Origin: a virus
Virus record (IMG/VR): IMGVR_UViG_3300030333_004130
Coordinates: 1 to 44,161 of that record
Direction: 5' to 3' (one strand)
DNA length: 44,161 nucleotides
In this document: positions 1 to 44,161 of the stretch, piece by piece
Layout: each line of letters begins with the position of its first letter
How positions within the stretch are numbered: the first letter of the stretch is position 1
The notes under the pieces: generated by a model
What the model was told of the DNA's origin: nothing
Seen by the model: the letters and a program-made list of their open reading frames with translations, nothing else
Database searches by the model: none
Translations under genes and position numbers: made by a program

Positions 1-57
1 GACACAACCTGATTCCCCTGAATAAACAGTGGACAATAAACATTGTTCTAAAATCGT

Positions 58-77
58 TTTCTAAATCTGTTTAGAAA
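58..77 (-). terminator. Hairpin after the first minus-strand gene
   Basis: A perfect inverted repeat, TTTCTAAA and TTTAGAAA around a 4-nt loop, lies just downstream (minus direction) of the stop codon of the 186-residue gene that ends at 83. Its position suggests transcript termination or 3'-end protection for the MSW-motif gene cluster. No long T run follows, so the terminator call rests on position and symmetry. The rest of 1-57 shows no gene. Confidence 0.45.
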
Positions 78-82
78 TGAAG

Positions 83-643
83 TTAAACTGTTTGACCAGT
101 ATTGCCAGCCTGAGCCATAAATCCTCTTCCTGCTCTTTCCTGTCTTCCGGCTCTACCAATGTTTCTAAGTCCCTGTCTTGCAGGATTTAATGTTCTCAAT
201 TTTTGTTTCCATTTTGGCATTCGGTCAATAGCAGCAAGCCTTCTTGGGTCTGTGATGGTCTGACCTGCTACTTCTTGAGTTCTAGGAATAGTTACCTTCA
301 TAGTCTTGCTATTTCCAAGTATGCCTCTACTAACATTATACTTTGCATCATTGTAGATTTTGCTTAATGTGGTGAAAATTAAATCAGTATTTCCGCCAGT
401 TAACTCCTGAATGAAATCCTGTCCTATTGTGTAGGTGTCTCCTGACATCCCTGAAGTTGCAGCCTTTGGATTTACTACTATCTTGAAAGCATTCAGACTT
501 CCTGCTGGCTGTGTTTTCAGATAAGCATCTATTTCTTTCGTAAGAGTGTTCTTCTCGAATTCAGTTATCCTTTGTTGTGCGGCAGCAATATCCGCACCAA
601 AATCTTGAGTAGTTGCTTTGAGAACTTCCTGCCAACCACTCAT
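83..643 (-). CDS. MSW-motif protein, 186 aa, unknown function
   Basis: Unknown protein of 186 residues, last gene of the minus-strand MSW cluster. The longest frame starts at 661, but 643 is preferred because it places the shared N-terminal motif (MSGWQEVLK) at residue 1, as in the six genes upstream. The N-terminal third is Ala/Gln/Glu-rich and probably helical. The middle has an extended region with many Thr and Gly. The C-terminal 40 residues are strongly basic (many Arg and Lys, with RQGLRNIGRAGRQERAGR) and could bind nucleic acid. A virion or scaffold role is conceivable from the cluster context but not shown. No family was recognised. Confidence 0.8.
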   Translation of the reverse strand: MSGWQEVLKATTQDFGADIAAAQQRITEFEKNTLTKEIDAYLKTQPAGSLNAFKIVVNPKAATSGMSGDTYTIGQDFIQELTGGNTDLIFTTLSKIYNDAKYNVSRGILGNSKTMKVTIPRTQEVAGQTITDPRRLAAIDRMPKWKQKLRTLNPARQGLRNIGRAGRQERAGRGFMAQAGNTGQTV

Positions 644-670
644 TGCTAATCCCCATATCATCTAAGTTAA

Positions 671-934
671 TTATGTTGTTGCCGCTTCATCCCTTTGTTG
701 GGCGCATCTCTTGCAGTAAGTAGAACCAGTGTTTAATGAGGTTTCATGTCGGTTATATGGAGCGACTCCCCTTCCACACATGTCACATCTATGCTTACGA
801 TTCTGATGCCTAGCATATTTGTTCTTGTCCCTTCTCTTTGAATAGTCTGCTTGATTGGCTGCCTTATCCTTTTCACGATTTTTTCTCCAAACATCTTCCA
901 ATCTAGAAATCTTCAGAATGTCAAACCAACCCAT
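671..934 (-). CDS. MSW-motif zinc-ribbon protein, 87 aa
   Basis: Small protein beginning MGWFDILK, a variant of the motif shared by this cluster. The middle (about residues 18-48) is highly basic and charged. A four-Cys zinc ribbon follows: CDMC near residue 50 and CKRC near residue 74. It should fold around one zinc ion and may bind nucleic acid or protein. It starts one base before the stop codon of the preceding gene, so translation is probably coupled. Exact function unknown. Confidence 0.8.
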   Translation of the reverse strand: MGWFDILKISRLEDVWRKNREKDKAANQADYSKRRDKNKYARHQNRKHRCDMCGRGVAPYNRHETSLNTGSTYCKRCAQQRDEAATT

Positions 935-1222
935 CTACTCACTTCCTGCATCGTAATTTGCTTCAGCCCATGCTGCCGAATGACCTGCCTGATTGAAAAC
1001 CTCATCATAAAGTTCATCCATCGTTTTCAAAAACTGCTCCTTTGATTCAGTAAGAAGTTGTTTATTTCTTGGATGGTTTTGGTCATATCTGTAATTATCT
1101 ATAACGAACTTGCCCTCTCTGCTTATGAAGGCTTTTGCAGCACTCTTGAACTTTCTATTCTCGAACCAATCCTTCAAGGCATCTAATCTCTCGCCTTTCT
1201 GAAGTTCTGCTTCCCAACTCAT
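935..1222 (-). CDS. MSW-motif protein, 95 aa
   Basis: Starts MSWEAELQK, the least typical variant of the shared N-terminal motif. The remainder is charged and predicted helical, with no Cys pairs and no membrane segment. Its ATG overlaps the stop of the upstream zinc-ribbon gene (ATGA), indicating coupled translation in one minus-strand operon. Function unknown. Confidence 0.78.
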   Translation of the reverse strand: MSWEAELQKGERLDALKDWFENRKFKSAAKAFISREGKFVIDNYRYDQNHPRNKQLLTESKEQFLKTMDELYDEVFNQAGHSAAWAEANYDAGSE

Positions 1223-1434
1223 GCAGTTGCCTCCTCATAAAATCGCTTCTTGCACAAAGCACAGATTCCCTTTCCTTCAGGGTCTAAATCCCCTCGCATG
1301 AAATTAGTAGAGCCACATCTTGCACATGCAGTCTGTTCAGGTTGTTGAGGCTGTGTAGTTCCACCTTGCACTCTCTCTTGCATTCTTCGTTGCTGTTCCA
1401 ACGGATTCAACTTTAGCACATCGAACCAACTCAT
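1219..1434 (-). CDS. MSW-motif zinc-ribbon protein, 71 aa
   Basis: The start is set at 1434 rather than 1473 because it gives MSWFDVLK, matching the neighbours. After the motif comes a Gln/Arg-rich linker, then a zinc ribbon with CARC and CALC pairs spaced by about 20 residues. This organisation (motif, basic linker, ribbon) parallels the gene at 671-934, suggesting the two are diverged duplicates. Overlaps the next gene by ATGA. Function unknown. Confidence 0.8.
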   Translation of the reverse strand: MSWFDVLKLNPLEQQRRMQERVQGGTTQPQQPEQTACARCGSTNFMRGDLDPEGKGICALCKKRFYEEATA

Positions 1435-1439
1435 CTTAA

Positions 1440-1694
1440 TCACCTGTTTTCGCTCACAGAAGTAATTTCGCAAGTGACTGTAAATTCGTTACCTTCACCA
1501 TCATTGAACTCTTGTGAAAACTGCTTTCCTACCATTTCTTTCAATACATCTTCAGCAAGACCGTGTAATCTCCTTTCATCAATGTCAATGTCATCAATGT
1601 CAATGTATTCACCATCATTTTGTGTCGTGACTTCAGCACTTACATGAAACAGATACTCCTCACCACTAAACTTCAATATTTTTTCCCAACTCAT
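1440..1694 (-). CDS. MSW-motif protein, 84 aa, acidic
   Basis: Start placed at 1694 to give MSWEKILK. The body is acidic and probably a small alpha/beta domain; an IDIDDIDIDE stretch near residue 35 comes from a short tandem DNA repeat (atcaatgtcaatg). No catalytic motif seen. It sits in the same operon orientation with 5-6 nt gaps to both neighbours. Function unknown. Confidence 0.78.
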   Translation of the reverse strand: MSWEKILKFSGEEYLFHVSAEVTTQNDGEYIDIDDIDIDERRLHGLAEDVLKEMVGKQFSQEFNDGEGNEFTVTCEITSVSENR

Positions 1695-1699
1695 ATTTC

Positions 1700-2101
1700 T
1701 CACGAAGTCCTTCTTTCCGGCAATGGTTGAATACTCTGAATGTCAAAACTAAGTCTGTCCTCTAGTTGTGTTGCTGCTTCTACAAATTCCTTTTCATCCG
1801 AATCTTTCATCTCAGCCGCTACTTCTGTCAAATCCATTTTAGCCTCAAAGTTTTGACGCGCAAAATCGCTATCATTCAATTTAGCACTAATAGTATCGTA
1901 TATTAATTCAGCCAAATATGACCGACTAATTTTAGAACTATCTCCCCATCTTGCAAATTCTTCAATAGTGTCCTCTATACCACCTATTGACACATCCAAA
2001 TGAAAAGTGTATGTCAAGTCATGCAGTTTATTATTACCACTAGCACCAAATACAGATGACCCATAGTTAATCGGCTTTTTTATTATTTCTTCCCAACTCA
2101 T
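1700..2101 (-). CDS. MSW-motif protein, 133 aa
   Basis: The start at 2101 gives MSWEEIIKK and is preceded by a Shine-Dalgarno-like GAGG; the longer frame starts at 2131 inside the upstream gene. The C-terminal 90 residues (an FHLDVSIGG strand, acidic helices) have a composition like the 84-aa neighbour. No recognisable domain. Part of the seven-gene MSW operon. Confidence 0.78.
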   Translation of the reverse strand: MSWEEIIKKPINYGSSVFGASGNNKLHDLTYTFHLDVSIGGIEDTIEEFARWGDSSKISRSYLAELIYDTISAKLNDSDFARQNFEAKMDLTEVAAEMKDSDEKEFVEAATQLEDRLSFDIQSIQPLPERRTS

Positions 2102-2102
2102 C

Positions 2103-2399
2103 TCAATTCCTCTCATGCAGATACTCTTCATACTTCGCTAGTATTTCTTGAAAGTCTCGCCTGACATCATGAAAGATGTTTGCAGGTGATTCTTTCAAAA
2201 TGTCTACTAATTTATCCACATCTTTTCTTAGTTCTTTATTGATATACTCTACTCTAGCATCTCTTTGTCCACCCATCAATTCTGCTATACTTGGAACTTT
2301 TTTTCCAGCATCTTCAGTCGGGGGTGGAGGGTAATGAGTCCTATCATCACCATATTTGACTTCATCTTTCTTGTTTTTGACTACTTCTTGCCAACTCAT
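2103..2399 (-). CDS. MSW-motif protein, 98 aa
   Basis: The start at 2399 gives MSWQEVVKNKKDEV. A proline-rich linker (PPPPTE) near residue 27 separates the motif helix from a helical C-terminal half. It is the first of the seven MSW genes in transcription order and follows the GNAT-like gene, overlapping its 3' end if started at the longer frame. Function unknown. Confidence 0.78.
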   Translation of the reverse strand: MSWQEVVKNKKDEVKYGDDRTHYPPPPTEDAGKKVPSIAELMGGQRDARVEYINKELRKDVDKLVDILKESPANIFHDVRRDFQEILAKYEEYLHERN

Positions 2400-2401
2400 A
2401 A

Positions 2402-2875
2402 TCAATCACACCTCCATAGTTCTTCATCGGATATCAAGTCATACTCTGACGCTAACATCACATCCGAAACATCGGCATACGATAATACTTCTGAATAACC
2501 TAGAGTTTTCAAAAACGCAACTAACTGTTCTAAGTTCGTTTCTTCAATGGGCCTAAGTATTGCAATCTTAGGATAATGGGCCAATCTCTGATTTCTCCTA
2601 AGAACCATCTCTTTCAAAATGCCATTCTTCCTAAAATCCGGCTTAACATAGTTATTTCCTATGAAATACCAATTTCCCATATCAGCAAACGATGTGTGGG
2701 CCACTATTTCATCATCTATGAATTTGCCAATCACGAATAACTTCTCACAGACATGCTCAGGATATCCCTTTTCCACAGCAGTAAGAAAACCATCTCCCCA
2801 CTTTTCCTGAACTTCGACTTCCCTTAGAAAACCTGAGAACCATTCCCCCTGTGAACCATTTTTAACGGGTAGCAA
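2402..2875 (-). CDS. GNAT-fold N-acetyltransferase-like protein, 157 aa
   Basis: Probable GNAT-type acyltransferase. A strand pair (FVIGKFIDDEIVAHTSF) is followed by the acetyl-CoA-binding motif A region NYVKPDFRKNGILKEMVLRRN, which fits V-x-P-(x)-R-(x)-x-G-(I/L)-x-x-x-(L/M). It ends with the usual distal segment (TNLEQLVAFLKTLGYSEV). Length is typical for the fold. The start is a TTG codon with an AAAGGAG ribosome-binding site 9 nt upstream; no suitable ATG exists in frame before residue 60. Substrate unknown. It precedes the MSW operon and may be co-transcribed with it. Confidence 0.65.
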   Translation of the reverse strand: MLPVKNGSQGEWFSGFLREVEVQEKWGDGFLTAVEKGYPEHVCEKLFVIGKFIDDEIVAHTSFADMGNWYFIGNNYVKPDFRKNGILKEMVLRRNQRLAHYPKIAILRPIEETNLEQLVAFLKTLGYSEVLSYADVSDVMLASEYDLISDEELWRCD

Positions 2876-2897
2876 TATATTGGTCTCCTTTACTTTT

Positions 2898-3095
2898 TCA
2901 AAAAATGGGCTGGAATTTTTTTGCCACTAGCGAATTTATTTTTTCCTGTTTGTTTCTATTCCCAAGATAAGAAAAGCGCGGCTGTTTGTTTTTAATTCTG
3001 TATTTGTTATCTGTTAGTGAACCGCTTTTTTTCACATTTGTTTTGGGTTTGTTATTTCCTTTTGGAATAAAATTGACCTGCACAACATCCAGCAT
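2898..3095 (-). CDS. Possible small basic protein, 65 aa (doubtful)
   Basis: An open frame of 65 codons rich in Lys, Asn and Arg, ending 22 nt before the start of the GNAT-like gene. The ribosome-binding site of that gene falls just after this stop. A TATATT-like box lies 30-40 nt upstream. Low-complexity composition and absence of any motif leave open that it is an AT-rich leader without coding function. Confidence 0.35.
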   Translation of the reverse strand: MLDVVQVNFIPKGNNKPKTNVKKSGSLTDNKYRIKNKQPRFSYLGNRNKQEKINSLVAKKFQPIF

Positions 3096-3584
3096 AGCAA
3101 ACTACCCGATTATGTGTCAGTAAATGAATATAACTTCAGAGATTAAAAATTAACAACAAAAAAAATTTTGGCATATGGTTGGAATTTTACGGAGTTTATA
3201 TACTCTCAGTGCAGCGAATTTTTCCAGTTTAGCATTCTTACACCCATATGGTGGTATAACTTTGTATAGCGTAGCGATACTACCTCAAAAACTGAGGAGT
3301 CAGAACAGGGACAGTTGTTGCATAATAGTTGCATTCATATCCGATTCATTGCGTAGAGTATATTCCGGCTTCATCTACGACTGATAACGCTGTGCGAACA
3401 AGTCATGTCGAACAACTGTTTGTTCATCATCCCCAATTATTCCCTTAAGGGGTGGAGTAGGTCGAGGCTTTTATCCAACGGCTCTCATCGTTTCGATATG
3501 GAAGACAACGGGCATGATTGTTGTCTTGATGATTGGAATTGGTTTGGACTACCCCAAATGTGTAGTCTCGCCTCGTTATGTAAA
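3096..3584. other. Intergenic region with TATA boxes and one boundary repeat
   Basis: About 490 bases with no convincing gene. It holds a symmetrical TATA-like stretch (GAGTATATAAACTC on the minus strand, near 3192-3206), a second one (CCGGAATATACTC, near 3354-3366), and one copy of the CATATG hairpin repeat. A further CATATGG sits at 3172-3179. The right part (3400-3584) has broken plus-strand frames only. It likely contains the promoter of the GNAT/MSW operon. Confidence 0.5.
3241..3284. repeat. Boundary repeat copy 1 (CATATG element)
   Basis: The core CACCCATATGGTG is followed by a hairpin: GGTGGTAT (3250-3257) pairs with ATACTACC (3277-3284), one G-T pair. The loop contains CTTTGT and GCGTAGCG, as in the copy at 6787-6845. 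The left hairpin present in other copies is not clear here. Confidence 0.6.
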
Positions 3585-4343
3585 TCACTCTTCTTCCGAA
3601 GAGGCTTTGTCTCTTGCTTCTTTCAGCATCTCAATGACTGAGGGCTTGCATTCTGATGAGTGTTTTGCAACTACATCGAATTGGCAAGAGATGATTGGGT
3701 CATGTGTTGGTTTATCAAACATCTCTGAGTAGAATATACTCTCAAAGATAGCCTGAATCCTGCCCATCAGTGGTGTAGGTAATTCAACCAAGTTAAACTC
3801 AATAGTATCTGCCTTCTGAGTCTTCTCTGTTGTCCATTCTGCCTTGAAGGTTAAAGTGCATACAGAACCATAGGCAGTGAAATCAACAAACAACTTCACT
3901 CTTGGTTCTCCTACATCATTCTCTGATAGAATGTGAAACTTCTGAGAATAAGAACCTAGATGATAAGGCACATCCGTCAATAGAATAGTAGAACCTCTCC
4001 ATGTCGGCTCTACTTCTGTAACAGTAGTCTCTTCATGAACAGTAGGGTCATCATTTACTTCGACTCCTTGCGCTTGAAGTTGGTGTATAACTGCCTCGGC
4101 ATCACTTCGATAATTGAAATCCAAGTCCACATACTTTCTACTATCTGCAATATACATTTCTACTGAGTAGGTTGTTTTGGTATCTTCAACAGTAGTGGTT
4201 TCATAGGATGGTATCTCTGAATCCCAACTATCGAGGTTGATTAGGTTGTGCTTGAACATCTCAAGGTTAAGTAATTCCTTTTCAGTGTGCAAGAACCCAA
4301 ATGGATATGATATCTCTACTGTTCTAACATGTCTCTGACTCAT
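3585..4343 (-). CDS. Unknown protein, 252 aa
   Basis: Start set at 4343 (MSQRHVRTVE), which overlaps the stop of the upstream 58-aa gene by ATGA. Predicted mostly beta structure, Thr/Val/Glu-rich, with no transmembrane segment or Cys pairs. Near the C-terminus the segment IFYSEMFDKPTHD resembles VIYSEMFEMIETV in the 115-aa protein at 5092-5439, hinting at a shared module or binding partner. Third and last gene of a leaderless three-gene unit driven from the TATA element at 4727-4740. No known family recognised. Confidence 0.75.
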   Translation of the reverse strand: MSQRHVRTVEISYPFGFLHTEKELLNLEMFKHNLINLDSWDSEIPSYETTTVEDTKTTYSVEMYIADSRKYVDLDFNYRSDAEAVIHQLQAQGVEVNDDPTVHEETTVTEVEPTWRGSTILLTDVPYHLGSYSQKFHILSENDVGEPRVKLFVDFTAYGSVCTLTFKAEWTTEKTQKADTIEFNLVELPTPLMGRIQAIFESIFYSEMFDKPTHDPIISCQFDVVAKHSSECKPSVIEMLKEARDKASSEEE

Positions 4344-4516
4344 TCGCAACAACTCCCAAACATTCTGTTATCATAGGCGAACATACTTGGCCCTTCATTA
4401 TCATCAGCGTATTCATCACTAGCAAATCCGTCTACAATCAACAGATATGCTCTATCTATGACCTTTTGGCAATCTTCACATAGCCAATCGTAGTCTTTTC
4501 CCGTTAGATACTTCAT
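4340..4516 (-). CDS. Small Cys-containing protein, 58 aa
   Basis: MKYLTGKDYDWLCEDCQKV..., with a CEDC pair near residue 13 and a terminal CCE. These could make a four-Cys zinc site, though the spacing (about 40 residues) is long. It overlaps both neighbours by ATGA (4340-4343 and 4513-4516), strong evidence that it is translated. The middle is acidic (DEYADDNEG). Function unknown. Confidence 0.72.
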   Translation of the reverse strand: MKYLTGKDYDWLCEDCQKVIDRAYLLIVDGFASDEYADDNEGPSMFAYDNRMFGSCCE

Positions 4517-4710
4517 TGTGTGAAACCCCCTTCATGAAATACGGTCTTGATTGACTCAAGTGCCGCTTGTAGTTGTGCAACGACATCCGCTAAGTCATCA
4601 TCACGCACTTTCAGCGACTTGAGAATAAGAACATGCTCAGAACCTTGCTTTGCATGTCCAATCTCGACACTATACTGATATTGTTTTTCTAAATTGGTTA
4701 TTGCTTCCAT
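4513..4710 (-). CDS. Small alpha/beta protein, 65 aa
   Basis: First gene of a three-gene unit. Its ATG lies about 24 nt after the centre of the TATA element CATATACCGAG (minus strand), so the mRNA is probably leaderless. The sequence suggests a helix, two strands (YSVEIG..., HVLILKSLKV) and a C-terminal helix. No motif recognised. Confidence 0.72.
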   Translation of the reverse strand: MEAITNLEKQYQYSVEIGHAKQGSEHVLILKSLKVRDDDLADVVAQLQAALESIKTVFHEGGFTQ

Positions 4711-4726
4711 AACTACTAGATTTTCT

Positions 4727-4740
4727 CTCGGTATATGAGG
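4727..4740 (-). promoter_or_regulatory. Archaeal TATA promoter for the 4710 gene
   Basis: Read on the minus strand: CCTCATATACCGAG. This element recurs almost identically before the genes starting at 7897, 5525, 5001 and 6754. The 24-nt distance to the ATG matches archaeal TATA-to-start-site spacing, implying a leaderless transcript. Confidence 0.7.
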
Positions 4741-4809
4741 TAAGGCCGTCTACGACTACAAAGTTTCCTTACCATATGGTTGCGGAACGAAGTGAGGAAC
4801 GGAGCAACC
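4739..4809. repeat. Boundary repeat copy 2, double hairpin
   Basis: GGTAAGG (4739-4745) pairs with CCTTACC (4767-4773); an ATAT spacer follows, then GGTTGC (4778-4783) pairs with GCAACC (4804-4809). It lies exactly between the stop of the 63-aa gene and the TATA element of the next unit. Confidence 0.75.
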
Positions 4810-5001
4810 TCAGTTGCCCCTAATTACCTCATCAAGAAATTTTGTGATAGCCTGAAAACCATGCTTCTCAGTATCGCACCTCAAACAGATTGTAGAGGAT
4901 TTACTAACCCACAGCCTTTCATCCCCACATTCACAATTCCATGTGATTCTCATTTCTTCAAAAACTAAATCGCTACCTTCTCTTCCTGATTGGCTGTTCA
5001 T
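4810..5001 (-). CDS. Zinc-ribbon protein, 63 aa
   Basis: Single-gene unit. The Cys pairs CEC (about residue 25) and CLRC (about residue 38) fit a small zinc ribbon; a helical tail follows. The ATG sits 20-30 nt after a TATA element. The stop codon abuts boundary repeat copy 2. Function unknown; small zinc ribbons are unusually common throughout this window. Confidence 0.75.
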   Translation of the reverse strand: MNSQSGREGSDLVFEEMRITWNCECGDERLWVSKSSTICLRCDTEKHGFQAITKFLDEVIRGN

Positions 5002-5018
5002 AACTTAATGGGATGTCA

Positions 5019-5030
5019 TCAGTATATCAT
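5019..5030 (-). promoter_or_regulatory. TATA promoter for the 5001 gene
   Basis: On the minus strand ATGATATACTGA, a variant of the common element, centred about 24 nt before the ATG at 5001. Confidence 0.65.
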
Positions 5031-5033
5031 GGG

Positions 5034-5075
5034 GTTTAGCAAAGCAACACCATATGGTAACAGACTTTGTTATAG
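5034..5075. repeat. Boundary repeat copy 3
   Basis: Core ACCATATGGT at 5049-5058. The right arm TAACA (5058-5062) pairs with TGTTA (5069-5073) around a CTTTG-containing loop. The left arm (GGGTTTAGC...GCAACACC) is imperfect. It lies between the stop of the 115-aa gene and the TATA element at 5019-5030. Confidence 0.6.
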
Positions 5076-5091
5076 GTTGCCCCGAAGGGCG

Positions 5092-5439
5092 TTAGAAATC
5101 CTGAATAATAATACCATCATCAAAATCAATAACTTGCGTATAGTCTGAAAGGTCTTCAGAGTCGTTGAAGTCCCTATTGTATGCCTCGCTTATCTCTTGA
5201 AGGTCTTTGTATTGCGAAAACTCGCAGCATATCGCAATAACATCAAGTTCAATCTGCTCGCCTATATCATCTTCAAGTTGAATGAAATAGTCATAAAGTG
5301 CTTGAAGTCCTGAACGGGTGAAATTGTCCGGCCTTATCTTCATGAATGCATCAATGAACTGCCACTCGTTAACGGTCTCAATCATTTCAAACATCTCCGA
5401 GTAGATGACTCCCTCAACTTCTTCATGTATTCTCGCCAT
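5092..5439 (-). CDS. DUF7222-like phage protein, 115 aa
   Basis: Contains the pattern F-(S/T)-x-x-G-L-x-A-L-x-D-Y-(F/L)-x-x-L-E-x-x-x-G-x-x-I-E-L-D-V-I-A-I-C-C-E (FTRSGLQALYDYFIQLE and IELDVIAICCE). As far as I recall this typifies a family of unknown function found in many phages. The same SLQALHDYL core appears in the 118-aa protein at 6398-6754. Start at 5439 (MARIHEEVEG) lies inside the end of the preceding 47-aa gene, which carries the promoter. Function unknown. Confidence 0.72.
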   Translation of the reverse strand: MARIHEEVEGVIYSEMFEMIETVNEWQFIDAFMKIRPDNFTRSGLQALYDYFIQLEDDIGEQIELDVIAICCEFSQYKDLQEISEAYNRDFNDSEDLSDYTQVIDFDDGIIIQDF

Positions 5440-5525
5440 TCTCTTTCGCGGATAGCGTTTGCGACCACATCCGCCTTATCTCTTGGTTTTAGGTGTGCGT
5501 TTCTCTTTCTCCAACTTGTTCCCAT
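5382..5525 (-). CDS. Small MGTSW protein, 47 aa
   Basis: MGTSWRKRNAHLKPRDKA..., basic and probably helical. Two facts support it. The ATG at 5525 is about 23 nt after a TATA element, as for the other leaderless genes. Its first 12 residues resemble those of the 68-aa protein at 18908-19114 (MGTSWIKRHSHEEPER). It overlaps the next gene by about 58 nt in another frame. Function unknown, possibly nucleic-acid binding. Confidence 0.65.
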   Translation of the reverse strand: MGTSWRKRNAHLKPRDKADVVANAIREREWREYMKKLRESSTRRCLK

Positions 5526-5541
5526 ATACTAGATAATTAAC

Positions 5542-5554
5542 ATCGGTATATGAT
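5542..5554 (-). promoter_or_regulatory. TATA promoter for the 5525 gene
   Basis: Minus-strand CATCATATACCGAT, very close to the common element, placed at leaderless distance from the ATG at 5525. It is about 105 nt from the ATG at 5439, which is why the 47-aa gene is taken as first in the unit. Confidence 0.65.
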
Positions 5555-5556
5555 GG

Positions 5557-5608
5557 GGTGTCAACAAAAGTCCCACCATATGGTAGCCTAACTTTGTCCA
5601 AGGATACC
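5557..5608. repeat. Boundary repeat copy 4
   Basis: GGTG (5557-5560) pairs with CACC (5574-5577), then ATAT, then GGTA (5582-5585) pairs with TACC (5605-5608). Core ACCATATGGT at 5575-5584, with CTTTGT in the right loop. Confidence 0.65.
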
Positions 5609-5627
5609 TCATAAACCGATGAGGGTC

Positions 5628-5681
5628 GGGGGATTAACCATAATGTATTGCTCGCGAGTCAATAAAGTGCGTTAATCCCCC
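5628..5681. repeat. Long inverted repeat GGGGGATTAAC with nested palindrome
   Basis: GGGGGATTAAC (5628-5638) is perfectly complementary to GTTAATCCCCC (5671-5681). The 32-nt loop carries a second symmetry, ATTG-CTCGCGAG-TCAAT (5647-5663). No reading frame covers it. It may be a protein-binding site, a terminator for the unit ending at 5799 or a structured RNA. The strand of action is unknown. The rest of 5609-5798 shows no gene apart from the 16-bp repeat. Confidence 0.5.
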
Positions 5682-5770
5682 TATAATCAAGCATCCATCA
5701 AAGAGGCTTCTCGCTGAATTATTCTTTTGACCTGCCCATTCTACTTAGTCAAGATGCTGTGAGGGTGATG

Positions 5771-5786
5771 TGTTCGTAGAGGTGCG
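5771..5786. repeat. Inverted repeat flanking the 155-aa gene, downstream copy
   Basis: TGTTCGTAGAGGTGCG on the plus strand. Its exact reverse complement stands at 6294-6309, on the other side of the gene at 5799-6266. Read along the mRNA, this copy lies in the 3' untranslated part. Confidence 0.7.
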
Positions 5787-5798
5787 GGAACAACCGTC

Positions 5799-6266
5799 TT
5801 AGTTGCCCCCCTTTACAGACTTCACATATCCGTCTGCAAGTTTGCTCAATACCGTAGCATCAAGCATAGTTGAGTTGTCGCCCCAAGATGTAAGTGGGAC
5901 TCCGTTCTCATCCTTTCTTCCACTGAAAGTGGTGTGATGGTTGAAGGCATCATTTCGTAGGGTCAGAGTAGTATACTCATCGCCAACTTCAACAGATACC
6001 ATCTCTGCATACTCTGCCTGTGCATCCTCGCTCAGAGCCTGTATGCCCGATTTCCTGTTACCTGACCTTCGACCATTTAGTGGTGAATCGTCAAACTTCG
6101 CTAGAACATCCTTGATAGTGCGTGATAGACGCATCTGTTCTCTAGGGTTCTTGCTTCCTTGCTCAATGAATCCAACGACCATAGTAGCCGTGAAGTCATC
6201 AACGCTTCCTGTTTCTGTGTATTCCAATACCGTTCCGGTAAATTCATTCCATGTTTCCATTGCCAT
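5799..6266 (-). CDS. Unknown protein, 155 aa, panhandle-flanked
   Basis: Acidic N-terminal half (WNEFTGTVLEYTETGSVDDF) and a central basic stretch (NGRRSGNRKSG); no Cys, no membrane segment. Start at 6266 (MAMETWNEF) has a GGAGAGAG ribosome-binding site. The TATA element lies about 65 nt away, so unlike its neighbours this gene has a 5' leader of roughly 40 nt. The gene is bracketed by a 16-bp inverted repeat at the predicted 5' and 3' ends of its transcript. No family recognised. Confidence 0.75.
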   Translation of the reverse strand: MAMETWNEFTGTVLEYTETGSVDDFTATMVVGFIEQGSKNPREQMRLSRTIKDVLAKFDDSPLNGRRSGNRKSGIQALSEDAQAEYAEMVSVEVGDEYTTLTLRNDAFNHHTTFSGRKDENGVPLTSWGDNSTMLDATVLSKLADGYVKSVKGGN

Positions 6267-6293
6267 ATTTCTCTCTCCAATTAGTTAGTTATT

Positions 6294-6309
6294 CGCACCT
6301 CTACGAACA
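6294..6309. repeat. Inverted repeat flanking the 155-aa gene, upstream copy
   Basis: CGCACCTCTACGAACA on the plus strand, the reverse complement of 5771-5786. It coincides with the predicted transcription start (about 26 nt from the TATA element), so the mRNA would begin with it. Confidence 0.7.
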
Positions 6310-6324
6310 ACTTAGTCAAAATTG

Positions 6325-6341
6325 CTCGGTATTTAATGAGG
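6325..6341 (-). promoter_or_regulatory. TATA promoter for the 6266 gene
   Basis: Minus-strand CCTCATTAAATACCGAG, a variant with AAATA in place of ATATA. Its 3' GG overlaps the first stem of boundary repeat copy 5. Confidence 0.6.
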
Positions 6342-6397
6342 TAGCAGAGACAAAGTCGCTACCATATGGTTGCAATAATGGCCGAAGGCCAGCAACC
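6340..6397. repeat. Boundary repeat copy 5, best double hairpin
   Basis: GGTAGC (6340-6345) pairs with GCTACC (6358-6363); ATAT spacer; GGTTGC (6368-6373) pairs with GCAACC (6392-6397). The second loop holds a further GGCC-gaa-GGCC symmetry. It abuts the stop codon of the 118-aa gene at 6398. Confidence 0.75.
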
Positions 6398-6754
6398 TTA
6401 ACTGGTTGCCGACTCATCGTTTTTGTGTCGTTCTCTGTCTTCGCAGAAGAAGCAGGTTTGGTGGAACTGGTCGAGTTTGGTTTTTCCATCGTGAGCGATG
6501 TGACCAGTCGTTGGGGTGAAGTTGCAGATTAGAGGCTCGCCTCTGTCTGCTTTTTCGTGTGCCAATTTGTTCATGAAGTAAAACTGATTTTCAGTTATCG
6601 GCAAATTAGGATGACCACCATTTCCAAGAGCGCATTGCGCCCAGTGGTTATCCATCAACGGATAAATATTCACAAGGTAGTCATGGAGTGCTTGAAGACT
6701 CCATTGGGGCAGGTTTCTGATATATCTAGGGGAGTAAATCACCTTCTTCTTCAT
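6398..6754 (-). CDS. Phage-type unknown protein, 118 aa
   Basis: Start moved from 6865 to 6754 (MKKKVIYSPRYI) because a TATA element sits at leaderless distance before it and the longer frame reads back through promoter and repeat. SLQALHDYLVNIYPLMDN resembles the core of the DUF7222-like protein at 5092-5439. Towards the C-terminus are His and Cys residues (H...H, CFFC) that could bind zinc. Single-gene unit ending at boundary repeat copy 5. Confidence 0.7.
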   Translation of the reverse strand: MKKKVIYSPRYIRNLPQWSLQALHDYLVNIYPLMDNHWAQCALGNGGHPNLPITENQFYFMNKLAHEKADRGEPLICNFTPTTGHIAHDGKTKLDQFHQTCFFCEDRERHKNDESATS

Positions 6755-6770
6755 ACCTATACTATTTTCC

Positions 6771-6786
6771 CTCAGTATATTATAGG
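6771..6786 (-). promoter_or_regulatory. TATA promoter for the 6754 gene
   Basis: Minus-strand CCTATAATATACTGAG, about 25 nt before the ATG at 6754. It directly adjoins boundary repeat copy 6. Confidence 0.65.
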
Positions 6787-6845
6787 GGTGAATTAATAGC
6801 AAAGCCACACCATATGGTGTGACACTTTGTAGCGTAGCGCACACC
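6787..6845. repeat. Boundary repeat copy 6, double hairpin
   Basis: GGTG (6787-6790) pairs with CACC (6808-6811); ATAT spacer; GGTGTG (6816-6821) pairs with CACACC (6840-6845). The right loop CTTTGTAGCGTAGCG matches that of copy 1. Confidence 0.75.
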
Positions 6846-6861
6846 CCGAAGGGTGGCATTA

Positions 6862-7047
6862 TCAATCAAAGTATGTAGTATATGCCTTGATATCGTATTC
6901 ACGATAGCCTTCTGCTCCACAGATGCAACAAGTGACTCTGAAAGTTATATGTGTTCCATCACCATAACACTCAACTTCTTGATGTTTAATATCATGATGG
7001 TCGCATTCCGGTTCATGGTCTAATTCCGGTTGAGGTAGGGATACCAT
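6862..7047 (-). CDS. Zinc-binding protein, 61 aa
   Basis: Contains CDHHDIKH followed by CYGD and CCICG, a His/Cys-rich arrangement likely to bind zinc. The longest frame starts at 7107, deep inside the preceding 41-aa gene. Start at 7047 (MVSLPQPEL) lies 14 nt after that gene's stop and is preferred; the longer start cannot be excluded. Last gene of a five-gene minus-strand unit. Function unknown. Confidence 0.65.
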   Translation of the reverse strand: MVSLPQPELDHEPECDHHDIKHQEVECYGDGTHITFRVTCCICGAEGYREYDIKAYTTYFD

Positions 7048-7060
7048 GTGATTCTCTATC

Positions 7061-7186
7061 CTATCCAAGATTCTCACCTTCCCATCCACAGTCTTCACAC
7101 CATGCATCTTGAATCAATCCCAAGTATGCACCTGTGATTATCACTTCTTTCTTACATCCTTCACATTCCATATCGTATTCCATCAT
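7061..7186 (-). CDS. Zinc-ribbon micro-protein, 41 aa
   Basis: MMEYDMECEGCKKEV... with CEGC and CEDC pairs 21 residues apart, a minimal zinc ribbon. The ATG overlaps the stop of the upstream gene (TGATG). The paired Cys motifs and coupled start make it convincing despite its size. Function unknown. Confidence 0.7.
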   Translation of the reverse strand: MMEYDMECEGCKKEVIITGAYLGLIQDAWCEDCGWEGENLG

Positions 7187-7365
7187 TCATCACTCCACAT
7201 TTCTCTATCACCATTAATATACCAAATCAACTCTTGAATAAATCTTGAAGATAACGAACCCATGCAATCTCCTTGCGAGTCATTTTTCCAATCTTCTACT
7301 CCCTCTTTCTTAGCGAGTTGCATTCTTATGTCTATTAGTGTATCAATCAAATCGTCTTTATTCAT
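7183..7365 (-). CDS. Small helical protein, 60 aa
   Basis: Start at 7365 (MNKDDLIDTLIDIRMQLAKK) overlaps the previous stop by ATGA and has a GGGGAGG site upstream. Amphipathic helix at the N-terminus, IQELIWYINGD near the end. No known family. Confidence 0.68.
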   Translation of the reverse strand: MNKDDLIDTLIDIRMQLAKKEGVEDWKNDSQGDCMGSLSSRFIQELIWYINGDREMWSDE

Positions 7366-7514
7366 TCTTCTTCGCCTCCCCACTTTCTTTTCTCGTAATC
7401 TGTTCTGTTTTTATCACTGCACTCCAAGCATTCATACCCTTCATTGATGAGCATAAACTCGCCGTAGTCTCCAACCCATCCGCAGGTGAAGCATTTTCTG
7501 TCGTCAGAATTCAT
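7362..7514 (-). CDS. Zinc-ribbon micro-protein, 50 aa
   Basis: MNSDDRKCFTCGWVGDYGEF..., with CFTC and CLEC pairs spaced like a rubredoxin-type or zinc-ribbon knuckle. Overlaps both neighbours by ATGA. C-terminus is highly charged. Function unknown. Confidence 0.72.
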   Translation of the reverse strand: MNSDDRKCFTCGWVGDYGEFMLINEGYECLECSDKNRTDYEKRKWGGEEE

Positions 7515-7897
7515 TCTTCTTCACCTCTTGCTTGCATCTTTCTCTCGAAATCACTAAATTTCATCTCGTTCAGTCTGACTAACCAATTCTTGTATTCACT
7601 GTTAAACTTCCTCTTGTCGTAGGTCGTCACATTACAATACCAATCAGCCTCTTTCAGCCTTTCACAAAACTCAAGAGTCATAGTTTCATAGAAATCTTCC
7701 TTGTTGTATATGGGGTTAACAAAATTACACAACAGCATCCTACGCCTAAACTCCTCAACAGTCATTTTCTCCCATACTCCAAATCCAGCACCTGCGTTCT
7801 GTGCTAATAGACCAAATCCTAATCCATTAACCAACTGTATCTCTGTTTCATGAAAGCCCTTCTCTTTTCCATCTACTATTCCAACTATTAGTGGCAT
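7511..7897 (-). CDS. Unknown protein, 128 aa
   Basis: First gene of the five-gene unit; its ATG is about 24 nt after the TATA element at 7914-7927. The N-terminal part is hydrophobic and Gly-rich (IVGIVDGKEKGF; LVNGLGFGLLAQNAGAGFG) and the rest is charged and helical. No signal peptide or family recognised. Confidence 0.72.
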   Translation of the reverse strand: MPLIVGIVDGKEKGFHETEIQLVNGLGFGLLAQNAGAGFGVWEKMTVEEFRRRMLLCNFVNPIYNKEDFYETMTLEFCERLKEADWYCNVTTYDKRKFNSEYKNWLVRLNEMKFSDFERKMQARGEEE

Positions 7898-7913
7898 GTC
7901 TTCCGTAAAACAT

Positions 7914-7927
7914 CTCGGTATATGAGG
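7914..7927 (-). promoter_or_regulatory. TATA promoter for the 7897 gene
   Basis: Minus-strand CCTCATATACCGAG, identical to the element before the gene at 4710. First promoter of the leftward arm, at leaderless distance from the ATG. Confidence 0.7.
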
Positions 7928-7980
7928 TCAGTAGTGTCTACGACACACACAAAAGTTGACTGACCATATGGTTGTAAAGT
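7926..7980. repeat. Boundary repeat copy 7
   Basis: GGTCAGT (7926-7932) pairs with ACTGACC (7959-7965), ATAT spacer, then GGTTGTAAAG without a clear partner. The loop carries GTCTACGAC, also present in copy 2 (4748-4756). This copy faces the divergent region rather than another gene end. Confidence 0.65.
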
Positions 7981-8032
7981 CAGAGATAAGAATGAACAGT
8001 TATTTTTGGCATGTTTCTATGGGTGGTCAGGC

Positions 8033-8047
8033 TTTTATATACCGAGG
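8033..8047 (+). promoter_or_regulatory. Plus-strand TATA promoter for a candidate ncRNA
   Basis: TTTTATATACCGAGG, the same element as in the leftward arm but on the plus strand. The predicted start site (about 26 nt on) falls at the beginning of a long paired structure, and the first ATG downstream (ATG AAG TAG) is not a gene. Confidence 0.6.
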
Positions 8048-8057
8048 ATTCCAAAGA

Positions 8058-8205
8058 CTGGTATCTAAGATGAAGTAGATTTCCTAAGAAGAACACTTCA
8101 TTTACGCAACAGATTCCATACCCGCTTTAATCCGACAACTGCTAATTGTCCTTAATTATAGATACCGGAATTTGTTAACAGTAGTAAGAGTCAATCTCGA
8201 CTCTC
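8058..8205 (+). ncRNA. Candidate structured non-coding RNA
   Basis: A 10-bp closing helix, CTGGTATCTA (8058-8067) with TAGATACCGG (8159-8168), encloses two hairpins. The first is 8068-8076 with 8095-8103 (9 bp including ATGAAGT/ACTTCAT); the second is GACAA (8134-8138) with TTGTC (8146-8150). A trailing hairpin AGAGTC/GACTCT ends near 8205. The structure begins where transcription from the TATA element at 8033-8047 should start, and no open frame crosses it. Role unknown: regulator of replication, packaging or host functions are possibilities. The closing helix was found by eye and needs covariation support. Confidence 0.5.
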
Positions 8206-8595
8206 CTATATGTATAATATATGACATATGTATTATGGATATCTAATGACATATATTCATAGTTCATATCGTAGTCTGATTACAGGTTTACCTAATATTC
8301 TCATATATTCTCAATATTCTCATTGAGTGATAAAAAAGAAATGTGCGAAATTAGGCTGTAATTAATGATTTTAATTAATATTCTCATATTATCATTATTA
8401 TCATACCTACTACTACTACTCTATGTTACATATTCTCCTCCTCTCTCTCCTTGAGGGTAGTGATAAAATTGAGAAAATGAGAAAATTGGCAAAAAACGCA
8501 ACACTGCGTTGAAGTTGTATTTTCTCATAGTGTGATAAAATAATGATAATAAGATTCAAGCCGTGTGAACGGTTCGTAAATACGGGTGATTAACG
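8206..8595. other. AT-rich divergence region, candidate replication origin
   Basis: About 390 bases with no gene, very AT-rich. It lies between the leftward and rightward gene arms. TATTCTCA occurs at 8296-8303, 8306-8313, 8315-8322 and 8379-8386. Variants are TATTCTCC near 8431 and TTTTCTCA at 8520-8527, and the inverse orientation appears as TGAGAAAATGAGAAAAT near 8469. There are also two copies of ATGACATAT (8222 and 8249 regions) and a hairpin AACGCA-acac-TGCGTT (8495-8510). Iteron-like repeats in an AT-rich divergence point suggest an origin or a control region. The promoter of the 8596 gene probably lies near 8528-8550 (GATAAAATAATGATAATAAG). Confidence 0.45.
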
Positions 8596-8928
8596 ATGAC
8601 AGATGAAGAAAGAAAACAAGGTTGGGGCGGAAAGCCACAAGAGAACCAAACGCAAAATAACATGACAGACTCACAGCGAAAGATTGCTGATGTTTGTGAT
8701 GACATGAAGAATATGCTGCTTGGGAAGAATGAACAGTATGGTGATTCAGTTTTGAATCCAAAGAGGTTCTTCTCACATGCAGAACAAGACGAGCAAATCA
8801 AAGTCAGAATTGATGACAAGTTGAATAGACTTGTTCACGGTAATGACTCACTAGAATCAGATGATGATATCATCATGGACTTGATTGGATATCTGACTCT
8901 ACTCCTAGTTTACAGGAGGAATAAGTAA
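8596..8928 (+). CDS. Nucleotide-modification-associated domain 1 (DUF1599)-like protein, 110 aa
   Basis: First gene of the rightward arm. After a polar N-terminus (about 25 residues) comes LLGKNEQYGDSVLNPKRFF, then RIDDKLNRLVHGND and a DDIIMDLIGYLTLLLVYR helix. This is the pattern of the PF07659/DUF1599 family (K-N-x-x-Y-G-D-S, R-x-D-K-x-x-R, D-x-x-x-D-L-x-G-Y). These small proteins are common in phages and have been linked by context to modified or salvaged nucleotides; the reaction here is unknown. Start has only a weak ribosome-binding site (GGGTGATTAACG). Confidence 0.7.
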   Translation: MTDEERKQGWGGKPQENQTQNNMTDSQRKIADVCDDMKNMLLGKNEQYGDSVLNPKRFFSHAEQDEQIKVRIDDKLNRLVHGNDSLESDDDIIMDLIGYLTLLLVYRRNK

Positions 8929-9277
8929 ACATAACACTCCTATGTCACTCAGAGAACCTATGGAATTCTTAGCGGGGTTTCGGTGAGTGATGGAGAATCG
9001 GGGGTTTACCAAATAATAAGGAATTGAAGATACTAGAGTTTTATCAGATTTCGAGAACGCTGAACTTAGCAGTAAGGCAAGTATTGGATGAAAATGTGTT
9101 CGACTGCTTTAGGAACAAGTAGTTGGCTGTCCGGTATAAAAAATACAGCAGGATAATGCAGATATGTGAAATAAAATTGGTCGAGTTTTCTCTGACTTGG
9201 CTGTTCCCTAACTCGTAGGAATGGGCATAGAACCTATACCTTCCCCCCTTCAATATAATTCAAATGAGATGATAAAT
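8929..9277. other. Gene-poor stretch with weak promoter-like sequence
   Basis: No convincing gene. It contains a TTG-initiated 32-codon frame (9024-9122) and a 20-codon frame after GTATAAAAAATAC (9136-9148), both without recognisable features. The GTATAAAAAATAC stretch may be a TATA element for the gene at 9278, leaving a leader of about 110 nt. Confidence 0.4.
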
Positions 9278-9778
9278 ATGCCATACAAACACTGCCTGAA
9301 AATAATGGAAGATGGACATAGATGCAATGCGCAATTCTTTGTTCCAACTAACCTTCACCCTCTGAAATTCTGCCCTGAGCATGAAAATCCAAAGGGTAGA
9401 AATCTTAGAAAGAGACATGCAGAAACAGAGCGTTTGCATGACTTCGTAGTTGAGTTACAAACTACTATTCCAAAAATGAAAGAAACATTGAGAACTCTCC
9501 AATTAGAGAATAGTAAGATGCTCACTAGAATAGATGACTTAGAAGTTCTACTGAATGAGGAAACAGCAGTCAAGACTATCAATAAGGCTAAGACTGATTT
9601 GGAGTCTCTGAAGGAAGAACTGAAAACTAATAAAGAGCAAATAGACACCTATTTTGAAAGCATGATAATGGATATCAGAAAGGTGGAAAAGGAGAATGCA
9701 ATCGGTGAATCCGATTTTGCTAAACTCCAAAGACAAATAACAACTCTTGGCAATCGTGTCAGGAAGTTACAAGAGTAG
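9278..9778 (+). CDS. Zinc-knuckle plus coiled-coil protein, 166 aa
   Basis: Start at 9278 (MPYKHCLKIMEDG) is preferred to 9221 because it opens directly on a Cys/His domain. C6, C16, C32 and H35 (CLKIMEDGHRC...FCPEH) likely bind zinc. The rest (from about residue 50) is a long Leu/Glu/Lys-rich heptad region, probably an extended coiled coil, suggesting an oligomer or scaffold. It stands alone between two gene-poor stretches. Function unknown. Confidence 0.7.
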   Translation: MPYKHCLKIMEDGHRCNAQFFVPTNLHPLKFCPEHENPKGRNLRKRHAETERLHDFVVELQTTIPKMKETLRTLQLENSKMLTRIDDLEVLLNEETAVKTINKAKTDLESLKEELKTNKEQIDTYFESMIMDIRKVEKENAIGESDFAKLQRQITTLGNRVRKLQE

Positions 9779-10122
9779 TTAATACTCAACAGTCGGTTTA
9801 CTGTGATAAAAAATGCAAACAATTTCACTTAACAGTAGTTGTAAATGATTCTCTCTCCGCAACGCATTTTTCCGACATCACACTCACAACATATCAGACG
9901 GGAGAATACGGTAAAGTCATAAAAATCACCCGTTCCATTGTAGCCGTATACATAATTGGTGTTTCTGATATAAGTAAGAGCAGAGTTTTATTGTGAATAA
10001 AAAAGGTCGAAGTTTTTTGGTTATTTCTGTGGTCGAACATTGGTGACAATACAATGTTTTATCTTAGCAATGTAGGCTGTGGTGGCCTTGACCTTTCTCT
10101 GCTAACCAATAAGGTGATTAAA
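9779..10122. other. Gene-poor stretch before the main operon
   Basis: About 340 bases without a gene. A short CAGT/ACTG hairpin and A-rich run follow the preceding stop (9790-9815) and might end that transcript. Further on, T-rich and TTTTATTGTG-like stretches (near 9990) and GGTCGAAGTTTTTTGG may be promoter parts. No repeat copy of the leftward-arm type is present. Confidence 0.4.
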
Positions 10123-10290
10123 ATGAAAATAATAAGAATAGAAAGAACGAATGTATGTAGTGTTTGCAACGGAACAGGAACGGCAGTTTCATTTACCGAT
10201 TGTGGTGAGAAAGAACCTGTCCCTTGTCTGTGCTTGTGCGAGCAAGAGTATGACGAGTGGTTGGCACTACATGGAATTGAAGAAGAATGA
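10123..10290 (+). CDS. Cys-rich small protein, 55 aa
   Basis: Start at 10123 (MKIIRIERTN) follows the ribosome-binding site AAGGTGAT. The CSVCNGTG motif resembles a DnaJ-type zinc knuckle half; a second Cys cluster CLCLC lies near residue 39. Overlaps the next gene by ATGA. Function unknown. Confidence 0.72.
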   Translation: MKIIRIERTNVCSVCNGTGTAVSFTDCGEKEPVPCLCLCEQEYDEWLALHGIEEE

Positions 10291-10574
10291 AGGGGTATAT
10301 CAGATTCACAAATGGCATAGTAGCCATTGAGGAAATCCAAGCATTTACTTGGAGACCTTTGAGTGAAGATGACCCCTTAATGGATAAATTCAGAAACAAA
10401 GAACATGCTCATCTTGACAAGTTCTTTAGTATACTGATTTTCCTAAGTAGTGGTCAGAAGTTTATGACTGCTACAACACAAAACAACTTGAATGACATGA
10501 TTGATAGATTTAAGTTTAGAAATAAAGGTGAAGCATATGAATATGGTAATGAATATAATGAAGAGGAAATCTGA
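10287..10574 (+). CDS. Unknown protein, 95 aa
   Basis: MKGYIRFTNGIVAIEEIQAFTW: a beta-rich opening, then helices and an acidic tail (EYGNEYNEEE). It resembles short regulatory or beta-sheet proteins such as that at 20351-20584, which also begins with strands and has an EVSAY/EEIQAF-like segment, but homology is uncertain. Confidence 0.65.
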   Translation: MKGYIRFTNGIVAIEEIQAFTWRPLSEDDPLMDKFRNKEHAHLDKFFSILIFLSSGQKFMTATTQNNLNDMIDRFKFRNKGEAYEYGNEYNEEEI

Positions 10575-10833
10575 TGATTATCCTTACTGCATAGATATTG
10601 GTTATTGGGGTCTGAAAGGACTACCCCATGACATAGATGAACTAGTATACTACTGTGGTAGGGTTGACCTTCAGAACATAATAGATGATGAACAAAGAAT
10701 GTATAAAATGGAAAATCGCTTTAGAAGAACGAAGCGACTTGTTAATGCAAGCAAAAGAATTGGTATGTTTCTAATACAGGCATACCTGACAATGATTCCC
10801 AAAGATGAATTTCAAGGGAGGTATAGACAATGA
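10537..10833 (+). CDS. Unknown protein, about 98 aa
   Basis: Frame with several in-phase ATGs. 10537 is chosen because GGTGA stands 5 nt before it; 10558 is an alternative closer to the upstream stop. The body has YCIDIGYWGLKGLP and a basic region (ENRFRRTKRLVNASKR). Overlaps both neighbours. No known family. Confidence 0.6.
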   Translation: MNMVMNIMKRKSDDYPYCIDIGYWGLKGLPHDIDELVYYCGRVDLQNIIDDEQRMYKMENRFRRTKRLVNASKRIGMFLIQAYLTMIPKDEFQGRYRQ

Positions 10834-10991
10834 TAAGAATGATAATGAATGATATGAAGAAAGCAATACTCGGAAAGAGACCAAACATAATGGAAGATTA
10901 TGAACATTGGACTAGGGTGTTTGGTCGTGCAGACTTTATTAAGTCTCAGAAGATGATTAAGCAAGCAGAAGAAGATGGATGGGAGTGGTAA
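10830..10991 (+). CDS. Small basic helical protein, 53 aa
   Basis: MIRMIMNDMKKAILGKRPN..., charged and helical, ending EEDGWEW. Its ATG overlaps the preceding stop (ATGA at 10830-10833) and it ends 3 nt before the next start. Function unknown. Confidence 0.6.
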   Translation: MIRMIMNDMKKAILGKRPNIMEDYEHWTRVFGRADFIKSQKMIKQAEEDGWEW

Positions 10992-10993
10992 AT

Positions 10994-11236
10994 ATGGATG
11001 TAGAATTTAGATTAGTGAATGACCCAACAATGCCACCGATAATCATGACGATGGATGAGAATGATATGCCGAAAGTTATCCTAAATGCAGAACATAGGAT
11101 TTGGCTGTCACTACATCGTAAGACAATTGGTGGATGTGCGGAAGCACTCTTTGGTAAGATAAACGAACTGCTTACTGCTTTCCTAGCAGAGCAGAGAAGT
11201 TATGAGATGATGGATAGAACTGATGAACATGAGTAA
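10994..11236 (+). CDS. Unknown protein, 80 aa
   Basis: Start at 10994 (MDVEFRLVND). A beta-hairpin opening (PIIMTMDENDMPKVILN) is followed by helices with a Cys (GGCAEALFGKINELL). No motif. Overlaps the zinc-ribbon gene after it by 8 nt. Confidence 0.65.
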   Translation: MDVEFRLVNDPTMPPIIMTMDENDMPKVILNAEHRIWLSLHRKTIGGCAEALFGKINELLTAFLAEQRSYEMMDRTDEHE

Positions 11237-11348
11237 AGAAGTTGGAAGATGTGCAAAATGTGGAAGGATGGGAATTCTTTGGAAGTCCTTTACTGGACAA
11301 GGTATCCTTTGCAAAGCGTGTTCCAAGAAACAATATGTAGGTGAATAA
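11229..11348 (+). CDS. Zinc-ribbon micro-protein, 39 aa
   Basis: MSKEVGRCAKCGRMGILW..., with CAKC and CKAC pairs 17 residues apart: a complete minimal zinc ribbon. It lies between two coupled genes. Function unknown; may bind nucleic acid or host protein. Confidence 0.7.
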   Translation: MSKEVGRCAKCGRMGILWKSFTGQGILCKACSKKQYVGE

Positions 11349-11350
11349 AA

Positions 11351-12469
11351 ATGGAAACAGAATATATACAGGCAAAAAGAGAATTAGGAAATGGTAGATG
11401 GGATAAGAAACTGCGAGAAAACATGGTTTCTCTTTCAGTTGCTGATAACTATGATGAAGCAAAGCATGAATGGATTGCAACAGGAGAAGTTTGGTGGAGA
11501 GGCATTGGCACTCCTAGACCTGATTGGGCAAATGACCATCCTGACAAGTGCTTATGTGACCATCACATCGTATATCATTTCGAGATACATAACACTGAGA
11601 ATGGTGCAAGAGAGTGTGTTGGTTCAGACCACATTAACTCTTACATGATTCTTAGGGCGATTGTTGAAGAAACTGGAATGGATGTTGGTGCAATTACTGA
11701 GGATATGATTCAGGAATGGATTGATGTTAGGGTTGCTTCTTTGATGAAGGATGCTTGGTGGAGAGCAAATGGTGAAGATTTCACACAGTTGTTTGATGAA
11801 GTCAAGGAGTTGGATTTGAGAATCAATGTTCGTAGGACAGGTAGATACATGTTCGATAAGACATTGGGTATCACTGTTCCACAGACTAAGATTCGTAAGA
11901 AGGGAAAGGGTGTTGTTGGCACTGAGGATTACGAGATGGCTTCTATCGTTTGGCGATGGAATCATCCTGACAATCCAAAGGCTCAGATTAACACGAAGGG
12001 TTTCCCTAATGAGAGACTACTGACTGATATGACTATCTTCAAGGCGTTGATTGAAAGACATAAGGAAACAGTTGCCGAAGAGGATGAGGTCATTGAGAGT
12101 AAGAGACTTCAGAATGAATCTTATCGAAAGCAAGCCGCTATCAGAAATAGTGTCCTTCGTGAGAAGAAGGAAAAGGAATTCAGGGAGTCGTGTGAATACC
12201 TAGACATCCCTGTGTTCACGATAGATATGGCATTCAATGATTGGGAAAAGAGATTCTTAACGGATGTTGAAGGTAGAATTCTAAGACGAAAAGAACTGTC
12301 TCCCCGCCAAGTTGATAAGATAAAATCCATCTATGAGCGTTATAATGATAAGCCAACAGAGCGTCAGGTGAATTACCTGCGGTCTTTGGGATATGAAGGT
12401 GACATTTCTACACTAACAAAAGGAAAAGTATCTTCACTAATTGACGAGATGAAGGAGGAAGAACAATGA
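11351..12469 (+). CDS. Zinc-containing phage protein with C-terminal PTERQ domain, 372 aa
   Basis: The N-terminal part holds CLCDHHIVYHFEIHN and ARECVGSDHI. This Cys/His plus VGS-(D)-(H/C)-I arrangement is seen in phage proteins of unknown function with a zinc-binding insert. The middle is charged and helical. The C-terminal 30 residues, PTERQVNYLRSLGYEGDI and KGKVSSLIDEM, match a short helical module common at the ends of phage and plasmid DNA-interacting proteins. Together these suggest a DNA-metabolism role, without a defined activity. Overlaps the coiled-coil gene that follows. Confidence 0.7.
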   Translation: METEYIQAKRELGNGRWDKKLRENMVSLSVADNYDEAKHEWIATGEVWWRGIGTPRPDWANDHPDKCLCDHHIVYHFEIHNTENGARECVGSDHINSYMILRAIVEETGMDVGAITEDMIQEWIDVRVASLMKDAWWRANGEDFTQLFDEVKELDLRINVRRTGRYMFDKTLGITVPQTKIRKKGKGVVGTEDYEMASIVWRWNHPDNPKAQINTKGFPNERLLTDMTIFKALIERHKETVAEEDEVIESKRLQNESYRKQAAIRNSVLREKKEKEFRESCEYLDIPVFTIDMAFNDWEKRFLTDVEGRILRRKELSPRQVDKIKSIYERYNDKPTERQVNYLRSLGYEGDISTLTKGKVSSLIDEMKEEEQ

Positions 12470-12687
12470 CAACAAAAAAGAAAACAGAAACGAAAAAGAC
12501 CGAAAAGAAGGCAGACGAGAAGGATGCTCGTATTGAGGAACTTGAACAAATGCTTGTTCAGAACAATACGAACATTCAGACTCTAGTGAACACAGCAAAC
12601 AACTACATTGCGCTGTGTCAACACTACGAGCAGACCATCAACATCTTGACTGGTCGAATTCAAGAACTGACAAGAAAGAATGAATAA
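12466..12687 (+). CDS. Lys-rich coiled-coil protein, 73 aa
   Basis: The first 22 residues are mostly Lys, Thr and Glu; then a heptad pattern (IEELEQMLVQNNTNIQTLV...INILTGRIQEL) indicates a coiled coil. It may be a small scaffold or oligomer. Coupled to the gene before it by ATGA and stops just before the ubiquitin-like gene. Confidence 0.68.
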   Translation: MTTKKKTETKKTEKKADEKDARIEELEQMLVQNNTNIQTLVNTANNYIALCQHYEQTINILTGRIQELTRKNE

Positions 12688-12703
12688 AAATGGAGGAAAA
12701 AAC

Positions 12704-12904
12704 ATGAAATTGATAATTGCAAATGAAACAGGACATACAGAAATGGAAGTGAACTATGTGTCTGCCATCGAGCAGATAAATGACCACCCTACACATTGGG
12801 TGTTCATTGATGGGGATATGGTTCTAAGGGAGAATATCCCTGATGTCAATTGGGAAACCGTTGACGAAGTTCGCCTACAACAAGCAGTAGTTGGCGGATG
12901 CTAG
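12704..12904 (+). CDS. Ubiquitin/ThiS-like protein ending Gly-Gly-Cys, 66 aa
   Basis: Candidate beta-grasp modifier. It opens with strand MKLIIANE and a second strand (TEMEV). Next come a short helix, strands around WVFIDGDMVL, and a terminal DEVRLQQAVVGGC. That ending closely resembles the MoaD/ThiS/ubiquitin-type end (D-E-V-x-L-x-x-A-V-x-G-G) with one extra residue, Cys66, after Gly64-Gly65. Start at 12704 has a strong GGAGG site. In known systems an E1-like enzyme adenylates the Gly-Gly end and a JAMM protease trims or removes the tag. Both enzyme types are encoded downstream (17494-18099, 19607-20161). Fold assignment is by eye; a chance GG end is possible. Confidence 0.5.
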   Translation: MKLIIANETGHTEMEVNYVSAIEQINDHPTHWVFIDGDMVLRENIPDVNWETVDEVRLQQAVVGGC

Positions 12905-12934
12905 AGTAACACGCAAAACAAGTCTTAGCAGTAG

Positions 12935-12982
12935 TTAGATTGACTGCCTAGTGGGTGCAAAGCCCACTTCAAATCTAAGGAG
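12935..12982 (+). promoter_or_regulatory. Nested stem-loop in the leader of the RNR gene
   Basis: TTAGATT (12935-12941) pairs with AATCTAA (12972-12978). Within it AGTGGG (12950-12955) pairs with CCCACT (12963-12968), extended by a T-G pair, around the loop GCAAA. The outer stem runs into the ribosome-binding site AGGAG (12978-12982) of the ribonucleotide reductase, so folding could limit translation. It is too small for a standard cobalamin riboswitch. Confidence 0.5.
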
Positions 12983-12990
12983 ATGAGAAT

Positions 12991-14880
12991 ATGGAAATAC
13001 AACAAGAAATACTATCAGATATCACTGTGCATATGAAATACGCCAAGTGGAAAGAAGCAGAGCAGCGAAAGGAAACTTGGGAAGAGATATGTAACAGAAA
13101 TAAACAAATGCACCTTGATTCCATTAAGAAGAGCGACTTAGACAAAAAGCATAAGGAAATTCTAAGCAATCAGATTCACAACACATATGATAATTATGTG
13201 ATACCTAAGAAGATATTACCTTCTATGAGGTCAATGCAATTTGCAGGAAAGCCAATTGAACTATCACCTAACCGTGTTTACAATTGTGCTTACATGCCCA
13301 TTGACCATTACCTGTCATTCTCAGAAGCAATGTTTCTATTGTTAGGAGGAACAGGTGTAGGCTACTCAGTCCAAAGACATCATGTGGACAAGTTGCCTGA
13401 GATTAGATTACCTAATCCAAAGAGAACTTACAGACATCTAGTTGCTGACTCGATTGAGGGTTGGGCTGATGCTGTGAAAGTGTTGTTTGAGTCTTACATT
13501 GGTAAGAGAGCAACAACAGTTAGATTCGATTATTCAGACATAAGGCCAAAGGGTAGTCCATTGAAGACTAGTGGTGGTAAAGCACCCGGCCCTCAACCTC
13601 TAAAGGAATGTCTAGTAAAGGTGGAGGGAATTCTCGCCAACAAGGACAATGGAGACAAACTAACTACATTAGAAGCACACGATATTGTATGTTATATTGC
13701 GGATGCAGTATTAGCAGGTGGTATTCGTAGAGCAGCACTAATCAGTTTATTCAGTGCTGATGACGATGACATGATAACATCGAAGTCAGGACACTTTTGG
13801 GAGAAGAATCCACAGAGAGCAAGAGCAAACAACTCAGTAGTTCTACTACGACACAGAATCAAGAGGGACTTCTTCAACAATCTATGGAAGAGAGTTCAAA
13901 ATTCAGGTTCAGGAGAACCGGGATTCTACTTCACGAATGACAAGGATTGGGGAACTAATCCCTGTTGTGAGATTGCACTTCGACCATATCAGTTCTGTAA
14001 CTTAACAGAAGTGAATGTGTCTGATGTGACTAATCAAGATGAATTGAATGCGAGAGTTGAACACGCTACTTTCTTGGGAACACTACAAGCATCTTACACC
14101 GACTTCCATTATTTGAGGGAAGTTTGGAAGAAAACTACACAGAAAGATGCCTTGCTTGGAGTATCCATGACAGGTATAGCGAGTGGAACTGTTCTCGATT
14201 TAGATATGGAGAAGGCTGCCGACATAGCAAGGGCTGCGAATACCCACTATGCAGTAGCATTGGGTATCAAGACAGCAGCGAGAATAACATGTGTGAAACC
14301 TGCTGGAACTACTAGTCTAGTTATGGGAACTTCATCAGGCATACATGCTTGGTGGTCTGAGTATTACATTAGGAGAATCAGAGTATTGAAGACAGAATCA
14401 ATCTACAACTATCTGATAACTAAGTTCCCTGATTTAGTAGAGGATGACTATCACAACCCTAATCAGGCTATTATCTCCATACCTCAGAAGACTCCTGCTG
14501 GAACTTCCATTACAAGAGAAGAGTCAGCATTGGAGATGCTTGAGAGAGTTAAGAGAGTATCAGTTGATTGGGTTCTGACAGGACATAACAGAGGAGTCAA
14601 TACTCACAATGTTTCAGCAACAGTTAACATTCGTGAAGATGAATGGGATGATGTTAGAAACTGGATGTGGAAGAATAGAGATTTCTATAATGGGTTATCT
14701 GTTCTACCATTTGATGGCGGTGTCTACAAACAAGCACCACATGAACCGATAAGCAAGAAACAATATGAGTCTATGTTGAAGTTACTTACTAGCATAGATT
14801 TAACAGAAGTGATTGAACTGGAAGACAACACCGATTTGCAAGGAGAACTTGCATGTGCTGGTGGGGTATGCGAAATATGA
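12991..14880 (+). CDS. nrdJ: Adenosylcobalamin-dependent (class II) ribonucleotide reductase, monomeric RTPR type, 629 aa
   Basis: Reduces ribonucleotides to deoxyribonucleotides for viral DNA synthesis, using adenosylcobalamin to make the active-site radical. Evidence: substrate/redox Cys99 (VYNCAYMP); loop LLGGTGVGYSVQ; the catalytic segment NPCCEI (residues 323-328) with the presumed radical Cys325 and Glu327; redox partner Cys336 in CNLTE; the late motif PAGTTSLVMGTSSGIH; and the C-terminal redox pair Cys622 and Cys627 (CAGGVC). Size and motifs fit the RTPR-like class II group. The NPCGEI Gly is replaced by Cys326. Start follows AAGGAG behind a stem-loop. RNR genes are common in lytic marine viruses. 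Confidence 0.92.
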   Translation: MEIQQEILSDITVHMKYAKWKEAEQRKETWEEICNRNKQMHLDSIKKSDLDKKHKEILSNQIHNTYDNYVIPKKILPSMRSMQFAGKPIELSPNRVYNCAYMPIDHYLSFSEAMFLLLGGTGVGYSVQRHHVDKLPEIRLPNPKRTYRHLVADSIEGWADAVKVLFESYIGKRATTVRFDYSDIRPKGSPLKTSGGKAPGPQPLKECLVKVEGILANKDNGDKLTTLEAHDIVCYIADAVLAGGIRRAALISLFSADDDDMITSKSGHFWEKNPQRARANNSVVLLRHRIKRDFFNNLWKRVQNSGSGEPGFYFTNDKDWGTNPCCEIALRPYQFCNLTEVNVSDVTNQDELNARVEHATFLGTLQASYTDFHYLREVWKKTTQKDALLGVSMTGIASGTVLDLDMEKAADIARAANTHYAVALGIKTAARITCVKPAGTTSLVMGTSSGIHAWWSEYYIRRIRVLKTESIYNYLITKFPDLVEDDYHNPNQAIISIPQKTPAGTSITREESALEMLERVKRVSVDWVLTGHNRGVNTHNVSATVNIREDEWDDVRNWMWKNRDFYNGLSVLPFDGGVYKQAPHEPISKKQYESMLKLLTSIDLTEVIELEDNTDLQGELACAGGVCEI

Positions 14881-15158
14881 ATAGGAAACAAATCCTAGCA
14901 ATTGAAAATGAAGTCATATCTAGTATGACTAATAATGGAGCAAAGGAAAGAATATCAAGAATGTATAAGCAAACTAAAGATAATGGTAGAAAGATGTCAT
15001 CTACCCAAATATTGAATGCTATTCAGTATTATATCCGAATGGGATATTCAAGTATCTCTAAGGATGAATTGTTTGACTTGTATAATTTGAAAATGTATAA
15101 TAAAAGAAATGGTGATGAAAATGAAGATGAAAATTATATTACCCAATATCAGAAGTGA
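14877..15158 (+). CDS. Unknown helical protein, 93 aa
   Basis: Start at 14877 (MNRKQILAIE) overlaps the RNR stop by ATGA. Basic, helical, with MSSTQILNAIQYYIRMGYSSISKDELFDLYNLK, possibly a small DNA-binding or dimerisation fold. The C-terminal codons (NGDENEDEN) come from the repetitive GATGAAAATGAAGATGAAAAT junction that supplies the start of the next gene. Confidence 0.65.
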   Translation: MNRKQILAIENEVISSMTNNGAKERISRMYKQTKDNGRKMSSTQILNAIQYYIRMGYSSISKDELFDLYNLKMYNKRNGDENEDENYITQYQK

Positions 15159-16350
15159 CTACCAAGCAGGTGAGATGCACTCTTCTTTTTTGGTGAAGAC
15201 CACAAATGATATGCTAAACAGTTGGGCAAGGACAAACCTAAATCATATGGGTGAAGTTATTTCTCGATGCAGAAGGACAGGAAATAGACACTATCACGAT
15301 GAGTATTACTGGAATCAAATTGCTGACACAATGCATAGGCTTTTCATGCATCTAGGTAGAACAGAATATGCTAAGTCAAGTGAGATGACATACATCACCT
15401 TCCGATATAAGGATGGAGATGCGACAATCATTCTTAGGAAGGATGGTAACAAGTATATCTTGAATGGTGTAAAGAAGAATCAGAAAGATGTTGCTATGGC
15501 TCTTGCTAAGATAATTGCATTTGGAGCGCAGAACCGAAGTTGTAGATTAATGAATCAATATATGGAAAGGAACATTCTCTATTCGGCTAACATTCTTCAT
15601 GCTTTAGAGAACCGAACACCATATTGGTTCTATGTGGATGGTAGAAAGACCAATGTTAAGATTAATACTAAGTTGATTGGTCAGGATGAAATAGCATTTG
15701 AGATATCTGAGAACATTTGGGCTTCGACTGATTTGAACAATGCTAACATATTCATTGATTGCTACAAGAATGGTGCTACTCGTTCTAAGAGATGGGCTAA
15801 CATTAGTCCTTCTAACCTGTGGTATAATTTGTTTGAAACACATCCTACTGAAGCAGAAATGAGTATGATGACAGCATGGCTTCTACAAAATAGAACGGAT
15901 GTCATCGTTGAGGAAAGAGCATTCGAGTTGCTTGAGAATATGGACAAGACATATGATGAGATTTCTCTTGTGAATGTTAAAAACCCTGTTTTCTCCCCTA
16001 ATGAATTGAAAGGGCTATCAGAAAAGTATGATTTTGGTCTTCTTGTTCATGGGAGTCTCGGTGATTGGTTGGTTTATCCTAATAGTAGGGCCGGAGGTTC
16101 TCAGAGATGCAGTGCAGTATTCTATGGCGATGACGGAAAGATAAATGGCCCATTCTGTATTGATGATGTCAACAGCAAGAATGTTACAGGAGACCAAATA
16201 GCAACAAGAGCAATGTTGTTGAAGAATGATAAAATGGCATTGCAGATGGTGTCTACATTGCGAGAGGTCAAGCCAACTAAATTTAGACTAAGTAAGAGGC
16301 TTCTCAACAGTGCAAAATATGAAGGTAAGCCAAATCTGAGAGGTGTATAG
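15121..16350 (+). CDS. Large unknown protein, 409 aa
   Basis: Start at 15121 (MKMKIILPNIRSDY) is chosen because GGTGATG precedes it at normal distance; ATGs at 15109 and 15115 are alternatives. An alpha/beta protein without Walker motifs, Cys clusters or membrane segments. It has many aromatic residues and a basic start of the domain (RCRRTGNRHYHDEYYW). It lies between RNR and TFB and ends one base before the TFB start region, so an early role is likely. No family recognised. Confidence 0.72.
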   Translation: MKMKIILPNIRSDYQAGEMHSSFLVKTTNDMLNSWARTNLNHMGEVISRCRRTGNRHYHDEYYWNQIADTMHRLFMHLGRTEYAKSSEMTYITFRYKDGDATIILRKDGNKYILNGVKKNQKDVAMALAKIIAFGAQNRSCRLMNQYMERNILYSANILHALENRTPYWFYVDGRKTNVKINTKLIGQDEIAFEISENIWASTDLNNANIFIDCYKNGATRSKRWANISPSNLWYNLFETHPTEAEMSMMTAWLLQNRTDVIVEERAFELLENMDKTYDEISLVNVKNPVFSPNELKGLSEKYDFGLLVHGSLGDWLVYPNSRAGGSQRCSAVFYGDDGKINGPFCIDDVNSKNVTGDQIATRAMLLKNDKMALQMVSTLREVKPTKFRLSKRLLNSAKYEGKPNLRGV

Positions 16351-16351
16351 T

Positions 16352-17254
16352 ATGGGCAGTTTATGTGCAGAATGTAAGTGTGATTCCTTCACATTTGATG
16401 ACCGTCTTGGTGAGAATGTCTGTGATGAATGTGGGCTTGTGCATGTGGTTAGACCGTTTGAGGAAACTGTAACGCCCCGAACAAGAAATGGTGATTTTAC
16501 CTATGAGAATACTAGGGAATTGGGTTCTATTATACTAGAAACTAAATCCAACCTCAAACTAAACCAAATGTTTAGAATGAAAAACCACAATACTTGGGCT
16601 AAGAAAGAATCTGACACAGACATACGAACAATGCGTCTGTGTATGATGATTCTTTCCCATTATTCTATGAAAAATAGAGAGCATGTTAATTCTTACTTAC
16701 GCTCACTAAATAGTGAGAGAGTGTTTCGTGGTATCTCTGTGGAAAACAGAGCAGCAGCGTTAACATACTACATTTTGAAGGAAGCGGGAATTACAGTTAG
16801 TCTTGCCAAACATAGTGAGATTTCAATGGTTGAAAGAAAGTATATCTCAAGGTATGTCAAGAGAATAGCAAAGCACTTTCGTAAAGCACATGTTCTATCT
16901 ACAATCAATTCACATGGGATTGCAGCAACCATCCTAGATAAATTAGAAGATGTTTCTCCTAATTATAGAATGAATACTCTGCGTATGATTGATTTCTTAG
17001 ATGACTACTGTAAATCAATAGATGTTAGATTCACAACAAACAGAATATGTGCCATGATATGGGCTGTATCTGTTATGGAGGATGAAAGACATCATACGCA
17101 AGAATTGATTCGTGAAGCATCAGGCAATTGTTCTGTCATTGGTATGAGAATAGCATTGAAGGAAATATGTGGGTGGTTTGATTTGACAAAGGCAGACTTG
17201 TTCAGCCTATCTGTATCCGATTTCATACACGGAGCATACCTAAAATGGGAGTGA
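16352..17254 (+). CDS. tfb: Transcription initiation factor B (TFIIB homologue), 300 aa
   Basis: Archaeal TFB bridges TATA-bound TBP and RNA polymerase. N-terminal zinc ribbon: Cys5-x2-Cys8 and Cys24-x2-Cys27 (LCAEC...VCDECGLV). A linker in the position of the B-finger follows, then two helical repeats (about 75-185 and 195-295) in place of the cyclin folds. Length equals cellular TFB. The finger lacks a clear match to the conserved cellular sequence, so the protein is diverged. Start at 16352 (ATG) rather than the GTG at 16343. A viral TFB may steer host polymerase to the window's uniform TATA promoters. Confidence 0.85.
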   Translation: MGSLCAECKCDSFTFDDRLGENVCDECGLVHVVRPFEETVTPRTRNGDFTYENTRELGSIILETKSNLKLNQMFRMKNHNTWAKKESDTDIRTMRLCMMILSHYSMKNREHVNSYLRSLNSERVFRGISVENRAAALTYYILKEAGITVSLAKHSEISMVERKYISRYVKRIAKHFRKAHVLSTINSHGIAATILDKLEDVSPNYRMNTLRMIDFLDDYCKSIDVRFTTNRICAMIWAVSVMEDERHHTQELIREASGNCSVIGMRIALKEICGWFDLTKADLFSLSVSDFIHGAYLKWE

Positions 17255-17258
17255 TAAA

Positions 17259-17513
17259 ATGGAAGATGTAATAGAAACTATGCAGAAAATGCAATACCAC
17301 TTCAGTATGTTTATTGAAGAGTATGAAAGACTACCACAGTTGAAGAATGTTGTTAGAAGAACTGTGCTAGAAGACGCAATCTCTGTTGTTGGAGCGACAA
17401 TGGATGGAATAACACATGAGATAATTGATGCATATCATCAATATCAACAAGAACAAATTAACAAATGGGAAATAATAGAATTGAGTGATGAAAATGAAAA
17501 TGAGAATGAATAG
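17259..17513 (+). CDS. Small helical acidic protein, 84 aa
   Basis: Starts after GGGAGTGATAAA. Predicted four-helix content, with an acidic tail DENENENE that is produced by the repetitive junction GATGAAAATGAAAATGAGAATGA. Overlaps the E1-like gene start. No family. Confidence 0.65.
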   Translation: MEDVIETMQKMQYHFSMFIEEYERLPQLKNVVRRTVLEDAISVVGATMDGITHEIIDAYHQYQQEQINKWEIIELSDENENENE

Positions 17514-18099
17514 AAATGTAATGATAATTGGAGCAGGTGGAATAGGTAGTTTTCTTACCTATTTCTTAGAGAGATTAGGATACCGGATAACTGTATTTGA
17601 TGAGGATAGTGTAGAGAAGAAAAATCTCACTTATCAAAACTACTTTGAATCCGATATCGGAGAGAAGAAAGTAGAATGCCTATCAGATAGAAACTACGGA
17701 ACAGTGGCTAAAGGAAGAGTAATAGATGAGCCATATCATGTTCTAACAGAGAAGCAACTACAAGGCTATGACTTAGTTATCTGTTGTGCAGACAACTTGG
17801 TAGTGAGGCGTTTATTATATCGGCAAGGGTTTGGTTCTGATGCCAAGATTAAGTGGTTAGATTTGAGAGCGCAAGGAAGAACTGCTGCTCTTATCTCTTA
17901 CATGATTGACCCTAATATGATGGATGCATTCCTAGCAGGGGAAGAAGGTTCTTTCTCTTGTCAAGCAGGAGAATGGGATGGAACTCCACAAGGAGTAGAT
18001 TGTATGAATATCGCTATTGCTGGAATTGCAACACAGTGGATTCAGAAATGGTTCAACAATAATGATGATGTTGTTGATAAAATGGTGTTGCAAGTATGA
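17494..18099 (+). CDS. E1/ThiF/MoeB-like adenylating enzyme, 201 aa
   Basis: Rossmann-type ATP-using enzyme that adenylates the C-terminus of ubiquitin-like or sulfur-carrier proteins. Evidence: GAGGIGS nucleotide loop (residues 13-19); acidic pair DED (36-38) with VEKKNLTYQ (N44), equivalent to the conserved D-x-D-x-V-x-x-x-N-L-x-x-Q; Lys59 in the DIGEKKV motif; VICCADN (Asp100); and WLDLRAQGR, typical of ThiF-like proteins. Possible thioester Cys: C97, C98, C156 or C170. Shorter than ThiF/MoeB (about 240-250), lacking a rhodanese domain and the four-Cys zinc site. Start 17494 chosen by the GTGATG site; 17485 and 17506 are alternatives. Confidence 0.82.
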   Translation: MKMRMNRNVMIIGAGGIGSFLTYFLERLGYRITVFDEDSVEKKNLTYQNYFESDIGEKKVECLSDRNYGTVAKGRVIDEPYHVLTEKQLQGYDLVICCADNLVVRRLLYRQGFGSDAKIKWLDLRAQGRTAALISYMIDPNMMDAFLAGEEGSFSCQAGEWDGTPQGVDCMNIAIAGIATQWIQKWFNNNDDVVDKMVLQV

Positions 18100-18254
18100 T
18101 ATGTAATTGCAAGCCTTGTGAGTGTCACTATCCACTACGCACATATGTAGGTAAGAAAACCACAGTCCCTCTAAAGGAGGCATTAGTTGTGTGTGGAAGA
18201 TGCAAGCAAGAGATAGAATGTAAACTATGTAGGAATGATGAAAATGAAATGTAG
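18096..18254 (+). CDS. Cys-rich micro-protein, 52 aa
   Basis: MICNCKPCECHYPL... with eight or more Cys, including CKPCEC, CGRC and CKLC, sufficient for two zinc sites. Its ATG overlaps the stop of the E1-like gene (ATGA), so it is co-translated with it and might bind it. No known family. Confidence 0.68.
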   Translation: MICNCKPCECHYPLRTYVGKKTTVPLKEALVVCGRCKQEIECKLCRNDENEM

Positions 18255-18327
18255 TAACTGTGGAATGGAAATAACAGAATTGAGAATTAAGACAGAAGAC
18301 TGTTGTAGATGGGTGGTGATGAGATGA
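18244..18327 (+). CDS. Zinc-knuckle micro-protein, 27 aa
   Basis: MKCSNCGMEITEL..., with CSNC and CC, enough for one zinc knuckle. It starts in the end of the previous gene and overlaps the next start by ATGA. Very short, so coding status is uncertain. Confidence 0.45.
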   Translation: MKCSNCGMEITELRIKTEDCCRWVVMR

Positions 18328-18554
18328 GAGCGAGTTCAAAGATACATGTTGAATATGAAGTATTGAAATACATAATGGATAGAATAGACCTATCTGAAAT
18401 AGAAGAAAGAATGTGTCCTTCAGGAGATAGTGTAGCAGAGAAGAGATTCAAGGATGGTGCTGATTCAGTATCAAACCTAGTGAACAATCTGATAGTTAGA
18501 AGACTACACAGATTACCGAAAACACATCCTGCCTACAAGGAGAAGGGAGAATGA
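18324..18554 (+). CDS. Unknown protein, 76 aa
   Basis: Start at 18324 (MRASSKIHVEYEVLKYIMDRID) after GGTGGTGATGAG. Helical, mixed charge, ends in a basic stretch (RRLHRLPKTHPAYKEKGE). Coupled to both neighbours. No motif. Confidence 0.65.
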   Translation: MRASSKIHVEYEVLKYIMDRIDLSEIEERMCPSGDSVAEKRFKDGADSVSNLVNNLIVRRLHRLPKTHPAYKEKGE

Positions 18555-18643
18555 ATCCTGACTATTATTGGTCTTTAATGCACAGATTAAATGCCGAAGT
18601 AAATGTTAGGCAATTGCGAAAACAATTAGGTGAAGAGGAATGA
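18551..18643 (+). CDS. Micro-protein, 30 aa
   Basis: MNPDYYWSLMHRLNAEVNVRQLRKQLGEEE, quoted in part only by its features: an aromatic start, then one amphipathic helix. ATGA overlaps at both ends favour translation. Confidence 0.5.
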   Translation: MNPDYYWSLMHRLNAEVNVRQLRKQLGEEE

Positions 18644-18903
18644 AGTATATTCATTTCACGATAGCAGATAAGGTTCTATGTGGGGCAGAAGAAGAACCAG
18701 TTCCTGAGCATTTGGCAGATACAAGAAGGCTGTGCAATGATTGCATTGATGTGATTTGGAAGGAACAGTATAGAAGGAATGTGCTACTCCGGTTGAAGAT
18801 AGACAGTAAAGAGGTAGAGAAGAAAAAGCAAGAAGTTGTGGTTGAAGAGCCTCGATTAGTTCCACCAAGACCAATCAAAAATCTTCGACATTATATGAGG
18901 TGA
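18640..18903 (+). CDS. Small protein with one Cys pair region, 87 aa
   Basis: MKYIHFTIADKVLCG..., with C14 and the pair CNDC near residue 32: a possible three-Cys metal site as in phage proteins of the 'LCG...(L)CxxC' type. C-terminal half is Lys/Glu/Val-rich and then proline-containing. Function unknown. Confidence 0.65.
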   Translation: MKYIHFTIADKVLCGAEEEPVPEHLADTRRLCNDCIDVIWKEQYRRNVLLRLKIDSKEVEKKKQEVVVEEPRLVPPRPIKNLRHYMR

Positions 18904-18907
18904 AAAA

Positions 18908-19114
18908 ATGGGAACAAGTTGGATAAAAAGGCACTCACATGAAGAGCCTGAAAGAATAAAGGCAGAGAAAAGAAGATATGAAGCATGGAAAAAAGAACAC
19001 AAGAGAAGATTTCCTACCCATGAAGACTTAATGAATCATATTAGGGCGAAGTATAATTGGCCTAAGTATAGCAAATATCAAAATAAATTAGGTGAAGAAG
19101 ATGAGCAGCAATGA
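18908..19114 (+). CDS. MGTSW protein, 68 aa, basic
   Basis: MGTSWIKRHSHEEPERIKAEKRRYEAWKK..., very basic and helical. Its N-terminus resembles the 47-aa protein at 5382-5525 in the leftward arm (MGTSWRKRNAHLKPRD), making the two likely paralogues. Possibly nucleic-acid binding. Confidence 0.68.
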   Translation: MGTSWIKRHSHEEPERIKAEKRRYEAWKKEHKRRFPTHEDLMNHIRAKYNWPKYSKYQNKLGEEDEQQ

Positions 19115-19346
19115 AGATGCAAATATAGATAATTTAACAGAAGAAGATATTGGGCAGATAATGACAGTAATATCCACTGATGGTTATTACCGACAAGCAG
19201 AGATTGTGAAGGTTGTATGTCCACATTGTCTTGAAGAGTTCTTGGGAACTAAGAGACATGCAGGTGGATTCATTGCAGGACACCGAGCGTTTCATGAGTT
19301 TGAGAACGAACAGGATATGAGAGTCACACAAATGGGAGGAACATAA
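19101..19346 (+). CDS. C2H2-like zinc-finger protein, 81 aa
   Basis: Start at 19101 (MSSNEDANID). CPHC near residue 39 with a following HAGG...GHRAFHEFE segment gives a Cys2His2-type finger (C-x2-C, then His in the helix). The acidic N-terminus (NLTEEDIGQIM) may be a second module. Overlaps its neighbour by 14 nt. Could be a DNA-binding regulator. Confidence 0.68.
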   Translation: MSSNEDANIDNLTEEDIGQIMTVISTDGYYRQAEIVKVVCPHCLEEFLGTKRHAGGFIAGHRAFHEFENEQDMRVTQMGGT

Positions 19347-19610
19347 ATGGAAATAGAAATGAAAGAATGTAGTATATGTGGTGGAAACATAGACATCCAC
19401 TATACAGAAGATGGAGAAGTATATTGGTCAGATGGTCATAATGCACAACCAGTTAACGATGGTAGATGTTGTGATGATTGTAATATGACAGTGGTAATGG
19501 TAGTCAGATTGAAAGACTATTTTATTCAACAAGATGGCAGCACAGACACAGAGGGACTGAACGAAGTTATTGGTGCATTGATACGAGCAAAGAAGCAGGT
19601 GAGTAAATGA
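19347..19610 (+). CDS. Phage-type zinc protein, 87 aa
   Basis: ECSICGGNID, then WSDGHNAQPVNDGRCCDDCN: a CxxCG...W-x-x-G-x-N-A-x-P-x-x-x-G-R-C-C-x-x-C-N pattern frequent in small phage proteins, four or five Cys for zinc. The tail helix follows. Role in those phages is not known to me. Sits directly before and overlaps the JAMM protease gene. Confidence 0.7.
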   Translation: MEIEMKECSICGGNIDIHYTEDGEVYWSDGHNAQPVNDGRCCDDCNMTVVMVVRLKDYFIQQDGSTDTEGLNEVIGALIRAKKQVSK

Positions 19611-20161
19611 ATAAAACAGATGAAACAGAATATGAAAATAATGGAATTAAAGGATTAGAAATAAAAGATGAGAATTGGATTGAGGATATCAAGACTGTAT
19701 TCAATAATATACAGTTTCAATACCCCTTTCCTGACCCACAAACTGAGGCTTTCTTCACAGTGATTTGGAACAAGTCTCTTGAGGCATTTGACTCCCCAAG
19801 AGAAGTTCAGGTAATTGTTGATGCGAAGGATGATTTGTATGTTAGTGTAGGGACATTTGGCTTTGTGAGTTTCAAAGACCAAGAGGAACAACTAGGTGGC
19901 ATGAAGTTGCCATTGAAGTGTTGGATACACACACATCCATTCGGTCAGGCTTTCTTCAGTGGAACAGATTGGTCAACTATCAAGGCATGGAAAGGAATGA
20001 TGGAAAGTGCAACTGTTCTTGGAGATAACCAATTCATATCATATGATTGCAATTCTGAGATAGCAAAGCAAGTTCAGTATGGCATTTACCAACAACAGCC
20101 TGTTGAGAAACCTGAGTGGGTTAAGGCAGCAGAAGATGCATTGGAAGGCGAAGAAGAATGA
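19607..20161 (+). CDS. JAB/JAMM metalloprotease, deubiquitinase-like, 184 aa
   Basis: A zinc isopeptidase of the JAB1/MPN/Mov34 type, known to cleave ubiquitin-like tags or process their C-termini. The complete JAMM signature is present: His108-x-His110-(x7)-Ser118-(x2)-Asp121 (HTHPFGQAFFSGTD). A catalytic Glu is expected in the strand before it; Glu48 or Glu59 is a candidate. The N-terminal 40 residues are extra. There is no NlpC/P60 domain, so it does not look like the phage tail-assembly (lambda K) form. With the E1-like and Ub-like genes it suggests a tagging pathway. Acidic C-terminus (EEDALEGEEE-like). Confidence 0.82.
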   Translation: MNKTDETEYENNGIKGLEIKDENWIEDIKTVFNNIQFQYPFPDPQTEAFFTVIWNKSLEAFDSPREVQVIVDAKDDLYVSVGTFGFVSFKDQEEQLGGMKLPLKCWIHTHPFGQAFFSGTDWSTIKAWKGMMESATVLGDNQFISYDCNSEIAKQVQYGIYQQQPVEKPEWVKAAEDALEGEEE

Positions 20162-20349
20162 GCAAGAAGTTCTACACAATAGCCTTGCAGTATGATGTTG
20201 ATGGTGAGCCATGTGACCCACCACATCACATCGAGGATAGAATGGTTGCAATGATGCAATTAATGCATGAAATTGGATTTGGTATGGATGTGAAATATGG
20301 TTATGCAGAACAGAATATATTAGATATGATTGATACAGGAGATGAATGA
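20158..20349 (+). CDS. Unknown protein, 63 aa
   Basis: Overlaps the JAMM gene by ATGA. MSKKFYTIALQYDVDGEPCDPP, then a helix (MVAMMQLMHEIGFG). No motif recognised; coupling to the JAMM gene makes a functional link possible. Confidence 0.65.
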   Translation: MSKKFYTIALQYDVDGEPCDPPHHIEDRMVAMMQLMHEIGFGMDVKYGYAEQNILDMIDTGDE

Positions 20350-20350
20350 A

Positions 20351-20584
20351 ATGAATGATAAATTTTACAAGTTACAAACAGAATCAGGAATGACGACATT
20401 GAATATGGCAGAGGTATCTGCCTATTCAGTCGTTGAGATACAAGAGGGTATGTTGAAGAAAAACACATACGATGTAGAGATACATCTGCGTAGTGGAACT
20501 ATCTTCACTACTAAGATGACAGAATCAGAATTGACGATTTGGGAGGATGTCTTCTTTCCTAAGTCGGTGATAAGTGATGAGTAA
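20351..20584 (+). CDS. Unknown beta-rich protein, 77 aa
   Basis: Start at 20351 (MNDKFYKLQTESG) after GGAGATGAATGAA. A series of strands (TTLNMAEVSAYSVVEI, TYDVEIHLRSGTIFTTKM) suggests a small beta-barrel or sheet. The next gene starts inside its end. Confidence 0.65.
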   Translation: MNDKFYKLQTESGMTTLNMAEVSAYSVVEIQEGMLKKNTYDVEIHLRSGTIFTTKMTESELTIWEDVFFPKSVISDE

Positions 20585-21110
20585 CCGAAGCAAAAAACAG
20601 ACACAGTTCCATCGGGCATTTAGCAAAAAAACATATGATGCCCGAAATCTTTCGGGACTGCACCCAAACTCAAAGAAAAGAGAATTAATATGGGATGAAA
20701 AATATCTCTATTCATCTGATGGGAAATATAAGTTTGTAACCTATGATAATTATTATTCATATGAAAGAGAACTTAACTCAAAAAAAATAGATAAAATGTT
20801 AGATGAAATGTTTAACGATGAAAAGGTGAAAAAAATGGAAAAGCAAAAACAAGTAATAATGAAAATGAATGTAACCTGTGTAGGACACCCTGCTGTAATC
20901 AATAAAGAGGGCAGAGTAAAATGCAATAAGCAGATTGAGATAGAATTACCCTCAACTGATTTAGCAACTAATCAACAGGCAATGACGAAAGCGTTAGGAG
21001 AAAAAAATTGGCACAGATTGAAGACGATGAGTGTTTTCCAGTATTTCTGTCCTACTTGCACTAACACAATCTTAGATAAGAGAGAAGAATGTAAGTATAG
21101 GTGGGGTTAG
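20577..21110 (+). CDS. Basic zinc-binding protein, 177 aa
   Basis: Strongly basic N-terminal half; the second half has C...GHPAVINKEGRVKC and CPTC, four Cys/His ligands for a zinc domain around residues 95-165. A nucleic-acid-binding role is plausible. No family recognised. Confidence 0.65.
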   Translation: MSNRSKKQTQFHRAFSKKTYDARNLSGLHPNSKKRELIWDEKYLYSSDGKYKFVTYDNYYSYERELNSKKIDKMLDEMFNDEKVKKMEKQKQVIMKMNVTCVGHPAVINKEGRVKCNKQIEIELPSTDLATNQQAMTKALGEKNWHRLKTMSVFQYFCPTCTNTILDKREECKYRWG

Positions 21111-21111
21111 A

Positions 21112-21279
21112 ATGAGGAGATTCAATAGACATGAAAGAGCAGTAGAGAAGAGGTTAGATGAAATAATTAAACTACTGACTCCTAAACCTAGAGACATAAA
21201 AAATGAGAATGAACAAATGGCCGTCATTCGAGAACAATATATGGAAGCAATGAGAAAGAGGAATGAAGATGAGAATTGA
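21112..21279 (+). CDS. Small helical protein, 55 aa
   Basis: MRRFNRHERAVEKRLDEIIKLL..., a charged single or double helix with high Arg/Glu content. Starts 2 nt after the preceding stop and overlaps the next gene's start. Function unknown. Confidence 0.6.
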   Translation: MRRFNRHERAVEKRLDEIIKLLTPKPRDIKNENEQMAVIREQYMEAMRKRNEDEN

Positions 21280-21373
21280 AGATAGTAGACAAACGAAACT
21301 AACAGAATTTGGATTTGAAGGATTTGGAAGCAGACAAACTACATTAGAAGAGTTTGGCTTTGTTTTTGAATAA
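21269..21373 (+). CDS. Micro-protein with two PIP-box-like motifs, 34 aa
   Basis: Consists almost entirely of two copies of one motif, RQTKLTEFGF (residues 8-17) and RQTTLEEFGF (22-31). Q-x-x-L-x-x-F-x-F is close to the PCNA-interacting peptide Q-x-x-(L/I/M)-x-x-F-F, with Gly at position 8 and Phe at 9. It could bind the viral clamp (29389-30171) or the host PCNA and compete with other clients. Coupled to its upstream neighbour by overlap. Tiny, but the repeat supports selection. Confidence 0.55.
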   Translation: MRIEDSRQTKLTEFGFEGFGSRQTTLEEFGFVFE

Positions 21374-21416
21374 ATATGGAGCAACATATTTATCCTTCCT
21401 GCATACGCCGAAGTTG

Positions 21417-21896
21417 ATGAAGATGATGTCCAACATCAGCAAACTAGCGACTTTAATGATTGTCTGTTCCTTCTTAGCAGGATGCACAGATGCACTACCT
21501 GACCCTCCTTCTGAGGAATTTGAAGATGAAACTACTGATTCAGAATGGTTGGTTATGACAGGTGATTTTACACTAGTCATGAATAACACAACTAATGACA
21601 CTTTGATTCATGCGCCTACTATATGGTTAGATGTAAACACAACTCATGGGGCGATTGAACTACAATCATTCACTTACAACATAACACATCTGTCTTTTGA
21701 GGTAATAAATAATACCGTCAGATTTCACAATTATACTTGGGTTAACATGCAAGGCTATTTGACTCAAGGCAATAACTATTGGTCAGAAGGTTTTGCTCCT
21801 GAATTCGGCAATGCAACTTTGCATTTTGCTGCTTTCCCATTTGATGTTACAGTTGAATACGAACTGGTTTACAGAATATGGGATGGAAGGGAATGA
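21417..21896 (+). CDS. Predicted lipoprotein, heavily sequon-rich, 159 aa
   Basis: Start at 21417 gives a clean signal: basic n-region, hydrophobic core (LATLMIVCSFLAGC) and lipobox LAGC, after which Cys would be lipidated. The mature part is beta-rich with acidic start (DPPSEEFEDETTDSEW) and about eight N-x-S/T sequons, suggesting an N-glycosylated surface protein of the archaeal cell. It may act in superinfection exclusion or envelope change. The only clear exported protein here. Confidence 0.75.
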   Translation: MKMMSNISKLATLMIVCSFLAGCTDALPDPPSEEFEDETTDSEWLVMTGDFTLVMNNTTNDTLIHAPTIWLDVNTTHGAIELQSFTYNITHLSFEVINNTVRFHNYTWVNMQGYLTQGNNYWSEGFAPEFGNATLHFAAFPFDVTVEYELVYRIWDGRE

Positions 21897-22291
21897 AGAA
21901 AGCAGTAACGATTCGCTTTCCTGCTCCGCTTCCTGCGGAAATACCTTGTCCTATTTGTGAAGGTAACAAATGTAAGGTATGTGAGATGCAAGGTAAAATC
22001 AAAGTAACTGTTGATGCTAAAGTTCCTATTCAACGGCATTTGATTATACAGTATATTGCAGAGCATATGGATGAGATAGCAAATGAATTAACTCAGAAAT
22101 TTGGGTTAGTGCCTGATGTTCAGACAGAAGATATGTTTGAGGTAGAAGGTAGAACCTATGAATTGGTTAAGATAAGCAGTCTTGGTGGAGTTGTTTGGGT
22201 AGCCCATAGAATAGATGAACAAGAATCACCACGATACTTTAAGTCGTGGAAAAACTTGCAACAATTTAGAGGCGGTTGGCTTGAAGGATGA
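21893..22291 (+). CDS. Zinc-knuckle protein, 132 aa
   Basis: Start at 21893 overlaps the lipoprotein stop by ATGA. CPICEGNKCKVC (residues 19-30) is a compact zinc knuckle of two Cys pairs. The rest includes a strand/helix region ending FRGGWLEG. Function unknown. Confidence 0.65.
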   Translation: MKKAVTIRFPAPLPAEIPCPICEGNKCKVCEMQGKIKVTVDAKVPIQRHLIIQYIAEHMDEIANELTQKFGLVPDVQTEDMFEVEGRTYELVKISSLGGVVWVAHRIDEQESPRYFKSWKNLQQFRGGWLEG

Positions 22292-22514
22292 AAAAATAAT
22301 AGTAAGAATACCAAGAAATGGAAACGATGAACTGATAGTAAGGAAAGGAAACTATTGGAATGTGGATGTCATTGATATTAGATGGCATTCAAATGGGACA
22401 CCAACGAAGAAAGGTGTCAGAATGAACATGAAAGAAATGGAAGATGTCTACAAGGCATTAGATAAAATAATGAGGGATAATAATGAGTATGATAAGATTC
22501 AGCAGGATGTGTGA
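22281..22514 (+). CDS. PC4-like single-strand DNA-binding protein, 77 aa
   Basis: Resembles the PC4 (p15)/YdbC fold: VDVIDIRWHSNGTPTKKGVRMNMKEMEDVYKALDKI matches the family pattern V-D-I-R-x-(W/Y)...P-T-K-K-G-(I/V)-x-(L/M)-x-x-x-E...L. These proteins form dimers on single-stranded DNA and act in transcription or replication. Start is probably TTG at 22281 behind GAGGCGG; an ATG at 22215 lies inside the upstream gene. Directly before the DNA ligase. Confidence 0.6.
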   Translation: MKDEKIIVRIPRNGNDELIVRKGNYWNVDVIDIRWHSNGTPTKKGVRMNMKEMEDVYKALDKIMRDNNEYDKIQQDV

Positions 22515-24027
22515 ATCACTAGAGAATGAAACACCAAATAGAAAGAGACATTTAATTTGCTCCACTCTATCACATTTTAATGATAGACAAACAGCAATTA
22601 GTATACTGTCTTTGGATTATACTCCTAATAATATTGGAGAAAAGAAAGCCACAAAATGGCTTGCTAAGATATTTGAGGTGTTTGAAGATGAAATTGAAGA
22701 TTCAACATATAGGTGGATGGATTTAGGAGAAGGAATGCAAGAGTTCCTTAGTGCTAATAGACCCGATTCAAATCTCAGTTTGATAGAAGTAAAAAGATTG
22801 CTTGAGTTAGATTGCTCAAATATTAATTCAGATGCTTTCACACAAATTTCACACGCTATTAGTGTGATGTCTGCATTGGAAGTTAAGTGGTTTATTCGCT
22901 ATTGGTTAAGAACACCAAGAAATGGAGTTAACAGAAGCACAGTAGTAAAAGCAATGACCGATTATTATAGTGTAGATGTGAAAAAGGATGCAGTTAGCCA
23001 TACCCTATCAGGGTTAGTAGTGTATTATGAAAACGGTCAAACGCCACCTGCATTAGTGCATGGTAATTTCGTAACACCTATGCTTGCTAAGAAGTATATA
23101 GGCACTTTACCTGATAATTACATCATGGATATCAAGTATGATGGAAATAGATATCAGATACATATTCAAAATGAAGATGTGATAATATTCAATCGAAGAG
23201 GTAAGATTGTCACTGAACAATTTGCTGATGTGGTTGCTATTATATCTCAATGGGTAGATTCTATGTTTGAAGGAATTGATTGTATTTTAGATACGGAGAT
23301 TTATCCAATAGATTCCGAAGGCAATCCTGCTAAACACCAATCTCTTGCTACTAGGGTTCATTCAAAAGATAAACAAAAAGCAATTACAGATTGCCCTGTT
23401 CAATTGGTTGTCTTTGATTGTTTGATGTATGCTTCCACAAGTTTGTTGGATGAAAGTTATAGTGAACGGTTGGAATATATCGAAGCCTTTGTTCCTGAAG
23501 AGTATCAAACACAGAAGTTTACTCATGGAAATATAGAGGCTGCATACAATGTAGCAATCAATAGTGGATTTGAAGGAATTATGATTAAGGATTTAGACTC
23601 ACAGTATGAGTCCAAAAGAACTAGTTCACTATTGAAGTATAAACCACCAAGAATAGAGTTGGATGTAGTAATAACATCAGGGGAATACGGTAATGGGAAG
23701 AGAGCAGGAGTCATTGCTACTTATGGTGTGGCTGTAAGAAGTGAATCAGGCTACACAAGTATAGGTAATGTAGGTTCAGGATTGACTGAAGTTGAAATGG
23801 ATGCTCTTTCAGTGAAACTAAAAAGAATAGTTGATAGTTATGAGAGTAACAAATATCATTTCCTTCCAAGAATTGTATTGGAGGTGACTTGTGATGTTAT
23901 CACTAGAAATAAGGATGGGACATATGGTATGCGATTCCCACGAATCGTTAGAATCAGAGATGATAAAACTCCAACAGATTGCAATACAATTGAGGATGTA
24001 GAAGATATGTGTAGCAACATATATTGA
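22483..24027 (+). CDS. lig: ATP-dependent DNA ligase, 514 aa
   Basis: Seals nicks during viral replication using ATP. Motif I KYDGNR with nucleophile Lys218 (DIKYDGNRYQIH); FNRRG as motif Ia region; motif III CILDTEIYP; motif IV EGIMIKD; motif V LLKYKP. The N-terminal 190 residues form the helical DNA-binding domain of archaeal/eukaryotic ligase I. The OB-fold domain (from about 390) ends with FPRIVRIRDDK. Size is typical. Start at 22483 overlaps the PC4-like gene; 22489 is an alternative. Confidence 0.93.
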   Translation: MSMIRFSRMCESLENETPNRKRHLICSTLSHFNDRQTAISILSLDYTPNNIGEKKATKWLAKIFEVFEDEIEDSTYRWMDLGEGMQEFLSANRPDSNLSLIEVKRLLELDCSNINSDAFTQISHAISVMSALEVKWFIRYWLRTPRNGVNRSTVVKAMTDYYSVDVKKDAVSHTLSGLVVYYENGQTPPALVHGNFVTPMLAKKYIGTLPDNYIMDIKYDGNRYQIHIQNEDVIIFNRRGKIVTEQFADVVAIISQWVDSMFEGIDCILDTEIYPIDSEGNPAKHQSLATRVHSKDKQKAITDCPVQLVVFDCLMYASTSLLDESYSERLEYIEAFVPEEYQTQKFTHGNIEAAYNVAINSGFEGIMIKDLDSQYESKRTSSLLKYKPPRIELDVVITSGEYGNGKRAGVIATYGVAVRSESGYTSIGNVGSGLTEVEMDALSVKLKRIVDSYESNKYHFLPRIVLEVTCDVITRNKDGTYGMRFPRIVRIRDDKTPTDCNTIEDVEDMCSNIY

Positions 24028-24048
24028 CTACATTAATCTCGGAGACAT

Positions 24049-24444
24049 GTGTATAGTAAAGAGAATCTAGATGGTATCTTAGTTTCTCTCGCTAACCCTG
24101 AAATCAATATAGTTAGTAGTCCCAAATCCAAATTGGGATATAGAGTAAGACTAAGAGTATGCATTAGGGGAAGAGATACTTTTCTTTGGGGTATCAATCG
24201 CTCATTATTACAACATGAAATAGAATCTAATTACAAAGCAAAGGAACATAGTGGCAGACCAAAGCCAATCTTGGTTATTAGTGGGTTGGATAACCTAACT
24301 AATTTGATATCAATGATGAATGATAAGTTAATTGAAAACAATGATTGGGATTCATTTAGAACATGTTTAGAAATGGTCAAAGGTAAGAAGCACCTGACTG
24401 CCAATGGACTTGATGAGATACTCAAGATGAAGGGGCTACTGTGA
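24049..24444 (+). CDS. Unknown protein, 131 aa, LAGLIDADG-like in places
   Basis: Starts at GTG with a GGAG site. GYRVRLRVCIRGRDTFLWGINRSLLQHEI, LVISGLDNLTNLISMMND and GKKHLTANGLDEILKMKGLL recall the second half of LAGLIDADG endonuclease-type folds. The LAGLIDADG helix with its catalytic acid is not evident, so activity is doubtful. It could be a domesticated DNA-binding relic. Low certainty about family. Confidence 0.6.
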   Translation: MYSKENLDGILVSLANPEINIVSSPKSKLGYRVRLRVCIRGRDTFLWGINRSLLQHEIESNYKAKEHSGRPKPILVISGLDNLTNLISMMNDKLIENNDWDSFRTCLEMVKGKKHLTANGLDEILKMKGLL

Positions 24445-24761
24445 TGTTATGCCCAAGATGTAATCTAAGGGAAACAGAAAAATCCCTGTGTTCTGTTTGT
24501 GAGTTATCAGTCACATTCCTGAAACCCGAACAACAAGAGATTACTGATGAGGAAATCATAAGACATCATGTATTGAAACAAGTGAGTGATGGGTGTAGAG
24601 AATGTGGAAGTAAAACATTCGCATATGAAGCGGGTGTAAACTATGAAGGCGACCTGAAATGGTATGTGATTCTAGTTGATTGTGGGGCTTGTGGAAAAGC
24701 CTACGAAGAAATAATGGAAGTGAGGACTGTAAATGAGTCTATTGAAAATGAACAACAATAA
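24444..24761 (+). CDS. Double zinc-ribbon protein, 105 aa
   Basis: Start at 24444 overlaps the preceding stop (ATG/TGA). Two zinc sites: CPRC with CSVC (residues 3-20) and CREC with CGAC (about 52-86). The second ribbon follows a TFIIS-like spacing. Function unknown; near the clamp loader genes. Confidence 0.7.
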   Translation: MLCPRCNLRETEKSLCSVCELSVTFLKPEQQEITDEEIIRHHVLKQVSDGCRECGSKTFAYEAGVNYEGDLKWYVILVDCGACGKAYEEIMEVRTVNESIENEQQ

Positions 24762-25587
24762 GAATAGAGCAACGATAATTGTAGGTAAAGACGGAACAGA
24801 TAAACTTGACAGGGCGAAGAGTCTTGTATCTGATAAGCCTATTATTCGCTATGCAAATGAGTTTGACATAGAAGACAATTACAGCATACCCGCAGATGTT
24901 GGTATTATCATTCGTGAATGTAATTACAAACCAAATGTAGATTTAATCAGAAGAACGATTTTGGAATATAGGGGTCAGGTTGTTCTAACATCTCTCAATC
25001 AGAAAGATGTGCCAAAGAAACTCTTCAATCTATGTAAGTTGAAGAGAGGCAAGAAACTTGAGATAGATGAGATAAAGGAACTAGCCCCTCGTTCCAATGA
25101 ACCACATAATTTTGATGTGGACATATTCACATTAGTAGGAGACTATCTTCGTAATCCTGATAGAGAGATAATCATGGAGACTCTGAAGATTAGTGAACCT
25201 GCTGATATACAATTCATATCTTGGTTAGCACCGAACATCCACCCTAACAAATTGATGTTCCTTGATTCCCAAGTAAAAAGGAGATGGGATAAGTCGTATT
25301 TCTATGAGATGCTTGCTTATGCCCATGATGGCAGAATGCAGAGGAAAATGACACCCCCTCAAAGAAAGAAGTATTCTGAAATACCGAAAATTCTACGAAG
25401 GCTTAAAATGCGGGATTCTCAAGTCTATCTTTTCAAAGACTTATTGAAAAACCCCGATTTTCAAGATTATTGTAGAGAAAACCTTTCTTCATTACAAACA
25501 AGAACTTTGGGTCTTGGAGAGAAAAGAAGAAGAAAGCAAACCACACCAGTCAAACCAATAGCAACTTTATCGAGGTGGTTGGATTGA
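24733..25587 (+). CDS. Degenerate RFC large subunit-like clamp loader protein, 284 aa
   Basis: Likely partner of the RFC small subunit next door. An AAA+ core seems present in degenerate form: IIVGKDGTDKLDRAK in place of Walker A, and VVLTSLNQKDVPKKLFNLCKLKR resembling the sensor 1/arginine strand of RFC. There is no usable Walker B (VGIIIRE). The helical collar region follows, with a basic linker and a C-terminal PIP-like peptide PIATLSRWLD, as in archaeal RFC-L. It would bind the clamp rather than hydrolyse ATP. Overlaps the preceding gene; assignment by context and pattern. Confidence 0.6.
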   Translation: MSLLKMNNNKNRATIIVGKDGTDKLDRAKSLVSDKPIIRYANEFDIEDNYSIPADVGIIIRECNYKPNVDLIRRTILEYRGQVVLTSLNQKDVPKKLFNLCKLKRGKKLEIDEIKELAPRSNEPHNFDVDIFTLVGDYLRNPDREIIMETLKISEPADIQFISWLAPNIHPNKLMFLDSQVKRRWDKSYFYEMLAYAHDGRMQRKMTPPQRKKYSEIPKILRRLKMRDSQVYLFKDLLKNPDFQDYCRENLSSLQTRTLGLGEKRRRKQTTPVKPIATLSRWLD

Positions 25588-25760
25588 CTTATTGTGTATG
25601 TGAAAAGAGCAAGTGGACTCTTACAGATTTCCACTATGCAAGATGTAAGACTTGCAAAAAATGGATTCCCATTAATGATGTGTTAGAGGGATGGAATAAA
25701 TATTTTGGAGAAGATGAAAATGTTATGGACAGAGAAATACAGACCGAAGAAAATTGCTGA
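25584..25760 (+). CDS. Zinc-ribbon protein, 58 aa
   Basis: Probably starts at TTG 25584 with GAGGTGG 6 nt upstream; a GTG at 25575 is an alternative. CVC (residues 4-6) and CKTC (about 21-24) give a zinc ribbon. Its end overlaps the RFC gene start. Sandwiched between the two clamp loader genes. Confidence 0.62.
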   Translation: MTYCVCEKSKWTLTDFHYARCKTCKKWIPINDVLEGWNKYFGEDENVMDREIQTEENC

Positions 25761-26631
25761 TGTAGTGGGACAGTATAACTTTACGATAGATGCAGAGAGT
25801 TGGGTAGAACAGAATAACATGCCCAATGTGCTATTGTATGGTGTAGCCGGAGTAGGAAAGACTGCTGCTGGAATAGCACTCGCTAATGATATGCTGAAAG
25901 AAGATAAGAACAACAACTTCTTTGAAATCAATGCATCAGATGATAGGAGATTAGAAACAGTCAGGAATCAAATCAAGGAAATTGCATCTACCAAGAAGAT
26001 TGGTGATGTGCCTTTCAAGATTATACTTCTTGATGAAATGGATGGGATGACTAAGGATGCTCAGAATGCATTGAAGAGATTAATGGAAAGATATGCAGAT
26101 AATTGCAGATTCATTATCACTTGCAATGATAGACATAGAATAATTCACCCACTTCAGTCGAGGTGTGCTAATTACAGATTTGACAGACTAAAGCCTCAAA
26201 CAATGCACTTATTGTTAACGAATGTATTGCAACAAGAGGATATTAGTCATGTTTCGAGTGAGGAGTTGGAAACCTTCATAGAGTCCCTTCATGGAGACAT
26301 GAGGCGAGGGCTTACCGAATTACAGGCTGCAATTTACAGTAAGTCTTCACTATTGAGTCAAATTGACAAGAACTTAGAACCCTACACTGATATATTGCAA
26401 ATGATTGATGAAAATAACTATGAAAATTCTTTAGGTAAGGTGCATGATTTGTTGTATAATTCAGTTGATATGAGAACTATATGTGTTAATATGCATGATG
26501 TAATAGTTAAAACTGATATGCCAGCAACCAAGAAGTTCAAATTGCTTAGGGTTGTCGGAGAAGCAGAGTGGAGAAGCAGTAATATGACTCCCAAACTGCT
26601 TGCATCGTGGATGATAGGACAGATGATTTAA
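25720..26631 (+). CDS. rfcS: Replication factor C small subunit, 303 aa
   Basis: AAA+ ATPase that loads the sliding clamp. MLWTEKYRPKKIADVVGQ is the typical opening. Walker A GVAGVGKT (41-48), Walker B ILLDEMD (102-108), sensor 1 TCND and the SRC motif (QSRC, about 146-149) are all present, followed by the lid and collar helices. Length is slightly short of the cellular 320. Start at 25720 is 8 nt from GGAG; 25714 is an alternative. Confidence 0.93.
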   Translation: MLWTEKYRPKKIADVVGQYNFTIDAESWVEQNNMPNVLLYGVAGVGKTAAGIALANDMLKEDKNNNFFEINASDDRRLETVRNQIKEIASTKKIGDVPFKIILLDEMDGMTKDAQNALKRLMERYADNCRFIITCNDRHRIIHPLQSRCANYRFDRLKPQTMHLLLTNVLQQEDISHVSSEELETFIESLHGDMRRGLTELQAAIYSKSSLLSQIDKNLEPYTDILQMIDENNYENSLGKVHDLLYNSVDMRTICVNMHDVIVKTDMPATKKFKLLRVVGEAEWRSSNMTPKLLASWMIGQMI

Positions 26632-26708
26632 TGGTTGAACTGCTATTAGGACTGGTTATATTGAGACAAATTATCAAATGGTTAGACTCACCAAGAAGGA
26701 GATTTTAG
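26631..26708 (+). CDS. Possible hydrophobic micro-protein, 25 aa
   Basis: MVELLLGLVILRQIIKWL..., one hydrophobic helix with an Arg-rich tail. It starts on the last base of the RFC stop. Could be a membrane-associated micro-protein; size makes it uncertain. Confidence 0.4.
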   Translation: MVELLLGLVILRQIIKWLDSPRRRF

Positions 26709-26722
26709 AATGAGGTATAAAT

Positions 26723-26977
26723 ATGAAAATGGATTTGAACAAAGACGGCGTAGTGGATATTGAAGATATCAAACATCTACTACTACGCTATGAGATTATA
26801 GCGTTAGGTGGCGCATTGCTGATTGTGCTGCCTATACTAAACACGCTAGGTTATATCAGCGTAGATTCCAATTTCTTTTGGATATTGTGTGGCGTAGTCA
26901 TGCTGACAGAAGGACTAGTGGAAATAAGACACGAAAGAAAAAGAATGTTAGAAACAAGGAGAAATGAAAATGAATGA
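26723..26977 (+). CDS. EF-hand/dockerin-like loop plus membrane protein, 84 aa
   Basis: DLNKDGVVDIED (residues 4-15) fits a calcium-binding EF-hand loop (D-x-N-x-D-G-x-x-D-x-x-D). Two transmembrane helices follow (about 26-46 and 52-70) and a charged tail. A soluble N-terminal Ca-binding loop on a two-pass membrane protein could sense calcium or bind the cell envelope. No family identified. Its end overlaps the next start. Confidence 0.65.
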   Translation: MKMDLNKDGVVDIEDIKHLLLRYEIIALGGALLIVLPILNTLGYISVDSNFFWILCGVVMLTEGLVEIRHERKRMLETRRNENE

Positions 26978-28199
26978 TGAAATAAAAAATGAAATTGAAA
27001 AAGCAGCAGAATTGCTAGGGATGTCCCTAGATGACGCAATGGCTAAGTTCGAGGAGATATGCTCTAAGAACAATGTCAATGTGGAAACAGAGGCTTTGTT
27101 AGCCCGAAGCCTTTGGAGACAGTTCTTCAGTAATTCTAGGAATGCACTGAAGAGACAAGACTCTCAGACTACTTCTACAAGTAGCAACAGTCTATACAAG
27201 AAAGCCTTTGGCTTCTTTGTTTCCCTAAATCCTGCTATGGATATGTCTGCACGAAGCCGTGAGAGACTAACGAATGAATACATGAGAGACAGTGATATGA
27301 CTTACTCTCTTGGAAGAGTTGCTATCTTCACAGAAGATGGTGATGGATACGAAGCAAGAATGATGCGTGATGGTGAGGAGATTGTCAAGACTATTGCCAA
27401 ACTACCTGAGAATCATGTAGAGGTTGACAGTGGTAGGTATATCGTTCCACTAGATACAAGACAAGGCGACTGGAACAAGAACTATGGTAAGCCACAACCA
27501 AAGGAAGAATACCAAAGAAAGGGTGTTTTCGTTGGTGAAGTAGATGGTAAGATGGGTAAGTATTTCTTCTCATACAAGAAGCAATTTGCTAAGGACTTTG
27601 AGCCAAAGACATTTGAGTTTATTCACTTCGATGTGATACCTAACTCAAACCGTGAGGATACGATTCATGGTGGAGCAGGACAAACTCTTGAGTCGTTGGT
27701 TTACAATGCTGACTTAGCAGATGATTCAGAGATGAAGAGAGATGTATCTACTATCGAGATACAAGATGCAATTATGGAGTATTGTGCTACTAATTACAGC
27801 CCTCTTATTGACCTTGATAGATATCATCAGGATTCTATCAATAAGGCAAATTGGGATGATAAGTTTGTCTTTACAGATGGAACTGTCAATAGCATCAATG
27901 CTACACCAACTGCTAATGGTAATAGAATACTAAACTTGGATGACCTTAACACTGACTTTGATTTTGATAACGATGGATGGAGTGGGACAACCTGCTGGAT
28001 TCCTGAGAACATTGACATCAACTTCGGCATTGGTTCTCAAGTGATTGTAGTTGGCAGAACATCTCAGGGTGCAGACCCCGAAGGTAATATCAGACCTGCA
28101 AGCATAAATGTTACAGGACTGTATGTAATTAATGCTAGAGGCGGCAGTCCTGAGAATGTAGACTTCGTTGAAGAGTCAGAAGATTGGTTCTTCGATTGA
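26970..28199 (+). CDS. Probable single-strand DNA-binding protein (RPA-like), 409 aa
   Basis: No firm family match by eye, but several points favour a replicative ssDNA-binding protein. It sits among RFC, RadA-like and clamp genes, and it seems built from beta-rich OB-like segments (RVAIFTEDGDGYEARM; GSQVIVVGRTSQG...ASINVTGLYVI). It also ends in an acidic aromatic tail (EESEDWFFD), like SSB-type tails that recruit partners. The N-terminal 40 residues are helical (a UBA-like or tether helix). Start at 26970 is 8 nt from GGAG. Confidence 0.6.
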   Translation: MNDEIKNEIEKAAELLGMSLDDAMAKFEEICSKNNVNVETEALLARSLWRQFFSNSRNALKRQDSQTTSTSSNSLYKKAFGFFVSLNPAMDMSARSRERLTNEYMRDSDMTYSLGRVAIFTEDGDGYEARMMRDGEEIVKTIAKLPENHVEVDSGRYIVPLDTRQGDWNKNYGKPQPKEEYQRKGVFVGEVDGKMGKYFFSYKKQFAKDFEPKTFEFIHFDVIPNSNREDTIHGGAGQTLESLVYNADLADDSEMKRDVSTIEIQDAIMEYCATNYSPLIDLDRYHQDSINKANWDDKFVFTDGTVNSINATPTANGNRILNLDDLNTDFDFDNDGWSGTTCWIPENIDINFGIGSQVIVVGRTSQGADPEGNIRPASINVTGLYVINARGGSPENVDFVEESEDWFFD

Positions 28200-28209
28200 G
28201 GTGATGTAA

Positions 28210-28482
28210 ATGGAATACAGTTTGAAGGCTGATTCCAACGGAGGTCTCGTTGTTCATGGGAGAAGTTATGCTTTTCTTATGGACAGCGTAGACTTCCTAA
28301 CATGGAAATATAATCCTGATACCGGAGACTATTGGACAAAGTTTCATTTTGAATCTAAGGATGTGAGAATTAAACTATCTTTAGATGACCTTAATGAGAT
28401 ACTGTTCAAGTGGAAGGGAATTCAATTTGACCCAAATGAATATAGAAATGGTGATAGATATGAGTTGGACACAAACAGATAA
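28210..28482 (+). CDS. Unknown protein, 90 aa
   Basis: MEYSLKADSNGGLVVHGRSY..., a beta-rich N-terminus with a helical end. Starts after GAGGTGATGTAA and overlaps the RadA-like gene. No motif recognised. Confidence 0.65.
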   Translation: MEYSLKADSNGGLVVHGRSYAFLMDSVDFLTWKYNPDTGDYWTKFHFESKDVRIKLSLDDLNEILFKWKGIQFDPNEYRNGDRYELDTNR

Positions 28483-29323
28483 AACAAAAGCAATAACAAC
28501 GAAAGAGTCTGCAAAGGGGCAGTATGCTCTCCGAAAGGAAGCAATGCTTCAGCAGATTAAGGAATCACAGGAGAACAACAAGTCGTTCCTGTGTCTTGGT
28601 ATTTGGGGAGAACCTAAATCCGCTAAGTCAGCAACAGCAATGGATATACTGACTGATGAAGACATAAAAAATGGACTACATGTTCTAGTCTTTGATTTCG
28701 ACAACAGAGCAATAGATGTGAAGCGTAACCACTATGATAACATCGAGAATCTAATTGTCTACAATCCAATAGTAAGAAAGGATGGTAGTCTAGTAGACTT
28801 CGATGAGACCATGAACAATGCTAGAGCATTTTATGAAATGGCGAAAGAGTATCTTGACGATGGTAAGTTGAAGGCAGTAATCGTAGATGGAGCAGACAAA
28901 CTCCTGACAGATGTATGCGAAACTAAGATGCGAGAGAAGCATGGTATGGATGCTGATACAGTAATCAAGCAACCACCGTATGTTTGGGGTGACAGGAATA
29001 CTCCTTACAAGAACTTCTTACACAAGCAAATACTAGAGATGCCTTGTCATAGAATAGTAATTGCTCACTCTAAAGACAAGTATGGTGGAAACCCTAACCC
29101 TATCGGGGTTGAGGCTAACTGGCATTCAACAACAGAGGATATCTTTACTGCTACTGTCAGAATGTCGAGAGACATCAGGAAGAATGGTGCAACCTTCACC
29201 GCTATGGTTGAGGCAAGTGCTAGAAAACCTGAGATGATTGGTAAAAGATTGAAGGTCTTAACCATTGAAGATGGTAAGATAGACTGGACAGGTTTCCCTG
29301 AGATTAAATCAGGTGAACTCTGA
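28460..29323 (+). CDS. RecA/RadA-like ATPase (AAA_24-type), 287 aa
   Basis: Start at 28460 (MSWTQTDKTKAI) has GGTGAT 4 nt before. Walker A variant GIWGEPKSAKSATA (about 47-60) and Walker B LKAVIVDGADKL fit the phage AAA_24/Sak4-like recombinase and RadA-like fold, with a sensor strand CHRIVIAHSKDK. Probable role in single-strand annealing or strand exchange. It is followed by a strong terminator hairpin. The N-terminus shares MSW with the leftward-arm cluster, though the rest of the motif is absent. Confidence 0.78.
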   Translation: MSWTQTDKTKAITTKESAKGQYALRKEAMLQQIKESQENNKSFLCLGIWGEPKSAKSATAMDILTDEDIKNGLHVLVFDFDNRAIDVKRNHYDNIENLIVYNPIVRKDGSLVDFDETMNNARAFYEMAKEYLDDGKLKAVIVDGADKLLTDVCETKMREKHGMDADTVIKQPPYVWGDRNTPYKNFLHKQILEMPCHRIVIAHSKDKYGGNPNPIGVEANWHSTTEDIFTATVRMSRDIRKNGATFTAMVEASARKPEMIGKRLKVLTIEDGKIDWTGFPEIKSGEL

Positions 29324-29330
29324 ATGTAAA

Positions 29331-29373
29331 GTAGATGTGGTGGGGGGAAACCCCTGCCCATCTACCCTTTTTT
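29331..29373 (+). terminator. Hairpin terminator before the clamp gene
   Basis: GTAGATG (29331-29337) pairs with CATCTAC (29359-29365), continued by a G-rich/C-rich inner stem (GGGG with CCCC), and is followed by six T (29368-29373). Perfect position between the RadA-like stop and the PCNA start, so the clamp may have its own transcript or attenuated readthrough. Confidence 0.68.
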
Positions 29374-29388
29374 ATGGAGGGACTAAAA

Positions 29389-30171
29389 ATGCAAATAGAA
29401 ATAGACAATAAAATATTAACAAAAGCAATAGAAGATGTATGGATGAAAGGGAAGTATCACAATGGAGATACTGCAAAGAATAGTCAATTAACAGATTATG
29501 CTATGCTTGAATTGATTCAAGTCGAAGAGAACCACTTCCTTAATCTATACAATGCTGACAACCAAACTATCTGTCGAGTTACAATACCTATCATAACAAA
29601 CTCAGAACAAGATACAAACAACATGATTGTAATAGAAATAGATAAGATGCTGAAGTATCTTAAGACATTTACAGGAGACACTGTTATTCTACATGCAGGA
29701 GACTTCATTCTATTACAAGATGAGGGAGGAGGAAAGAAGGCTAGTCTTCCCTTAGTTGTTAATCACCCAAATGCAACAATGATTGCTAGAATTCAAGGAT
29801 ACACTATTTCATTGACAAACCCTGTGTTTAGCAATGTTATATTCGAGTCCATCATTACAACAGGCTCAACCATTCTTGCTGATGCAATCAAGACTTGTGA
29901 TGTGATTAACAATGCTAAGTATCTACTAGATACAAATACAGAAACAGGACACTTCACTATTACAAGTAGAAGGTCTGATGTTGACAAGGTAGATGTCATC
30001 GTTCCTTGCACAGCAAATAATGGTCAATCAGCAACAGTAGAAGTGACAGGACAATTTCACAAGTTCTTTCGAGGCTCAGTTCCTGTGACTATTTACTTGA
30101 AGGATGAATCCCCTGTAATTTGGCAGGGAACAGACAGAATACTAATCAAAGCACCATACATAACAAGGTGA
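29389..30171 (+). CDS. PCNA-like sliding clamp, 260 aa
   Basis: Ring clamp that tethers the polymerase. The length equals that of PCNA (about 250). The layout of two domains with alternate strands and helices fits (start MQIEIDNKILTKAIEDVW; crossover around 125-140). The ending WQGTDRILIKAPYITR resembles the C-terminal strand and APRI of PCNA. Context (RFC, PolB, ligase) supports it. Sequence similarity is weak, so this is a diverged clamp. Start follows GGAGGG. Confidence 0.72.
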   Translation: MQIEIDNKILTKAIEDVWMKGKYHNGDTAKNSQLTDYAMLELIQVEENHFLNLYNADNQTICRVTIPIITNSEQDTNNMIVIEIDKMLKYLKTFTGDTVILHAGDFILLQDEGGGKKASLPLVVNHPNATMIARIQGYTISLTNPVFSNVIFESIITTGSTILADAIKTCDVINNAKYLLDTNTETGHFTITSRRSDVDKVDVIVPCTANNGQSATVEVTGQFHKFFRGSVPVTIYLKDESPVIWQGTDRILIKAPYITR

Positions 30172-30175
30172 TATT

Positions 30176-31837
30176 ATGATAATTGCAAATACAGAAGATG
30201 GAATACTACTTCGTTGGAGGGATGAAGAAGAAAGGAAAGAAAGAAGAATACCTTTCTCTGAATTCTGTCCTTATTTTTTCATTGAGAGTAGTAATATTGT
30301 TCTCAAGGATAAGATAGTTCTGTATGAGGGTCGTCAAAAACCATTCTTTGTGAACCTATTTTATGAAGAGGGTGATTGGTTTAATCTAGATGGACAAAAA
30401 CTGTTGAAGGTTACTTGGACTCCTTATCGCACTCGTTATACTAAGTCAGGTAAGATGATTAGTAAGATTCGCACTGATTTCCATAACAGAGGAATAACAA
30501 CCTACGAAGCAGATGTAAGACATCACTATCGCTATGCAGTTGATGAGATTACAGAGATGCCACAATATCGGATGCGTAAGTGGTATTGGGATATGGAATG
30601 GATGCAAGGTGGCGACCATGATGGTGCTATTACTTGTATTGTTATCTATGACAACTATGATGACGAGTATTACACATTGACATGGAAGCCTGATTCTGAA
30701 GAGACTGAAAGAACAGTTCTTGAAAGATTCATTTTGATGTTGACAGAAAAAGACCCTGACATGCTTATCTCTTGGTTTGGGTGGAAGTTCGATTTGCCTA
30801 AGTTGATTGAGAGATTAGACGCAAATGATATTGACCCAAGACTACTATCTCCTATTCATGAATTGACAGGAGTTGAATGGTCAATATCACAGGGATGTGT
30901 AATCTTGAAGAACAAACAGATTGAGAACTATTCCCCTATTGCACAACCAATCAAGGGTAGAATATGTGTGCCGCTTGATTTAGCATTTGAGAGGCAATGG
31001 AATGATGCTCAAAAAGGAACACTACCTTCACTATCATTAGACTATGTATCAGAATATGTTCTTGGTGAAAAGAAGTTAGTCAGTGAGAAGTTTCCTGATA
31101 AGAACGAGTTCTTCAGGAGAGGATGGTTAGAAGATAGCGAAACATATCTTGACTATGCTTTGAAAGATGTAGAGTTAATCAAAAGGATAGACGAAGAGAA
31201 CCACACAACAGAGGCAATCATCTCTTTACAACTTTTACTAAAAGCACCCTTTGATGCTTGCTTCTATGCAAGTAACATGGGTGGCATATATTTCATGCGT
31301 AATGCCTCATGGAAAGCCCCTACGGGCAGGAAAGGGGATAGGGTAGACTATGATGGGGCAATGGTGTATGACCCTCTCAGTGAAGGCACAAATGGATTGC
31401 ATTTGGGTGTTGCAGCCTTTGATTTTGCAGGTCTATATCCTGCAATGATAATTGCCCGAAACATTTCGTGGGAAACTAAATCAGATGATATTACAGAATT
31501 TGCAGTTAACATCAGAACGCCAAAAGATTTCTCTGATGTTCAAACAACAGATATGAAATATTATCGGACTGATGAATTAGGATTGCTACCAAAATCTGTT
31601 CTTGAACTAAAAGAACTACGAAATGAATACAAAATGAAAATGAAGGAAAGTAAAAGTAAAAGTGAATATGTTAAGTGGGACAATAACCAATTGGCTGTCA
31701 AGAGACTAATGGCTTCTTTCTATGGAATCATTGCGTTTCAAGGATTCGGTTGGGCTGATGTTGATTTGGCTGCTAGTATAACTGCTAGTGCTAGAGAAGC
31801 AATTAGAGCCGCAGCATTCAAGGTAAGGGAGTTATAA
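30176..31837 (+). CDS. polB: Family B DNA polymerase, N-terminal part (exonuclease and motifs A, B), 553 aa
   Basis: First piece of a split replicative polymerase. Exo I: WDMEW (DxE). Exo II: GWKFDLPKL. Exo III: YALKDVELI (Y-x3-D). Motif A: FDFAGLYPAMII (DFxxLYP). Motif B: KRLMASFYG, with Ala where Asn is usual (K-x-x-x-N-S-x-Y-G). It ends shortly after the motif-B helix (AFKVREL), exactly where the polymerase would continue into motif C, which is found at 32520-33401. The stop and the next ATG overlap in TAATG. Start 30176 follows GGTGATATT. Confidence 0.9.
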   Translation: MIIANTEDGILLRWRDEEERKERRIPFSEFCPYFFIESSNIVLKDKIVLYEGRQKPFFVNLFYEEGDWFNLDGQKLLKVTWTPYRTRYTKSGKMISKIRTDFHNRGITTYEADVRHHYRYAVDEITEMPQYRMRKWYWDMEWMQGGDHDGAITCIVIYDNYDDEYYTLTWKPDSEETERTVLERFILMLTEKDPDMLISWFGWKFDLPKLIERLDANDIDPRLLSPIHELTGVEWSISQGCVILKNKQIENYSPIAQPIKGRICVPLDLAFERQWNDAQKGTLPSLSLDYVSEYVLGEKKLVSEKFPDKNEFFRRGWLEDSETYLDYALKDVELIKRIDEENHTTEAIISLQLLLKAPFDACFYASNMGGIYFMRNASWKAPTGRKGDRVDYDGAMVYDPLSEGTNGLHLGVAAFDFAGLYPAMIIARNISWETKSDDITEFAVNIRTPKDFSDVQTTDMKYYRTDELGLLPKSVLELKELRNEYKMKMKESKSKSEYVKWDNNQLAVKRLMASFYGIIAFQGFGWADVDLAASITASAREAIRAAAFKVREL

Positions 31838-32214
31838 TGATGAAGTTGGTTAATTTAACGAATCATGATATTACTTTCACAAAGGTAGTTGATGGTGAAC
31901 AGAGAAAAGCCGTGTTGAAACCTAGCAAAATGTGGGCTAGAATGAATCAACTATCTAACACTAAGGTAGGTGAAGTAACTGTGACTGGCTCTACACCCTC
32001 TACAACCCTAGAAGTGCCGATATTTGAGAGAAGTGAATTCTATACTAATGTTAAATGGGGAAACAGAATGTTTGGGTTGCCCGCTCCTAAAAAAGATACA
32101 TACTATATTGTTAGCAGGATTGTCGCTTATCACAACTTAGATAGAAAGGATTTACTCATACCTGAAACTAACTCAAGTAAAAATACACAGTATCTGTATA
32201 GGATGGTGATGTAA
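31837..32214 (+). CDS. Phage-type small protein inserted in PolB, 125 aa
   Basis: MKLVNLTNHDITFTKV..., a beta-rich protein like small phage proteins that begin N-L-T-x-H-x-I and end with a Y-(I/V)-V-S-R...R-K-D-L-L-x-P segment (YYIVSRIVAYHNLDRKDLLIPE). Function in those phages is unknown. First of three small genes lying between the two PolB parts, coupled to both neighbours. Confidence 0.7.
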   Translation: MMKLVNLTNHDITFTKVVDGEQRKAVLKPSKMWARMNQLSNTKVGEVTVTGSTPSTTLEVPIFERSEFYTNVKWGNRMFGLPAPKKDTYYIVSRIVAYHNLDRKDLLIPETNSSKNTQYLYRMVM

Positions 32215-32215
32215 T

Positions 32216-32410
32216 ATGCCAATAAAAAGTGCAAGTATTGATTTTTCAAATGCTGAAGAAGAAAAAACAGAGTCTGAATTAAGAAAACAGGCTCTAAGTC
32301 AGATTTACAAAGACGGTAGCCGTATTATGTTGATTACATACAAGGTTTTCTTGGGTTTTATCTTCTGTTACGGTTTAATTTCACTATTGCAGGATGTGAA
32401 TCTAATATGA
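32216..32410 (+). CDS. Single-pass membrane protein inserted in PolB, 64 aa
   Basis: Acidic N-terminal half, one hydrophobic segment (MLITYKVFLGFIFCYGLISLL) near 39-59. Overlaps the next gene by ATGA. Function unknown. Confidence 0.62.
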   Translation: MPIKSASIDFSNAEEEKTESELRKQALSQIYKDGSRIMLITYKVFLGFIFCYGLISLLQDVNLI

Positions 32411-32523
32411 ACTTAGAAGAATGGTCACAAGAGCGATTTGCAACTCTTGCCCTACTTAGAACAGTCTTCGGACTAGTAAAAGTGGTTATAGCACTAATAA
32501 TTGCACAGGAGTTGTTAACATGA
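32407..32523 (+). CDS. Membrane micro-protein inserted in PolB, 38 aa
   Basis: MNLEEWSQERF... with a hydrophobic stretch (FGLVKVVIALIIAQELL). ATGA overlaps at both ends (32407-32410, 32520-32523) show a compact operon with the PolB C-terminal gene. Function unknown. Confidence 0.58.
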   Translation: MNLEEWSQERFATLALLRTVFGLVKVVIALIIAQELLT

Positions 32524-33401
32524 AGGTAGTTTACGGACATACAGACTCGATTTATGTTGATATTGAGGATAATAGCATTGAAACTGCTGAAAAGACTCTA
32601 AAAATACTTAATGAGCATGTTAGAACCATTTTTCCTAATGTTATGGGACTAAAAGAACACCCTGTAACTCTAGAATTTGAGAAATACTTCAGAACTTTAG
32701 GTGTCGGAGCAACCAAAAACAGAAATGCAGGTCTAATTACTTGGAAAGATGGTGAATTTCTCGATGAAGAGGAGTTTGTGATGACAGGATTCACTGCCAA
32801 GCGTGTTTCTAACACTCAATTGGCTAAAGATGTGCAATTAACTGTGCTAAATATGTGGGTAGAAAACAAATCAGAAGAAACTATTGTAAATTACTTGAAT
32901 GAGAAGTATAATTCTGTAATTAATGGAGAAATACCATTAGAAGACATCCTAAAAAGAAGTAGATACAGAGAAGAAAGATTTCAAGTGGTGTGCAATAACT
33001 GTCGTCAAACTAATTCACTATTTGATTTAATGGAGAACCCTTGTTGTGGTGCGCCAAAGTCCTTCAAGACTGTTGGTGGTAAAAGACCGACTATTGGTGC
33101 AGGAGTTGAAGGAGTATTATTCAGTAGGAGTATTGGATATCAACCAATAGATGATTCATATCTATTTCTTAGAATAAAAAATTGTAATCAAACCTACATT
33201 AATCCAGTAATAGATAAGGCGGTAACTCCTAACTATGTATCCTTTTTAATGAAAGAAGACTTTGTAGATTTTTCACCCGACTGGCCTCACTATGCTGAAT
33301 CTGTTGTAAAGAAAGCAGAACCTGTATTCAGAGCAATGAATTGGGATTTGAAGCAGATAACAAAGGATAGATATCAAAGGGAGTTGGATGAATGGTTCTA
33401 A
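32520..33401 (+). CDS. polB: Family B DNA polymerase, C-terminal part (motif C and thumb), 293 aa
   Basis: Begins MKVVYGHTDSIYVD, the polymerase motif C. The usual first Asp of YGDTDS is His, the second, metal-binding Asp is kept. The thumb includes a Cys knuckle (CNNC and CC, about residues 159-180), unusual for PolB. It ends with YQRELDEWF, a good PIP box (Q-x-x-L-x-x-W-F) for the clamp. With 30176-31837 it gives about 845 residues, a normal PolB length, so the split looks functional rather than decayed. Confidence 0.88.
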   Translation: MKVVYGHTDSIYVDIEDNSIETAEKTLKILNEHVRTIFPNVMGLKEHPVTLEFEKYFRTLGVGATKNRNAGLITWKDGEFLDEEEFVMTGFTAKRVSNTQLAKDVQLTVLNMWVENKSEETIVNYLNEKYNSVINGEIPLEDILKRSRYREERFQVVCNNCRQTNSLFDLMENPCCGAPKSFKTVGGKRPTIGAGVEGVLFSRSIGYQPIDDSYLFLRIKNCNQTYINPVIDKAVTPNYVSFLMKEDFVDFSPDWPHYAESVVKKAEPVFRAMNWDLKQITKDRYQRELDEWF

Positions 33402-33745
33402 AATCCCTATACAACAGTCTTTCTTGGACTAACAAGCGTAGAATAGACAAATGGGCTGAAAGATATAACACTGCAAAGAAATGGCTTACACCAAAGGCGA
33501 AAAAGGTAGTATCTGAAATTCCTAAACTACCAAAGAAAGAAAAAACAGTAGACATCGAAACAGAATTGTTTCCTGAGAATCATAACTACATAGGTTATAG
33601 AATCGAAAAACATACTAGTGGTGATAAGATATATCTCATCGAAAAACCACCACACCCAAAAGAATGTATCTGTAAAGAATGTATGGATGCATTAGGAAAT
33701 GAGATAATGAATAGAAGGAAAGTGATGACAGATGAATCAGAATGA
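33392..33745 (+). CDS. Basic protein with Cys pair site, 117 aa
   Basis: Starts inside the PolB end (ATG within GAATGG). The N-terminal 55 residues are very basic, with a Trp-containing start (SLSWTNKRRIDKWAER). CICKEC (near residue 93) is a C-x-C-x2-C set that may bind metal. Next to the Cas4-like nuclease. Function unknown. Confidence 0.65.
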   Translation: MVLKSLYNSLSWTNKRRIDKWAERYNTAKKWLTPKAKKVVSEIPKLPKKEKTVDIETELFPENHNYIGYRIEKHTSGDKIYLIEKPPHPKECICKECMDALGNEIMNRRKVMTDESE

Positions 33746-34607
33746 CGAATACACATACCAATGGAATCCTGAAAATTATGGTGAAGAAGATGCTCCAATA
33801 TTGAAGATATCTAAATCCTCGCTTGGGTCTTATCAGTGGTGTCCAAAAAGATATGAATTTCAATACAAAGAAAAACTACCGATTGAAACAACAGAAGTGA
33901 TGATTAAGGGAACTATCATTCACAATGCTAGAGAATCTTTCTTCAATGCTTTTGATATCAAAAAGGCAGAGGGACTCTCGCATTCTGAGTTAGTGAACTA
34001 TTGTATGAGTTTGCATCCTATTGATGATTATACAGAAATGTATGAAGCAATGTCTATCTTTGAAGCAAATAGATTCATGGAAGCAGTTAGTGAAAACACA
34101 ACTGATGAATTTCTACCTGTAATTAATGAGATAATGCTAGATGCTAAGATTACTATTCGTAAGGATGAGAATCCTAAGTTTGAATTATCACAGGACTACA
34201 CTGTTCATTTACAAGGAATCATAGACAGAATGTTCCAAGAAGGAGATAAATATATTCCAATGGAATTCAAAACAGGTGGATGGAAGGATTGGAAGAAGAC
34301 CATGATGAGAAAGGAAATGGCCTTCTACAAGATATTGTTTGAGCATACTCCTGATGAAGAACTAATTAATATGGGGTTAAATCCTGATATTCCAATCTCC
34401 CATTGGGGCTGGTATTATCCTGCTGCTAACTATATCTATCTTGAAGAAGTAAAGAAAAGTAGCATTACTGCTGTAAAGAAAGGGATAGCAGAGATGATTC
34501 ATTCATATGAAACTGGCATATTCCCAACCAAGTATTTTGCAAAGACATGTTCAAATTGTAGTTTCTTCGGCATATGTGATGCTGCTAACACTGAGAGTTG
34601 GTTTTAA
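33732..34607 (+). CDS. Cas4/RecB-like PD-(D/E)xK nuclease with Fe-S cluster, 291 aa
   Basis: Exonuclease of the Cas4 type for DNA end processing. SYQWCPKRYEFQY opens with the first cluster Cys; IIHNARESFF gives the early His motif; GIIDRMF and YIPMEFKTG supply the Asp and E-x-K active site. The remaining cluster Cys are in CSNCSFFGIC near the end. In archaeal viruses such genes appear beside replication genes. No cas1/cas2 nearby, so a CRISPR role is not implied. Confidence 0.85.
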   Translation: MNQNDEYTYQWNPENYGEEDAPILKISKSSLGSYQWCPKRYEFQYKEKLPIETTEVMIKGTIIHNARESFFNAFDIKKAEGLSHSELVNYCMSLHPIDDYTEMYEAMSIFEANRFMEAVSENTTDEFLPVINEIMLDAKITIRKDENPKFELSQDYTVHLQGIIDRMFQEGDKYIPMEFKTGGWKDWKKTMMRKEMAFYKILFEHTPDEELINMGLNPDIPISHWGWYYPAANYIYLEEVKKSSITAVKKGIAEMIHSYETGIFPTKYFAKTCSNCSFFGICDAANTESWF

Positions 34608-34708
34608 TGAAATGGCTGAAGTGGTTATGGGATTTAATTGTGCATGATGAAGGAATGACATGGGAAAGATACCATAGGAATATGGAAAATAGGAGGAAGA
34701 AGAAATGA
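34607..34708 (+). CDS. Micro-protein, 33 aa
   Basis: MKWLKWLWDLIVHDEGMTW..., an aromatic, amphipathic start with basic end (NRRKKK). Coupled at both ends (TAATG and ATGA). It could sit on a membrane surface. Function unknown. Confidence 0.5.
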   Translation: MKWLKWLWDLIVHDEGMTWERYHRNMENRRKKK

Positions 34709-35079
34709 TAGATAAAATGGTAAAAGAAGAATTAAACCAAAAGGTGTGGAGTTTCTCAGAGATAGCAAATGTATCTGAGACTGTTGAAAACTTAGCAGAA
34801 ACTCTCTATGAGAAGATGCCAACAACTGACAAACTGAAGATGGTTTGGGAGACTGAAATCTTCGCAGAAGAAAGAACACCCTTTGGTCAGATATACATGA
34901 ATACAGTAATGGCTCAATTAAGAATACATATAGCAGAAGTCGTTAGAGAAGAATTGCTTGGAGCAAGTGTCTCTTTTAAGGAGGAAAATAAAAATGAAAA
35001 TGCCAAGAGAAGTGTGGGCGGGAAGTCATCTAAGAAACGCACCACAAATGAAAAGAAGAGTAGTGACAACGAAGAGTGA
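34705..35079 (+). CDS. Unknown helical protein, 124 aa
   Basis: Helical first 90 residues, then a Lys/Asn/Ser-rich disordered tail that overlaps the primase start in another frame. Immediately before the primase, so a replication link is possible. No family recognised. Confidence 0.65.
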   Translation: MIDKMVKEELNQKVWSFSEIANVSETVENLAETLYEKMPTTDKLKMVWETEIFAEERTPFGQIYMNTVMAQLRIHIAEVVREELLGASVSFKEENKNENAKRSVGGKSSKKRTTNEKKSSDNEE

Positions 35080-36010
35080 ATTTCTCAATTGGTTCAATTC
35101 CTTCAATGGGAAGATGAACTGCTATACGACAGTCTATGACTTTGATGAATTCGTAAATGGTATCAAACTAGATTATTCAGTTATTTTAGATAGGGCTTTC
35201 TTGGATTTTGATGCCCATGATGAGCCATTGGAAAATGCATATGATGACTTGAAGAAAGTTGTCTCTGAGTTGATTGCTCAAGATACCATCTTCAAAATGT
35301 ATTTTAGCGGAAAGGGCTTCCATGTTTTTGTTTATGGAGAACAGGTTAGTGATATCCGCAGCATTCAACAATATTATTCCCAAATCAGTGATGGTGTTTC
35401 TACGCTTGATAGAACGGGTATCCAAACTAATCGCTTGAGAAGAATTCCTAATTCAATGAACCTTAGTAGTTCAGATGATAATGGAAATCCATACTATTGT
35501 ATTCCTTTGATTCAAGAGGATTTACAAGAACCATTAGATTACATTTTAGAGTTGGCTAAATCTCCAAGAAACATTCAGAGTTCTAATGGGACTAAATTGG
35601 TTGTTTTCCCTGAAATGAAGCCAATTGAAATTAGTGATGAAGAAGTGGAGATACCCACGCCCATTGGTAGGTTGCCAATTCTACCCTGTTTACACAATGC
35701 CATTACAGTTGAGAACCCAAGCCATTATGCTAGAGTATATCTAGTTCAGTGGTATAGAGACCTTTTGAGTTTAGGCAATAGGAATACTACTGTTGAGCAG
35801 AATAAACAGATAACTGATAATATAATGGAAGAATTAGAAACTATTGCTTCTAAGGAAGACATTTGGTTAGATTGGGATTCTAGAACTACAACGAGATATG
35901 TTAAGGGTATTGTAGATAAGGGGTATAATGCACCGAGTTGTAGTAATGTCTTGATTCCTCAAGGCTACTGTATAGGAAAGTGTTGGAGATATTACGATGG
36001 ATGTTCTTAA
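34994..36010 (+). CDS. Archaeo-eukaryotic primase, apparent PriS-PriL fusion, 338 aa
   Basis: Makes primers for DNA replication. Small-subunit features: FLDFDAHDE (the DxD metal site), YFSGKGFHVFV (the S-x-H site) and TNRLRRIPNSMNL, all in order in residues 65-165. The C-terminal 120 residues hold four Cys in LPCLHN, PSCSN, YCIG and KCWRYY, with R-x-Y-L-V-x-W in between. This is the arrangement of the PriL Fe-S domain. Both subunit functions therefore seem joined, in a compact protein. Start 34994 is behind GGAGG. Confidence 0.85.
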   Translation: MKMPREVWAGSHLRNAPQMKRRVVTTKSEFLNWFNSFNGKMNCYTTVYDFDEFVNGIKLDYSVILDRAFLDFDAHDEPLENAYDDLKKVVSELIAQDTIFKMYFSGKGFHVFVYGEQVSDIRSIQQYYSQISDGVSTLDRTGIQTNRLRRIPNSMNLSSSDDNGNPYYCIPLIQEDLQEPLDYILELAKSPRNIQSSNGTKLVVFPEMKPIEISDEEVEIPTPIGRLPILPCLHNAITVENPSHYARVYLVQWYRDLLSLGNRNTTVEQNKQITDNIMEELETIASKEDIWLDWDSRTTTRYVKGIVDKGYNAPSCSNVLIPQGYCIGKCWRYYDGCS

Positions 36011-36686
36011 GATAGATACTAGAGAAGAGTCTGAACTCTCTAAATTAGTAGAGGATTATTGTAGAGATATGAACATACCACATGAAAAAGAGTGGTTGGA
36101 TATAGGAGATTATACCTTTGCTGATGTTTGTTTTGAGGCAAAGTCATCATTCGATTTCTTATCTTCAGTAATTAACAAGAGGCTTTGGAATCAATTAGAT
36201 AACATGGATGCTAAGTTTGTAAACAACATCGTGATTGTATATGGTAGTTTTAATGATGCTTTAGAGAATTATTTGCATTATGTCAACAACAAAGCAGGAC
36301 AAGCACGAATGCTAAGAAATAAGTTTGATGGAGCATTTGGTAAGATAATACTTGACACAGATGCTAACATCATTTGGGTTTCATCTGCTAGACAGGCAGC
36401 GAGATTGATTGCAGTTGTTTGTAAGATGCACCCAATAGATAGAGAAATTCACACTCCTAGTATAATCAGAAAGCGTATTGCAACTACTGATTTACGAGTT
36501 GATGTGTTATGCACAGTAAAGGGCATTAGCCCAAAGAAAGCAAAACTCCTGATAGATAGATTCGGTTCTATCATGGAGATAGGAGAAGCCTCAATAGAGG
36601 AAATATGTGAGTTAGATGGATTTGGTAAAATAATTGCCAAGCGTCTAATTGATGTATTGAATACCGAAGATAAAATGGTGATATGA
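35997..36686 (+). CDS. XPF/ERCC4-family nuclease with HhH domain, 229 aa
   Basis: Structure-specific endonuclease. ERCC4 core: IDTREESELSKL, WLDIGDYTFADVCFEAKSSFDFLSSV, where GD...F-E-A-K replaces the usual GD...(I/V)-E-R-K; then the C-terminal (HhH)2 (VLCTVKGISPKKAKLLIDRFGS and EICELDGFGKIIAKRLIDVL). Overlaps the primase gene end. Likely acts on branched or flap DNA in viral replication or recombination. Arg to Ala in the ERK motif may lower activity. Confidence 0.85.
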   Translation: MDVLKIDTREESELSKLVEDYCRDMNIPHEKEWLDIGDYTFADVCFEAKSSFDFLSSVINKRLWNQLDNMDAKFVNNIVIVYGSFNDALENYLHYVNNKAGQARMLRNKFDGAFGKIILDTDANIIWVSSARQAARLIAVVCKMHPIDREIHTPSIIRKRIATTDLRVDVLCTVKGISPKKAKLLIDRFGSIMEIGEASIEEICELDGFGKIIAKRLIDVLNTEDKMVI

Positions 36687-38165
36687 ATGAGTGAAGATGA
36701 ATATAATTTTGATGATGAAGATAGAATGTATTATGAAGGATTAGCAGAAATAACTACGCCCCTTCAACCAATGAAAACTAGCACACTGCCTAAGATAGTA
36801 GAGGAGTTTGTTAAGAGTGCTGTTGATGTTTCTAAGTATAATGAGATACCTGCGGCAATAGGGTTCTTTGTAATCTTAGGACAGATATGCAAGGACATGG
36901 TTGCAATACCTAGTGGTAGAAGAGTAGATGATACTAGAATACAATTCATTTGGATGCAAACATCAGGAACAGGTAAAACTGAGATGTATAATTTCTTTGG
37001 GCCTGTTGCTAATGAAACATTCAGAATCTTGAATGCTAAACACAATACAGCCTTTGATGTGTTTTCTGTTGATGATACTACTGATGCTGCTTTGATTGGT
37101 TCTATGAAGATAGAAAGAGAAGCAGTTGAAGATGATGAGGGGAATGTAACTTACATGGATGTCCCTACACAAATTGATGGTGGTTTTGAAGGAAGTGGAT
37201 TAGTTGCATATGACGAGTTTGAATACTCAGGTGTATTCAAGCAAACTCAGCACAAAGAAAATGTCATTATGTATCTGAACAAGTTCATGAATACCCTTCA
37301 TGGAGAAAACTGGATTATCAGGAAGAAACTTCGTGATGGGGATATGATTGAGTGTAGATGTCAGCGAAGTGTCTACGCTACTACTTACATTCCTAAGATG
37401 TTGACAAATGTAATAGCAGAAAAGGGAGTAGTTCAAAGGACTTTGATTTACATCAAGGAAGTTCCACAGGAAGTTCAAGATGAGTTGAGAGAGAAGGTTC
37501 TTGATGAAGTCGGGACTATCAAGCCTAGAGATGCACCAATCAAGAAGTTTGCAAATAATTTTGGTGTCATATACGATTGTCTCAAGGAGAGGTATGAAGA
37601 CGCAGGAGAAGATTCTCTGCGAACTATTAGATTTGGTAGGGGATACAATGATGCGTTAAAGAACGAATCAATCAAGATGAGAAATTATGTTGCTAATAGT
37701 AGACCTGAAGTGTTTGAGATTGCTGGTAACTTCATTACTAGATTAAACCAAACTATGACACGGCTATCTATTCTGTGCTGTATTGCCGAAGCACCAAATA
37801 TCACAGACAAGGATAAGAGGTATGTTGTAACAGAAAGACATGCACGACAAGCCTCTTCACTTATTCGACAATGCTATAAATCGCTGGTGTCGTGGCTAGA
37901 TGTAGCCTTGAAGGTGAAGACTCATGCTTTACATGAGAGAGTGAATGTAAATGCATTCAAAACTGCATACGGAAAATTGCTGAAAAAGAATGATGATGGA
38001 TGGGTAAACAAGACACTGTTACTAGAAAAAGTGAGAGAAGATACGAAAAAGGGACAAGCAACAGTATACAGACAATATAAGGAGATTTCAGATATGTTTG
38101 ATGGCAAGAAAATCGGTGTCAGGGCATATGTGAAGATGAAAAAGGAGGAAAAGAAAAATGACTAA
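36687..38165 (+). CDS. DUF3987-like helicase/ATPase, 492 aa
   Basis: Probable replicative helicase or helicase-like ATPase. Walker A MQTSGTGKTEMYNF (about 90-103) and Walker B GLVAYDEFEYS (about 171-181); a bridging strand with Thr/Tyr (RSVYATTYIP) and an Arg-rich sensor follow. C-terminal 90 residues look like a winged helix (FKTAYGKLLKKNDDGWVNKTLLLEKV). The size and location beside the primase resemble DUF3987/D5-type primase-helicase ATPases. No MCM signature. Preceded by GGTGATATGA. Confidence 0.75.
   Translation: MSEDEYNFDDEDRMYYEGLAEITTPLQPMKTSTLPKIVEEFVKSAVDVSKYNEIPAAIGFFVILGQICKDMVAIPSGRRVDDTRIQFIWMQTSGTGKTEMYNFFGPVANETFRILNAKHNTAFDVFSVDDTTDAALIGSMKIEREAVEDDEGNVTYMDVPTQIDGGFEGSGLVAYDEFEYSGVFKQTQHKENVIMYLNKFMNTLHGENWIIRKKLRDGDMIECRCQRSVYATTYIPKMLTNVIAEKGVVQRTLIYIKEVPQEVQDELREKVLDEVGTIKPRDAPIKKFANNFGVIYDCLKERYEDAGEDSLRTIRFGRGYNDALKNESIKMRNYVANSRPEVFEIAGNFITRLNQTMTRLSILCCIAEAPNITDKDKRYVVTERHARQASSLIRQCYKSLVSWLDVALKVKTHALHERVNVNAFKTAYGKLLKKNDDGWVNKTLLLEKVREDTKKGQATVYRQYKEISDMFDGKKIGVRAYVKMKKEEKKND

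Positions 38166-44161: not shown

Follow-up and report, generated by a model that had tools for sequence, protein, structure and literature searches.

Viruses that probably infect abundant ocean archaea carry a predicted ubiquitin-like modifier (UbL), its E1-type activating enzyme and a JAMM protease, and homologues of the same genes, fused to each other in places, are found in the chromosomes of their likely hosts, so that the virus appears to bring its own protein-tagging system into the cell. The window analyzed here is the whole 44,161-nucleotide stretch of the virus record IMGVR_UViG_3300030333_004130. A preliminary description of this window, made from the sequence alone, had proposed a minimal ubiquitin-like tagging or sulfur-transfer system in an archaeal virus, and we examined this proposal by profile searches, structure prediction and comparison with related viral and host loci.

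Identification of the three genes

All three open reading frames were found where the preliminary description had placed them, complete and on the same strand (Table 1), so that its observation is confirmed with two corrections given below. A longer, 74-aa UbL reading frame starts at 12680; however, the relatives fit the start at 12704. The dN/dS values were 0.04–0.22, showing that the genes are under purifying selection.

Table 1. Coordinates and assignments of the UbL system genes and their shared neighbors in the window
Gene	Position	Strand	Length (aa)	Assignment
UbL	12704..12904	+	66	Ubiquitin-like modifier precursor, predicted beta-grasp fold, ends AVVGGC
V4	15109..16350	+	413	Unknown fold; C-terminal ~100 aa distantly homologous to host ORF345 protein, invariant Cys350; possible accessory or transfer factor
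TFB	16343..17254	+		Divergent transcription initiation factor B, next to E1
E1	17494..18099	+	201	ThiF/E1-type adenylating enzyme; no rhodanese, no CxxC zinc site; invariant Cys156 (SFSCQ)
JAMM	19607..20161	+	184	JAB/MPN+ metalloprotease; Glu66, His108, His110, Ser118, Asp121

We first tested whether the 66-aa protein is predicted to have a beta-grasp fold, since a different fold had been named beforehand as a result that would count against the proposal. The AF2 model (pLDDT 87.9) showed the strand and helix order of a beta-grasp, and the top 50 Foldseek hits were all of the ubiquitin family, although the Foldseek scores are modest (E 4e-3, TM about 0.5). In profile searches, UbL alone hit no family, whereas 8 of 39 relatives hit ThiS (best E 8e-4), and a UbL profile searched against PDB sequences gave only chance hits. 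Gly-Gly was invariant in a 39-row alignment and was present at the end of all 70 distinct viral homologues, followed by 0–3 variable residues. Loss of the Gly-Gly end in viruses that keep E1 and JAMM was the other outcome named in advance as contradictory, and no such homologue was found. The Cys that follows Gly-Gly, which had been singled out as fitting trimming by the protease, is not conserved (Y in 17, C in 9, no residue in 7, SL in 6 and others among the 70), so that the presumed trimmed tail is variable rather than a special Cys; processing itself was not assayed.

The E1 protein matched Pfam ThiF (PF00899) at E 4e-16 with 59.3 bits against a cut-off of 28.1, and its PDB relatives were MoeB, UBA5, Cap2 and E1. 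GxGGIG, CCxDN and Lys59 are conserved, and key residues including SCQ were kept in all 80 distinct viral homologues. The earlier statement that all adenylation motifs are present is slightly too strong, because the Arg of the MoeB motif NLQRQ is Tyr here (NLTYQ). This position is almost always Tyr (KNLTYQ and similar) in the 80 distinct viral E1s and His in the hosts, and adenylation chemistry may therefore differ. E1 scored far below the equivalog cut-offs of UbaA (NF047750, 33.9 bits against 450) and PRTRC ThiF (TIGR03736, 48.4 bits against 144.75), and was also far below those of ThiF and MoeB.

The JAMM protein alone hit Prok-JAB at E 0.0036, which is below the Pfam cut-off; however, all 37 members of its family hit Prok-JAB, with a best value of 1.9e-5. 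The complete signature HxH-x7-S-x2-D is present, Glu66 is invariant in the alignments, and the motif HTHPx6SxxD was found in all 90 distinct homologues. The AF2 model (pLDDT 89.7) gave Caldiarchaeum Rpn11, Sst2/AMSH and PfJAMM1 as top Foldseek hits.

Co-occurrence in related viruses

We next asked whether the three genes occur together in related viruses, as the preliminary description had suggested should be examined. One copy of each was present in 39 of 39 viral records of 63–103 kb, and all three were present in every record selected by its polymerase that was not cut by a contig end. Apparent absences of UbL or E1 in viral loci were explained by contig or locus ends. Gene order and strand are fixed. 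In most viral loci UbL lies 2.4–8.3 kb from E1, while E1 and JAMM overlap or abut in 12 of 125 loci. Among named phages, UbL and JAMM had no relatives at the limits used, and E1 found only distant crAss-like and jumbo phage E1s.

Two further proteins belong to the shared neighborhood, so that the set is larger than three genes and probably not minimal. A TFB gene, identified by a sub-threshold TFIIB zinc ribbon hit, lies within 500 bp upstream of E1 in 113 of 125 viral loci, and TFB-like genes are also beside the host UbL operon in six loci. V4 was present in 121 of 126 viral loci with E1. It belongs to no known family, but gave reciprocal profile hits with the ORF345 protein that precedes UbL in host operons (hhalign prob 93.7, E 1.8e-7). 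No viral homologues of the host proteins ORF231 and ORF78 were found.

No E2 or E3 was identified, from which the preliminary description had judged an E1-only mechanism likely; this is not established. V4 has a GPICID...GDQ motif, with an invariant Cys, that resembles the E2 active-site region. Profile comparison with three E2s (sequences not retrieved from a database) and with phage proteins gave prob below 1%, no better than decoys, and the identity was rejected for now; since the structure of V4 was not predicted, these observations do not settle whether an E2-like (UBC/RWD) protein is present. V4 is a possible accessory or transfer factor.

Homologous operons and fusions in Marine Group II archaea

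Marine Group II (Poseidoniales) chromosomes encode homologues of all three proteins, adjacent or fused, including E1-JAMM fusions, a UbL-UbL-E1 fusion and tandem poly-UbL precursors, the last of which imply cutting after GG. The viral UbL matches the host UbL profile at E 4e-18. The preliminary description had regarded linkage as only a functional inference, because the viral genes are not adjacent; the host operons and fusions, with the viral E1-JAMM overlaps, make linkage stronger than could be known from the window. Two contigs labeled ‘Maricaulis’ (L222 and L223) were considered as bacterial carriers but were rejected, as their gene content is that of the viruses.

The window is part of a tailed virus that probably infects Marine Group II archaea, and that by gene content and host homology is probably a magrovirus. 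As for the order Magrovirales (PolB tailed viruses of 90–110 kb with two opposed modules and a Poseidoniales host), we observed a strand switch near 8 and 40 kb and relatives of up to 103 kb with PolB, while the nearest named PolBs include those of haloarchaeal tailed viruses; without a comparison with the reference genome OR863078, these features do not decide membership either way. Magroviruses and their hosts are reported as abundant in surface oceans.

Comparison with known systems

The Haloferax volcanii SAMP/UbaA/JAMM system likewise has a Ubl with GG, one MoeB/ThiF-type E1, a JAMM desampylase and no known E2/E3; it differs in the UbaA score given above, and the present UbL, E1 and JAMM are virus-encoded and form a linked set with fusions in hosts. 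The Caldiarchaeum ubiquitin operon (CsUb, E1, E2, RING, CsRpn11) provides the best Foldseek match to the viral JAMM, and its precursor is trimmed exactly after GG (PMC6043591), but it has an E2 and a RING E3, none of which was found here. In the bacterial polyUbl/JAB-E1 operons (row 6e of Iyer 2006, PMC1779556), as in the host version, there are tandem UbLs, E1 beside or fused to JAB, and a CxxC (possibly metal-binding) protein; the present system is archaeal with no E2-like domain recognized, and the viral version has a single UbL and the distantly related V4.

The crAss-like phage crAss001 encodes JAB and E1 (Gp77, Gp76) side by side near replication genes, but these E1s form a separate clade in our tree, and no separate GG-ending UbL was identified there. 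Borgs, which are also archaeal extrachromosomal elements with Ubl-system genes, carry multicopy JAMM deSAMPylases and one SAMP, whereas E1 is reported from the host genome, not the Borgs, and there is no linked set (PMC12660748). The thioquinolobactin and PDTC sulfur-transfer modules (QbsCDE, PdtFGH) have Ubl, JAB and E1 in one operon, but the E1 there carries a rhodanese domain and the operon has a carboxylate-AMP ligase.

Interpretation

Taken together, the interpretation in the preliminary description is supported: each computational check that it had proposed was run and passed, namely the beta-grasp prediction, the profile identity of E1 and of the JAMM family, and co-occurrence in related viruses. 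We consider it likely, with reasonable confidence, that UbL, E1 and JAMM work as one system for ubiquitin-like conjugation and deconjugation. Sequence analysis and structure prediction show the predicted folds, the intact catalytic residues, the invariant Gly-Gly end, the fixed gene set and order, and common ancestry with a host system whose genes are adjacent or fused. What we infer from these is that JAMM cuts the precursor after Gly-Gly to remove the 0–3 extra residues, that E1 adenylates the exposed Gly-Gly and probably holds UbL on Cys156, that UbL is attached to target proteins either directly, as in archaeal SAMPylation, or with the help of V4, and that JAMM also removes the tag. No conjugate, target or activity is known, and trimming, adenylation and isopeptide conjugates on lysines were not assayed. 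In the survey of Iyer 2006, rhodanese-free E1s fused to or beside JAB belong to conjugation-type operons, and this feature is found here in the viral overlaps and the host fusions.

Because a TFB gene lies beside the system in the virus and in some hosts, transcription initiation factors are the most attractive targets, but this is a guess. In Haloferax, SAMP-E1-JAMM controls TBP2 turnover (PMC4895103). A more far-reaching possibility, which is not excluded but which we regard as unlikely on present evidence, is that Poseidoniales and their viruses share a dedicated ubiquitin-like system coupled to its own divergent TFB, and that the virus uses its copy to tag and turn over transcription initiation factors (host TBP/TFB or its own TFB), switching transcription from host to virus.

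Sulfur transfer is possible but less supported, and we consider it unlikely. In this view, JAMM would trim UbL, E1 would activate it, and the Gly-Gly end would become a thiocarboxylate that donates sulfur to a tRNA, nucleotide or cofactor, as in the thioquinolobactin (Qbs) and PDTC (Pdt) siderophore pathways. The same three parts occur in bacterial ThiS/JAB/E1 operons (PMC1779556), the weak ThiS hits would fit, and some magroviruses are reported to carry CysH (PMC10160649). QbsE carries residues after GG that a JAMM removes. However, there is no rhodanese on the viral E1, no PP-loop (SGGxDS) protein was found in three near-complete relatives, no thiamin, molybdopterin or cysteine synthase gene was recognized in the window, and the tandem poly-UbL and E1-JAMM fusions in hosts fit conjugation better.

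Interference with the host system is more doubtful still. The preliminary description had raised antagonism of host tagging, in which UbL would compete as a decoy or JAMM would strip host UbL from proteins, so that host tagging (perhaps defence) is blocked. The viral and host parts are homologous, Borg JAMMs have been suggested to counter host SAMP tagging (PMC12660748), and bacterial Ubl systems act in phage defence (PMC10097602). On the other hand, a complete E1 with intact motifs is always kept (80 of 80 distinct homologues), which a decoy or stripper would not need, and the host genes sit among housekeeping genes, not in a visible defence island. A role in virion assembly, suggested by the pairing of a Ubl (TAPI) with a JAB (TAPK) in tail gene clusters of lambdoid and T1-like phages (PMC1779556), where the pair may help build the tail, is very unlikely, since the viral genes lie among replication and transcription genes beside RNR and TFB and not in the structural module, no E1 is described in the lambda cluster, and TAPI has an extra C-terminal domain that is absent here.

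Ubiquitin-like modifiers, E1s and JAMM proteases are known in combination, but in our search of the literature, which covered open-access papers only, we found no published description of a virus group that carries a whole modifier-E1-JAMM set as a core feature, nor of the poly-UbL operon in Marine Group II archaea. The fusions and tandem precursors in hosts give ready substrates to test, and the shared TFB gives a concrete first target. If the virus tags proteins with its own modifier, this is a self-contained viral counterpart of the ubiquitin system.

Identification of UbL, E1 and JAMM and Predicted Structures of UbL and JAMM

We first examined whether the viral window encodes the three proteins of the preliminary description, namely a 66-aa ubiquitin-like modifier (UbL), an E1-type enzyme and a JAMM protease. 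That observation held, since all three ORFs were found in their reported places. E1 scored above the Pfam ThiF cut-off. On the other hand, the JAMM protein alone scored below the Prok-JAB cut-off, although every one of 37 relatives hit Prok-JAB, and the catalytic Glu66, His108, His110, Ser118 and Asp121 are invariant. Furthermore, the predicted JAMM structure (pLDDT 89.7) found the Caldiarchaeum Rpn11 homologue, Sst2/AMSH and PfJAMM1 among its best matches. The 66-aa protein hit no family by itself, and 8 of 39 relatives gave weak ThiS hits. Given that a beta-grasp fold had been proposed in advance as the test of this protein, its structure was predicted (pLDDT 87.9); the model has the beta-grasp order of strands and helices, and an open search of the PDB returned only ubiquitin-family and MoaD structures among the first 50 matches, with modest scores (best E 4.2e-3, TM about 0.5). 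Coordinates of the other features described here are listed in the table.

Coordinates of features in the viral window and in the compared loci (L numbers)
Sequence	Position	Feature
Window	15109-16350	V4
Window	16343-17254	TFB
Window	30176-31837 and 32520-33401 (within 30176-33401)	PolB, split into two ORFs
Window	40418-44101	1227-aa minus-strand protein
L370 (Poseidoniales)	3789-5063	UbL-UbL-E1 fusion
L365 (Poseidoniales)	4196-5404	E1-JAMM fusion
L309 (Poseidoniales)	994-1707	Tandem poly-UbL precursor
L313 (Poseidoniales)	874-1701	Tandem poly-UbL precursor
L367 (host)	7982-8233	UbL-like protein lacking Gly-Gly
L228 (Poseidoniales) and relatives	11160-11396	Small ORF of about 78 aa
L237 (host)	5149-5844	ORF231
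L239 (host)	6717-7559	ORF231
L238 (Methanoperedens)	9902-10489	Related E1 right after a 712-aa ORF
L372 (crAss001)	4259-6657	Gp77, Gp76 (JAB protein next to an E1)
L373 (Xanthomonas jumbo phage)	3241-5919	892-aa protein that precedes an E1

Conservation in Related Viral Records

We next collected relatives from IMG/VR with each of the three proteins as query and, independently, with the DNA polymerase. Loss of the Gly-Gly end had been named beforehand as a result that would count against the reading, and it was not observed: all 70 distinct UbL homologues end in Gly-Gly followed by 0-3 residues that vary freely (Y, C, none, SL, Q, NC and others). All 80 distinct E1s keep GxGGIG, CCxDN, DLRxxGR and SCQ, and all 90 distinct JAMMs keep HTHPx6SxxD. 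Co-occurrence of the three genes, another point singled out earlier for checking, was seen in all 39 records of 63-103 kb searched, each holding one copy of each gene; note that these records had been found through one or other of the three. Of 21 polymerase-selected records, which like the others are metagenome fragments, 15 have E1, and the six without it end before the place where E1 would lie. Of the 15, 13 have all three genes and two end before UbL. Order and strand are constant (UbL before E1 in 110 of 110, E1 before JAMM in 125 of 125), and E1 and JAMM overlap or abut in 12 of 125 loci, by 4 bases in several. Note that the loci overlap in part because the same contig was found by more than one query. 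Substitution patterns show purifying selection (dN/dS 0.04-0.22).

The identity of the virus as a magrovirus is inferred from marine contigs up to 103 kb, a PolB whose nearest named relatives include haloarchaeal tailed viruses, opposed gene modules (compare PMC12999244) and host homology, while several replication genes were named from their translations only. The two PolB ORFs of the window have small ORFs between them, and the two halves are contiguous in five relatives and separated by up to about 1.3 kb in others, so that an intein, intron or split gene is possible. Motif C reads YGHTDS in 68 of 68 relatives instead of the usual YGDTDS. The 1227-aa minus-strand protein has repeated GIGT(T/S)SP motifs and is possibly a tail-fibre protein.

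Counterparts in Poseidoniales Chromosomes

A scan of species genomes with the E1 profile found relatives in Poseidoniales (Marine Group II) assemblies. There, UbL, E1 and JAMM can be adjacent, with E1 and JAMM overlapping by four bases, between ordinary metabolic genes such as enolase, an aminotransferase and ribonucleotide reductase, as read from their translations; one copy of E1-JAMM lies on a 2.06-Mb contig. About 69 of 146 genomes of that order have the dedicated E1 (E at most 1e-40, counted by hand), whereas many of the others match only a longer MoeB/UbaA-like protein. Two contigs (L222, L223) in a 'Maricaulis' MAG also carry the viral E1 and JAMM, but their gene order is virus-like and the bin is probably mixed.

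Some Poseidoniales loci have E1-JAMM fusions (L365, L366 and L369), a UbL-UbL-E1 fusion (L370), and tandem precursors of two or three UbLs, each unit ending in Gly-Gly (L308, L309, L310 and L313). Fusions of UbL with E1 and of E1 with JAMM are strong evidence that the three act together, and the tandem units imply cutting after Gly-Gly. The host UbL-like protein of locus L367, near a TFB gene, ends in KIVAGRV and lacks Gly-Gly. The viral and host UbL profiles match at E 4e-18. In the E1 tree, viral and Poseidoniales sequences each form one clade (supports 85/94 and 97/99) and group together with two Methanoperedens sequences, apart from MoeB-like and phage E1s. This fits an old exchange, to which no direction was assigned, rather than repeated recent capture. 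In Methanoperedens genomes (L230, L238), the ORF that precedes the related E1 has no known family.

Additional Genes Shared by the Viral and Host Loci

We then asked whether further genes accompany the three. V4, present in 121 of 126 viral loci with E1, is distantly related to the ORF345 family that precedes UbL in several host operons. Specifically, the host profile finds 80 viral ORFs, the best ones being V4 members, the viral profile returns ORF345 proteins as its best host hits, and profile comparison gives prob 93.7, E 1.8e-7 over about 100 columns with an invariant Cys. No known family matches V4. A second host operon protein, ORF231, lies between UbL and E1 and has an ICIH...GDH stretch resembling the C-terminal motif of ORF345 and V4, but profile comparison was not significant. 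In addition, the ORF of about 78 aa follows the host JAMM in many Poseidoniales loci and has no viral homologue.

The viral TFB lies within 500 bp upstream of E1 in 113 of 125 loci and overlaps or abuts it in 41. TFB-like genes lie beside the host system in six loci, five by the viral TFB profile and one (L365) by its zinc ribbon, although such genomes have only about two TFB genes recognised elsewhere. Note that some of these host loci are related to each other, so that they are not six independent events, and that no significance was computed. Taken together, the system probably has more than three parts.

Discussion

The interpretation of the three genes as a ubiquitin-like tagging system was supported by these analyses. 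What they establish are the folds, by prediction, together with intact catalytic residues, a conserved Gly-Gly end, shared ancestry and linkage. On the other hand, trimming by the JAMM, adenylation by E1, a likely thioester on Cys156, which is invariant in virus and host, attachment to proteins, and removal by the JAMM are inferred, with nothing assayed at the bench. There are precedents for such steps: a Caldiarchaeum JAMM cuts its ubiquitin precursor exactly after Gly-Gly (PMC6043591), and in Haloferax SAMP2, its E1 and a JAMM control degradation of the transcription factor TBP2 (PMC4895103).

Sulfur transfer is the main rival, since bacterial operons with Ubl, JAB and E1 make thiocarboxylates (PMC1779556). 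However, E1 has no rhodanese, no PP-loop protein was found in three near-complete viral genomes, and E1 fused to or beside JAB without rhodanese is the mark of conjugation-type operons in that survey. A decoy or stripping role is less likely because a complete E1 is always kept.

By curated scores the system is not UbaA, PRTRC or ThiF. Phage-encoded E1-JAB pairs exist in crAss-like phages, and Borgs carry many JAMMs with a modifier in one (PMC12660748). In crAss001, the N-terminal region of the E1 contains TAIVGG, like the magrovirus UbL end, which could be a remnant UbL or chance. The 892-aa protein of the Xanthomonas jumbo phage has an HPH...GSLCLG motif that looks like an E2 active site, although Pfam does not recognise it. 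A complete modifier, E1 and JAMM set as a core trait of an archaeal virus group was not found in the open-access literature searched, which did not cover the primary magrovirus papers of 2017 and 2025. We therefore regard this set as a new variation on systems that are already described. In this reading, it works like SAMPylation and, in its host form, like the bacterial polyUbl/JAB-E1 operons (row 6e of PMC1779556), and the Poseidoniales system, with its fusions and tandem poly-UbL precursors, is worth study in its own right.
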